Source: Siphonodentalium dalli
Taxonomy: Eukaryota > Mollusca > Scaphopoda > Gadilida > Siphonodentaliidae
Direction of reading: 5' to 3'
DNA: 64,000 bases
NCBI GenBank assembly: GCA_032622095.1
Contig: CP136064.1
Span: 3,406,280 to 3,470,279, forward strand
Position numbers and translations under genes: made by a program. Below, piece by piece: positions 1-64,000 of the stretch. Under the pieces are notes generated by a model that was not told where the DNA came from, made no database searches, and saw only the letters and a program-made list of their open reading frames with translations. Within the stretch, counting starts at the first letter, position 1. The number at the start of each line of letters is the position of its first letter.

Positions 1-99
1 TTTACCGCTATATCAACAAATTTATCGGGAATCTTCCACGTAGGTATGTTTGAGATTTCTCTTCTAACCAGCCATGTCTGTTGGATTCTCCTCAATTGG

Positions 100-305
100 G
101 TCAGAATTACCAAAGACCACACAAATGATAAGTTCTATAACATAATGGTACTTTTTCTTATGGGGGAGGGGGGTCAAGTGACAAATATTGAATGGGCATT
201 TCCATGAACATCTCTGGAACAAAAGATGCTTTATACCGGTAGTTGCAAATAATTCTGGGTGTGACTTGAAGGGATATTGAAAAATTAACAATAATACATA
301 TTTAC
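100..305. repeat. Copy of an unclassified dispersed repeat
   Basis: This stretch is recognisably similar to 50220-50420: both read GGTCAAGTG, then a GGGCATTTCCATG-like block, then TTGCAAATA and TTTCTGGGTGTGA in the same order and orientation. No coding potential is convincing and no termini are visible. It may be the edge of a larger repeat that runs off the left of the window. Confidence 0.55.
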
Positions 306-476
306 ACAATGTACCGGTATCTGGTGGGGTCTGCTTGGAACTTGTTCCATTGGAATGTTGATGTGTTTATTTTTGAATTTTATATTGATTATTTTAATAG
401 TAGGTCACGTGTTGTAATTCTGGAAAATAATTATCTAAAATTTCTAGGCCACCCACCAGTTAAATGTTGTGACTGT

Positions 477-1376
477 TTAAAGGGGGACTGTATACTAAAT
501 CCGGCCATTAAAGGGGCACTGTATACTAAATCCGGCCATTTATTGGACCATCTCCTTTTATACTCAACAAACTATAATGGCAACAAATGAATGAATTTGA
601 GACATGGATTAACCATTTACCCAACAGAATGGTCCTGTGCCAATGCATTCTCTTATATATGCGAGTTGACCATAGGTCGCCTCGCATATATAAGAGAATG
701 CATTGGCTTAACACATATTAAAAATGATAAAATTGTCAAAGAATGTAGAAAAATATTTTTAAAAATGTAAGAAAAAATTATAAAATTGTTAAAGAATGTA
801 AGAAAAAATGGTAAAAAGTGTTAAAAAAAGATTTTTTTTTAAGCCAATGCATTCTCTTATATATGTGAGGCGACCTATGGTCGACTCGCATATATAAAAG
901 AATGCATTGGCACAGGGCATAACTGTAACCATCACAACGTGGTCAATGAACCGGTTCCAATGATATCCATATTTGTATGGTGTTATTGAGACAGACCGAA
1001 GATATTTTAGGCTGTTGAAGCTTTATTTGGGCATTTTTAGCCGTTTTTTTTGGGTAAATGGTTAATGCAAAATGCACTAATGTGCTATGAATGATGCAAA
1101 CAACATAATTATAATGAAAATGAAATTATAACTTGATTCATAAAATCATTTTCATTATAATTACCATATTCTTTGCATCGTTCATAGAGCATATCTAACT
1201 AGAACTAATCCATGGCTCAAATTCATTCATTTGTTGCACACTGTATATTCTGTTGAGTATAAAAGGAGATATTCATTCATTTGTTGCATATATTCTGTTG
1301 AGTATAAAAGGAGATGGTCCCATAAATGACCGGATTTAGTGTACAGTTCCCCTTTGAAGATAGTTTTAATAATTTT
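477..1376. mobile_element. TTAA-type miniature element, family 5, interrupted
   Basis: Termini read TTAAAGGGGCACTGTA on the left and the degenerate complement CAGTTCCCCTTTGAA on the right. Long inner inverted arms (AAATGAATGAATTTGAG, and ATTTTCATTATAATTA with its complement) make it a fold-back element. The first 31 bases of the left end are tandemly duplicated (477-507 and 508 onward). It is split by a family 1 element at 609-1065. Sister copies are at 49400-49753 and 50881-51151. The TTAA flank and short inverted ends suggest piggyBac-type mobilisation; no transposase is encoded. Confidence 0.7.
609..1065. mobile_element. TTAA-type miniature element, family 1 (copy a), nested
   Basis: The element is bounded by TTAA at 609-612 and 1062-1065. 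Inverted ends are CCATTTACCCAAC and GGGTAAATGG. It carries two copies of the hairpin module (core ATGCATTCTCTTATATATGC) in opposite orientation, separated by an A/T-rich spacer. It sits inside a family 5 element, so it is the younger insertion. Non-autonomous; piggyBac-like by TTAA target and CCC-type ends. Confidence 0.85.
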
Positions 1377-1676
1377 TTCTTGTATTCTTTAACAATTTTA
1401 TAATTTCACCCATACAGAGCCCCAGACAAACATGAGCTGACGACACTCTTCTATATGCTTTTATATATGTGTGGGGCTCCCTGCAGGGTAATGGATGTTT
1501 TTTATTTTCATGTCCTAAAATTTTACGAAACATTTATTTTAAAAAAATGATAAAAAATTGTTAGGCCAATGCATTCTCTTATATATGCGAGGCGACCTAT
1601 GGTCGACTCGCATATATAAGAGAATGCATTAGCACAGGGTATATATGGCCGGATTTAGTATACAGTACCTCTTTAA
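1377..1676. repeat. Chimeric fold-back segment with hairpin module
   Basis: The segment contains an inverted pair GAGCCCCAGAC / GTGTGGGGCTC, one hairpin module near 1564-1630, and then the right end of a family 5 element (CCGGATTTAGTATACAGTAC ... TTAA at 1673-1676). The same GAGCCCCAGAC block recurs at 30060-30130, next to another hairpin module. It looks like a mosaic made by nested insertion or template switching. Confidence 0.55.
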
Positions 1677-2230
1677 AGATATATAATCCAAATTAACGCT
1701 CCTAAATTTACTATTTCTTTAGCTTCGGGGGGTAAACAATATTTGATTCGAGTTGTGGCTCAAAGAGTTATCAGATATCAATTTTTGAAATCTGTTATTT
1801 TTCACCACCTGGAATATTTAACGAGCCGACTGACATACTCTCGATACCAAATTGCTATGAACAATATGTTGATATTTAACACGTTTTGGAAAATGTTTAT
1901 ACTAGAGTTGACAGTTGTTAGAATTATTGTTTGGTAATTAATCGATTCTGATAATGAAAGAGTCTTTTGAAAAAATGTTGTTGTTGTGGGAATCAGATGA
2001 TACGGTGACCATCGAATCAGATTGTGTACCTTTAATGAATCATGATATGTATGCTTGTAGTCTCTGATCCAAACCCCTTCCCAAATGTCCTTGCCACCAA
2101 CATCACAGCTTTATATATAGCAGGACAGGATGAACAGGGATAAGACTTACATGTACATTTGTAAATTATGAACTATTAATATTCTTCGACAGCCCTGAAA
2201 ACCAAATTTTCCCCTACACAGGCATGCGAT
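1677..2230. other. Unannotated intergenic DNA
   Basis: AT-rich sequence. I see no gene, RNA or clear repeat boundary here. Confidence 0.5.
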
Positions 2231-2962
2231 TATATTAATATGCACACTATATATACTGGGTCATCTGGCTCTGTATATTAATATGCACACTATATATACT
2301 GGGTCATCTGGCTCTGTATATTAATATGCACACTATATATACTGGGTCATCTGGCTCTGTATATTAATATGCACACTATATATACTGGGTCATCTGGCTC
2401 TGTATATTAATATGCACACTATATATACTGGGTCATCTGTCTCTGTATATTAATATGCACACTATATATACTGGGTCATCTGGCTCTGTATATTAATATG
2501 CACACTATATTTACTGGGTCATCTGGCTCTGTATATTAATATGCACACTATATTTACTGGGTCATCTGGCTCTGTATATTAATATGCACACTATATATAC
2601 TGGGTCATCTGGCTCTGTATATTAATATGCACACTATATATACTGGGTCATCTGGCTCTGTATATTAATATGCACACTATATATACTGGGTCATCTGGCT
2701 CTGTATATTAATATGCACACTATATTTACTGGGTCATCTGGCTCTGTATATTAATATGCACACTATATATACTGGGTCATCTGGCTCTGTATATTAATAT
2801 GCACACTATATTTACTGGGTCATCTGGCTCTGTATATTAATATGCACACTATATTTACTGGGTCATCTGGCTCTGTATATTAATATGCACACTATATTTA
2901 CTGGGTCATCTGGCTCTGTATATTAATATGCACACTATATTTACTGGGTCATCTGGCTCTGT
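2231..2962. repeat. 43-bp minisatellite, 17 copies
   Basis: Seventeen head-to-tail copies of a 43-bp unit containing TTAATATGCACACTATAT and CTGGGTCATCTGGCTC. Two sequence types differ by one base (ACTATATATACT or ACTATATTTACT). Their order along the array is AAAAAATTAAATATTTT, with T marking the ATATTTA type. Copy 5 has CTGTCTC in place of CTGGCTC. The unit length is not a multiple of three and no frame stays open through it. Confidence 0.97.
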
Positions 2963-3275
2963 AACTAATTATTGGCTGAAGCTTGGTATCTGTCACAAAT
3001 TTTGCATAATCAAGAAATCCAATAATTGTATCTGGCTACATGGGATTCTCTCTGTTCCTGGAATTAATCTTTTATCACTAATTGGTCATGTGACCTCTCA
3101 CCTGGGAATCCGCCTTCTGTGATGCTTTAGTGAATAAATGAAGACCTGAGATGTTATCAGGGATCTGTCTGTGTCTTGTTAGCTGCCCTCAATGTTCTTG
3201 CTTTGTATAGTGGTTTGTTGTAAGTGATATTACAGACATTCTTCAAAAGTAAGTTGTGTGGTGGCTGTTGACTTC

Positions 3276-3771
3276 TTAATATGGTATACTATTGATAAAG
3301 ATGGCATATCTTATCAAATCTTCTACTTAACCCTTTACCCAACAAACCGGCCAAAACCGGCCAAATAAAGCTTCAACAGCCTAAAATATCTTCGGTCTGT
3401 CTCAATAGAACCATACAAATATGGATATCATTGGAACCGGCTCCTTGACCACATTGTGATAGTTACAGTTATGCCCTGTGCCAATGCATTCTCTTATATA
3501 TGCGAGTCGATCATAGGTCGCCTCGCATATATAAGTGAATGCATTGGCCTAAAAAAAATCTTTTTTTAACACTTTTTACCATTTTTTCTTACATTCTTTA
3601 ACAATTTTATAATTTTTAATGTGTTAAGCCAATGCATTCTCTTATATATGCGAGGCGACCTATGGTCGACTCGCATATATAAGAGAATGCATTGGCACAG
3701 GGCCGTTCTGTTGGGTAAAGGGTTAATATGGTATACTATTGATAAAGATGGCATATCTTATCAAATCTTCT
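3276..3771. repeat. 49-bp direct duplication flanking a miniature element
   Basis: Bases 3276-3324 and 3723-3771 are identical over 49 bp, each beginning TTAATATGGTATAC and ending CAAATCTTCT. They flank the family 1 element at 3327-3726. This is far longer than the 4-bp TTAA duplication expected of this element type. Confidence 0.9.
3327..3726. mobile_element. TTAA-type miniature element, family 1 (copy b)
   Basis: TTAA at 3327-3330 and 3723-3726 bound inverted ends CCCTTTACCCAACA and TGTTGGGTAAAGGG. The left subterminal part includes the direct repeat ACCGGCCAAAACCGGCC and GATATCATTGGAACCGG. Two hairpin modules lie in opposite orientation around a T-rich spacer. It is the best-preserved family 1 copy. 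Confidence 0.93.
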
Positions 3772-4022
3772 CTTATAAAATAATAATTTTGAATTATAAA
3801 CAGACCTGTCAACATGAAACTACATGTAAGAAACAATGATATCGGACAGGACATTCAAACATGAAATTATGGGTTGATATAAATCCATCTTTATACTTTT
3901 AAGTGGAATTTGTAAATGCCTGATGTTCCCTCCGTTTCTTTAAAATTAAAAGAATAGAAAGTTTTGTTATTATTGGAAGCACGTAATTGTTGCCCAGAGG
4001 AGATAAAAATATCTTTATAATA

Positions 4023-4492
4023 CAGTAATGCCCCTAAGTAATCAACTCCTTAACCAGAGCAGAATTATGGGTAACTTTTCAGGATTTAGTCGGAAATATG
4101 GCTTGTTGCCATTCATCGGAAAGCTATGAATGGCAACAATGCATATGGACTAAATCCTGAAAAGTTACCCATAATTCTGCTCTGGTTAACCCTTTGAGTG
4201 CCAGGTCCGATTTTTGTATCAACCCATATACCCTGTGCCAATGCATTCTCTTATATATGCGAGTCGACCATAGGTCGCCTCGCATATATAAGAGAATGCA
4301 TTGGCCTAACAATTTTTCATCATTTGTTATTATTTTTTACAATTTTAATAATTTTTTAAAAAGCTAAAAAAAAAAAATGTTTTTAATTATTTTTATTTTT
4401 TTAGGGCCGATTTTACAGACCGTAAATTAGGGCCGATGAGATCGACCCTGGCACTGAAAGGGTTAAGGAGTCGATTACTTAGGGCATTACTG
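4023..4492. mobile_element. Fold-back miniature element, family 4 (copy a), with nested insertion
   Basis: Flanked by TA on both sides, with inverted ends CAGTAATGCCCCTAAGTAATC and GATTACTTAGGGCATTACTG. The arms continue inward through AGCAGAATTATGGGTAAC and TTTAGTCGGAAATATGGC, so the whole element folds on itself. The TA flank and CAG start suggest mobilisation by a Tc1/mariner-type transposase. A family 2 element is inserted at the TTAA in its right arm (4186-4466). Confidence 0.9.
4186..4466. mobile_element. TTAA-type miniature element, family 2 (copy a), nested
   Basis: TTAA occurs at 4186-4189 and 4463-4466, with ends CCCTTTGAGTGCCAGG and CCTGGCACTGAAAGGG. One hairpin module lies at about 4230-4303. 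The uninterrupted family 4 copies read GGTTAAGGAGTCGATT at this point, so the target TTAA and its duplication can be read directly. Confidence 0.93.
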
Positions 4493-5007
4493 TAGCATGA
4501 AAAATACTGATGATTATTGAATAAGTGAAGATCTCAGATGATATTGGGAATCTATCTGTGTCTTGTTTACAGCCCTCAGTGTGATTGCTTCATAGAGCTG
4601 TTTATATTGATTCTGTTTGTAGATAGGGATATTACACATGTTCTTCAATTATAAATATTTGGCTTCTGAACAGGGTATACCATTTAAAGATGGCATATCT
4701 TATCAGGTTCATGGGTATAAACTAATAATTTTCAATTAGATTGTCTTGTCAACATGAGCTTCTGTAACTAAGAATTTTTTTTCGGCAAGGGTATTAAAAC
4801 ATGACATTTTTGGTTCAAAATCTATCTTGATACTTTTAAGTGAAATTTGTATATACATGTAACACCAAATGTTCCCTGTTTTATAGAAGATAATGCAAAC
4901 TTTTCTTTAAAAAGAATATAAATTTGTGTTGTTACTGGAAGTGTTGCCCAGAGAAGATAAAATATCTTTACAATAGCATGGAAAATCCAGATGATAATTG
5001 AATACTG

Positions 5008-5380
5008 TTAACCCTTTACCCAACAAACCGGCCAAAAATGCCCAAATAAAGCTTCAACAGCCTAAAATATCTTCGGTCTGTCTCAATAACACCATACAAA
5101 TATGGATATCATTGGAACTGGTTCATTGACCACATTGTGATGGTTACAGTTATGCCCTGTGCCAATGCATTCTCTTATATATGCGAGTTGACCATAGGTC
5201 GCCTCGCATATATAAGAGAATGCATTGGCCTAAAAAAAAAAATCTTACATTTTTTAACAATTTTTATAATATTTTTCTACATTCTTTGACAATTTTATCA
5301 TTTTTAATATGTGTTAAGCCAATGCATTCTCTTATAGAGAATGCATTGGCACAGGGCCGTTCTGTTGGGTAAAGGGTTAA
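5008..5380. mobile_element. TTAA-type miniature element, family 1 (copy c)
   Basis: TTAA at 5008-5011 and 5377-5380, with family 1 ends. The first hairpin module is intact. The second is collapsed to TCTCTTATAGAGAATGC, as if its loop and upper stem had been deleted. Confidence 0.9.
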
Positions 5381-5589
5381 AACATGACATTTTTGGTTCA
5401 TAATCTATCTTTTTATAGCTATTGTTATTTATTATATAGTTGCCCATGAATTATAAGGTTTTAGCAATGAGATATAAGTGATATCCCACTAGTGAGATAT
5501 CGATATGTCACTGGTATTATTGCGCCGTATGGATCCTCATGTGTGTTGTCGGGTTATACTTCATAGTGAATGATTTCCTGCACACATCA

Positions 5590-5601
5590 TGTACTGACAT
5601 T

Positions 5602-5632
<31 letters not shown>

Positions 5633-5818
5633 CATCGGCAAGTAACGAAAGTATATAATAAATACAAAATCTAAACTTTTTGAGTGTTTTAAATATGGGA
5701 CTATTTTTTGGGGCGTAATGTGTCAGCTTGAAATTTCTTATGTATTGATATTCATTGGGGGCCATAGGCAAGTAACTAAAGTATATAATAAACAGAATAT
5801 CCACACTTTTTCAGTGGA
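5590..5818. repeat. Direct duplication with expanded G tract
   Basis: About 5590-5690 and 5741-5818 are diverged direct copies: GTACTGACATTCATTGGG then GGCAAGTAACGAAAGTATAT, against GTATTGATATTCATTGGG then GGCAAGTAACTAAAGTATAT. The first copy carries 27 consecutive G at 5606-5632. The second has only GGGGG at the same place. Confidence 0.85.
5606..5632 (+). repeat. G27 homopolymer
   Basis: Twenty-seven uninterrupted G residues. Such a tract can form stacked G-quadruplexes on the + strand. Its true length may be uncertain in an assembly. Confidence 0.95.
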
Positions 5819-5949
5819 TATGGGTTAAATCTCATTCGTGATGACAAAACATTTGAATTTCCACTCGTGGCTAAAGCCACTCGTGGAAATTCAATGTTTT
5901 GTCATCACTCATGAGATATAACCCATATCCACTGAAAAAGTGTGGATAT
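5797..5949. repeat. Fold-back element, about 150 bp
   Basis: Near-complete inverted repeat. The left arm runs ATATCCACACTTTTTCAGTG ... ATATGGGTTAAATCTCA ... TTTCCACTCGTGGC, and the right arm is its complement, ending CACTGAAAAAGTGTGGATAT. It is probably a miniature inverted-repeat transposon. Upstream, 5480-5520 has a separate cluster of short dyads around GTGATATCCCACTAGTGAG. Confidence 0.88.
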
Positions 5950-6058
5950 CCTCTATTGATTCAGTTTGTTGATAAGAATATTACAGACAACCTTCAAACG
6001 TAAGTTATGTACCGTAGTGTTGTGTAGTGGCTGTTGACTTCTTAATATGGTATACTAT

Positions 6059-6511
6059 TTAAAGATGGCCCTTTCAGTGCCAGGGGCCGATCTCATCGGC
6101 CCTAATTTACGGTCTGTAAAATCGGCCCTAAAAAAATTAGATTTTTTTGGGTTGAATATTTTTTGGGTATGCTTAAGCATGCTATAGCGAACTTAAAAAC
6201 AAACTGGATAAAACCTTAGGGGCATGTTATAACTCAAAACTATCACCAAGTATTCATAGTAATAATTTTGATGCCCATGAAAAACGTAAGATTCCCTGGC
6301 ACTCAAGCTACAAAATAAGTCTGTTAATGAATATAAGAAAAAATTATTAAAATTGTAAAAAATTGTAAAAAATAATAACAAATGATGAAAAATTGTTAGG
6401 CCAATGCATTCTCTTATATATGGTCGACTCCCATATATAAGAGAATGCATTGGCACAGGGTATATGGGTTGATACAAAAATCGGACCTGGCACTGAAAGG
6501 GTTAAAGATGG
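6059..6511. mobile_element. Family 2 miniature element (copy b) with a 10-bp target duplication
   Basis: The element runs 6069-6501, with ends CCCTTTCAGTGCCAGG and CCTGGCACTGAAAGGG. The flanks are TTAAAGATGG (6059-6068) and TTAAAGATGG (6502-6511). The left end therefore does not directly abut TTAA: the duplicated unit is TTAA plus six bases. Internally it has GGCCGAT dyads and one hairpin module with a shortened loop near 6400-6453. Confidence 0.88.
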
Positions 6512-7016
6512 GGTATTTTATCACGTTCATTGATATAAAAATAATAAGTTTGAATCAGACAGACTTGACAATTCGGGTTGAAAATCTATCTTTATACTAT
6601 TAATTGAAATTTGTAAAAACCTGATGTTCCCTCCATATAAATTTTTCTAAAGAAAATACAAACGTTTCTTTTAAAATAATAGATATTCCAACGACTGCAG
6701 TGATTTTTATCAGAAGAATAAGTGAAACTTTTCTTTAAAAAGAATATAAATTTGTGCTGTTACTGGAAGTGTTGCCCAGAGGAGATAAAATATCTTTACA
6801 ATGTCGTGAAAAACCCTGATTATTGAATAAGTGAAGATCTCTGATGTTATCAAGAATATGTCTGCATATATTGTTTACAACCATCAATGTTGTAGCTATA
6901 TATGGCTGTGTATATTGATTCAGTTTGTTGATAGGGATATTACAGACAACCTTCAAAAGTAAGTTATGTTGTGGCTGTTGACTTCTCAATATGGTATACA
7001 AGTCCGTAGCCAGCCA

Positions 7017-7560
7017 CTAGCAAAGACAGTTCATCATATATTATGAGGGCATTGGACACGAGCTGTGAAGCGACGAGAGGGGGTGTCCCCTATCGCATTG
7101 AGGGGGGTCAGGGGTTTCTCCCCCGGTGAAATTTTTTGAAAAATATGATGCAAACGGCGTATTTTAGATCCGCACTGAAACAAAAAAGTTGAGCTTTGAT
7201 TTTTCCAAGTTTTCTCTCACAGGCCTGGATCTGAACGCTACTAGTATCTATATAGCCTAGCTGTTCTAAATGAACCAATTGTCTTGTGCATGGGGGAGTA
7301 ACATAATCCACTGGGTCTGACCATGGATCGAACCAGTATAAGACAAGTTTGTGACCTGAACCTGAAAATGTCTAAATCCTAACATCTATAGTAATCTATC
7401 TGCTCCCCCGATTTGTTTTTCTTAAGTTATTTATAAGTTTTTAACTGACCATAGGGGAGGGGCCAAGACACACTGGGCCGACCATAGATCGGCCCTGTGT
7501 AAGAAAATTTTGAAATCTGAACATACAAATTACAAAATCCTAGTATCTATTAAGTAGGCT
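7017..7560. repeat. GC-rich block and diverged duplication
   Basis: 7080-7130 is rich in short G and C runs (GAGGGGGTGTCCCC, GGGTTTCTCCCCC). About 7300-7400 and 7457-7557 are diverged copies of each other: CACTGGGTCTGACCATGGATCG then AAATCCTAACATCTAT, against CACTGGGCCGACCATAGATCG then AAATCCTAGTATCTAT. No gene is seen. Confidence 0.5.
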
Positions 7561-7561
7561 C

Positions 7562-8424
7562 AATGTTTCCAAATGTTAGAAACTTTAAACCAGACAACCC
7601 CTATAAGGTTGGAAAATTTCCAATTGATGGTCATTTCAGTCAAAAATTTGGACCAAAAGGAGGAAAATATGTAAATGATGGTCTAAAACAAAATAGATTG
7701 TTGGAAAATCGATCTACAAAATCGATTTTAACCTATTGTTTCGTGTGACATTTCCAACTATTGTTATGTCGGGCATGATATTTCGAACAGTTTTGACCAA
7801 GGTTGATGGACATACAGTAGCTTAATTGGTACTCTGTAGTATTTTCGTGTACCTGCCTCTGCCCCGGCTATGTGCTTTACACGACACCCTTTCGTTGTAT
7901 GTATGGGTCTTTATATCCAGTGATTGCGGCTGGCTGCTTTTAGTTGGTTATGTTGATGAACCACATGCAGGTCGAATTCCGGACCCTTAAGCTGCTTTCA
8001 CATACCTGCGGCTGATGCAGGTAGATCTATGCATCCGATTTCAAAACGTTGCGCTTAACTGTGTCCACCGCAACCCCAGTGATATATATGTATGGTTTGA
8101 AACGTTGTGCCTATATAATCCGATAGCCGCATGCATCAGCAGCATGTCAGTGAAAGCAGCTTTATACCGACATGTGTTGGCGGTCTATATATGTTGAATT
8201 TGTGTGCACCAGTCTCTATTCAAACTACATGTAAGCCTGCATGTAGTATATGACTATATCTATATACATACATACGTTGTTTGTTCGAAGGGAGGTCCCG
8301 CTCAGCAAAATTTTGCCGTTTGGTCAACTGCTGCACATGACACGTTCACCCGAACGGCAATTACCACCACCGGGCACATGCAGGCAGAAGGGCCGTTCGT
8401 TCGAAGGGTACGAACCCCCTTGGC
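7562..8424. other. Unannotated intergenic DNA
   Basis: I see only short open frames with no recognisable domain. TTCGAAGGG occurs twice (near 8287 and 8401). No repeat boundary or RNA gene is supported. Confidence 0.45.
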
Positions 8425-8472
8425 TACGGGCTTGGTATACTATTAATAAAGTTGGCATATCTTATCAGGTTC

Positions 8473-8722
8473 CAAGGCTTGAAATAGGGTGTCTGTCATT
8501 TGCAGAATGAGGTCCACAGAGGGTGAATTTAGTAATACTACCCCACGTAGCGGGCTAACATCACCAAATTCACCCTCTGGGGACCTCATTCTGCTTACGC
8601 CTCAGCAGAATGAGGTTCCCAGAGGGTGAATTTGGTGATGCTAGCCCGCTATGCAGGGTAGCATCACTAAATTCACCCTCTGGGGACCTCTTTCTGCAAA
8701 TGACAGATACCCTATTTCAAGG
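8473..8722. repeat. Double fold-back element
   Basis: Outer inverted ends are CTTGAAATAGGGTGTCTGTC and its near-complement, with GACAGATACCCTATTTCAAG on the right. Inside are two consecutive hairpins (about 8496-8594 and 8600-8696), each built from GCAGAATGAGGT ... CAGAGGGTGAATTT and its complement. The flanking DNA repeats TCAGGTT on both sides. Confidence 0.85.
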
Positions 8723-9071
8723 TTTGTCAGGTTCATGGGTATAAAATAATAATTTTGAATCAAATAGAACTGTCAATGACTCAACATCAGCTTCTGTAAC
8801 TAAGAAACAATTACGACTCAACATCAGCTTCTGTAACTACCGGTAAGAAACAATTTTTTGGTCTAAGTTTTCCATGATATTGGACATTGTAGTATTTGTT
8901 TACAAATTACGTAATTCCCAAGTGGTTTAGGCATAGAAATATAAATCAGAGAGGTACCTGTCTAGTGTCGCTAATTACAGTTAGAGAAACCCTCATTTGC
9001 ATATCCAATAAGAGAGCGCTATCCATTCGCTCATTGGTTACTCTTATGGAGGAAATTATTGGCGCAGTTAA

Positions 9072-9456
9072 TTAACCCTTTACCCAACAGAAAGGCCCTG
9101 TGCCAATGCATTCTCTTATATATGTGAGTCGACCATATAAGAGAATGCATTGGCTTAACACATTAAAAATTATAAAATTGTTAAAGAATGTAAGAAAAAA
9201 TGGTAAAAAGTGTTAAAAAAAAGATTTTTGTTAGGCCAATGCATTCTCTTATATATGCGAGGCGACCTATAGTCGACTCGCATATATAAGAGAATGCATT
9301 GGCACAGGGCATAACTGTAACTATCACAATGTGGTCAAGGAGCCGGTTCCAATGATATCCATATTTGTGTGGTTCTATTGAGACAGACCGAAGATATTTT
9401 AGACTGTTGAAGCTTTATTTGGCCGGTTTTGGCCGTTTTGTTGGGTAAAGGGTTAA
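9072..9456. mobile_element. TTAA-type miniature element, family 1 (copy d)
   Basis: TTAA at 9072-9075 and 9453-9456, with family 1 ends. It lies in the opposite internal orientation to copy b: the ACCGAAGATATTTTAG block is on the right. Two hairpin modules are present, the first with a truncated right arm loop. Confidence 0.9.
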
Positions 9457-9898
9457 TGAGCTATCACAACTAGCTTTCGCGCGAATTCTTTGTATTGTCA
9501 TTCAGTAAATTGACTCCAACGTAGCAAGGTCCTCCGATTTGGGAGCCTAACAGGGCTAGTTGAAATTATTTTCTTTTTACTTTCAAGTGAAATTTATATA
9601 ACACCAGATGTTTTCTCCATTTTTTAAAAAGAAAATACAAACATTTATTTACATTCATTTCTTGTATTTATATATCTTTTTGATGATTTATTTTCACAAA
9701 ATCTGCTGAGAATTTGAGACTTGCCCACTCAGCACTTTAAGTCATCCCAATATAAGATTTTCATGCACTTATCAACGATCACATAACAATATAAATAACT
9801 GACTTCAAATGCAAACTGCTGAACTTTTAAAAGCATGCCCAATTATTCTGCTGACCGATTTTAGTGATTAGGTCAACATTTTATGATGTCGTGTTCGT

Positions 9899-10817
9899 GT
9901 TACGGTCAGTGTTCGCGCTGGACCGAAAAAAACTTTAGCCAAAAGTTCAGCCAAATGAAAATTTTATTAGCCAAATGAAAAAAACTTTAGCCAAATGTTT
10001 TTTAGCCAAATTAAAAAAAACTATGGCCAAATTAAATCATCGTTTTCTGGTCGGTTCACAATTAATGACTAAAACGTCAAATCTAACAGACAGAGGTAAA
10101 ATACACAATAATTTAACTAATTTTAATGAACTAGAAATATCATTTATTAAAAATTTATTAATCTTTATTGTCCTTCTTAATGTCATAAATTTTTTGTTTT
10201 ATATCAATATCTTTTTTTAAATCATTAAATATTAATTATCCTTGCGAAAATATTGTGACATCTGGAACTTAATATTGTTACGCCATTATCAAATTGCAAT
10301 CTGTCATAAAAGCATGCATATTATTTTGAATGTATCGGTATTGACGACAAATAGCCACAAAATATCTGTCGTGATTCACATTTGGCTGATTAAGCTATTG
10401 TCTTACACTTGGTACTCATAAACCTTGACCGTCATAAATGCAATGTCATCATAAACATGCATTGTGCAGGAGTCCCGTGAGTGACCAGACAGACAATGGG
10501 GGATTAGAGGATTAAATGTAAAATAATGATTTTTTTGCTGTTTCGTGCAGAGTGACGGGTTTCCCTTTGTACTGTCCGCGATCGGGTTTCCCTTTGTACA
10601 GTCGGCGATAAATTCCCACTTACGATGTTTCCGGACTAGATCGTTCACATCACAGAATTGAAAACCCACTTGCCAAAAATTCATGCTTTCAGTCTCCATT
10701 TGGGGTCCAAAAAAGTTTAGCCAAAAGTTTAGCCAAATGAAATTTTTATTAGCCAAATTCGAAAACGATTAGCCATTGGCTAATTTGGCTACCGACAGCG
10801 CGAACACTGGTTACGGT
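9899..10817. mobile_element. Non-autonomous hAT element
   Basis: The element runs 9907-10809 (903 bp) between perfect 8-bp direct repeats GTTACGGT (9899-9906 and 10810-10817). The 14-bp terminal inverted repeats are CAGTGTTCGCGCTG and CAGCGCGAACACTG. Subterminal regions hold many TTAGCCAAA-type repeats on both sides, a layout typical of hAT transposase binding. An 8-bp duplication and CAGTG ends are hAT hallmarks. No transposase domain (BED finger or dimerisation region) is visible in either strand, so it must be mobilised in trans or be dead. Confidence 0.93.
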
Positions 10818-10967
10818 CTGTTTTTTTTAGATATTTTAAAACTAGTGACCCAATTGGCAGTTGACCATGCAATTACCGAACATGATTTAGCGAACACATA
10901 CGGCCTATGTAAATATTGCTGTTTGAGATAATCAATTAAGTTTATTGACCTGCATATTACAGACATA

Positions 10968-11180
10968 CAGTAATGCTCTAAGTAATCAACTTCTTAACCA
11001 CAGCAGAATTATGGGTAACTTTTCAGGATTCAGTCGGAAATATGGCTTGTTGCCATTCATCGGAAAGCTCTCCCCGAGAGCTTTCCGATGAATGGTAACA
11101 AGCCATATTTCCGACTAAATCCTGAAAAATTACCCATAATTCTGCTGTGGTTAAGAAGTCGATTACTTAGAGCATTACTG
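10968..11180. mobile_element. Fold-back miniature element, family 4 (copy b)
   Basis: TA flanks (10966-10967, 11181-11182) and ends CAGTAATGCTCTAAGTAATC and its complement. The arms are almost perfect over the whole 213 bp; the centre is GAAAGCTCTCCCCGAGAGC. Confidence 0.95.
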
Positions 11181-11501
11181 TACTTCTAATTTAATAACCG
11201 GTAATGTAAGTGTGGTATTGGCAGTCGAGTTCCTGGCATGGGTATAATATTAAAATTTAAAGATGTCAGTTATGTCCGTGTTTCCATTCATAAACACATG
11301 CTAATGCGATAACTCAAGCATTTGTTATTTAATTCTGTTCATATTGCATGTGTAGATTTATGATGACACACCCCTCACCTGTATAGTTTTTTGCTATTGA
11401 TCAGGAATCCACCCATCTCATGTCTGCTCTCCGGTGCAATAACTCAAGTGTTCTCATCTGATCATTTTCATATTTGATGTAAATAATACCAATAATGGTA
11501 T

Positions 11502-11577
11502 GACTCCATGGGCTATTCTCTATTCGGCGATGATTCATTGACTCCATGGGCTATTCTCTATTCAGCGATGATTCATT
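11502..11577 (+). repeat. 38-bp tandem duplication abutting the array
   Basis: Two copies of a 38-bp unit starting GACTCCATGGGCTATTCTC (11502-11539 and 11540-11577), differing at one base (CGGCG or CAGCG). It ends one base before the first M element of the large array. Confidence 0.95.
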
Positions 11578-11578
11578 T

Positions 11579-12031
11579 AGGTTACACTGGTGTAAATAAG
11601 GTTCCGAGTGACATCTAGCGGATGCGGGAGGAATATATAGGAGAGAATAAAATAGACACTGGGCCCTGATTGGTCAATAGCCTTGTGTGCTTTTCACATA
11701 AAAAAATCATCACACCTCTTCCCTATGATTTCCCATAGGTAAAATAACCATTGGCACAGGAACTAACCCTTTGTAGTGAAGTTTGAATATTTTGGTGTGG
11801 TCTAAAATATGACTGTATTTTTTTATGCGGTTCTGACACTAGTTACGAAAACATAAGATTTAAAGGCGAATTCCCTGCTAGACAGACATGATTTTTTTGT
11901 GTAAAAAGTTTCCCAAAATGTCAATTTTTCAGATTTAAAGAAAATTTTGGACCCAACATTTATATTGCCAACACTATACGCTAAAACGTTAGCACTGAGG
12001 CCTATGGGAAACATTTACACCAGTGTAACCT
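11579..12031. mobile_element. M element, first of ten copies
   Basis: A 453-bp sequence bounded by 19-bp perfect inverted repeats AGGTTACACTGGTGTAAAT (left) and its complement (right). It has no coding region, so it looks like a miniature inverted-repeat transposon. The left terminal repeat is itself nearly palindromic (TTACAC TG GTGTAA). Inside the array the inverted ends extend by TTT/AAA. The tenth copy (23756-24208) is followed by TTAATCAC instead of AAAGGG. No clear target duplication is visible at the outer borders. Confidence 0.85.
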
Positions 12032-12931
12032 AAAGGGAAAAAATAGCTTTTTATCATTTTTTATTCATGGGAGTCACTTTAAAGCATTTTAATGCATTTT
12101 ACAGAGCCTGGTCTTTCAGTCCAATGAATATCTCATGCTTGGTGTGGCTATTCTTGCTGCTGATGTCTTCTTTCACTTACATCAGCCAAAAAAATAGTAA
12201 GATTTTTCATAAAAAATGCCAATTTTTCAAGGTATTTTCAAAACATTTCAAGGTGGTAATAGTCACATGATAATGCAAATGACCCATAACATGAGCATGT
12301 CAACGACACATATATCAATTGTTATAAGAACCTAATCTAACAAGTATTTTGGATTTTATAGCCAGTGATATACAGATATATATCATAAAAGTGTGTCATT
12401 TCCACTGGTGGGTATGGTCATTTGAAGGTTAATAGCACTAAAACTTGGACACATTTAAGAAAATGCTTCAGCAATTCAAAGAGAGCATATCTTTATTCAA
12501 CTAATTCAATATACACCCACATCCAGTTATCTTGGATCACCCTTGCAGACCTGAAAATGTCATATTTTATTCTTCAATGTGCTGATAAAGTCATGCGCTT
12601 GATGCTCAGCTGATCAGATCTGGACTCAATGACCTCACATCACCAGAAGTTCTCTCATGGAAAGAATATTGTACAGTCTTCCATAGCTGATCCAAGTTTG
12701 CAACACCAGACCCCTAAAACTGAGTGAAAATGGGGCCTGAACATGACTGGTGGTGGAAAACTGTGCCTTTTTGATGAATAATTTGTTAAAGGGGGTGGGG
12801 TTAAATTGTGTGTGATAAATAAAGAACCATAGGGGTGATATTGTTTTTGAACACATTTTTTCCATTGATGAGCAATTCTGAAGAAATGTAGGGAGTTACA
12901 ATTATTCCGCGAAAAAGCGGGGTATCGCTTT
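12032..12931. repeat. S spacer, first of nine copies
   Basis: This 900-bp spacer begins AAAGGGAAAAAATAGC and ends with a small hairpin, CCGCGAAAAAGCGG, then GGTATCGCTTT. It includes GATAAATAAAGAACC, which contains a polyadenylation-like AATAAA. No domain was recognised in any frame, and no promoter or RNA motif is convincing. Confidence 0.8.
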
Positions 12932-15900
12932 AGGTTACACTGGTGTAAATAAGGTTCCGAGTGACATCTAGCGGATGCGGGAGGAATATATAGGAGAGAA
13001 TAAAATAGACACTGGGCCCTGATTGGTCAATAGCCTTGTGTGCTTTTCACATAAAAAAATCATCACACCTCTTCCCTATGATTTCCCATAGGTAAAATAA
13101 CCATTGGCACAGGAACTAACCCTTTGTAGTGAAGTTTGAATATTTTGGTGTGGTCTAAAATATGACTGTATTTTTTTATGCGGTTCTGACACTAGTTACG
13201 AAAACATAAGATTTAAAGGCGAATTCCCTGCTAGACAGACATGATTTTTTTGTGTAAAAAGTTTCCCAAAATGTCAATTTTTCAGATTTAAAGAAAATTT
13301 TGGACCCAACATTTATATTGCCAACACTATACGCTAAAACGTTAGCACTGAGGCCTATGGGAAACATTTACACCAGTGTAACCTAAAGGGAAAAAATAGC
13401 TTTTTATCATTTTTTATTCATGGGAGTCACTTTAAAGCATTTTAATGCATTTTACAGAGCCTGGTCTTTCAGTCCAATGAATATCTCATGCTTGGTGTGG
13501 CTATTCTTGCTGCTGATGTCTTCTTTCACTTACATCAGCCAAAAAAATAGTAAGATTTTTCATAAAAAATGCCAATTTTTCAAGGTATTTTCAAAACATT
13601 TCAAGGTGGTAATAGTCACATGATAATGCAAATGACCCATAACATGAGCATGTCAACGACACATATATCAATTGTTATAAGAACCTAATCTAACAAGTAT
13701 TTTGGATTTTATAGCCAGTGATATACAGATATATATCATAAAAGTGTGTCATTTCCACTGGTGGGTATGGTCATTTGAAGGTTAATAGCACTAAAACTTG
13801 GACACATTTAAGAAAATGCTTCAGCAATTCAAAGAGAGCATATCTTTATTCAACTAATTCAATATACACCCACATCCAGTTATCTTGGATCACCCTTGCA
13901 GACCTGAAAATGTCATATTTTATTCTTCAATGTGCTGATAAAGTCATGCGCTTGATGCTCAGCTGATCAGATCTGGACTCAATGACCTCACATCACCAGA
14001 AGTTCTCTCATGGAAAGAATATTGTACAGTCTTCCATAGCTGATCCAAGTTTGCAACACCAGACCCCTAAAACTGAGTGAAAATGGGGCCTGAACATGAC
14101 TGGTGGTGGAAAACTGTGCCTTTTTGATGAATAATTTGTTAAAGGGGGTGGGGTTAAATTGTGTGTGATAAATAAAGAACCATAGGGGTGATATTGTTTT
14201 TGAACACATTTTTTCCATTGATGAGCAATTCTGAAGAAATGTAGGGAGTTACAATTATTCCGCGAAAAAGCGGGGTATCGCTTTAGGTTACACTGGTGTA
14301 AATAAGGTTCCGAGTGACATCTAGCGGATGCGGGAGGAATATATAGGAGAGAATAAAATAGACACTGGGCCCTGATTGGTCAATAGCCTTGTGTGCTTTT
14401 CACATAAAAAAATCATCACACCTCTTCCCTATGATTTCCCATAGGTAAAATAACCATTGGCACAGGAACTAACCCTTTGTAGTGAAGTTTGAATATTTTG
14501 GTGTGGTCTAAAATATGACTGTATTTTTTTATGCGGTTCTGACACTAGTTACGAAAACATAAGATTTAAAGGCGAATTCCCTGCTAGACAGACATGATTT
14601 TTTTGTGTAAAAAGTTTCCCAAAATGTCAATTTTTCAGATTTAAAGAAAATTTTGGACCCAACATTTATATTGCCAACACTATACGCTAAAACGTTAGCA
14701 CTGAGGCCTATGGGAAACATTTACACCAGTGTAACCTAAAGGGAAAAAATAGCTTTTTATCATTTTTTATTCATGGGAGTCACTTTAAAGCATTTTAATG
14801 CATTTTACAGAGCCTGGTCTTTCAGTCCAATGAATATCTCATGCTTGGTGTGGCTATTCTTGCTGCTGATGTCTTCTTTCACTTACATCAGCCAAAAAAA
14901 TAGTAAGATTTTTCATAAAAAATGCCAATTTTTCAAGGTATTTTCAAAACATTTCAAGGTGGTAATAGTCACATGATAATGCAAATGACCCATAACATGA
15001 GCATGTCAACGACACATATATCAATTGTTATAAGAACCTAATCTAACAAGTATTTTGGATTTTATAGCCAGTGATATACAGATATATATCATAAAAGTGT
15101 GTCATTTCCACTGGTGGGTATGGTCATTTGAAGGTTAATAGCACTAAAACTTGGACACATTTAAGAAAATGCTTCAGCAATTCAAAGAGAGCATATCTTT
15201 ATTCAACTAATTCAATATACACCCACATTCAGTTATCTTGGATCACCCTTGCAGACCTGAAAATGTCATATTTTATTCTTCAATGTGCTGATAAAGTCAT
15301 GCGCTTGATGCTCAGCTGATCAGATCTGGACTCAATGACCTCACATCACCAGAAGTTCTCTCATGGAAAGAATATTGTACAGTCTTCCATAGCTGATCCA
15401 AGTTTGCAACACCAGACCCCTAAAACTGAGTGAAAATGGGGCCTGAACATGACTGGTGGTGGAAAACTGTGCCTTTTTGATGAATAATTTGTTAAAGGGG
15501 GTGGGGTTAAATTGTGTGTGATAAATAAAGAACCATAGGGGTGATATTGTTTTTGAACACATTTTTTCCATTGATGAGCAATTCTGAAGAAATGTAGGGA
15601 GTTACAATTATTCCGCGAAAAAGCGGGGTATCGCTTTAGGTTACACTGGTGTAAATAAGGTTCCGAGTGACATCTAGCGGATGCGGGAGGAATATATAGG
15701 AGAGAATAAAATAGACACTGGGCCCTGATTGGTCAATAGCCTTGTGTGCTTTTCACATAAAAAAATCATCACACCTCTTCCCTATGATTTCCCATAGGTA
15801 AAATAACCATTGGCACAGGAACTAACCCTTTGTAGTGAAGTTTGAATATTTTGGTGTGGTCTAAAATATGACTGTATTTTTTTATGCGGTTCTGACACTA

Positions 15901-18900
15901 GTTACGAAAACATAAGATTTAAAGGCGAATTCCCTGCTAGACAGACATGATTTTTTTGTGTAAAAAGTTTCCCAAAATGTCAATTTTTCAGATTTAAAGA
16001 AAATTTTGGACCCAACATTTATATTGCCAACACTATACGCTAAAACGTTAGCACTGAGGCCTATGGGAAACATTTACACCAGTGTAACCTAAAGGGAAAA
16101 AATAGCTTTTTATCATTTTTTATTCATGGGAGTCACTTTAAAGCATTTTAATGCATTTTACAGAGCCTGGTCTTTCAGTCCAATGAATATCTCATGCTTG
16201 GTGTGGCTATTCTTGCTGCTGATGTCTTCTTTCACTTACATCAGCCAAAAAAATAGTAAGATTTTTCATAAAAAATGCCAATTTTTCAAGGTATTTTCAA
16301 AACATTTCAAGGTGGTAATAGTCACATGATAATGCAAATGACCCATAACATGAGCATGTCAACGACACATATATCAATTGTTATAAGAACCTAATCTAAC
16401 AAGTATTTTGGATTTTATAGCCAGTGATATACAGATATATATCATAAAAGTGTGTCATTTCCACTGGTGGGTATGGTCATTTGAAGGTTAATAGCACTAA
16501 AACTTGGACACATTTAAGAAAATGCTTCAGCAATTCAAAGAGAGCATATCTTTATTCAACTAATTCAATATACACCCACATCCAGTTATCTTGGATCACC
16601 CTTGCAGACCTGAAAATGTCATATTTTATTCTTCAATGTGCTGATAAAGTCATGCGCTTGATGCTCAGCTGATCAGATCTGGACTCAATGACCTCACATC
16701 ACCAGAAGTTCTCTCATGGAAAGAATATTGTACAGTCTTCCATAGCTGATCCAAGTTTGCAACACCAGACCCCTAAAACTGAGTGAAAATGGGGCCTGAA
16801 CATGACTGGTGGTGGAAAACTGTGCCTTTTTGATGAATAATTTGTTAAAGGGGGTGGGGTTAAATTGTGTGTGATAAATAAAGAACCATAGGGGTGATAT
16901 TGTTTTTGAACACATTTTTTCCATTGATGAGCAATTCTGAAGAAATGTAGGGAGTTACAATTATTCCGCGAAAAAGCGGGGTATCGCTTTAGGTTACACT
17001 GGTGTAAATAAGGTTCCGAGTGACATCTAGCGGATGCGGGAGGAATATATAGGAGAGAATAAAATAGACACTGGGCCCTGATTGGTCAATAGCCTTGTGT
17101 GCTTTTCACATAAAAAAATCATCACACCTCTTCCCTATGATTTCCCATAGGTAAAATAACCATTGGCACAGGAACTAACCCTTTGTAGTGAAGTTTGAAT
17201 ATTTTGGTGTGGTCTAAAATATGACTGTATTTTTTTATGCGGTTCTGACACTAGTTACGAAAACATAAGATTTAAAGGCGAATTCCCTGCTAGACAGACA
17301 TGATTTTTTTGTGTAAAAAGTTTCCCAAAATGTCAATTTTTCAGATTTAAAGAAAATTTTGGACCCAACATTTATATTGCCAACACTATACGCTAAAACG
17401 TTAGCACTGAGGCCTATGGGAAACATTTACACCAGTGTAACCTAAAGGGAAAAAATAGCTTTTTATCATTTTTTATTCATGGGAGTCACTTTAAAGCATT
17501 TTAATGCATTTTACAGAGCCTGGTCTTTCAGTCCAATGAATATCTCATGCTTGGTGTGGCTATTCTTGCTGCTGATGTCTTCTTTCACTTACATCAGCCA
17601 AAAAAATAGTAAGATTTTTCATAAAAAATGCCAATTTTTCAAGGTATTTTCAAAACATTTCAAGGTGGTAATAGTCACATGATAATGCAAATGACCCATA
17701 ACATGAGCATGTCAACGACACATATATCAATTGTTATAAGAACCTAATCTAACAAGTATTTTGGATTTTATAGCCAGTGATATACAGATATATATCATAA
17801 AAGTGTGTCATTTCCACTGGTGGGTATGGTCATTTGAAGGTTAATAGCACTAAAACTTGGACACATTTAAGAAAATGCTTCAGCAATTCAAAGAGAGCAT
17901 ATCTTTATTCAACTAATTCAATATACACCCACATTCAGTTATCTTGGATCACCCTTGCAGACCTGAAAATGTCATATTTTATTCTTCAATGTGCTGATAA
18001 AGTCATGCGCTTGATGCTCAGCTGATCAGATCTGGACTCAATGACCTCACATCACCAGAAGTTCTCTCATGGAAAGAATATTGTACAGTCTTCCATAGCT
18101 GATCCAAGTTTGCAACACCAGACCCCTAAAACTGAGTGAAAATGGGGCCTGAACATGACTGGTGGTGGAAAACTGTGCCTTTTTGATGAATAATTTGTTA
18201 AAGGGGGTGGGGTTAAATTGTGTGTGATAAATAAAGAACCATAGGGGTGATATTGTTTTTGAACACATTTTTTCCATTGATGAGCAATTCTGAAGAAATG
18301 TAGGGAGTTACAATTATTCCGCGAAAAAGCGGGGTATCGCTTTAGGTTACACTGGTGTAAATAAGGTTCCGAGTGACATCTAGCGGATGCGGGAGGAATA
18401 TATAGGAGAGAATAAAATAGACACTGGGCCCTGATTGGTCAATAGCCTTGTGTGCTTTTCACATAAAAAAATCATCACACCTCTTCCCTATGATTTCCCA
18501 TAGGTAAAATAACCATTGGCACAGGAACTAACCCTTTGTAGTGAAGTTTGAATATTTTGGTGTGGTCTAAAATATGACTGTATTTTTTTATGCGGTTCTG
18601 ACACTAGTTACGAAAACATAAGATTTAAAGGCGAATTCCCTGCTAGACAGACATGATTTTTTTGTGTAAAAAGTTTCCCAAAATGTCAATTTTTCAGATT
18701 TAAAGAAAATTTTGGACCCAACATTTATATTGCCAACACTATACGCTAAAACGTTAGCACTGAGGCCTATGGGAAACATTTACACCAGTGTAACCTAAAG
18801 GGAAAAAATAGCTTTTTATCATTTTTTATTCATGGGAGTCACTTTAAAGCATTTTAATGCATTTTACAGAGCCTGGTCTTTCAGTCCAATGAATATCTCA

Positions 18901-21900
18901 TGCTTGGTGTGGCTATTCTTGCTGCTGATGTCTTCTTTCACTTACATCAGCCAAAAAAATAGTAAGATTTTTCATAAAAAATGCCAATTTTTCAAGGTAT
19001 TTTCAAAACATTTCAAGGTGGTAATAGTCACATGATAATGCAAATGACCCATAACATGAGCATGTCAACGACACATATATCAATTGTTATAAGAACCTAA
19101 TCTAACAAGTATTTTGGATTTTATAGCCAGTGATATACAGATATATATCATAAAAGTGTGTCATTTCCACTGGTGGGTATGGTCATTTGAAGGTTAATAG
19201 CACTAAAACTTGGACACATTTAAGAAAATGCTTCAGCAATTCAAAGAGAGCATATCTTTATTCAACTAATTCAATATACACCCACATCCAGTTATCTTGG
19301 ATCACCCTTGCAGACCTGAAAATGTCATATTTTATTCTTCAATGTGCTGATAAAGTCATGCGCTTGATGCTCAGCTGATCAGATCTGGACTCAATGACCT
19401 CACATCACCAGAAGTTCTCTCATGGAAAGAATATTGTACAGTCTTCCATAGCTGATCCAAGTTTGCAACACCAGACCCCTAAAACTGAGTGAAAATGGGG
19501 CCTGAACATGACTGGTGGTGGAAAACTGTGCCTTTTTGATGAATAATTTGTTAAAGGGGGTGGGGTTAAATTGTGTGTGATAAATAAAGAACCATAGGGG
19601 TGATATTGTTTTTGAACACATTTTTTCCATTGATGAGCAATTCTGAAGAAATGTAGGGAGTTACAATTATTCCGCGAAAAAGCGGGGTATCGCTTTAGGT
19701 TACACTGGTGTAAATAAGGTTCCGAGTGACATCTAGCGGATGCGGGAGGAATATATAGGAGAGAATAAAATAGACACTGGGCCCTGATTGGTCAATAGCC
19801 TTGTGTGCTTTTCACATAAAAAAATCATCACACCTCTTCCCTATGATTTCCCATAGGTAAAATAACCATTGGCACAGGAACTAACCCTTTGTAGTGAAGT
19901 TTGAATATTTTGGTGTGGTCTAAAATATGACTGTATTTTTTTATGCGGTTCTGACACTAGTTACGAAAACATAAGATTTAAAGGCGAATTCCCTGCTAGA
20001 CAGACATGATTTTTTTGTGTAAAAAGTTTCCCAAAATGTCAATTTTTCAGATTTAAAGAAAATTTTGGACCCAACATTTATATTGCCAACACTATACGCT
20101 AAAACGTTAGCACTGAGGCCTATGGGAAACATTTACACCAGTGTAACCTAAAGGGAAAAAATAGCTTTTTATCATTTTTTATTCATGGGAGTCACTTTAA
20201 AGCATTTTAATGCATTTTACAGAGCCTGGTCTTTCAGTCCAATGAATATCTCATGCTTGGTGTGGCTATTCTTGCTGCTGATGTCTTCTTTCACTTACAT
20301 CAGCCAAAAAAATAGTAAGATTTTTCATAAAAAATGCCAATTTTTCAAGGTATTTTCAAAACATTTCAAGGTGGTAATAGTCACATGATAATGCAAATGA
20401 CCCATAACATGAGCATGTCAACGACACATATATCAATTGTTATAAGAACCTAATCTAACAAGTATTTTGGATTTTATAGCCAGTGATATACAGATATATA
20501 TCATAAAAGTGTGTCATTTCCACTGGTGGGTATGGTCATTTGAAGGTTAATAGCACTAAAACTTGGACACATTTAAGAAAATGCTTCAGCAATTCAAAGA
20601 GAGCATATCTTTATTCAACTAATTCAATATACACCCACATTCAGTTATCTTGGATCACCCTTGCAGACCTGAAAATGTCATATTTTATTCTTCAATGTGC
20701 TGATAAAGTCATGCGCTTGATGCTCAGCTGATCAGATCTGGACTCAATGACCTCACATCACCAGAAGTTCTCTCATGGAAAGAATATTGTACAGTCTTCC
20801 ATAGCTGATCCAAGTTTGCAACACCAGACCCCTAAAACTGAGTGAAAATGGGGCCTGAACATGACTGGTGGTGGAAAACTGTGCCTTTTTGATGAATAAT
20901 TTGTTAAAGGGGGTGGGGTTAAATTGTGTGTGATAAATAAAGAACCATAGGGGTGATATTGTTTTTGAACACATTTTTTCCATTGATGAGCAATTCTGAA
21001 GAAATGTAGGGAGTTACAATTATTCCGCGAAAAAGCGGGGTATCGCTTTAGGTTACACTGGTGTAAATAAGGTTCCGAGTGACATCTAGCGGATGCGGGA
21101 GGAATATATAGGAGAGAATAAAATAGACACTGGGCCCTGATTGGTCAATAGCCTTGTGTGCTTTTCACATAAAAAAATCATCACACCTCTTCCCTATGAT
21201 TTCCCATAGGTAAAATAACCATTGGCACAGGAACTAACCCTTTGTAGTGAAGTTTGAATATTTTGGTGTGGTCTAAAATATGACTGTATTTTTTTATGCG
21301 GTTCTGACACTAGTTACGAAAACATAAGATTTAAAGGCGAATTCCCTGCTAGACAGACATGATTTTTTTGTGTAAAAAGTTTCCCAAAATGTCAATTTTT
21401 CAGATTTAAAGAAAATTTTGGACCCAACATTTATATTGCCAACACTATACGCTAAAACGTTAGCACTGAGGCCTATGGGAAACATTTACACCAGTGTAAC
21501 CTAAAGGGAAAAAATAGCTTTTTATCATTTTTTATTCATGGGAGTCACTTTAAAGCATTTTAATGCATTTTACAGAGCCTGGTCTTTCAGTCCAATGAAT
21601 ATCTCATGCTTGGTGTGGCTATTCTTGCTGCTGATGTCTTCTTTCACTTACATCAGCCAAAAAAATAGTAAGATTTTTCATAAAAAATGCCAATTTTTCA
21701 AGGTATTTTCAAAACATTTCAAGGTGGTAATAGTCACATGATAATGCAAATGACCCATAACATGAGCATGTCAACGACACATATATCAATTGTTATAAGA
21801 ACCTAATCTAACAAGTATTTTGGATTTTATAGCCAGTGATATACAGATATATATCATAAAAGTGTGTCATTTCCACTGGTGGGTATGGTCATTTGAAGGT

Positions 21901-24326
21901 TAATAGCACTAAAACTTGGACACATTTAAGAAAATGCTTCAGCAATTCAAAGAGAGCATATCTTTATTCAACTAATTCAATATACACCCACATCCAGTTA
22001 TCTTGGATCACCCTTGCAGACCTGAAAATGTCATATTTTATTCTTCAATGTGCTGATAAAGTCATGCGCTTGATGCTCAGCTGATCAGATCTGGACTCAA
22101 TGACCTCACATCACCAGAAGTTCTCTCATGGAAAGAATATTGTACAGTCTTCCATAGCTGATCCAAGTTTGCAACACCAGACCCCTAAAACTGAGTGAAA
22201 ATGGGGCCTGAACATGACTGGTGGTGGAAAACTGTGCCTTTTTGATGAATAATTTGTTAAAGGGGGTGGGGTTAAATTGTGTGTGATAAATAAAGAACCA
22301 TAGGGGTGATATTGTTTTTGAACACATTTTTTCCATTGATGAGCAATTCTGAAGAAATGTAGGGAGTTACAATTATTCCGCGAAAAAGCGGGGTATCGCT
22401 TTAGGTTACACTGGTGTAAATAAGGTTCCGAGTGACATCTAGCGGATGCGGGAGGAATATATAGGAGAGAATAAAATAGACACTGGGCCCTGATTGGTCA
22501 ATAGCCTTGTGTGCTTTTCACATAAAAAAATCATCACACCTCTTCCCTATGATTTCCCATAGGTAAAATAACCATTGGCACAGGAACTAACCCTTTGTAG
22601 TGAAGTTTGAATATTTTGGTGTGGTCTAAAATATGACTGTATTTTTTTATGCGGTTCTGACACTAGTTACGAAAACATAAGATTTAAAGGCGAATTCCCT
22701 GCTAGACAGACATGATTTTTTTGTGTAAAAAGTTTCCCAAAATGTCAATTTTTCAGATTTAAAGAAAATTTTGGACCCAACATTTATATTGCCAACACTA
22801 TACGCTAAAACGTTAGCACTGAGGCCTATGGGAAACATTTACACCAGTGTAACCTAAAGGGAAAAAATAGCTTTTTATCATTTTTTATTCATGGGAGTCA
22901 CTTTAAAGCATTTTAATGCATTTTACAGAGCCTGGTCTTTCAGTCCAATGAATATCTCATGCTTGGTGTGGCTATTCTTGCTGCTGATGTCTTCTTTCAC
23001 TTACATCAGCCAAAAAAATAGTAAGATTTTTCATAAAAAATGCCAATTTTTCAAGGTATTTTCAAAACATTTCAAGGTGGTAATAGTCACATGATAATGC
23101 AAATGACCCATAACATGAGCATGTCAACGACACATATATCAATTGTTATAAGAACCTAATCTAACAAGTATTTTGGATTTTATAGCCAGTGATATACAGA
23201 TATATATCATAAAAGTGTGTCATTTCCACTGGTGGGTATGGTCATTTGAAGGTTAATAGCACTAAAACTTGGACACATTTAAGAAAATGCTTCAGCAATT
23301 CAAAGAGAGCATATCTTTATTCAACTAATTCAATATACACCCACATTCAGTTATCTTGGATCACCCTTGCAGACCTGAAAATGTCATATTTTATTCTTCA
23401 ATGTGCTGATAAAGTCATGCGCTTGATGCTCAGCTGATCAGATCTGGACTCAATGACCTCACATCACCAGAAGTTCTCTCATGGAAAGAATATTGTACAG
23501 TCTTCCATAGCTGATCCAAGTTTGCAACACCAGACCCCTAAAACTGAGTGAAAATGGGGCCTGAACATGACTGGTGGTGGAAAACTGTGCCTTTTTGATG
23601 AATAATTTGTTAAAGGGGGTGGGGTTAAATTGTGTGTGATAAATAAAGAACCATAGGGGTGATATTGTTTTTGAACACATTTTTTCCATTGATGAGCAAT
23701 TCTGAAGAAATGTAGGGAGTTACAATTATTCCGCGAAAAAGCGGGGTATCGCTTTAGGTTACACTGGTGTAAATAAGGTTCCGAGTGACATCTAGCGGAT
23801 GCGGGAGGAATATATAGGAGAGAATAAAATAGACACTGGGCCCTGATTGGTCAATAGCCTTGTGTGCTTTTCACATAAAAAAATCATCACACCTCTTCCC
23901 TATGATTTCCCATAGGTAAAATAACCATTGGCACAGGAACTAACCCTTTGTAGTGAAGTTTGAATATTTTGGTGTGGTCTAAAATATGACTGTATTTTTT
24001 TATGCGGTTCTGACACTAGTTACGAAAACATAAGATTTAAAGGCGAATTCCCTGCTAGACAGACATGATTTTTTTGTGTAAAAAGTTTCCCAAAATGTCA
24101 ATTTTTCAGATTTAAAGAAAATTTTGGACCCAACATTTATATTGCCAACACTATACGCTAAAACGTTAGCACTGAGGCCTATGGGAAACATTTACACCAG
24201 TGTAACCTTTAATCACAAATTGATTATCCTGGAATTTCATTCAGATTTCTCTGTGATGCATTGTTATTGAATAAGTGAGAATTCTGATGTTATCAGAAAT
24301 GTGTCTGTCCTGCATGCACAAATATA

Positions 24327-24540
24327 CAGTAATGCCCTAAATAATCGACTCCTTAACAACAGCAGAATTATGGGTAATTTTTCAGGATTTAGTCGGAAAT
24401 ACGGCTTGTTGCCATTCATCGGAAAGCTCTCAGTGAGAGCTTTCCGATGAATGGCAAAAAGCCATATTTTCGACTAAATCCTGAAAAGTTACCCATAATT
24501 CTGCTGTGGTTTAAGGAGTCGATTATTTAGGGCATTACTG
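24327..24540. mobile_element. Fold-back miniature element, family 4 (copy c)
   Basis: TA-flanked, with ends CAGTAATGCCCTAAATAATCG and complement; arms nearly perfect. It lies 118 bp right of the end of the large array. Confidence 0.93.
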
Positions 24541-24639
24541 TAGATGCTCATTATAGCTACCTGTATTTGGGATGATCAACTCAGTTTATTGATACGTACA
24601 GAAAACTTTTGATTTTAAGTTGTGTACTCTCCGGTGCCT

Positions 24640-24786
24640 AATAATTATGCCAGCACGATTATTAATTTTGGAGAAAAATACCCAACGATCTGAACGATCA
24701 ATATTATTTGGCATTTAGACATAGAGTGAAATTACCATCACTCTTATTAATTTCAGCATAAATCCCCATCCATCACTATTATTAGG
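24640..24786. repeat. Short region with dyads
   Basis: Contains ATAATTATGCCAGCACGATTATTAATT-like AT dyads and repeated CATCACT(C/A)TTATTA near 24740 and 24770. Unclassified. Confidence 0.3.
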
Positions 24787-24788
24787 TA

Positions 24789-24968
24789 CAGTAATGCTCT
24801 AAGTAATCGACCTCTTAACCAAAGCAGAATTATGGGTAACTTTTCAGGATTTAGTCGGAAATATGGCTTGTTGCCATTCATCAGAAAGTTCTAAATTTCC
24901 GACTAAATCCTGAAAAGTTACCCATAATTCTGCTTTGGTTAAGAGGTCGATTACTTAGAGCATTACTG
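24789..24968. mobile_element. Fold-back miniature element, family 4 (copy d)
   Basis: TA-flanked family 4 copy with a shortened centre: the GGAAAGCTCT loop region is partly deleted, giving CATCAGAAAGTTCTAAATTTC. Confidence 0.92.
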
Positions 24969-25006
24969 TACATGAGAGTAGTTGACATCTGCACATGGTA
25001 TAATAT

Positions 25007-26110
25007 TTAACCCTTTCATGATGAGAGCTTTGCTGGTGCAGCATTAAAGAAGTCTGCTGTCACTAAATAACTTACATTTACCTCCCATAAGGAGCTTCGC
25101 ATACTACTACATGTATATAAAAGAGTGCACTGGCTTACAAGGTCATGGTAATTAGTGTTAGGCCAATGTATTCTCTTATACATCTATATCCGAGGCTCCC
25201 TATGTGAGTGTCGCATATATAAAAGAATGCATTGGTTTACAAGGTCAAGGTAAATATTGTTAGGCCAGTGCATTCTCTTATACATGAATATGTGAGGCTC
25301 CCTATGTGAGTGTCGCATATATAAGAGAATGCATTGGTTTACAACGTCAAGGTAAATATTGTTAGGCCAGTGCATTCTCTTATACATGAATATGTGAGGC
25401 TCCCTATGTGAGTGTCGCATATATAAGAGAATGCATTGGTTTACAAGGTCAAGGTAAATATTGTTAGGCCAGTGCATTCTCTTATACATGAATATGTGAG
25501 GCTCCCTATGTGAGTGTCGCATATAAAAGAGAATGCATTGGTTTACAAGGTCAAGGTAAATATTGTTAGGCAAATGCATTCTCTTATATATGCAAGGTTC
25601 CCTATGGGAGAATCACATATATAAGAGAACGCATTGGTTTACAAGGTCAAGATAAATATTATTATGGCAATGCATTCTCTTATACATCTATATCCGAGGC
25701 TCCCTATGTGAGTGTCGCATATATAAGAGAATGCTTTGGTTTACAAGGTCATGGTAATTAGTTTTAGACCAATGTATTCTCTTATACATGTATATGTGAG
25801 GCTCCCTATGTGAGTGTCGCATATATAAGAGAATGCATTGGTTTACAAGGTCAAGGTAAATATTGTTAGGCCAGTGCATTCTCTTATACATGAATATGTG
25901 AGGCTCCCTATGTGAGTGTCGCATATATAAGAGAATGCATTGGTTTACAAGGTCAAGGTAAATATTGTTAGGCAAATGCATTCTCTTATATATGCAAGGT
26001 TCCCTATGGGAGAATCACATATATAAGAGAATGCATTGGTTTACAAGGTCAAGGTAAATATTATTATGGCAATGCATTCTCTTATATATGCGAAGTTCCC
26101 TATGAGATCA
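25007..26110. mobile_element. Family 3 element with hairpin module amplified about tenfold
   Basis: The left end is TTAA (25007-25010) followed by CCCTTTCATGATGAGAGC, a family 3 terminus. Inside are about ten head-to-tail units of roughly 100 bp, each a diverged hairpin: GCATTCTCTTATACATG ... CTCCCTATGTGAGTGTCGC ... AGAGAATGCATTGG, joined by TTTACAAGGTCAAGGTAAATA. Units begin near 25165, 25268, 25369, 25468, 25572, 25670, 25771, 25873, 25975 and 26075. No family 3 right end is found; the element stops inside the last hairpin at about 26110. The open frames here on both strands are products of the repeat. Confidence 0.88.
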
Positions 26111-26387
26111 TGTTCATATTTCAACTGTTTACTTTTTGGTGTCAATCAGTCGATTAGTTTGGAAAAGGTTGTCCCCATCAACTCATGTCATTACTTTGTT
26201 GTATTCGATATTGATTCGATCTTATAACTCATTTAATGTTTTACGTCGGATCATTTTCATATTTCATGTCCACCTTTATGATGACACACCCATCAACTGT
26301 ATTGTTTTGATTTAGATCAGTTAATGGGTTTGGAAATATAAATCCATTCCAAATCATAACAACACGAGTAAGTGCCAGTATTGAGTA

Positions 26388-26581
26388 CAGTAATGCTCTA
26401 ATTAATCGACCCCTTAACCACAGCAGAATTATGGGTAACTTTTCAGGATTTAGTCGGAAATATGGCTTGTTGCCATTCATTGGAAAGCTCTCAGTGCAAC
26501 AAGACATATTTCCGACTAAATCCTGAAAAGTTACCCATAATTCTGCTGTGGTTAAGGGGTCGATTATTTAGGGCATTACTG
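26388..26581. mobile_element. Fold-back miniature element, family 4 (copy e)
   Basis: TA-flanked family 4 copy. The right arm has lost part of the centre (CTCTCAGTGCAACAAG). Confidence 0.92.
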
Positions 26582-26796
26582 TAATCTCACTGGCTACAAC
26601 ACCATGTTCAAAAACACCATGTCACCGTTCACAGTGGCGCTTTGTTTGACCCACATACAGATGTATGTGAGTAAAAGGGGGATGCCCAATGACACTTGAT
26701 TCCACGTCTTGCCCACCGGAAGTTGATACAAGCTAATGATAGGCAGAGCACCCTGCTGTATAGGCAGTTTCAGAATCAGTCAGAAAGTTGACATAA

Positions 26797-27856
26797 TATA
26801 AGCAAGAAAGCCCCAGGTCCTCTGGTATACTGTTTTGCACCTGTCCGTCAGTCCGTGCGTGCGTCTGTGTGTCCGTCCGTACGTACGTTCATCCGATGTC
26901 TGTTCATGTCATAACTTGAACAGTAGTGCTCGGATCTCAATGAAATTTTGTATGGCTGTTCATTACTATGAGGGCATTCAATAGACGGTTACATCGTTTT
27001 GTTCGGATTTTCCATTCTAGAGTTATTCATCTTTGTTTATCTTGAAATGTTGGATTTTTGGTCTGCCTGGTGTCTGTTCATGTCATAACTTCAACAGTTG
27101 TGCTGGGATCTCAATGAAATTTGGTAAGGATGTTCACTACTATGAGGACATTAAAAAGAGGGTTCCATCGTTTTGTTCGGATTTTCCATTCTGGAGTTAT
27201 TCATCTTTGTTTATCTGGAAATGTTGGCTTTTTGGTCCGTCTGGTGTCTGTTCATGTCGTAACTTCAACAGTTGTGCTGGGATGTCAATGAAATTTGGTA
27301 AGGATGTTCACTACTATGAGGACATTAAAAAGAGGGTTCCATTGTTTTGTTCGGATTTTCCATTCTAGAGTTATACATCTTTGTTTATCTGGAAATGTTG
27401 ACTTTTTGGTCCGTCTTGTGTCTGTTCATGTCGTAACTTCAACAGTTGTGCTGGGATCTCAATTAAATTTGGTATGGATGTTCACTACTATGAGGACATT
27501 CAATAGAGGGTTCCACTGTTCTGTTCTGCTTTTCCAATCTAGAGTTATTCATCTTTGTTTATCTGGAAATGTTGGTTCTTTGGTCCATCCAATGTCTGTT
27601 CAGCTCATAACTTGAACAGTAATGCTCGGATCTCAATGAAATTTTGTATGGATGTTCACCACTATGAGGACATTTAATGGCACATTCAAATGTTTGTTTT
27701 GTTTTTATTGTTCTATAGTTACTCATCTTTGTTTATATGAAAATGCTGGTGTTTGGGTCCATCTGTCTGAGTATTGCCCTCATAAGTTATAGATATGCCC
27801 ACACGAGGCGGTATGCCACGAGGGGGTATGCACCGGACGACAGTCCATCTCTTGTT
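26797..27856 (+). repeat. Tandem-core element A (about 175-bp units)
   Basis: The element starts AAGCAAGAAAGCCCC, continues with CGTCCGT-rich sequence (26845-26890), then about five tandem units spaced 175 bp apart (TGTCTGTTCATGTC at about 26898, 27068, 27243, 27418 and 27593). Each unit contains ATAACTT(G/C)AACAGT and CTCAATGAAATTTGGTA. The right end reads CCATCTCTTGTTTTA, resembling the right ends of elements B and G. Short frames across it arise from the repeat. Element class is unknown. Confidence 0.75.
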
Positions 27857-28023
27857 TTATTGGTGTTGTCCCATCCATAATAGTAAAAATTAAGTTAATT
27901 TTGCGCAAGTAAGACATATATACTTCTGCATGATATACAAAGCGCTAACAGCTATTGGGTTCCAAGCGAGTTGAATATAAACGCTCTTTATATTGAGTTC
28001 ATTAGTTATGGGTTTCTGTTATC

Positions 28024-28378
28024 TTAACCCTTTACCCAACAAACCGGCCAAAACCGGCCAAATAAAGCTTCAACAGCCTAAAATATCTTCGGTCTGTCTC
28101 AATAGAACCATACAAATATGGATATCATTGGAACCGGCTCCTTTACCACATTGTTATAGTTACAGTTATGCCCTGTGCCAATGCATTCTCTTATATATGT
28201 GAGTCGACCATAGGTCGCCTCGCATATATAAGAGAATGCATTGGCCTAAAAAAAATCTTTTTTTAACACTTTTTACCATTTTTTCTTACATTCTTTAACA
28301 ATTTTATAATTTTTAATGTGTTAAGCCAATGCATTCTCTTATATATGCGAGGCGACCTTCTGTTGGGTAAAGGGTTAA
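28024..28378. mobile_element. TTAA-type miniature element, family 1 (copy e)
   Basis: TTAA at 28024-28027 and 28375-28378. The second hairpin module is cut off after GCGAGGCGACC and joined directly to the right terminal repeat. Confidence 0.92.
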
Positions 28379-28450
28379 TGAGAGATTTATTATGTCAGGC
28401 TTCCACACACTATCGCAGAAAGGTTTTATTGTTTGTGCGATTTCAGAGGT

Positions 28451-28546
28451 GTCGTTGTTAAAGCGACACTGATGTGTGGGACAATACAAACATGTCACGT
28501 CGTTGTTAAAGTGACACTGATGTGTGGGACAATACAAACATGTCAC
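28451..28546 (+). repeat. 48-bp tandem duplication
   Basis: Two copies starting GTCGTTGTTAAAG (28451 and 28499), each containing GACACTGATGTGTGGGAC and ending CATGTCAC. Confidence 0.93.
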
Positions 28547-28576
28547 ATACACTATCTCTATTAGAATTCTAATAAT

Positions 28577-29166
28577 TATACCCCCACTTTCGAAGAAAAT
28601 GGGGGGTATACTGGATTGACTGCGTCTGTCCGTCCATCCGTCACGCTTTCTCTGTCCGTGTGTACGTCCGTCCATCCGACCTCATAACTCGAACAACTAT
28701 GAACCGATTTCAATAATTTTTTGTATGCAATCTCTTTGGGACTGCCTCTCTGCATGATTTTAATTGCGGTCGGTCCGACTTTTTTCTCAACTTTATACGC
28801 CTCATTTTTGACTTATTTTGACTTATTCTGTCCGACTTAATAACTTTAACAAATATGAACCGATTTCAATAATTTTGGTATACATGCTTCTCACAATACC
28901 CTCTCTACATGTTGCGGCTAGGGATTGACTGTTTTTCATAATATAACACTTCATTTTCGACTTATTCTGTCCGACTTAATAACTTTAACAAATATGAACC
29001 AATTTGAATAATTTTTTTCTGTACAAGCTTCTTGTGACACCATATCGATATTATTAGTCCGAATTTTTCTTTAAAGTTAAAAATCTTTTTTGTTGGGTTT
29101 ACGTATAATGCGGGTTGAATTTGCCACGGTGGGGGTATGCTAGCTCTCGAGTGCACACCTCTTGTT
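28577..29166 (+). repeat. Tandem-core element B
   Basis: Begins with a hairpin (TATACCCCCACTTT ... AAAATGGGGGGTATA), followed by TCTGTCCGTCCATCCG, then two to three diverged core units containing AACTATGAACCGATTTCAAT or a close variant. It ends GGGGGTATGC ... CACACCTCTTGTT. The hairpin start, CGTCCGTC tract, core units and ACCTCTTGTT end are shared with element G. Confidence 0.75.
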
Positions 29167-29190
29167 ATTGATAACTATTAACGTTACACT

Positions 29191-29202
29191 TTTCTTTTTC
29201 AG
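29191..29202 (+). promoter_or_regulatory. Splice acceptor of the 29282 exon
   Basis: The pyrimidine tract TTTCTTTTTCAG precedes the exon, giving about 79 bases of leader before the ATG. This implies at least one upstream non-coding or coding exon. Confidence 0.7.
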
Positions 29203-29281
29203 GTTTTCTAGAGAATGCTGATAAAAAGATAGTCATAAAAATCTCCCTATTCTAGTAACGTCGTCTCAAACAAAAAGAAAA

Positions 29282-29908
29282 ATGAACAGCAACGCCCCAG
29301 AATATACGCCTTCACCGAGGCCACACCCACGGATATCCACGGAAGCTCAGTCGTATGCTGACAGAAACAGGGGCAATCCACTCTGGGGTGACCAGGAGTC
29401 AAACGGGTACGGATCACAGGTTCATGGTCGAGGCTTGACATCAGAAGGTATAAAAAATGCCAACATCAATAAAGGATCAATGAATGACATAATGGGAGGC
29501 TACCCCGACCCAGCACCGTCACGGAAAATCCACCCACGCGGAACCACAGGTGATGCGGCGACAATCGCAGCCGAAAATAAGGGCGGGGCTATGAAGTCTC
29601 TCATTGATGAGTACGGGAGTTTGGACTGTGATCCTCCACCACCACAGAAGGTTCAGGGATTCGACGCGATGGATAACGCTGATAGGAATGTTGGTAGTAT
29701 TGGTAACGTTATGTATAGCTCTAATCATCCACCCGAGGTGCAGCCTCGACAGCAGCTAGGATACGGAGGAGAGGAGGTCGCACAGAAACATAAAGGAGCA
29801 GACATGGGGCCCTTATTAAGTATGGAACAAAAGGGACCCGAAAGTCCGAGAGAACCTAAAGTTAGCAGACTCCATGAAACGTCAAAAGGCGGCGGGTATG
29901 TAATGTAA
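29282..29908 (+). CDS. Last exon of an unrecognised repeat-containing protein
   Basis: A 208-residue open frame lies in an exon that follows a strong splice acceptor (TTTCTTTTTCAG ending 29202). The frame opens at the first ATG after an AC-rich leader and ends TAATGTAA. I do not recognise the family. The protein is hydrophilic, rich in Pro, Gly and Asn, and has no signal peptide or membrane segment. It has five degenerate repeats of about 25-35 residues at roughly 14-36, 47-72, 83-110, 124-145 and 153-180. Their pattern is basic/His-Pro-Arg, then Ala...Ala..Asn-Lys/Arg-Gly, then Met/Leu-rich (for example TIAAENKGGAMKSL). Composition and GC are clearly higher than the surroundings, which supports real coding. 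A spliced exon at 37470 encodes a similar repeat, so these may be paralogous or one gene with alternative ends. The last 31 codons are duplicated downstream at 30299. Upstream exons were not found. Confidence 0.75.
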   Translation: MNSNAPEYTPSPRPHPRISTEAQSYADRNRGNPLWGDQESNGYGSQVHGRGLTSEGIKNANINKGSMNDIMGGYPDPAPSRKIHPRGTTGDAATIAAENKGGAMKSLIDEYGSLDCDPPPPQKVQGFDAMDNADRNVGSIGNVMYSSNHPPEVQPRQQLGYGGEEVAQKHKGADMGPLLSMEQKGPESPREPKVSRLHETSKGGGYVM

Positions 29909-30391
29909 TTTTTTACCGTGTGCCAATGCATTCTCTTATATATGCGAGTCGACCATAGGTCGTCTCGCATATATAAGAGAATGCATTGGCCTAACAATTT
30001 TTTACAATTTTAATAATTTTTTCTTGTATTCTTTAACAATTTTATAATTTCACCCATACAGAGCCCCAGACAAACATGAGCAGACGACACTCTTCTATAT
30101 GCTTCTATATATGTGTGGGGCTCCCTGCAGGGTAATGGAAGTTTATTATTTTATGTCCTAAAAATTTTAAGAAACATTTGGTCGACTCGCATATATAAGA
30201 GAATGCATTGGCACAGGGTAAAAAAAATCCCGACTTACGACTGGATTTGATATGGCGGGTCAAATATATACTCACCTATGTTATTGCCGTCGTATAATAG
30301 TATGGAACAAAAGAGACCCGAAAGTCCAAGAGAACCTAAAGTTAGCAGACTCCATGAAACGTCAAAAGGCGGCGGGTATGTAATGTAATTT
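29819..30391 (+). repeat. 93-bp direct duplication of the coding 3' end
   Basis: 29819-29911 and 30299-30391 match at 91 of 93 positions. Differences are at 29834/30314 (G/A, changing Gly to Arg) and 29848/30328 (G/A, silent). The copy includes the last coding stretch from MEQK to the stop and TAATGTAATT. Between the copies lies a hairpin module plus other repeat DNA. The downstream copy could serve as an alternative last exon only if an acceptor is used; none is obvious immediately upstream. Confidence 0.93.
29918..30225. repeat. Hairpin modules between the duplicated exon ends
   Basis: A complete hairpin module is at about 29924-29990. It is followed by the GAGCCCCAGAC / GTGTGGGGCTC dyad, also seen at 1420-1480, and then the right half of another hairpin module at 30180-30220. 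No TTAA termini are readable. Confidence 0.7.
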
Positions 30392-30408
30392 ATATTATTA
30401 TCCACCCC

Positions 30409-30663
30409 TTAACCCTTTGAGTGCCAGGGGCCGATCTAATCGGCCCTAAACCTACAAAATAAGTCTGTTAAAGAATATAAGAATAAATTATTAAAATAGT
30501 AAAAAATTGTTAACAAAAAAAAAAAAAAAAAAAAAATTGTTAGGCCGATGCATTCTCTTATATATGCGAGGCGACCTATGGTCGACTCGCATATATAAGA
30601 GAATGCATCGGCACAGGGTATATGGGTCGATACAAAAAATCAACCTGGCACTCAAAGGGTTAA
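30409..30663. mobile_element. TTAA-type miniature element, family 2 (copy c)
   Basis: TTAA at 30409-30412 and 30660-30663, with ends CCCTTTGAGTGCCAGG and CCTGGCACTCAAAGGG. It has one hairpin module and a long A tract (about 30515-30536). It starts about 20 bp after the duplicated coding end. Confidence 0.92.
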
Positions 30664-31121
30664 CTAACACCATTTCCGATTGGGCAAAAGCCGCCACGTG
30701 ATCGTCCTGGAAAAAGTCATATTGGACTCCCGAAAGTCATATTGGACTCCCGACTGTACATATCACTTATTATTGGACTCTGTGATGTCACAAATTAATT
30801 CTATTGCGAAATGTGATGCGCGCACAACACTGATGGATTTCAGCAGACGTTTCACTTCCGCATTGAGTTTTTTTTCTCACTTCCGTGTTTACTTTTCCAA
30901 ATCATGCTTTCTGATGATCAAAATACAGGCTTTTATAGAGAATTAAGTGCCGACAAATACCAAAAATAACCACAAAACTTTTATTCCCAAAATTTGGATA
31001 AACATACAGATGTATAATAAAAATGTCATTATACAATGTTGTGTACAGTATGTGTTTTTCTTGTACGAGTCTAGGTTGTGGTGAAAAGTCATATTGGACG
31101 AGAGACACGCCAGTATTCTCA
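30664..31121. other. Unannotated intergenic DNA
   Basis: GTCATATTGGACTCCCGA is tandemly doubled at 30715-30750, and GTCATATTGGAC recurs at 31088. No gene is seen. Confidence 0.45.
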
Positions 31122-31505
31122 TTAACCCTTTACCCAACAAACCGGCCAAATAAAGCTTCAACAGCCTAAAATATCTTCGGTCTGTCTCAATAGAACCATA
31201 CAAATATGGATATCATTGGAACCGTCTCCTTGACCACATTGTGATAGTTACAGTTATGCCCTGTGCCAATGCATTCTCTTATATATGCGAGTCGACCATA
31301 GGTCGCCTCACATATATAAGAGAATGCATTGGCCTTTTTACACTTTAACACTTTTTACCATTTTTTCTTACATTCTTTAACAATTTTATAATTTTTAATG
31401 TGTTAAGCCAATGCATTCTCTTATATATGCGAGGCGACCTATGGTCGACTCGCATATATAAGAGAAAGCATTGGCACAGGGCCCTTCTGTTGGGTAAAGG
31501 GTTAA
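31122..31505. mobile_element. TTAA-type miniature element, family 1 (copy f)
   Basis: TTAA at 31122-31125 and 31502-31505, two hairpin modules, family 1 ends. Its right TTAA is also the left TTAA of the next element. Confidence 0.92.
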
Positions 31506-31940
31506 CCCTTTTATGACAGGAGCTGCTCTGGTACAGTGTTAAAGATACTGGTACAGTGTTAAAGATACTGTGCCAGTGCATTCTCTTATAGGGAGCATCT
31601 CATATAAAGATACTGTGCCAGTGCATTCTCTTATAGGGACCATCTCATATAAAGATACTGTGCCAGTGCATTCTCTTATAGGGACCATCTCATATAAAGA
31701 TACTGTGCCAGTGCATTCTCTTATAGGGAGCATCTCATATAAAGATACTGTGCCAGTGCATTCTCTTATAGGGAGCGTCTCATATATACGAGAATGCACT
31801 GACTTACAAGGGCATAATAAATATTGTTAGGCCAATGTACATGTATTCTCTTATATATGTTAGGCTCGCATATATAAGATAATGCATTGGCACAGGGTTT
31901 TTGCAAAATTTCAGGAAGCTATAAGTCATGAAAGGGTTAA
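31502..31940. mobile_element. TTAA-type miniature element, family 3 (copy b), with 45-bp internal array
   Basis: TTAA at 31502-31505 and 31937-31940, with ends CCCTTTTATGACAGGAGC and CATGAAAGGG. At 31561-31785 a 45-bp unit (GATACTGTGCCAGTGCATTC ... CATCTCATAT) is repeated five times, with GGGAGC or GGGACC variants. The unit is one half of the hairpin module. Because 45 is a multiple of three, both strands stay open across it. Confidence 0.92.
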
Positions 31941-32347
31941 TAGATTATCAATAAAATAACAATAACATGATTTTTGAGGGCGTTATGTTATTAATGGGCC
32001 GACAGGAATTAACAGCACAAGGGACTATTTGCAGCCTGAGATGAAGTCGAGTGTCGCTAATTGGTACGAGGGCTGTTAGTCATTCCAGAGGGCCGTTAAT
32101 TATACAATAACATGATTTCCAAGGGCATTGCGCTCCATTATCGAACCTCCATTAGTGACTAGCAGCCCTACAGTCATTAGCAGCCCTCGGCTATCACCTC
32201 AGGTCTCAACGCTCCAGAAAATCATTTTATTTATATTCTTCTGATCAAGTATTAAGTAATTATTGTTTGTCAATGTTTTTATTCGTCAGCAAAGGTATTG
32301 ATGACTGTCGTCTGTTTAGGTCTGTATGAGTCTCCCATAGGGAGCCT
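31941..32347. repeat. Region with diverged inverted segments
   Basis: CAATAACATGATTT followed by GAGGGCGTTATG (31957) and by AAGGGCATTGCG (32106), and GAGGGCTGTTAGTCATT against AGTCATTAGCAGCCCTCG. This is probably a decayed fold-back element; boundaries are unclear. Confidence 0.5.
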
Positions 32348-32689
32348 TTAACCCTTTCATGACTGGAGCTGCGCTGGTGCAGCATTAAAGATCATGTGCC
32401 AGTGCATTCTCTTATATATATATATATACTGTCTCCCACAGGGAGCCTTGCATATTTAAGAGAATACACTAGCTTAAAAGGTCAATGTGATTACTGTTAG
32501 GCCAATGTATCCCCTTTGGGAGACTCGCATATATAAGAGAATGCACTGACTTACAGGGTCAAGGTAAATATTGTTAGACCAATGTATTCTCTAATATATG
32601 AAAGTCTTCCTAGACTCGCATATATAAGAGAATGTATTGGCACAGGGTTTTTGCAAACTTTCAGGAAGCCTCAGTCATGAAAGGGTTAA
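32348..32689. mobile_element. TTAA-type miniature element, family 3 (copy c)
   Basis: TTAA at 32348-32351 and 32686-32689, with ends CCCTTTCATGACTGGAGC and TCATGAAAGGG. It has several diverged hairpin half-modules (GCATTCTCTTATATATATA ... AAGAGAATACACT). Confidence 0.9.
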
Positions 32690-32949
32690 AGACATTTTCA
32701 GTGATAAATGGACTGAAAACAGTCTTCAAAATCTTAAGTGTGGGAGTGTAGTCGCTTTAATGCAATGTACCTCCGTGGTCTTCTTCCTGATAAGATTTTA
32801 AATGAGACCCCTCTCAGGTTAAGAATTAATCAGTGAATGATATGTCTGTTTTGTTATGGTAATGTTATGCACTAACTGCAAATGACGCATATTATCCATT
32901 CAAATGCCCATGATATTAAGAATGTTCATAGGCTAGATATGGAGATGTA

Positions 32950-33162
32950 CAGTAATGCTCTAAATAATCAACTCCTTAACCACAGCAGAATTATGGGTAA
33001 CTTTTCAGGATTTAGTCGGAAATATGGCTTGTTGCCATTCATCGACAAGCCCTCAGTGAGAGCTTTCCGATGAATGGCAACAAGCCATATTTCCGACAAA
33101 ATCCTGAAAAATTACCCATAATTCTGCTGTGGTTATGGAGTCGATTATTTAGGGCATTACTG
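32950..33162. mobile_element. Fold-back miniature element, family 4 (copy f)
   Basis: TA-flanked, ends CAGTAATGCTCTAAATAATC and complement, arms near perfect over 213 bp. Confidence 0.94.
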
Positions 33163-33239
33163 TATTCGCCTGACAACATGCAGCCTTTGCTTGGTTTCAT
33201 AATTCAATTTATAATGATAATACTCTTTATTATAGCAGA

Positions 33240-34118
33240 CTCACAGGGGTCTGGGAGAATTTGATTTTATGATGATGGACTACAACCCACGGCAATAGAT
33301 CAAACTTGACTTTGTCAAGTTGAGCTAATAATTAATCAGGTTTTGAATTTGGGATTAGATTTTTCTAACTTTTTTTGCTTAATAATATCGTAATACATGG
33401 ATGTTTGCGATGAAAACTAAGATCTAAGGAAGGGTTTGATATTTTGAAAAATAATGTTTTTGAAGCCATTTTTCTATGATTTAATAGGCCAATCTAATAT
33501 ATATTTGAGGAAAGTTTGTGTGTCTGTGTGGCCGCGATGGACTCCAAAACGGCTGAACCGATTTCGACGAAACTTGGTACGGGCACGTAATATCACCCGG
33601 GAACCAACATAGGCCCATCCATTTGTTCATGCGGCGTGACCTTCACCTTCAAACCGGTGACCTTCAACCCATAACGCGGGCATGTCCGTCTGTCCGTGCG
33701 GCGTGAGCTTGACCTTCGAGTGACCTTGAACTCAAATCTCGGGATCCGCTGAGCCGATTTCCAGCGAATTTGGTGGAAACGGATAGTATGAGGCGCTGAG
33801 CAATTTCGTCATGCCCGTGCGGCGTGACCTTGACCTTCGAGTGACCTTCACTCTCTATCTCAGGATCCGATGGGACGATCGGGATGAAATTTTGTAGGTA
33901 GGGATGGTTTGGGTAGTCAAACATTTTCAACGGGTAGCGGCGTGCCTTGACCTTTCAAATGACCTTGAACCTGTATCTCGGTATCCGCTGGGCCGATTTC
34001 CACCATTTTTAGGGTGTTGGTGTAAAAAAAAAACAACACAACGACTCTCCCCGTCAGGACGGGTACCCAGCTAGTATATATATATATAAAAACAAAAAAT
34101 TTCCAGACCCCTGTGAGT
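33240..34118. repeat. Inverted pair enclosing the first Helitron
   Basis: CTCACAGGGGTCTGG near 33240 is inverted as CCAGACCCCTGTGAG near 34103. A further CCCAGACCCCT is at 35234. The pair may be the ends of an older element into which the Helitron inserted. Confidence 0.5.
33493..34074 (+). mobile_element. Non-autonomous Helitron 1
   Basis: The 5' end is TCTAATATATATTTGAGG preceded by A; the 3' end is a hairpin CCCCGTCAGGACGGG followed by TACCCAG and CTAG, then T. A 5' TC start, a 3' CTRR end with an upstream hairpin, and A/T flanks are the Helitron signature. The body has diverged repeats with GACCTTGACCTTC and GAACCGATTTCGACGAAACT. No Rep or helicase coding is present. Confidence 0.8.
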
Positions 34119-34131
34119 TCATGGGCCACTA

Positions 34132-34163
<32 letters not shown>

Positions 34164-34168
<5 letters not shown>

Positions 34169-34531
34169 TATATATTTTGAAGACCTCTGTTTGTCTGTAT
34201 GTCATTTATACAAATCTACGATTCTCGACCGATCGGGACGAAACTTGGTACGTGTGTGTAGTTTGACCAGGCGGTCGTCGTTGTCATATTGGCGACCCCG
34301 TGCGGCGCCCGCTTCGCGCATGCGCAGACGAGATCTCGGAAACGGGTGGAGCTATCGACTTGAAATTTGCTATGTGAATGTATCTTGCCCCGGATACAAA
34401 TTTTATCGGGTCGCCGAGTCCGTGCGACGCCAGCTTCGCGCATGCGCAGACCAGATCTCGGAAACGGGTGGAGCTATCGACTTGAAATTTTGTTTTTGAA
34501 TAGCCCGGACAACGTCGGGCTCATCGGATAG
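34164..34531 (+). mobile_element. Non-autonomous Helitron 2
   Basis: The 5' end TCTCTTATATATTTTGAAGAC matches those of the neighbouring elements. The 3' end has a hairpin AGCCCGGACAACGTCGGGCT, then CATCGGATAG, then T. The last four bases are ATAG rather than the usual CTRR, a deviation. The body contains two direct copies of GCTTCGCGCATGCGCAGAC and CTCGGAAACGGGTGGAGC. Confidence 0.72.
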
Positions 34532-35170
34532 TCTACTATATATTTTGAGACTTCCGTATACATGTATGTGTATATCCTTTATAGACTCAAAAACTGCTCG
34601 ACCGATTGAGCTCAAACTTGTTATCTAAGGGTAAAAAGCCACGAGAAGTGCCATCGCACCGCTTCTGAGAACGTCCGAGCACTCCTTGACCCTTCGCACC
34701 GCCACCGTCGTTGGAATTGATGGGTTAATGATTAAGGAGCGTTTGTATCTACGGTGTCGTTGTTAAAGAGCGTTTATATACACCAGTATAAATACGGCTC
34801 AATCGACCGTCTCGGAAACTGGGCATATCAAGACGAAATTTCGTACTTAGGGCTTCCAAGGGACGGGGGAGATTTTCAGTTTGTCTGCCTGAGGTGACCT
34901 TGACCTTAAAACGGGTGCCTACAAATTACCTTGGGTGATATCTCGGTCATAAGCGGTGACATCGACGTGAAATTTGTTATGTATGGTCAACTCGGGACGG
35001 GGAATATTTTTGTCGGGTTATTTTGTCCACCCAACATGACCTTGAAACGGGTACCCGCAAATGATAGCATGCTGTTGGCGTGCCTGTAAAGGGTTACCTT
35101 GAAAAACAAAAATTAATGGATCGACCAAAGCCATGGGACCAATCCCGCCAGTGGCGGGCTAATCTGCTAG
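34532..35170 (+). mobile_element. Non-autonomous Helitron 3, abutting Helitron 2
   Basis: The 5' end TCTACTATATATTTTGAGAC begins at the very base after Helitron 2 ends. The 3' end has a hairpin CCCGCCAGTGGCGGG, then CTAATCTG and CTAG, then T. Body repeats include CGACCGATTGAGCTCAAACT and ATCAAGACGAAATTTCGTA. No coding capacity. Confidence 0.8.
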
Positions 35171-35412
35171 TATATATATAAAAAACACTTAGGGTACCCT
35201 TGTGAATCAATTGGCCAATATAAAAAAAAAAATTCCCAGACCCCTATTTTTGGTCCCCTCCTAAAAATTTTTTATTGGGATACATGTAGTTCTGTAGTTC
35301 CGAGGTAAACTTGATTTTCTCATGCCTTAACTTTCAAAGTATATTGTAATGACCAATTAATCATCTATTTCAATCAAATTGGGCAATTTATATCACATTG
35401 TATAGAAATGAC

Positions 35413-36944
35413 CATTTACATTGGAATGGCCTATTGTTCATCTGGAGAGATTCTCATGGAAAATGAGCAGATGACGACCCTCAGTTATCATTATTAGCTC
35501 AACTTACTTTGTAAGTTTGAGCTATTGCCATGGTTTGGCGTCCGTCGTCCGTGTGTCCATCAACAATTTCCTTTGGCGCGGGCTACAGGTCGTACCTTTG
35601 GTCTGACCTTTATGAAATTTGTCATGAATGTTGACATTGACATGTAGATGGGAACGAGTCATTTTGGGGTCATTTGGCAAAAAAACATGGCCGCTGGTGG
35701 CCATCTTGGATTTCAAAATTCAATCCATTGGCGCGGGCTACAGGTCGTACTGTTCATCTTATCATCATGAAATTTGTCATGGATGTTAATATTGACATGT
35801 AGATGGGAACGAGTCATTTTGGGGTCGTTCGGCCAAAAAACATGGCCGTCAGCAGCCATCTTGGATATTACTCTTTGCATGACTAAATCCTTTGGCGCGA
35901 GCTACAGGTCGTAGTTTTGGTCGGAACTTCATGAAATTTGTCATGGATGTTAACAATGAAATGTAGATGGGAACGAGTGATTTTGGTGTCATTCGTCTAA
36001 AAAACATGGCCGCCAGCAGCCATCTTGGATTTTACTCTTTGCATGACTAAATCCTTTGGCGCGGGCTACAGGTCATACCTTTGATCTGATCTTTATGAAA
36101 TTTGTCATGAATGTTGACATTGACATGTAGATGGGAACGAGTCATTTTGGGGTTATTTGGCCAAAAAACATGGCCGCTGGTGGCCATCTTGGATTTCAAA
36201 ATTCAATCCATTGGCGCGGGCTACAGGTTGTACTGTTCGTCTGATCATCATGATATTTGTCATGGATGTTAATATTAACATGTAGATGGGAACGAGTGAT
36301 TTTGGGGTCGTTCGGCCAAAAAACATGTCCACCAGCAGCCATATTGGATTTGACTCTTTAAATCCTTTGGTGCGGGCTACAGGTTGTAGCTTTGGTCGGA
36401 ACTTCATGAAATTTGTCATGGATGTTAACAATGATATGTACATGTAGATGGGAAACGAGTCATTTTGGGGTCGTTCAGCCGAAAAACATGGCCGCCAGCA
36501 GTCATCTTGGATTTTACTCTTTGCATGACTAAATCCTTGGGCACAGGCTTCAGGTCGTACCTTTGATCAGATCATTATGAGATTTGTAAAGGCTGTAGAT
36601 GGGAACAGGTCATTGTGTGGTAATTCGGAAAAAAACATGGCCATTTTAGAATTTACTCTTTGCATCACTAAATCCTTTGGCACACCATAATCATCACATT
36701 CCTGATCCGATCATTATGAAACCTGTCATGAATGTTGATATTGACATGTACATCTAGTCTTACTTAGACGTTTCAATTAGCACCTTTCCTATTCCTCCAT
36801 TTACTGTCAACCATTAAATTATTCCCCTACCTAAGTTGAGCTACAGTGTCATTGACACTTTCATTTACATTGGAATGGCATATTGTTCATCTGGAGAGAT
36901 GCTCATGGAAAATGAGCAGAAGACGACCCCCAGTTACCATTATT
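35413..36944 (+). repeat. 83-bp direct duplication flanking a tandem-core element
   Basis: 35413-35495 and 36862-36944 are copies of one sequence (CATTTACATTGGAATGGC ... ATGAGCAG ... GACGACCC ... ATTATT) with roughly five mismatches. They exactly flank tandem-core element F. Confidence 0.88.
35496..36861 (+). repeat. Tandem-core element F (about 160-bp units in an ABC order)
   Basis: The left end is a hairpin AGCTCAACTTACTTTG / AAGTTTGAGCT followed by GGCGTCCGTCGTCCGTG. The right end AAGTTGAGCTACAGTG inverts the left AGCTCAACTT. Between lie about eight units starting with (T)TGGCGCGGGCTACAGG near 35575, 35728, 35892, 36056, 36211, 36368, 36538 and 36680. Three unit types follow the order A B C A B C then degenerate ones. 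Each has ATGAAATTTGTCATG and ACATGTAGATGGGAACGAG. Confidence 0.82.
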
Positions 36945-36986
36945 TGATGAGATTTTGATATTATAATATTTTTAGATGGTACGAGA

Positions 36987-37376
36987 TTAACCCTTTACCC
37001 AACAAACCGGCCAAAACCGGCCAAATAAAGCTTCAACAGCCTAAAATATCTTCGGTCTGTCTCAATAGAACCATACAAATATGGATATCATTGGAACCGG
37101 TTCATTGACCACATTGTGATGGTTACAGTTATACCCTGTGCCAATGCATTCTCTTATATATGCGAGTCGACCATAGGTCGCCTCGCATATATAAGAGAAT
37201 GCATTGGCCTAAAAAAAATCTTTTTTTACCATTTTTTCTTACATTCTTTAACAATTTTATAATTTTTAATGTGTTAAGCCAATACATTCTCTTATATATG
37301 CGAGGCGACCTATGGTCGACTCGCATATATAAGAGAATGCATTGGCACAGGGCCGTTCTGTTGGGTAAAGGGTTAA
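36987..37376. mobile_element. TTAA-type miniature element, family 1 (copy g)
   Basis: TTAA at 36987-36990 and 37373-37376, with two hairpin modules. It lies in the intron just upstream of the exon at 37470. The flanking intron DNA is duplicated: ATTATTTGATGAG(A/G)TTTTGATAT and ATATTTTTAGATGG occur on both sides. Confidence 0.92.
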
Positions 37377-37469
37377 CTTCACTATAAATTGATCATTTTT
37401 TATATTTAAATATTTTTAGATGGTACCCCAGTTTATCTTCATTATTTGATGAGGTTTTGATATTTTTAG

Positions 37470-37634
37470 ATGGGATGAGAGGTCTCCAGCTGTTAGGGCA
37501 CGACCAGAAGCAGAGCACATCATCGCGAAACAGACAACAGACCATCTGAGTGAAATTATGAACATGACTGACTCACCTTCATCACCAACTCATCAGTCGA
37601 AGAATCTAAGACACTTACAACAAACCCCAACTCC
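37470..37634 (+). CDS. Internal exon of an unrecognised repeat-containing protein
   Basis: An acceptor (TTTTGATATTTTTAG, AG at 37468-37469) and a donor (GTGAGTAT at 37635) bound a 165-bp segment with one open frame: one base, 54 codons and two bases. It reads WDERSPAVRARPEAEHIIAK, then QTTDHLSEIMNMTDSPSSPT, then HQSKNLRHLQQTPT. The core (Arg-Pro-Glu-Ala-Glu ... Ile-Ala ... Leu-Ser-Glu-Ile-Met) matches the repeat pattern of the protein at 29282. The two are therefore probably members of one family or parts of one transcription unit. The length is a multiple of three, so skipping would keep the frame. Function unknown. Flanking exons are not identified within the window. Confidence 0.6.
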
Positions 37635-37690
37635 GTGAGTATATAAATTGTTTATAAGAAACCCTGACTCCATGAGAATATAAACATGGT

Positions 37691-38465
37691 TTCCGTTACT
37701 ACGGCTCAGCGTCCGTGTAACGGCCTCATTCCCCTTGCTGATGATATGTTTGAGACATACATGCACCTAAAGTCAATAGCAATCTATCGTAAAAAAAAAG
37801 TCCGACTGCAACTGGAGTTCGAGGGTTAAACAGAATACTAGTGAAAAGCCGGATGTAACCCTTTGAAATAAAAGCGCCTAAGACTGCAATGCAATGTTTG
37901 GGGTGCGGTCAAATAGAGACGTTAATTGTAATTGTATACAGCGTAATACACATATGAAAATGTCGCATCGACATCAAAGAATGCCGGACTGCTGAGTATG
38001 GATATTTTGTGCACGGGATTTCTGTAGATGAAACTACTCTTGCTCGGAGATCCCGTGCAAAATATATCCCCTAATATGGAGATAAAGTCAAAGTACCGCC
38101 AATAATAGTTTCATTAACCCGCATGGGGCCCCAAGCAACGACGCACATGTTCACATTTCCCACCAAAAATCAATTATACACGGGGGCTAAAACTCTGTTC
38201 ATAGGAGTGGTCCTAACTATAGTTGTTGGACTAATGCAGACTATTGAACAAGCTACGCGTTCCGAGTTTGAATGATTTCGCTACAATTCATATTACGCCG
38301 CTATAAATATCTTCTGCAGTATGACGTCACAGCGCACAAATAGTTTTTATGATTGACAGAATATATCCTTTCGGTTTCATTTTCACGGAAGCTACCTGTT
38401 GGATTATTTTTGGAAATACTTAATTCAATGCTAGGTATTATTGGTCAATGCATAGACGCTTTTTA
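37691..38465. other. Intronic or intergenic DNA
   Basis: Contains the dyad CCCGTGCAAAATATATCC against GGATATTTTGTGCACGGG (37999-38070). No gene is recognised. Confidence 0.4.
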
Positions 38466-39702
38466 GTCGAGTTTTTTTCCAAAACTCGACTTATAGTTTG
38501 ATGAGGGACGGGCGGCGGGCGGGCGGGCGACGTTTTTTGGTGTGTGAGTACATATCCATGCACGTAAGCTGCAGACAAGTTTGTCCGCACATTTATTACA
38601 GAGTTATGGCCCTTTGCCATTTTTCACTGATTTTAGGCTCGTTAGCGCAACAACTTCAACAAACGTTATCTGATTCGATTGAAATTTGGGATATAGGTGT
38701 CTCCCAAGAATATCTCGGACGAGATCGAAAACCGGTCTGGTCCGATAAAATTTCATAGAGTTATGGCCCTTAATTAGTCATTTTTCACGAATTTTCAGCT
38801 CGTTAGCGCGATAGCTTCAACAAACATTATCCGATTTGATTGAAATTTGGTATATATGTGTCTCCGAAGAATATCTCGGATGAGTTCGAAAACCGGCCTG
38901 GTCCGATAAAATTTGATAGAGTTATGGCCCTTAATTAGTCAATTTTCACGAATTTTCAGCTCGTTAGCGCGATAACTTCAACAAACGTTATCCGATTTGA
39001 TTGAAATTTGGTATATAGGTGTCTCCCAAGAATATCTCGGATGAGTTCGAAAACCAGCCTGGTCCGATAAAATTTGATATAGTTATGGCCCTTAATTAGT
39101 CATTTTTCACGAATTTTCAGCTCGTTATCGCGATAACTTCAACAAACATCATCCTATTTGATTGAAATTTTGATATATAGGTGTCTCCCAAGAATACCTC
39201 GGACGAGTTAGAAAACCGGCCCGGTCCGATAAAATTTGATAGAGTTATGGTCCTTAAGTAGTCATTTTGTACGAATTTTGAGCTCGTTAGCGCGATAACT
39301 TCAACATACGTCATCCGATTCCACTAAAATTTGGTATATATGTGTCTTCCAATAATATCCTGGACGAGTTCGAAAACCAGCCTGGCCCAATAAAATTTGA
39401 AAGAGTTATGGCCCTTAATTAGTCATTTTTCGTGAATTTTTAGCTCGTTAGCGCGATAACTTCAACAAACGTCCTCCGATTTGTTTAAAATTTGGAATAG
39501 ACATACTTGCCAAGAATATTTCGGACGAGTTCGAAAACCAGCCTGGCCCGATAAAATTTGATGGAGTTATGGCCCTTAATTAGTCATTTTTCGATTTTAC
39601 CTATTAATTAGTCTACCGATACTGATGCACACCAATTGGCGGTAGCCACCGGCGGTAAGCCACCGAAAACGAGACACAGCATCTCTGATGCCACCTCTTG
39701 TT
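38466..39702 (+). repeat. Tandem-core element G (about 160-bp units)
   Basis: Starts with a perfect-arm hairpin (GTCGAGTTTT ... AAAACTCGAC), then GGGCGGGCGGGCGACG, then six tandem units near 38636, 38799, 38957, 39118, 39282 and 39443. Each has AGCTCGTTAGCGCGATAACT, TCAACAAACGT and GATTGAAATTTGGTATAT, followed by GAGTTATGGCCCTTAATTAG. The right end is GATGCCACCTCTTGTTAG. Class unknown; the architecture matches elements A and B. Confidence 0.82.
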
Positions 39703-40400
39703 AGTATTTAAATATAGCTGTCGGAATCTTATAAATTTGTAAACACTGTAACTCGTAGCTTTTTCATTTATTTAGTCTTCAATCTGACGGTGGTCTCACG
39801 TGCGTAATTTCATGATCAATGCTCTGGATACCATCAACAGAATTAATGCACCCACACAGAAATGATCAACTTGCGTAATATATGTAGCTTTGGGTTGCTT
39901 TGTGACTCGTGAGTATCTCAGGTGCAAGGAAATGACAACTTTTCAGTGACAAATACCAAAATTACAGTACGGACTCATTTATTTTCCCCTGGCGGAAACC
40001 CTGATATAAATCACTTATAAAACACCCCGACTGCATGAGTATATAAATAATTTATAAGAAACACCCCGACTGCATGAGTATATAAATTTCCTCACTGTAC
40101 AATCGTCCGGGCATGTATTTGGACACATCGACATGTATTCTCATTGCTACAGCATTTAAATTGACAGTATAACCAGGTATATAATCACGGAATTGTATAT
40201 TTTGGCTTTATAATATGATCTATAGAAATTATGATACAATTGCAATTCCAGAGAACGCTATTGATACATTCTGTTGTAGCACACCAATAGTTAGAAACAT
40301 CCACAAATTGAAAAGTATTCATATCCCATTTCATAGGAGTATTACGCAGATTATTGTACAGTGTGAATCTCATCAGTTTAAGCTGTGCGTTAGCTTTTTT
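39703..40400. other. Intergenic DNA
   Basis: Apart from the donor-like duplications near 40021-40087, I see no gene or classified repeat. Confidence 0.4.
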
Positions 40401-40474
40401 ATACCTCCTGCAACGAGTTGCGGGGGTATACTGTATACTTGTCCGTCCGCCTGTCCGTCCGGCTGTCTGTCCGT
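40401..40474 (+). repeat. Solo left end of a tandem-core element
   Basis: The hairpin ATACCTCCTGCAACGAG / TTGCGGGGGTAT is followed by TGTCCGTCCGCCTGTCCG. This is the same hairpin-plus-CGTCCG layout as element B, without core units. Confidence 0.65.
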
Positions 40475-41299
40475 GTTTACTAATGACTACTTATGTGGCT
40501 AAGATTGTGTAAAATGGATATTTATGTGCATAACTTCCGTTGCGTGGCTAGCCACGTAACAGCTTTCAGATGGACGTTCAAAAATGATCTATTTGGCCTA
40601 CCGTACCGGCCGGTGTATAAGGCGCATCTTTTTACCCCAATTTGCCCTATTAAAATCCTCCTGCGACTTATAGATCGGTAAGTCAATGAGGGGCATATTT
40701 TCAGCCGAATTTTGAGGATTCAACTGCGATCACAGGTAAATAACGGGACAAAATGCCGACGCAAACTAACTGCAACGCGATAAAATAATACAATTCGGTA
40801 TACAAAAAATAAATAAATACCCCATCCTCATATGTACTTTGTCTTTATTATATTCCCTGTCCGACATTTAAAACATATATATCGTATTATATGTATTAAT
40901 ATCTAAGAATTCAACCGTAAACAGCAGCAAATTCACAAACAGTGGGCGTCCTTGACCTGACTGTGTAACACGTGCATGAGTGACCCACATTCAATGACTG
41001 CGGTATGATCTCTTTGATGTCTGCAAACTTCTAGCAGATGACGTCACATCGGAATGTTTATTTAGAGCCCTGGAATGAGCATAGTTAAAGCCCCAAAGAC
41101 TCTAAATGCATGTCTGGACAGCGTGTTCTCATATTTTAATGAGGCTTATGTGCGAACTCATGTTTATATTACATAAACATTATTTTATGCTGTACCGAGT
41201 ACGCATAACATTTAATCCCCACGTTGAGTAGTTGACACTTAATACTGAAGAGTGCATTGCATCACTATTAGCCCAAAGCGTTTTTATTCATGCTTCGCG

Positions 41300-41330
41300 T
41301 CAATTAGGCGACAACTAAATTAACGAGGCC
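41300..41330 (+). repeat. Terminal-repeat-like sequence next to the transposase fragment
   Basis: AATTAGGCGACAACTAAATTAACGAGG parallels the left end of the nested element at 42254-42278 (TTAAGCGACCTG ... TTAACGAGG), in the same orientation. It may be the left end of an internally deleted pogo copy. Confidence 0.5.
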
Positions 41331-41845
41331 ATTATCGAAGAAGGACAAATGTTGCGGTTATTCCAGGAGGCATGACATCCATACTACAGCCGTTGGATGT
41401 ATGTTTAAATAAGCCATTCAAGAATGCAATCAGGAATAAATGGACTGAGTGGATGTGCGATGAAAAAGACAAAGTATTCACTAAAGCAGGAAACCTTAAC
41501 CGACCTGACTTACCGTTAGTGGCAAAATGGGTGAAGCAGTCATGGGACGAATTAGACACTGAACTTATTGTGAAATCTTTCAAAAAGTGTTGTATTTCGA
41601 ATGCTATGGATGGTTCCGAGGATGACGAACTGTATAGTGAATATGTGTTGGAGAAGGATGCGAAAGTGAGCGAGAATGTTGAGATAGAGTGTGGTGATGT
41701 TAACGGTGTGAGTGATGATGATGATGATGATGATGATGTTTATGATGATCCGAAAGGTTTTTGTGATGTTTTTGACGATAATTTGTCGCACGCTGAGTGG
41801 TGGAAATTGTATATGGAGGCAGACAGTGAAGACGATGATGAGTGA
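41327..41845 (+). pseudogene. C-terminal fragment of a pogo/Tigger-type DDE transposase
   Basis: The frame is closed by a stop at about 41324-41326 and encodes, before the first ATG at 41372, TNVAVIPGG and then MTSILQPLDVCLNKPFK. That IPGG.TS.LQPLD..LNKPFK block is diagnostic of the end of the DDE catalytic domain in pogo/Tigger/jerky-like transposases. It is followed by a conserved SFKKC.ISNAMDG.EDD block and an acidic tail with eight consecutive Asp encoded by a GAT microsatellite (41715-41740), ending at TGA 41844. About 170 residues remain, so the DNA-binding domain and the first catalytic Asp residues are missing: 5'-truncated and not active as it stands. Just upstream, 41300-41330 resembles the inverted end of the nested element, suggesting an internal deletion. 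Confidence 0.88.
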
Positions 41846-42240
41846 TAGTGATATTGTGAAAGTGAAGTCAAATGTTTCTGTTTTATTTATATTTAGTTAT
41901 ACACATGTTATACAAGTTGAAATGATGATGAATAAATGTTAATTAATACATTGATTTTACTCTCAACCACCCAGAGTTAGTCCAAGCGTCATTCAAGTCA
42001 AAATAATAAGTTTTATAATCCATGTTCCCACACACTCCTAATGAAAATGAACCAATGTTATCTCCCCTGCTTGGGAATTCCCCCAAATCAGATTGGGAAT
42101 ACCAGAAGTATTCGTGGAATGTTCGTTCATTTTTACGTCTGTGATAAATTCTATTTAAAAAAAATGCTTCCTCTGCTCTAAATAACTCTAAATCCAGGTC
42201 AATCTGTCATTTTGATGTTCCCTTACAAGTCACTGGAATA

Positions 42241-44679
42241 CAGCACTGCCTAAATTAAGCGACCTGTTTTAACGAGGTTACATGCGTTAATACCGCGGTG
42301 CAATACCGCGACATACCGCCGATTCGCGGTTGCACTACCGCGGTACCACCGTAGTGTTCACGGTACCACCACACTACCAGCGGTAACGAATTATTGTAGC
42401 GCGGTGGCACGCGGTAATGCACCGCACAAACGCGGTGACATTACCGCTAAGCGGTAGCATTTTTTTTAACGATGTTAATGACGGAATTCGATGGCTGACC
42501 GCCAATCTTCCAAAATAGGACGGCCGTTCTCACGATCTCCGTCCATGATTGTGTACCGTGAAGTGTATTATTAAAATATTGAAATGCCCATTATAACGGG
42601 CTTCCAGATTAAGTAAAGGTAAGTATAAGTTACTTTGAGAAAGTAATTTTTCAATTAATGTGAATATTAAAATATTACTATAACATTTCTAGTCTCGTTT
42701 TATTGCCAAAAATTCCCATAAATGACACTATTTGTAATCAGTGTTGGTTATCGGGAAGGGAACAAATGATTTCGTCCATTTTAGACAGCTCGATAAATCC
42801 CGTATCTACAGTTTATATCAATGTTCAGATGTACGTGATCCCTAAATTGAATGATAACGACACTATTTAAATAGTCCCCAGAATAAATATCGTTATTAAC
42901 TTTATTGACATTCATTAACTGCAAATCACAAACACCATTTGTTCCTATAACGGGAATTATTGTCTTAGCAATAAAAGACACAAAGTGGAACTCCCGTATA
43001 TCCAGGAAAAAAACACATTCTGCGCAAAAGCACGTGTCACTGATTACGTCATACTGCAGCTGGCAGACTTTGTTAATATAGGGCACGGGGCACTTAAATT
43101 AAGATGTCGTCATGTTTTTTTATAACTGGCCTCAATGGGTGAAATAAATATTTGTGTTTTGTTGATTATTTTTGTTGATTATTTGTGCTATTAGTAAAAC
43201 TAAACACGTGACGCGCGAATGGCTGTTTTGGACACTTGTATTTCCATTACTTCAATGCGTCCGTTTGGCTTACATAATGCTCGCAGAAGGTAGTTCAGAT
43301 ATTTATCGATCTATTTTGGTATTGCGAATACTATTATGTGCAAACCGCCACGTGACTTTAAACAGACAAGTCTCATTCGATCTTTAAAATGTTGTGCAAG
43401 TAATAGCTGTTTATAAATATTTGTCGCTAAAAGTGAGACAAACGCTCTTTATTGCTACCGTATCGGGAATAAACTAACAAGGACTAAAACACACCGAATT
43501 CGATCACTTGAAATAATTATGTTACAATGTTAACCTCTGTATATAACCAAACAAACATATTTAGAGGTCAACTTTCCAACACCATGCATGCCCGACACGC
43601 ACTCGTGAGCTCAATGAATGTTCACGTAACAAAATCAAAGACTGATTTGACAACGTTGTGTCTTTCAATGTTTGGTGTTTTGCGTGTGTCTTTTGTCGCG
43701 CACATTGGTGATGATAACAACTTTACTTTGCTGCATGACATGTGCCATGCTTTCTTAGTTATACAATTTATTCCCACTGACAAGAAATCTTCAGGCGCAA
43801 ATGTTTGTAAATTGCTTTACTATTTCACGCATGCGTACAATCATACGTCTTGGCGACAATATACTATTTACGCGCCGATTATGTTTGGCATATGAACAAA
43901 ACTATAGATTTGAACGAATATGAATATTTCTGAAATGATCGCCGCCCTGGCCTCTAAGACTAAAATCGGACTCAGTGTTACTAATGCACTGTCCCCGCTG
44001 GGTTCGACCAAATTCAGATAAATGGAGGATTTAATTTTCCCATTTTATAAGAAGTTGAGATTTCGGAAACACAAACAAAACAACAAATTCCGCATGAGTG
44101 GAAACCGATATAGGAATCGGGTGCGTAAATCATTTGACGATATGTAAGATAGATGCTAACAACAAAACTTACTCCACGGTGTTTTGCGTAATCCAGTCGC
44201 CGTAAGCAACTATAGCTGAGTTCAAAAACCGCTGATGTGATGTACGTGTACATTTGTAATATGTTACATGTAAACCCGACATGTTCATACATGTATGTAA
44301 TCCGATTGCATTATTATTAATTTATATTCATTACGTACATGTGTATACATAATTACGTGCAGCTTACAGGTATTCATTCAATACAAAAGTTATTCATAAT
44401 CATTTACCTACCGTGTGACGCCTTGTTTCAGTCGTGTTCTCTCCGCGGTGGAGGGCCGTTAGCGGTAATTTGAACGCGGTTACGAAATAAATAACGCGGT
44501 GTATGGCGGTAACGAACACCAATAACGCGGTAACCAACGGTAAAAATACCGTACCAGTACCGCGGGTCAACCGCCCCCGTTGCGGTACAGAATGATAACC
44601 GCGGTAGTTTGGTGGTATCACCGCGGTAAGTACCGGCCCATAACCTCGTTAAACAAGTCGCTTACTGAGAGCATAGCTG
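42241..44679. mobile_element. Nested TA-flanked element with GCGGTA subterminal arrays
   Basis: TA flanks at 42239-42240 and 44680-44681. The inverted ends begin CAGCACTGCC (left) and CAGCTATGCT (right, read inward) and share a near-identical inner part GCGAC(C/T)TGTTT(T)AACGAGGTTA. Next to each end is a zone of about 180 bp packed with GCGGTA / TACCGC motifs and the palindrome ACCGCGGT (42285-42465 and 44455-44640). The 2-kb middle has no recognisable protein. CAG ends and TA flanks suggest a pogo/Tigger-type non-autonomous element. An alternative reading uses the inner TTAA (42269-42272 and 44649-44652) as target. Confidence 0.65.
42466..44454. other. Interior of the nested element, no gene recognised
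   Basis: Frames of up to about 120 codons occur (for example 43527-43895 + and 42781-43086 -) but show no domain, composition or splice context that would support a gene. HTH-like or DDE motifs were not seen. Confidence 0.45.
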
Positions 44680-44884
44680 TAGGTGCGACGTATACAACAG
44701 AAAGAGCCAAAAGGCAACCTTTTAAGCTTCAAAATTCAATGCGACTTATCCAACGATGCGATTTATCCACCGGCCGGTACGGTAATCAGCTTATTTAATT
44801 TTGTAGTCACTCAAAATTTGGAAACTAAAAGTCCATAGATTTAGACATCCATGACCTGCCAATAGGAGATGTCGGACACTGACG

Positions 44885-45200
44885 GACATTTATGTGGCTA
44901 GCCACCCAATCACGGACCTGTCAGTTTCTCCTATTCCACTGTCCCAGTTGCTGTGTGCAAGTTTTTGAGTTTTAATCAGCTTCTTCTGCTATAATTCCAA
45001 CATGTTATGAATCCATAATCTGGAGTTTTATCACTATCTACTACTTGATAGCCACATAAAATTTTATGGCTACTTGAGAAGCCACATAAAAACTAAAGCC
45101 ACATTACCATTTCTAGCCACATACATGTAGGTCGGAGCCACATATCTACCCATTTGTTCGTCTAGCCGTCCGTCTGTCCATCCGCCCATGGACACAAATT
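44885..45200. repeat. Cluster of AGCCACAT motifs and CGTCCGTC tract
   Basis: AGCCACAT or its complement occurs several times between 44890 and 45140, including ATGTGGCTAGCCAC. CGTGGCTAGCCACGTAAC occurs on the other side of the pogo element at 40543. This suggests one older repeat was split by the pogo insertion. A CGTCCGTCTGTCCATCCG tract follows, then CCGTGAAACTTGGCAC, a diverged core motif of the tandem-core elements. Confidence 0.5.
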
Positions 45201-46559
45201 TGTCTGGAGTTTTTCTCAGTCGTTTTATGATCCTTTTCCGTGAAACTTGGCACAGACATCAACCCAGGCCTTAGCTCACAAGGCGACTCGGGCGAGATTG
45301 TCGCCTTACTGTCACTGACTTCGCCCTATCGTCGCTCTAAGGCGAAATCGAAGTCGCCTTCAATTTTAGGGGGATTTGTTTTGTTTTTTTCTTAATTTTT
45401 TTTCTAGTTTTTTTCCCAGACATGTCCGTATATAGATGAATTGTGGCGGCCATCCCAAAAAGAAACAGACGATTCAGAGACAAAGACCCAAGTGTTTAAA
45501 ATAAAAAATAAAATATGACCTATTGTTTTGTGTTGTTATTCAGTCGCCTTTGTTCGCTTTGCGGTAATGAATGTTAATCACGAATGTTTTGACACGCTGA
45601 AAACATGATATGTTCGCATCTGTGTTGTTACTGACCATCGTGATTGTCACAAATAAATGTTTTAATTAACTTAAAAGACCGCCGTCCCGCTTTTCAGATA
45701 TAAAAACAATTACGCAATTATCAGAGTATGTTCGGAAGTTCGTTTCGGTAACGCGTCGAACTTTTTGAAGAGACCGCGTCCCACTTTTTGAAGAGACCGC
45801 TTCCGTAGCCGTAAATAAATGTCAAGTTTATTGCTTTAATCGGATTATACCAGTGATGTTGGCATTAATTAAGGGAGGCCATTAATTAATAAAAGCTTTA
45901 GCAACTCCTTTGTTAGTTAGTCCTTATTGTTTATTTTAGCGGACACCCACATTACAGCCGTGACCAAATTAAACTTAAAAAGTTACATGCATCATCTGAT
46001 CTAGTCTGCAAATCTGACGTTAATTATCAGAGCACGGCTGAATATTTGATTAGTTGAGTCCACCAACTACATCTGATCATGATTCAGACTGTTAAATGTA
46101 TAATAACAATTAATTACGCTAATTTCAGATAAAGTCAAAATTTTTAGTTTTATTTCTTATTTCTTATTTTAACTTTTTAAATTTTTTATTGATGTTATAA
46201 AATAAAGCGATATTTGAAAATTGTCAATTTTTGGTAGTCTCCCCACTTCTCCCTGAAGTCTCTCTAAATGTCCTGGAGGGAGACTTCAAGTCTCCCTGTT
46301 CTGAACCCCTAGGCTGAGGCCTGCATCAACCACCATGCGAAACTGTGATTTTAAGACTTTTATGAAAATTTTCGCAACATGTATAATTTTGTCCGAGCTT
46401 TTATTCCTACATTTTTAGGTCAATGTTTTTTAATCTTGGCACTGATATTTAGTACCATGGGAACCTGTGCACCTGCGATTATGACGTCTGTCCGACTTTT
46501 TTTTTGTGTGGAGTTATTCCCCTTTTTCGACTTAGAAATTTGTTTGCAACATGCATAAT
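45201..46559. other. Intergenic DNA up to the assembly gap
   Basis: Contains an AAGGCGA / TCGCCTT dyad cluster (45280-45365) and a GGGAGAC / GTCTCCC dyad cluster (46230-46310). No gene or missing acyltransferase exon was recognised on either strand. Confidence 0.4.
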
Positions 46560-46659
46560 NNNNNNNNNNNNNNNNNNNNNNNNNNNNNNNNNNNNNNNNN
46601 NNNNNNNNNNNNNNNNNNNNNNNNNNNNNNNNNNNNNNNNNNNNNNNNNNNNNNNNNNN
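46560..46659. other. Assembly gap (100 N)
   Basis: Exactly 100 N, the usual placeholder for a gap of unknown size. It lies downstream of the acyltransferase exon in its direction of transcription. Confidence 0.99.
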
Positions 46660-47091
46660 ATGAAGTATATTGAGAGGGGGATGGCTTAGTCCAACATACT
46701 GTCTTCCTGCCACCCCTGTAAAAGAGTAATAAACATTAGATGCCTATATGATAGACATGTAAAGACCAGGTATATATGGGTAATGTGTAGGCTTCAAGAT
46801 TGTGTACGAAGGGTTATACTACTCAATATAAGCGAATGCATTATCATTAATTTCAATTCTGGATGATGAACAGTATAATGATGGACGAGGATACGGGATA
46901 CTTTTCCAGTATAATTGCTTTTTTGTAATGTCTTTAATATCTTAAATTTAATATCAGGTTGTGGATTGGGGACAATCGCGGCATCCTTCGTTTTTGCACT
47001 TGATGTTGTCAGAGTACGAGGTTATAATGCTTTTCGACTATCGGGCTACGCACATTATGCGAGCTAGATATACTAATATTACTGTACCCAC

Positions 47092-47581
47092 CTGTTAACA
47101 TGAAATACTCCCTATATAACGGGAACTGAAAATGACCAGCAAGTACGAGCAGTGACGAACGAATTCCAGGAAATAATTTGTCGAATCCGCTTCCGAAAGT
47201 AGCAAAGTGACAAAAGGCACCGACGCTCAAAACGCCGTGCGGGTGGTATCCCAGGATATAGTTCCTTTCCGGATCCAATTCCGACGTTTTAAAAAGCTTC
47301 ATCGGGAAATAATCACAGAAGTGTTTCCAGAATTTCCAGTGTTTTACTGAAAGAACTGGCCGACCCCCATGGCTCGAGGTTCCACGGTCACTATAGTACC
47401 AGACAGCGTAGATGAGAACCAGATAGTAATACTGAGTGCATAGGAGCACGTATAGAAAGAGGAACAGGGATCCGAAACCAAGGAATAGGAAAACGTAAGA
47501 GTAGTGGAATGCACCGAGCGTCTGAATCCGCCTTTCCAGTGGGATGTTCAAGGGAGCGAAGTCTATTCCTAACAGCTTCAT
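47092..47581 (-). CDS. DGAT2/MOGAT-family acyltransferase, first coding exon(s), partial
   Basis: Diacylglycerol or monoacylglycerol O-acyltransferase of the DGAT2 family, which makes di- or triacylglycerol from acyl-CoA at the endoplasmic reticulum. The exon encodes about 163 residues from MKLLGIDFAP. A hydrophobic hairpin at about 26-62 would anchor it in the membrane. The conserved YFP motif is at 91-93, the catalytic-site HPHG motif at 113-116, and FPGIR at 137-141. The family has about 330-390 residues, so only the N-terminal half is here. The exon ends at a donor, ACAG|GTGGGTAC, at 47092/47091. An acceptor (TTTTGTTTTCAG ending 47665) lies upstream, so the exon is probably 47664-47092. 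The frame is open back to that acceptor, but the chosen ATG (47581-47579, A at -3) matches family N-termini. Downstream exons should lie at lower coordinates and none was found. Whether it is DGAT2 or MOGAT cannot be told from this half. Confidence 0.9.
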
Positions 47582-47664
47582 TGTCGCTTGTGGCCGCTGA
47601 TTTCTCAGGTGATGTAGATGGGTCGGTGAAGTTAGGCCCACATGAATCTTGTGGGAAGCAATCA

Positions 47665-48534
47665 CTGAAAACAAAAGAAACTAGAATGCACTCAGAGAGA
47701 TGCCAACGTGCGCAAAAATGTAATAAAAAATAATTAAAAAAATAATTTCACTGTATTTTACTTAATTTATTTAATTTAATGCTAGCAAAAAAAAACAATT
47801 ACCATTTCTCATTTCATCACAGATAAAAGGCAACATACAATTTTTTTGTTGTGTGTGTGTGTGTCGTTTTTGGTGACGTCATGGAGTGAAACGGAGCAGG
47901 GTGACACCAACCTACGAATCTGTCTGATCGCCATACTGTTGCGCGAGCGCACGTAAACATATATAAGATGGTTGTCTTTCTGAAGGCACTGATACAGGCG
48001 CAATAGACATTTCCACTTTCATTCGGCATTCTGACTCTCAAATCGGACCTCACTGAGCGGTCCATTGTATCACAGAAGACGAAAGTCTACCCCTGTGTTA
48101 ATTTCGCAAGCTATATTATCTAAACTCCAGATCAATCTACCCTAGTGCTTTGTTATAAATCAGCGGCCATATTGGACATAATCTTGCATGGTGTCTATAC
48201 ATCTTGTCCGCACAACCCCTTTCTCACATTAACATTGCTTCATGTTTGAGGGAGATATAATGAAAGCAATTGGGGTGTGACGTTATATGCTGTATACTCA
48301 ATTCATTTCTTTATTCTCATTATCGCCTGTACACACATAGGCATGGAGAGCGAAGTATTTACAATATACATTGTAAATATTATTTATAATAGCACTATAT
48401 GGTAGAGTCTGCTTAAGATAGGTCAGCTAGTTGAGTTGCCAAGCATTGTACTCACAACACAACTGTATGTACAGCACATGTGAAGTTCCCCACCGCATGG
48501 AATACTATTAGGCCCATGAACTTCATATAAATGG
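47665..48534. other. Upstream region of the acyltransferase exon
   Basis: Intron or promoter DNA on the minus strand. It contains a (TG)n tract near 47851-47863 and the palindrome TGACGTCA at 47874-47881. No further exon was identified. Confidence 0.45.
47874..47881. promoter_or_regulatory. CRE-like palindrome
   Basis: TGACGTCA is the full cyclic-AMP response element consensus, 293 bp upstream of the acyltransferase ATG. An 8-mer can occur by chance, so its role is only suggested. Confidence 0.35.
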
Positions 48535-48935
48535 CGATTCGAAAGCGACAAAATGTGCGCCGCCAGTCGCGCGCCGACAGCTACAGAAGCGACAAAATGT
48601 TCGCCACAATGTAGCACACTGACGCTTGTGTTGTTTTCGATGCTCGCCAAATTATCGCATGTTTTGGCGCCTCAAAAGTGCCAGAAGCGACAAAATATGC
48701 GCTATAATGTCGCTTTCGGTGTGCGCCAAAACATTCGAAATCTCGCATGTTTTGGCACGCGCCGAAAGCAACATAACATGCGACATTAGTGGAACATTTT
48801 GTCGCTTTCGGCGAAACATGTGACATTTCACCTGTTTTGGCGCGCGCCGAAAGAGACAAATCTTGAAACAATATTTCGCACATTTCGTTTATGTAGCTTT
48901 CGGCGCGCGTCTAATGTCGCTTTTGTCGCTTCTGG
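48535..48935. repeat. Palindrome-rich element (GCGACAAAATGT / TTGGCGCGCGCC)
   Basis: About 400 bp containing repeated GCGACAAAATGT, GCGCCAAAACAT, TTTTGGCGCGCGCCGAAAG and GTCGCTTTCGG in both orientations. The left border ATTCGAAAGCGACAAAATG is inverted at the right border (GTCGCTTTTGTCGCTTCTGG). It is GC-richer than its surroundings. Probably a miniature element with dense subterminal dyads. The frames it contains are by-products. Confidence 0.6.
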
Positions 48936-49399
48936 TCATTATTCCATTGACTCCGCCCACTGCCACTGCCACAGCCACAACTACAACCTACATGTGTTTG
49001 ATTGGGAGCCGGTTCCCCTGTGTATACATAGCCGATCACATGGGACACCGTCTCTCACACAAATAACAACAAAACTTTCATTCCTGCAAAACCATCGACT
49101 TTAATTCATCAGCAGCTGAACGCCAGGGGAGAGGAGCTTCACTACGTTTCGTAACTTGTGCTCCGATCCCCTGTGCACCCACAACATCATCCATATATTA
49201 TGTTTGTAAATTATTCCATGTAATTGTGGGTCACAATAAATATGTTCAAACAATTGGGAAGTGGCCCTAATAGTTTTCCAACCGAACGTTCACGCAAATG
49301 GAACACGATATGCAAAAAAAACTATATACATCAATAGTTCGCCAAATATTAGATTAGATTGCTGTAGTGTTTGGCAGCCGCAATGTGTTGGACTGTTGA

Positions 49400-49753
49400 T
49401 TAAAGGGTCACTGTACACTAAATCTGGCCATTTTTGAGACCATCTCCTTTTATAATAAACAGAATACATGCAACAAATTAATGAATTTGAGCCATGGATT
49501 AGTGCAAACTACACTCGTACGCTCTATGAACATTGCAAATAACATGTTAATTATAATGAAAATGAATTTATGGCTGAAGTCATAAATTCATTTTCATTAT
49601 AATTATCATGTTATTTGCATCGAACATAGAGCACACGAGTGTATTTTGCACTAATCCATGGCTCAAATTTATTTATTTGTTGCATATATCCTGTTGAGCA
49701 TACAAGGAGATGGTCTCATAAATGGCCGGATTTAGTGTACAGTACCGCTTTAA
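49400..49753. mobile_element. TTAA-type miniature element, family 5 (copy b)
   Basis: TTAA at 49400-49403 and 49750-49753, with ends AGGGTCACTGTACACTAAAT and complement. The inner arms (ATTATAATGAAAATGAATTTATG and its complement) fold almost perfectly. Confidence 0.88.
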
Positions 49754-49756
49754 GTT

Positions 49757-50420
49757 AGAAACTGTTCATATTTTGAGGAAGTTCGTTGAACCTGACAAGC
49801 TTTACAGACTATTGCGTGCCGATTTGTTAGAAACGTACAAATAGTTACCTGAGATTTACCAAGTCGAAACAACTAGTCTGTTTCAACGTAACTTATATAC
49901 AGCAACCTGTGGTTATACTTGGAAGCTCCAACTTGAGTCAAAAATCAAAGATTTTAATAAAATACTTGTTCATTCAACGAGTAATATCAGATTGGAACGT
50001 TACTGTTTACCAACGGTGCTACATTTCATGGAGTATTTGGACAATGACATGTATGGCAGACTAATTAAGTTGTGCTCGGATTTTGTTAAAAAGTGGACAT
50101 TACAAAAGTGGACATTACAAAAGTGGACATTCCATGAGATCCTGTTTGAAATTCTACGACTCGAAATTGATGATCATGTAGACTACATTGTTATGCACAC
50201 AAATGTAATATGAAATTGTTCATAGAACATGTTTCATTAATTATATAAAAAATATATGCTCTGTGACTATATGTGAACGGAAATTAAGGAGGTCAAGTGA
50301 ACAATTTTGAATAGGGATTTCCATGCAATTTCCACAGCAAAAGTTATCAGAGTTGCAAATATTTCTGGGTGTGATTTTATGCGGTATTGAAAACAATGCA
50401 TATTTATCTGGTGAACTAGC
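49757..50420 (+). repeat. Unclassified dispersed repeat with a short triplicated motif
   Basis: A part near 49970-50080 (GAGTAATATCAGATTGGAACG ... TGGAG ... ATGTATGGCAGA) is repeated in diverged form at 51660-51760. A part near 50220-50420 is repeated at 100-305. At 50090-50134 a 15-bp unit, AAAAGTGGACATTAC, occurs three times. A short coding-like stretch at 49757-49842 (LETVHILRKFVEPDKLYRLL) ends in a stop; no family was recognised. Confidence 0.5.
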
Positions 50421-50880
50421 AGAAATAATATGCACGCGAAGACATAGTGCGCTATTCTGTTCTCAGTTTGTGACATTATATCGTATGTTTATTAGATAAA
50501 TACGAATTACATATTCTATTTATCGTATAACAATGTCCAAAACTATATATTACAAGATTATAATTGCGAGAATTTCGGCATCGCGTTGATTCGTGTATTT
50601 GACGTGCACGAATTTGACCTGCATTTAGTCAGAGATGCGGCTCGGCCCCCGGCTGCCATTCAGCCAATCAGAACACACTTTTTGTCAACAAACCAATCAA
50701 ATTATCGGAAGGTGATATGAATTAGTAATTGATATGAAATTGATTTATGACATAGTTTCCAACGTAAATAATGATAAATATATGATAAATATATTTATAT
50801 GGTTACTTGTTTTGACCACACTAATGATATTATGATGGCAATTGCCCCCCCCCCCCACATAATTTTGTTGTTAGTTTGTG
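50421..50880. other. Intergenic DNA
   Basis: AT-rich, with a C run of about 14 at 50846-50858. No gene is seen. Confidence 0.4.
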
Positions 50881-51151
50881 TTAAAGATGTGCTAGATGTA
50901 CACTAAATCCGGCCATTTATGGGAAGATACAACAGATGAATGAATTTATGCCATGGCTTAAAGCAAAATAAATTCAATTGCTCTATGAACGATGCAAACA
51001 ACATGGTAATTATAATAAAAATGACTTTATGACTACACAGGAGTGTATTTTGCACTAATCCATGGCTCAAATTCATTCATTTGTTGCATATATTCTGTGG
51101 AGTATAAATGAGATGGTCCCAAAATGGCCGGATTTAGGGTACAGTACGCCT
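50881..51151. mobile_element. TTAA-type miniature element, family 5 (copy c), degraded
   Basis: The left end is TTAA (50881) with GTACACTAAATCCGGCC. The right end is GGCCGGATTTAGGGTACAG then CGCCTAAA. It directly abuts the family 2 element that follows. Arms are partly deleted. Confidence 0.75.
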
Positions 51152-51605
51152 AAACCCTTTCAGTGCCAGGTCGATTTTTGTATCAAACCACATACCCTGT
51201 GCCAATGCATTCTCTTATATATGCGAGTCGACCATAGGTCGCCTCACATATATAAGAGAGTGCATTGGCCTAACAATTTTTCATCATTTGTTATTATTTT
51301 TTAATATTTTTTACAATTTTAATAATTTTTTCTTATATTCTTTAACACTTATTTTGTAGGTTTATTGCCAGGGAATCTTACGTTTTTCATGGGCATCAAA
51401 ATTTTTACCATGAATACTTGGTGATAGTTTTGAGTTATAACATGCCCCTAAGGGTTTATCCTGTTTGTTTTTAAATTCGCTATAGCATGCTTAAGCATAC
51501 CCAAAATAAATTCAACCCAAAAAAATCTAAAAAAAAATTTGGGGCCGATTTTACAGACCGTAAATTAGGGCCGATGAGATCTGCCCCTGGTACTGGAAGG
51601 GTTAA
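51151..51605. mobile_element. TTAA-type miniature element, family 2 (copy d)
   Basis: Ends CCCTTTCAGTGCCAGG and CCTGGTACTGGAAGGG; the right TTAA is 51602-51605, while the left is degraded to TAAA. One hairpin module lies at about 51200-51267. The interior matches copy b (6069-6501) in opposite orientation. Confidence 0.85.
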
Positions 51606-51844
51606 AGCAACTATCCCGTAGTCATAGATGAAAACTCCAAACTAAGACATTTTTTCACTCAGCGAGTAATATCAGAAGGTAATTGTTTATCAGCCATGTA
51701 TTGGAAGCTGCAACGTTGCTACATTTCGTGGAGCATTCGGACTCACGCATGTATGATCGATTTGCATGGACATCTCATTTCAAATTGGTCAGGTACCCTT
51801 CTTTTTTGTTATGCATTTGTGACCCGCCATATCAACACCACAGG

Positions 51845-51926
51845 ACCCTGGGGGAATTACTAAAATATCAATAGAGACAACACTGGTATAGTCTATATTG
51901 GTATTTTAGTAAGTTTCCCCAGGGGC
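51845..51926. repeat. Fold-back sequence with CCCTGGGG ends
   Basis: The left arm CCCTGGGGGAATTACTAAAA and the right arm TTTTAGTAAGTTTCCCCAGG are inverted, with overlapping inner parts (CAATAGAGAC / GTCTATATTG). A single-arm relative is at 60258-60330. Confidence 0.75.
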
Positions 51927-52893
51927 CTGTGATCAAAACCAGCCGTAAATCGGCATTTACAATATTGAGTAAATACATAAAATAGAATAAAAATGCAAAA
52001 GATCAGAAAAATTATGATTTTTGTTTTTGACACATTTGTATAGAGTTCTACAGTCTACTCTATCGACATAAAGTAGAATAAAGTGAATTTGTGTCTCTTT
52101 TTGTGCTTTTGTAATGTGAACATATAATGGTGTATTTTTATTCAGAATTTAGCTAATATGTTGTCTTTAAATGCGATTATCTCTGAAATCGTCGGTTCAT
52201 GTCGACACTGACATTCAAAATCCTATAAATTTGGACCGCAACAAGGTAGCCCCTTAATTATTCGACGGTTCGACCAATGTAAAGCTCTTATCAGTATCAC
52301 ACTCAAAAGCATGCAACACATATCTCATATAAAATATTTTTCAACTTATTACTGCATGGTTTTGATATGACGGGCCACATTTGTTATTATGGCCAATATC
52401 TCCATTCCACAATGCTACATGGCTGGTAACCATGGTGCATACAAATGAGTAAACTCATAACAACAAAAATGGGTCCCCCGATCCGTAGCTTCCTATGTGC
52501 ATGCGCTGCTATGTGCGCGACTGACGAATGTCAATGTTCTGTTTGCCGGGTGGTGTCAAAGGTACCTCACAATTAACATATACATGTACTAGTACAACAC
52601 AACACAAAACAACACACCGCTGCACCAGATAAGCACACACACAGCTCTTCACAAGTTTACACACGATGGTAATAATTATGCTGCATATACACAGCGGTCC
52701 ACGTGTACGGCTATCATGTCGACAGCCTGCAGTATACTATCAGAAGAACTTATGTGACCTCGACATGCGCGTATACAGAGGGACATTAATTCGCAAATGT
52801 ACTCTCCACTCAGAGAAAACTGAGAAATATAATATACATACCTCAAATGAAAATTAATAATCGACTTTTGCAAGAAGTAAACTCATCATTAGA
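51927..52893. other. Intergenic DNA
   Basis: No gene, RNA or classified repeat recognised; short ACACAAC-type simple sequence near 52590-52640. Confidence 0.4.
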
Positions 52894-52956
52894 CGAATGC
52901 AGCATGTATATAGAAGAATGCAGCATGTATATAGAAGAATGCAGCATGTATATAGA
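52894..52956 (+). repeat. 21-bp tandem repeat, three copies
   Basis: GAATGCAGCATGTATATAGA(A) occurs three times in a row. Confidence 0.95.
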
Positions 52957-53080
52957 TAATAGAAGGAAATTGACGTGGCCGTACCTCTTCAGAATGTTAG
53001 CAGTGGGACGATAAATCACTTATCTCACATAGCTGTACGCACTAAACTAACATGCTGACAAAGAGAAGGCGAACTTTGTC

Positions 53081-53618
53081 CAGTGGTCTGAAGCACGATA
53101 AGCTAAATCCGTGAACTCCTCAACTTTGACACAGCGTGTAAACATTGGAGAACAGTATCAGATACGGTCCAACTGTCACGGTTGATCATGTCATGAATAA
53201 ATTTCACGATTTAAATGACTTTGTGAGCGATATTGCTTTGCATCGTGTACAATTATGAAATTTCTCCTGGGTAATTAATTCAATGTATAATGCCACATCG
53301 GCTCACAAAAGTTACAGAAAAAAATTAAATTTCGAGTTGGGCACCTACAGTGAAGTATATTATTAAGGAGCAGATAATAGCTAAGATATATATTCCCCGA
53401 TACGAGTTATCTTTTCGACTTTATAAGGTTCCCTGTCAAAACTTTAAAAAGTTGCCAGGTTTTTGTACTGGTGGAATATGACCTCCACGGGCGTCAGTCA
53501 GAGCAGAGATTCAGTGGTCTGAATGCACGATAAGCTTAATCCATGAACTCCTCAACACACAGCCGGTGAACATTGGAGAACACTCAGAACAGTATCAGAT
53601 GCGGTCCAACTGTCACGG
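53081..53618 (+). repeat. About 101-107-bp direct duplication flanking a fold-back half
   Basis: 53081-53181 and 53512-53618 are copies of one sequence (CAGTGGTCTGAA(T)GCACGATA ... CATTGGAGAACA ... GGTCCAACTGTCACGG). The second has two small insertions. Between them is 53182-53511, which matches one arm plus centre of the fold-back element at 61218-61688. Confidence 0.9.
53182..53511 (+). mobile_element. Half copy of a fold-back element
   Basis: Shares TCGAGTTGGG, ATATATTCCCCGA, TTATAAGGTTCCCTGTCAAA and GTACTGGTGGAATATGA with the right arm of 61218-61688. Its own left arm is not recognisable. Confidence 0.75.
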
Positions 53619-53726
53619 ATGAATGCCCAATCAAGCAGGGACATGGCTGGAGAGGCCCTCTCATTTAGGGTGTCCTCAGCGGACTCGCCAACTGCTCCAC
53701 TCCCCATATCGCAAGGCGGAGTTCAA

Positions 53727-53782
53727 TCCCCTCGCTGTGCTGGTATGTAATATAGAGTTCACTCCCCTCGCTATGCTGGTAT
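53727..53782 (+). repeat. Short tandem duplication
   Basis: GAGTTCA(A/C)TCCCCTCGCT(G/A)TGCTGGTATG occurs twice in a row. Confidence 0.85.
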
Positions 53783-53830
53783 GACCACTGCATCACGTAT
53801 ATGTTCGTCATTAAATCTAACACGTTTTAT

Positions 53831-54288
53831 TTAAAGGCCCACTTAATTATCGAACCCCCAGATTACTTTATACAAAATATATGCCATATTATATACCATT
53901 TGAAAGAGGAAGCTCCAAAACATTGTATTATCAACTTATCCGGTGTAATAAACTGTGGACATGTTGTTTTTGTTGAGTTTTGTCATCAAGATTGAAGTAA
54001 TAATCAGTATGATTTTCAATGCAGGGGGAATAACTCTATATATTAACGATAGAGTTCTTCCCCTTTCATTGAAAAAGATTAAATTCTGTTGCATTCTGGA
54101 TGTCAGAGGGGTGAAGTCTTCAGCAGTTTTCCATTTCTCTGTGGGCATCTTCTGAGACACAGATGTTTCAAATTGTGATGAGTTATAGTATTTTAAACAT
54201 ATTTTATGGCATAGATTGTTATTAAAACCGTATATCAAGTCACTATAAAAAGAATAATCGGAGACTCGAAAATTAAGTGGGCCTTTAA
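53831..54288. mobile_element. TTAA-type miniature element, family 6
   Basis: TTAA at 53831-53834 and 54285-54288. Inverted ends are AGGCCCACTTAATTATCGA and TCGAAAATTAAGTGGGCCT. In the middle (54019-54072) is a separate long stem, CAATGCAGGGGGAATAACTC and its near-complement GAGTTCTTCCCCTTTCATTG. It lacks the CCCTTT ends and the hairpin module of families 1-3. Confidence 0.85.
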
Positions 54289-54566
54289 GATTTTTGTCGC
54301 TTAAAAATTCATTCTGACTTGATTTAATCAATTTCCAAAATGACTGTTATATGGGGAGTTCAGTTTCTCGGAATCATGCAGAATAAATTGCTCCCATTCT
54401 GTGTACGTGATTGCAGCGGTCAGGCAAGCGTAGCTGGGGACTGCATTGTAGCTGTCTTGCAGTTTGCCCCTCCATTGAAGAAGACCTAAATTTCCAATCC
54501 AGAGGAATTCAATTTGCACCCCACCCTACCTCAACCCTACTGGGTTTGAATTTCCAAGTGGTACAC

Positions 54567-54583
54567 GGGGGGGGGGGGGGGGG
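54567..54583 (+). repeat. G17 homopolymer
   Basis: Seventeen consecutive G. Confidence 0.95.
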
Positions 54584-55044
54584 CTGGTATAAAAAGGATA
54601 CAATGTTGAAAGTTTTGGTTTTTTAATTTTTGGGATCCACCACTCCGGGATAGTTTTTTCCTGTCCGATCTCAGACACCAGCCCCTCAAACTCAATTTTT
54701 CCCAATGTGAAATGGCGACCCACTCCCAAAACTTTGACGAAAAAAAACGATGAAAATAGCAGGATAAGGCCGTGTGAAGTGTGAAATGCTTTAAATAACC
54801 ACGCGGATGGAATGCCAATCACGTAAGTATCAGAATCTCAGAAAATAACAAAACGCTCGTTTATTATACTTGTTAAATAAGGTTCAGCATCCATACTAGT
54901 CCGGGGGCTAATAGGGGTACCCTTGCACCCCCCATGGGACTTAACTTTACCCCACTCATTTTTTCCTTATTATGTCCTTCAACTTTAAAGCAATGTTAAC
55001 ACGAAAAAGGTGGCGTTGTTGGTGTGCCTGCATTGTGAATCACT

Positions 55045-55185
55045 TGTATGATCAATTGTGGTGTGTACGGGTATAACCAAGTATGGCTGTATGGTCATAT
55101 GTCAGGTGTACGTGTATACAGTGGGTGACTCTATTGTCATGTGTGTGGTGTTTATGTGTACAAGGAGTGACTGTGTGGTGATGGG
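55045..55185 (-). repeat. Minisatellite units in inverted orientation
   Basis: Read on the minus strand, this region carries the same unit as 55340-56840 (CATGAC(A)AT AGAGTCAC ... GTATACACGTACACC). Orientation flips between about 55185 and 55330. Confidence 0.7.
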
Positions 55186-55329
55186 TGGACATCGCGTTCC
55201 ACGTTTAATGTTTCCTTCATTCTGTTTAAACACCATCAAGATTGAGAAATCTCTGATATGACATCTATATTGATTAACATACCTTGAGTCATTGTGGAAA
55301 GCACAGCCACGAGTCACCATGCAGGAACA

Positions 55330-56840
55330 CCAGGTATACTCTTATAACTAACACATGACCATATCATCACTCCCTGTATACATATTCACCACATTCAGGA
55401 TCATAAGTCACTCCTTGTATGCCTATTCACCTCGCATTTGACCATATAGTCACTGCCTGTATACCTATTCACCACACCACCCATAGTCATAACCACTCGA
55501 TGTATACATATACAGCCCACCATGACCATAGAGGCAATCCAGGTATACATATACACCTCACCAATGGCCATTCAGCCCTTCCAGATATACCAATACCCGC
55601 ACACACGATCACTCATACCTTCCATACTTGCATATACACCTCACACATGACAAGTCAGCAACTCATTGTATACCATGGTCATACAACTACTCCATATACA
55701 CCCACCGATGATAATACGTCCACGACATATATAAATATACATCCCACACGTTACCACAAGGGCACTCCCTATATACCCACCCTCTCGCCAATGACCACCC
55801 AGCTTACTCCAGGTATGCATATACACAATCATGACCGTACAGTAATTATATGTACACATTACCCATAACAATAAAATCACTCTCTATTTATCAACATATA
55901 TAATATACATATATGTCACAATACAGCCACACACGGTATACACATACATCATACCCACGACCTTGCAGTGACTCCATATATACATAAACAACACACATAT
56001 GACAATGTAGCTACTCTCGTTATATCCATACACCACACCAATGCCCATACAGCCACATCGGGTACACCCGTACTGGGTACACACAACCATACATCATACA
56101 GTCACTCCATGTATACCGATTCACCTCACACATGACCATACAGCCACTCCGTGTATACCTATTCATCTCACCATGGATACCCCACTCATAACCATGTAGT
56201 CACTCCATGTATACCTATTCACCTCAAACATTACCATACAGCCACTCCGTGTATACCTATTCATCTCACCATTGATACCCCACTCATAACCATGTAGTCA
56301 CTCCCTGTATACCTATTCACCTCAAACATTACCACACAGCCACTCCGTGTATACCTACATGTATTCATCTCACCATGGATAACCCACTCATAACCATGTA
56401 GTCACTCCCTGTATACCTATTCACCTCACCATACAGCCACTCCGTGTATACATACATGTATTCATCTCACCATGGATAACCCACTCATAACAATGTAGTC
56501 ACTCCCTGTATACCTATTCACCTCACACATTACCATACAGCCACTCCATGTATACATACGTGTATTCATCTCACCATGGATAACCCACTCATAATCATGT
56601 AGTCACTCCATGTATACCTATTCACCTCACACATTACCACACAGCCACTCCGTGTATACCTACATGTATTCATCTCACCATGGATAACCCACTCATAACC
56701 ATGTAGTCACTCCCTGTATACCTATTCACCTCACACATTACCATACAGCCACTCCGTGTATACCCATTCATCTCACCATGGATACCCCACTCATAACCAT
56801 GTAGTCACTCCCTGTATACATATTCACCTCACATCCAGAC
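55330..56840 (+). repeat. Minisatellite of about 50-bp monomers with a dimeric period
   Basis: Monomers contain ACCAT(A/G)(C/T)AG(C/T)CACTCC(G/C/A)TGTATACC and TATTCA(C/T)CTCAC. The left half (55340-56090) is diverged. From about 56090 an alternating dimer of roughly 105-118 bp is repeated about seven times, alternating CACATTACCATACAGCCACTC and CTCATAACCATGTAGTCACTC. The long open frame at 55419-55868 is low-complexity repeat translation. Confidence 0.9.
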
Positions 56841-57433
56841 CTGGCATCCACCCTTTATCCAGTCGATAAATTTTTATCCTAATGTGCCAGAATAGCCACA
56901 GATTATGGTACATCTCAGTTCCGTCTCAAAGTTAATGATAATGCCTCACTTACATGACAAAGTTATGTTCATTTCTTGTTGAAATATGCCCTAGAATCCC
57001 AATTGTGATTTTTTGTGAAATTTGATACCGTGTTCTGTAAAATCGAATGTTTGAGAGATCTGAAAGGGCTAGGACCCCAATAATTACATATTTCATTGCT
57101 CCAATGATTAGTTAATATAAAAAATACAAAATAGAGTCACATTTCTCAACCAGTTCCAAACAGCATAAACTGATCTAGAAGATATTAGTGAAAAAAACGT
57201 CATATTTTCAACTTCCGGTGGCATTCATTTTGGCGGCCATCTTGGGTAGGGAGTTTCAATTTCGCCCTATAAAAGTGGCATTATGTCTTAGCTTCACGAA
57301 ACTATATACATTTGTTTACATTGTACCAGATTTTCCCGCTATAATTTGCATCAAACTGACTTAGGGCCTAGTCTGAAAAACGGCGGCCATGATGGACGCC
57401 ATCTTGTCTGGAGTTTACACAGCAATTATTTTT
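56841..57433. other. Right interior of the 2.6-kb element
   Basis: GGCGGCCATCTTG-like text occurs twice (near 57231 and 57385-57408). No protein recognised. Confidence 0.4.
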
Positions 57434-57701
57434 TTTCGTGTTAACATTGCTTAAAAGTTGAAGGACAAAATAAGGAATACAATGAGTGGGGTAAAGTTAA
57501 GTCCCAGGGGGTGCAAGGGTACCATATCAGCTCCCGACTATACCCTTTGGTTACCCTCACCTGTATACATGTTTCCGCGACAAGATGTGTATGCACAGCA
57601 GGGTATATTCTCTCACATGGTGACTATCCCCGACTAGATGACCAAAATGATCGCCAAGTTTCGGTTTTAATTTAATAATTTTCGATCTGCAATCTGTTAT
57701 A

Positions 57702-57936
57702 TTAACCCTTCGTGACAGGAGCTTCCTGATTTTTTTGCGAAAACCCTGTGCCAATGCATTCTCTTATATATATACAAGAGAATGCATTGCCTAACAATAT
57801 TTACCTTGACCTTGTAAGCCAGTGCATTCTCTTATATATGAGAGGCTCCCTATGGGAGACTCGCATATATAAGAGAATGCACTGGCAACTGGTCTTTAAT
57901 GATGCACCAGCGCAGCTCCCGTTATGAAAGGGTTAA
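57702..57936. mobile_element. TTAA-type miniature element, family 3 (copy d)
   Basis: TTAA at 57702-57705 and 57933-57936, with ends CCCTTCGTGACAGGAGC and GCTCCCGTTATGAAAGGG. It contains a collapsed hairpin module (57750-57790) and a full one (57822-57886), joined by TTACCTTGACCTTGTAA, the same linker as in 25007-26110. Confidence 0.92.
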
Positions 57937-58939
57937 CCAACAGCAAGTAATTGAAGAACGCACCGATACAATAATGTATTCTTTGCAAATGGCAGAAACC
58001 ATCATGTTAAGCGTGCACGTATATGTGCGGGTTTGAAGGGGGCAGTGGAGCACGTTACTTGGAAGCCACTGCGTCAAAAATTGTAATCCAGAATTCAAAT
58101 TTTGTCCTAACAAAGATAAATATTTGGTTTTTAAATAAAGCTATGTTGTCGTGGGCGTAATACGCTGTCCAATCGGGCGCGGAAATTAATGTCTGATCGA
58201 TGTACAGGCCTCGGTGTGTGCACGTTAGAAAACGCTACTGGAGTCACCACATATAATTATTTATTCATCCAATGAATGAAGATATTATATACAACATATA
58301 TAGTAAATACAATTATATGTACACATGAAATATCTACAGAATAGTAGCAGTAACAGTGCATATATCGCTTGTTAGTATTAGCAGCTATTATGCATGGCCG
58401 ATACAATACATTATTGTAGTTATTTTAATTTTTGTCACATCGTATTACAAGAAAACCATAATCAGAAATGGTAACGCCCTCAAGATCATATTATTAGCCA
58501 TAAATATAAATTATAATATAAAATATATTGGTTACATGAATGCACGGGCCTCAGAATTCCGTTAAAACAACTAATCCTTCAAATTATTACAAAAACTACG
58601 GCTTATTACTTCAGGTTTCTTATTCACCGCACCAGAAAGCTTCTAAATGCGGATAAAAAATCGGAGGCATTGTGTTCCCGCCATAACATCTCCAAGAGTG
58701 CATGGCCCAGCCATTGTTCATACCTAAACAACTAAAGCAATTAACGCGGTCATAATAGTTACATACGGCAACTATATAAGACATCCAGCGAATACACACC
58801 CCACGAAAACCCGAAATGTGTTGTCCTGCGAGATATCCCATCGTTATAGCTCAATTTGACACGGCCAGATTAGCCTTCCTATACAATATCCTAAAACAAT
58901 AAAGCTTCTCAAATTATCGGCATAGTCAATGGAACTTTC
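57937..58939. other. Intergenic DNA
   Basis: No gene or classified repeat recognised; a few short frames without domain features. Confidence 0.4.
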
Positions 58940-58954
58940 ACGAACTTGGACATC

Positions 58955-59429
58955 GACACTTTCTAATCGCATGGTCAGACATATCATCGAATATTGTAAC
59001 TCTGCATGGAGCCCACATCACAAATATTAAAGTATTGTGTTACAGAAATACAAAGAAAAGCAACGAAACTAGTTCGTCAAATCAAAACTCTATGCTACCG
59101 AGACCGAATGATAAGACTCAATATCGAAGATTTAGAGGAGATCTAATCGAGGTATATAAACTGTTGAATGGTCATTACAATATCAATGCCTATGACCTAG
59201 TAGAAAGACATTCATCAGGAACAACAAGAGGACATAATAAAAAGCTACAGATGCCCATTGTTAACAAGGCCATAGGAAAATATTTCTTCACGCAGAAGGT
59301 AGTAAATAGCTGGAAGTCGTCTGGAACTCTATGCCAGACTTCGCTGTTGAGGATCCACCACTCGATCAATTCAAAATATACATAGACTCATTCTTCTATT
59401 ATATAAAATACGAGTTCGACGACAAGTAA
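58955..59429 (+). pseudogene. Decayed non-LTR retrotransposon reverse transcriptase, C-terminal part
   Basis: Four pieces in shifting frames together match the well-known C-terminal tail of LINE-type reverse transcriptases. Piece 1 (about 58965-59020) gives VRHIIEYCNSAWSPHHK. Piece 2 (about 59039-59130) gives EIQRKATKLVRQIKTLCYRD, then IRLNIEDLE. Piece 3 (about 59126-59320) gives RRFRGDLIEVYKLLNG, then TRGHNKKLQMP and GKYFFTQKVVNSW. Piece 4 (about 59317-59429) gives VWNSMPDFAVEDPPLDQFK and a stop. Frame changes separate the pieces, so the copy is dead. The catalytic core (FADD-type motif) and endonuclease are absent, consistent with a 5'-truncated insertion. The clade (jockey- or CR1-like) is not resolved. 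Confidence 0.82.
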
Positions 59430-59613
59430 TATGTTCAAGTGACTCACAAGTAAATATCGAATGACGATACATATATTTGTAAACAAACATTGCAAATAAT
59501 TTTATTGGGACGAAAAGTCGCAAGACTTGTTCCGTATTATGATGATGATGATGATGATATTATTATTGATAGAACAAACCACTATTATGACGATCGTGTC
59601 GTTATTTGTTTCA

Positions 59614-60027
59614 AATACGTATCAATTGACATGCATGTACGCACCCGTCCCCTTATTAAAATCAACATATTTCGACCATTTTAGGGGAACTCCGCGAATT
59701 CGGGGATTTCCGCAAATAGGAACCTACTGCAAATTGTCACACCGATCAGCACCAATTAACGAACCGTGGCTGACTCGGCTGTATCCGAATAACCTCTTTA
59801 AAATACGTATCAATTGAGATATACGCACCCGTTCCCTCATTAAAATCAACACATTTCGACCATGTTAGTGAACTCCGCGAATTCGGGGAACTTCGCAAAT
59901 TTACCTCCGCAAATAGGGGACCTACTGCAAACTGTCACACCGATCAGCACATAATTAACGAACCGGTGGATGACTCGGCTGTCTCAGACTACACTCTTTA
60001 AAATACTTATCAATTGACATACGCATT
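59614..60027 (+). repeat. About 190-200-bp tandem duplication
   Basis: 59614-59801 and 59802-60001 are diverged copies starting AATACGTATCAATTGA, with CCGCGAATTCGGGGA and GTCACACCGATCAGCAC. The first bases of a third copy follow at 60002-60027. Confidence 0.88.
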
Positions 60028-61217
60028 TTACAAATTATATTTTTCATTTCTTCTATTTGTAATTGGCATAGCTTATCACAAACCAAAAGCAACGACAATA
60101 AACGAAATTGAAATTGCAACTACACCTTTTACCGGACTCGGGGTCGCATTACAACTTTTAATGCGTCCCAAAACAACCGGATTTTTTTTTATCTATAAAT
60201 AAAACGGCCAGCGAACCATAGCTATCTAGAATCTCTAGATTAGTATACACCGGGGCACAGGCCCCTGGGGAAATTTTTCTAAAATACCAATAAAGACTAT
60301 ACCAGTGTAAAGGTTCCAATCATCGATTTTGGCTAAAACCACACCAACTATCAAAACCCTACAAATTCTCGAAATCGATAATTGCAACCAAAATATCCCC
60401 CAGTATGTCTTATTGGCATAAAATTCCCTTTCATTTGACATATAACTTGGCGAAATCGAACGAAGCGAAGTCGAGATATGATATAGGAAAGTACCGAATT
60501 CTACCGAACAAATCGGCTCGTCAGTCTGCCTGTCCGCCGAGCGCCCTTTGACCTCGTAATAAAATCAATATTTTCGAGAAATAAATTGTAGCGAACGTGT
60601 ATTTAACCGCGATGTCATAACCTATAAATGCTCACATATATTCTACGTCATTCCGAAGCCACCAATACCTATTTTATTTCACTCGGTGTGTTTGTGTTCG
60701 ATATTATACACTTTATTCATCAAAGGAATTTCAGAAACTAGACACGTCTGGACTTGCAGTAAATATTGAAACCGAAAGTAAGACAAGAGTGTACGGGTCA
60801 AGGTCACGTGGAATTCCCAAAATTTTAGGATTGTATCAAAGCAAATTCAAATTATTTAACTATACTTTCAAGTGCATTTCTGTTTTTAAATCTGATAAAT
60901 GTGTTGGAACAGAGAAAATTAATAATTCATGTGTTTCTTCAATACTCTATCGGAGATCTATGCATATTTATTTTTTCAAGCCAACATTTGTGAACTTTAA
61001 TCTCGAATCTCGATTATTGTCAATCAATCAGCAAGTCACTCAAAATTTATTGCAAGTCACAGACGTTAATCGAAGTTAATCCGTTGATTGGCTACTTTGC
61101 ATGGATTACACGATGTCGATCGTAGAAAATCACAGTGTCTTGATATGCTACGTCATTGATCATGCGAGAAAATTTCATAGAATTCTGTGCAGCACAGGTT
61201 ACACTAGATCATACCAT
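60028..61217. other. Intergenic DNA with one fold-back relative
   Basis: 60258-60330 matches one arm of 51845-51926 (CCCCTGGGG, TAAAATACCAATAAAGACTA). Otherwise no gene is recognised. Confidence 0.45.
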
Positions 61218-61688
61218 GAATCTCTATTACATGGATAACGAGAGATCATATTCCACCAGTGCAATAATCTTGGAACTGTTTTGACAGGGAACCTTATAAA
61301 GTCGATAAAATAACCCGGGGAATATATTTCTTAGTTATTATCTGTCCCTTAATAATGTTCTTCGGTGAAGGTCCCAACTCGAAATTCCATCCTTTTCTCT
61401 GACTTTTGTGAGCCGATATCACAATAAACATTGAATTACCCAGGAAAAAATCCATAATCGTAAGCGACGCAACGCCAAATTGCTCACAAATTCACTTAAA
61501 TCGTGAAATTTCGAGTTGGGACCGTCACATACAGTGAAATACATTATTAAGGAAAAGATAATAACTAAGAAATATATTCCCCGAATTATTTTCAATTTTA
61601 TAAGGTTCCCTGTCAAAATTTCAAAAAGTTGAACGGTTTTGTACTGGTGGAATATGATCTCTACGGGCATTAGCCATAGTAGAGATTC
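61218..61688. mobile_element. Fold-back element, about 470 bp
   Basis: Inverted arms: GAATCTCTATTACATGG ... TCATATTCCACCAGTGCA ... TTTGACAGGGAACCTTATAA on the left, and TTATAAGGTTCCCTGTCAAA ... TGGTGGAATATGA ... GTAGAGATTC on the right. The centre has AATTACCCAGGAAAAAATCC. A half copy is at 53182-53511. Confidence 0.85.
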
Positions 61689-61990
61689 GTGGCATGATCT
61701 ATAATGTTACAATTGCGATCGTAACCAAAGACTGATATGAGTTGTCTTTATGAACAATAGGCCTGCAGGTAACAACTCATACAAATTTACATGCATGCAT
61801 CGCGATTCATTCTTTACAATTGGATTCACAATCCGCTTTGTCACATATTTGGGACATCGCTTCTCAATAACTTGTAAACTCACCAGCCTCGTACAAGATT
61901 TAGAAAATATTTCAACCAAGATTTGAAATTTTTTTATTAGCTATATGTATATGGTATATGTATATGGGAGGCCAAATTCACATTTAATAA

Positions 61991-62141
61991 TGAATTGCGC
62001 TTAAGCGCAATTGATTGCGCTTAAGCGCAAATACCACATATTGTGCTTAAGCGCAAATAGGGCATTTACGTTTAAGCGTAATTAATTACGCTTAAGTGCA
62101 ATTAATTGCGCTTAAGCGCAATCAATTGCGCTTAAGCATAA
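61991..62141. repeat. Left array of seven CTTAAG-centred palindromes
   Basis: Spacings between centres are 20, 26, 25, 20, 20 and 20 bp. The unit is TTGCGCTTAAGCGCAA with single-base variants. Confidence 0.93.
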
Positions 62142-62436
62142 TTGTGACTACTATCTAACCTACCCATAAACTATTAGCATGACCTGGTGTATCACCTAGC
62201 AACACAAGATGAGCATTGGGCTAATTTTGACCTTTACTCAACAGTCAACTGTGAGTATGTGTTCAACAAGGAGAATCCCTAATTACATATTATCAGCATC
62301 CCTCTATCCAAAGAATTGATGTCGCCTTCCCGGAACTCTTAGTAATTTTTTGTATGATGTTTTTAATGTATTTTTGCACAGATTTTAGCCTATACATGCA
62401 TGCGGTGTCACTGCATGAGGGCTTTCTTACCTCATA

Positions 62437-62646
62437 CAGTAATGCTCTAATTAATCGACTTCTTAACCACCGCAGAATTATGGGTAACGTTTCAGGATTT
62501 AGTCGGAAATATGGCTTGTTGCCATTCATCGAAAAGCTCTCGAGAGCTTTCCAATGAATGGCAACAAGCCATATTTCCGACTAAATCCTGAAAAGTTATC
62601 CATAATTCTGCTGTGGTTAAGGAGTCGATTAATTAGAGCATTACTG
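62437..62646. mobile_element. Fold-back miniature element, family 4 (copy g), nested
   Basis: TA-flanked, ends CAGTAATGCTCTAATTAATC and complement, arms near perfect. Confidence 0.94.
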
Positions 62647-63172
62647 TATGGTTTACTTATTGACTTAAATCAGGGGGAAAAAACCCTATTTTCATATTAT
62701 CAGCAGCCCTGTCCAAAAAATGGTGTGTAATCACTGGAGCTTTGGTGTCTCAGTCCTGGAGCTCTAGTTTTTCTTATTATATCAGCATCTCTTGCACAAA
62801 TCTATAGTATTTCCATGATCATATAGTGTGAATGTGGTGTCACAGAGGGCTTGCTTCCCTCACGGGCATATGGTGTGCCTGTATACTCGAAAATTTAAGA
62901 AAATCAATGTCGCCCCGACTAATACAGAAAGTAATGCTATTGCAATTAGCCCCAACTAATATATACCGAAGATAATATAATGCTATCACGAGTCGCTCCA
63001 ACTAAAACAGAAGGTGATACTATTGCGAGTCAGCCATTTTGATAAAGAAGTTGGGCTAGCTCCCTACCCAATCAAACCAATGAAACCAAGAGGTGACATG
63101 TCAATAGGAGTTAATGCTAAGTTATGGAGAAACCTATTTATTCACCAGGGGTGTTTTGTTACATATAACCAT

Positions 63173-63318
63173 GAATTGCGCTTAAGCGCAAATAATTACT
63201 TGCGCTTAAGCGCAATGATTGCGCGTAAGAGCAATTGATTTCGCTTAAGCGTAATTATTTGCGCTTAAGCGCCATTAATTGCGCTTAAGCGTAATTGATT
63301 GCGCTTAAGCACAATTAA
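63173..63318. repeat. Right array of seven CTTAAG-centred palindromes
   Basis: Spacings are 24, 19, 20, 20, 20 and 20 bp. One copy reads GCGCGTAAGAGC and is partly degraded. Confidence 0.93.
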
Positions 63319-63346
63319 TTATTAAATGTGAATTTGGCCTCCCATA

Positions 63347-63865
63347 TATGTACATGTTCCTACCATATACCATGCATACTGGTACCCTGACAAGGTCCAA
63401 AAGAGGAAAACGGTCAGATGCGCATATCCTACCATGATGCATGAGCACAAATCGCGATACGTATCACATCATAGATAGCAGGGGTGTATCATTGCAGCCC
63501 TAGGTCCAATTAGTATAGATACACAGATAATAAGTCCAATCTTATTATGGATAGGGTTCACTGAATTAAACTTTTAATTGGAACTCACACAATATTACAG
63601 TGATATTAGTACATATTCATTATGTTCACTGTATCGCGATAGTCCGAATGTATTGTGGGAACTGAGTCGTGATAGATATCCTATATACATGACAAATATC
63701 GCAATGTGTGCGCTGTATGATTATCTCATTCACTCCCAACTTTCTGAGGATTTCGGAATAAATTAACGTGTACCGACTTCCCTGGCGATATTGCCAGTTT
63801 TTATAGTTTTTTTTTTGTATCATGAATTCACGATGGTAGCAAACAGATCCAAGACAGCATCTGCA
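63347..63865. other. Intergenic DNA
   Basis: No gene or classified repeat recognised. Confidence 0.4.
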
Positions 63866-64000
63866 CATGCATGCGCGTATATACAGACCGCCCCACCCAT
63901 TACAACCAGATCCCAGCAAACATGCATGCGCGTATATACAGACCGCCCCACCCATCACAACCCGATCCCAGCAAACATGCATGCGCGTATATACAGACCG
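63866..64000 (+). repeat. 55-bp tandem repeat running off the window
   Basis: CATGCATGCGCGTATATACA starts at 63866, 63921 and 63976, each followed by GACCG; the full copies continue CCCCACCCAT and CCCAGCAAA. The array continues to the last base of the window. Confidence 0.92.

Follow-up and report, generated by a model that had tools for sequence, protein, structure and literature searches.

A putative non-autonomous DNA transposon of Siphonodentalium dalli with IS3EU-like ends and seven palindromes inside each inverted end

We describe a 1,384-bp segment of the scaphopod Siphonodentalium dalli (contig CP136064.1), located at 61963-63346 of the 64,000-nucleotide stretch of DNA analysed here (the window). 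Its best reading is a mobile element, mobility being read from the structure of one copy. With a probability of roughly 0.6 the segment is a non-autonomous transposon, probably of the IS3EU/GingerRoot kind, in which two arrays of palindromes would offer a transposase provided in trans several sites to bind, much as the subterminal sites of Spm/En, Galileo or Bari do. It probably represents a new non-autonomous family, IS3EU-like by its ends, and its arrangement is a known kind in unusually regular form. The features are listed in Table 1.

Table 1. Features of the palindrome element, in positions of the window
Feature	Position	Strand	Remarks
Left target site duplication	61957-61962	+	TATGTA, 6 bp
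Non-autonomous DNA transposon copy	61963-63346	.	TATGGGAGGCC...GGCCTCCCATA; IS3EU-type reading
Alternative limits of the element	61965-63344; 61966-63343		with TA; with AT
Left outer terminal inverted repeat	61963-61991	+	29 bp, no mismatch
Left array, 7 palindromes	61995-62141	.	61995-62010, 62015-62030, 62041-62056, 62066-62081, 62086-62101, 62106-62121, 62126-62141
Interior without recognised gene	62142-63175	.	many stops in six-frame reading
Nested palindromic MITE	62437-62646	.	210 bp, CAGTAATGC...GCATTACTG, TA on both sides; later insertion
Right array, 7 palindromes	63176-63314	.	63176-63191, 63200-63215, 63219-63234, 63239-63254, 63259-63274, 63279-63294, 63299-63314
Right outer terminal inverted repeat	63318-63346	-	
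Right target site duplication	63347-63352	+	TATGTA, 6 bp

The unit of both arrays is a 16-bp palindrome, TTGCGCTTAAGCGCAA and its variants, present fourteen times. An earlier reading made from the letters of this DNA (the sequence-only reading) had placed seven palindromes just inside each inverted end, and this is what we found, in arrays of 147 bp (left) and 139 bp (right). The palindrome centres lie after positions 62002, 62022, 62048, 62073, 62093, 62113 and 62133 in the left array and after 63183, 63207, 63226, 63246, 63266, 63286 and 63306 in the right one; the unit centred after 63226 is without TTAA and was positioned by eye and afterwards checked. Counted from the outer to the inner side, the centres are 20, 26, 25, 20, 20 and 20 bp apart on the left and 20, 20, 20, 20, 19 and 24 bp apart on the right. 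The 20-bp spacing that had been claimed is thus exact in 8 of 12 cases, but the others measure 19, 24, 25 and 26 bp. Likewise, the CTTAAG core said to be kept by the variants is found in 12 of the 14 units and not in all (TTAA in 13). Five units are perfect palindromes, and on both sides the first centre is 40 bp from the end.

Chance origin of the arrays is excluded. The core CGCTTAAGCG, with up to one mismatch, has 13 matches in the window and all 13 lie inside the arrays, and none of 100 dinucleotide shuffles reached this number (mean 0.42, largest 2); the fourteenth unit, TTGCGCGTAAGAGCAA, has two core mismatches. The arrays are present at both ends and their spacing pattern differs between left and right. 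They are neither a product of one-sided slippage, which the sequence-only reading had named as one of its refutations, nor a strict lattice. The observed/expected ratio of CpG was 1.95 and 2.28 in the arrays, 0.49 in the interior and 0.76 in the window, and 23 of 28 palindrome CpGs are kept; this richness is largely a consequence of the motif and proves nothing. The sequence at 63161-63197, on the inner edge of the right array, resembles that at 61980-62016, on the outer edge of the left array and in the same orientation (86% over 37 nt); it looks as though end-like sequence might once have bordered the right array on both sides.

In the mechanism that we propose, a transposase made elsewhere would bind the palindromes in dimeric form, with several dimers at each end, and would cut at the outer repeat, whose ~29 bp would be the cleavage ends. 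Each 16-bp palindrome may consist of two TTRCGCTT half-sites in inverted order, to be read by a dimeric DNA-binding domain of the transposase or of an accessory protein from an autonomous relative. By analogy, the presence of several dimers per end could give a short degenerate site enough specificity for a large genome and could also help to join the ends. The binding-site reading is suggested by the equal number of palindromes (7+7) and the equal 40-bp distance to the first centre at each end. The 20-bp period would come from amplification of a 20-bp unit in which the palindrome was kept and the gap was free to vary, a step that is partly borne out by the arrays. All 14 palindromes are 16 bp long, the gaps measure 3 to 10 bp, and the changes in length fall in the gaps with none inside the palindromes. 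All four off-period spacings arise between palindromes (0.0016 under a simple after-the-fact model).

A rather improbable alternative is that no protein reads the arrays and that they are passive. In that case slippage or unequal exchange would have expanded a 20-bp palindromic unit within a long inverted repeat of foldback type, and inversion or gene conversion would have carried a copy to the opposite end. Tandem Repeats Finder gave a period of 20 in both arrays, and foldback elements with tandem repeats inside their inverted repeats have been described, for example Tetris. The eight 4-bp spacers, taken alone, are nearly as alike as the palindromes (27/32 versus 209/224 cells matching the consensus; p 0.087, not significant). 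With all units used, however, the palindrome columns showed higher conservation than the two columns flanking them on either side (209/224 versus 43/56; Fisher p 0.00076), and in the left-right alignment the palindromes agreed at 100/112 positions and the spacers at 20/29 (p 0.015), one 4-bp gap having been set at a palindrome edge by the program where placement in the spacer was equally possible. These tests treat related units as independent, so the p-values are too small. The constant length of the palindromes, the confinement of all four off-period spacings to the gaps, and the existence of an array on each side, with equal distance from end to first centre, also argue against passive repeats. 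The divergence between outer repeat and array was marginal (p 0.046). Seven of 15 palindrome changes affect the third base counted inwards from an edge, a single position when the halves are mirrored, and six of these are G>A or C>T. On balance, the sequence favours the arrays as putative binding sites.

By direct reading, TATGGGAGGCCAAATTCACATTTAATA and its mirror form the two inverted ends bounding the element, which begins TATGG and finishes CCATA. That the inverted ends are real was confirmed, 61961-61990 being identical to the mirror end at 30 of 30 bases; counted from 61963, the repeat is unbroken for 29 bp and, after one mismatch, goes on into the arrays. The exact 6-bp TATGTA on either side is, in this one copy, the longest duplication at symmetric boundaries. 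The TA-rich flanks also allow the shorter exact duplications TA, AT, TATA and ATAT at symmetric boundaries near 61961-61966. The chance of a 6-bp match at a fixed boundary is ~0.0004 under a local model and 0.0009 from the 40-bp flanks.

As a control set we used all TAYGG...CCRTA pairs 150-4,000 bp apart in the window (n=1,121). An exact 6-bp duplication was seen in two of them, the present element and one pair sharing its right end, and four shifted controls gave 1, 1, 1 and 0. Mirrored end bases numbered 20/20 in the element versus 9/20 in the second pair, which arises from a tandem copy of TATATGTATATGG in the left flank. This two-copy tandem TATATGTATATGG (61942-61967) crosses the left boundary and blurs the target duplication, and because of it flank matches come more easily on the left. 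The sequence-only reading had called the element TA-flanked. That is probably wrong: the TA is one of several possible duplications, and with TATGTA fitting 61963-63346 it more probably forms the end of the element itself.

In a published account (PMC10045372), TA..TA termini are a constant character of complete IS3EU families and 6-bp duplications a usual one, and GingerRoot mostly shares both; fungal IS3EU families have the ends TAYGG..CCRTA and inverted repeats longer than 30 bp (PMC12730594). The present element has the termini TATGGGAGG...CCTCCCATA, an exact TATGTA on both sides, seen in one copy and with shorter duplications fitting other boundaries, and TATGG..CCATA ends with 29 bp unbroken before the repeat runs on into the arrays. 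Judged by its ends and duplication, it may with good probability be assigned to the IS3EU/GingerRoot kind. It differs from these families in being without a transposase, and a palindrome array is not mentioned for IS3EU in those parts of the two accounts that we drew on (PMC10045372, PMC12730594).

It is unlikely that the same mechanism belongs to another superfamily, either Tc1/mariner with a TA duplication or ISL2EU with an AT duplication and GG ends. A TA duplication does fit the limits 61965-63344 and an AT duplication the limits 61966-63343, among other readings, and under the latter GG stands beside the AT duplication as in ISL2EU (PHIS superfamily), whose ends usually begin with GG, whose inverted repeats measure 6-259 bp and whose transposase carries HTH and THAP domains (PMC4482050). 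Against both, the exact 6-bp duplication is the longer one and, together with the TA..TA ends, agrees with IS3EU, and the target described for ISL2EU in that account is A-AT-T, whereas here it is T-AT-A (flanks T-AT and AT-A). Further candidates were rejected. PIF/Harbinger has a 3-bp TWA duplication, and no exact 3-bp duplication occurs at symmetric boundaries within 61955-61984; piggyBac and Kolobok have a TTAA duplication, and neither end here has TTAA; CACTA/EnSpm has CACTA ends, and the ends here are TATGGGAGG.

Three ORFs of at least 60 aa overlap the interior, and two of the three gave no match in Pfam, which was searched with ten ORFs (eight from the window's 25 stop-to-stop ORFs with 120 aa or more, and two short ones from the element). 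A MITE has been inserted into the interior; therefore the outer element is older than this insertion. Relatives of the MITE lie in the window at 4020-4189 with 4461-4494, 10964-11182, 24324-24542, 24787-24970, 26386-26583 and 32948-33165, and a pattern made for it had no match in viral contigs.

No second copy or autonomous partner was found in viral, prokaryote, phage and plasmid sequences, a result that says little about animal genomes. Patterns of the outer repeat and of paired palindromes had no match in viral contigs, nor had a paired-palindrome pattern in contigs of prokaryote genomes, and blastn of 61950-62200 gave no match in phages and plasmids. A looser end-plus-core pattern matched 8 loci in prokaryote genome contigs and 36 in viral contigs; blastn at E 0.1 aligned none of the 44 loci with the element, the outer repeat is absent from all of them within 3 mismatches, and two of them (L002 and L007) hold 2 and 3 core-like matches. 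The exact 16-mer was found in one viral contig, where it stands alone in the stretch examined. An element with this palindrome was not found in the open-licence literature among the matches listed, as judged by titles and the openings of abstracts, and the papers listed for words of its sequence were, by title, not about transposons. Within the window, Pfam identified a DDE_1 fragment (41324-41842); there is nothing to tie it to the element, because the end word GGGAGGCCAAATTCAC occurs nowhere else in the window within 3 mismatches. A cluster of short inverted motifs like ACCGCGGTA lies ~450 bp downstream of this fragment (42292-42457), of which no second copy was found in the window.

Repeated sites near transposon ends have experimentally tested parallels in Galileo, Spm/En, Herves and Bari. 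Several sites for the THAP domain have been shown in the ends of Galileo and are thought to give binding specificity (PMC3688188); TNPA recognises the subterminal repeats of Spm/En, and in soybean Tgmt* such repeats form palindromes, 2 on the left and 12 on the right (PMC2613891). Herves is described with repeated CG/AATTCAT sites. Each end of Bari has three 18-nt direct repeats (PMC8151067, PMC4877112). Like the CACTA elements Spm/En and Tgmt*, the present element has short direct and inverted motifs just inside its ends that form palindromes (PMC2613891), but CACTA elements have CACTA ends and a 3-bp duplication, and the Tgmt* borders are asymmetric, in contrast to the 7+7 near-perfect palindromes with a period of mostly 20 bp. 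Galileo and Foldback-like elements share inverted repeats containing internal repeats, those of Galileo being much longer (0.5-1.2 kb) and its sites sparser (PMC3688188). Tc1/mariner elements such as Sleeping Beauty and Bari share several binding sites within ~250 bp of each end, but Bari has its three direct repeats where the present element has seven palindromes (PMC8151067, PMC4877112), and a TA duplication is only one possible reading here. The sequence-only reading took this for a mobile element whose subterminal palindromes are bound by a dimeric protein. This is still the best reading, corrected as to the terminal TA and weakened in its helical argument; the cooperative binding that it also suggested is conjectural.

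That argument held that bound proteins would line up on nearly one face of the helix. It is true of neighbours only, since two turns of 10.5 bp take 21 bp, not 20, and the site angles spread; the resultant length was 0.34 (left) and 0.53 (right) at 10.5 bp per turn and 0.68 and 0.79 at 10.0. The helical-face argument is therefore weak. We consider it quite unlikely that the arrays are a lattice of 20-bp steps, on which a dimeric transposase or accessory protein of an IS3EU-type element would load at one palindrome, spread in the manner of iterons or parS, and pair the ends before cleavage. If this were true, it would be the means of DNA recognition in a superfamily in which the transposase core has no HHCC domain like that of retroviral integrases; IS3EU transposases are described as being without the HHCC motif upstream of the core (PMC10045372).

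Two structural explanations are very improbable. Single-strand hairpins might matter for excision or replication, and as single-stranded DNA the arrays folded much more strongly than their shuffled versions (z -10.2 and -10.3, with none of 200 shuffles equalling either array), but such folding is inevitable for any palindrome array, and with 12 of 112 arm pairs broken, the one compensated change is no excess over the permutation mean of 0.72. The arrays might instead hold a nucleosome or another host protein, with TTAA about every 10 bp, G+C between, and lengths of 147 and 139 bp close to one nucleosome; their periodicity ranks 6 (right) and 53 (left) of 12,771 windows at 10.0 bp and 4 and 34 at 10.2 bp, but only 340 and 3,374 at 10.5 bp, the strongest period of the left array is 9.25 bp, and a 10-bp period is automatic from a 20-bp palindromic repeat.

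The window around the element contains many inverted-repeat pairs and few long ORFs. Just upstream of the palindrome element, at 61205-61701, lies a long element built as an imperfect inverted repeat (TAGATCAT...ATGATCTA); it has a relative at 53199-53517. A dense inverted and direct array of AAGCGACAAAATGT and TGTCGCTTTCGGCG motifs (48543-48935) is perhaps another element with repeated sites. A palindromic motif like GCCAATGCATTCTCTTATA occurs at 25114-26107 and other places, in a 102-bp tandem array as well as scattered among inverted-repeat elements; the array is perhaps a satellite born from a transposon. Self-comparison revealed, at 11576-24208, roughly nine 1,353-bp units arranged head to tail and more than 99.9% alike; they are either a young tandem array or an assembly effect. 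A run of 100 N at 46560-46659 is an assembly gap. A diacylglycerol acyltransferase fragment lies on the minus strand at 47012-47680; with the DDE_1 fragment, the inverted-repeat pairs and the scarcity of long ORFs, it suggests that the DNA is eukaryotic and probably from an animal.

MITE-like elements often give little hint of their mover. Here the ends, the duplication and fourteen near-identical palindromes together form a signature with which an autonomous partner and its DNA-binding domain may be searched for, and the palindrome is a candidate recognition site for an IS3EU-type transposase. The element would also allow a test of whether repeated subterminal sites confer transposase specificity, as has been proposed for Galileo and Foldback-like elements (PMC3688188).
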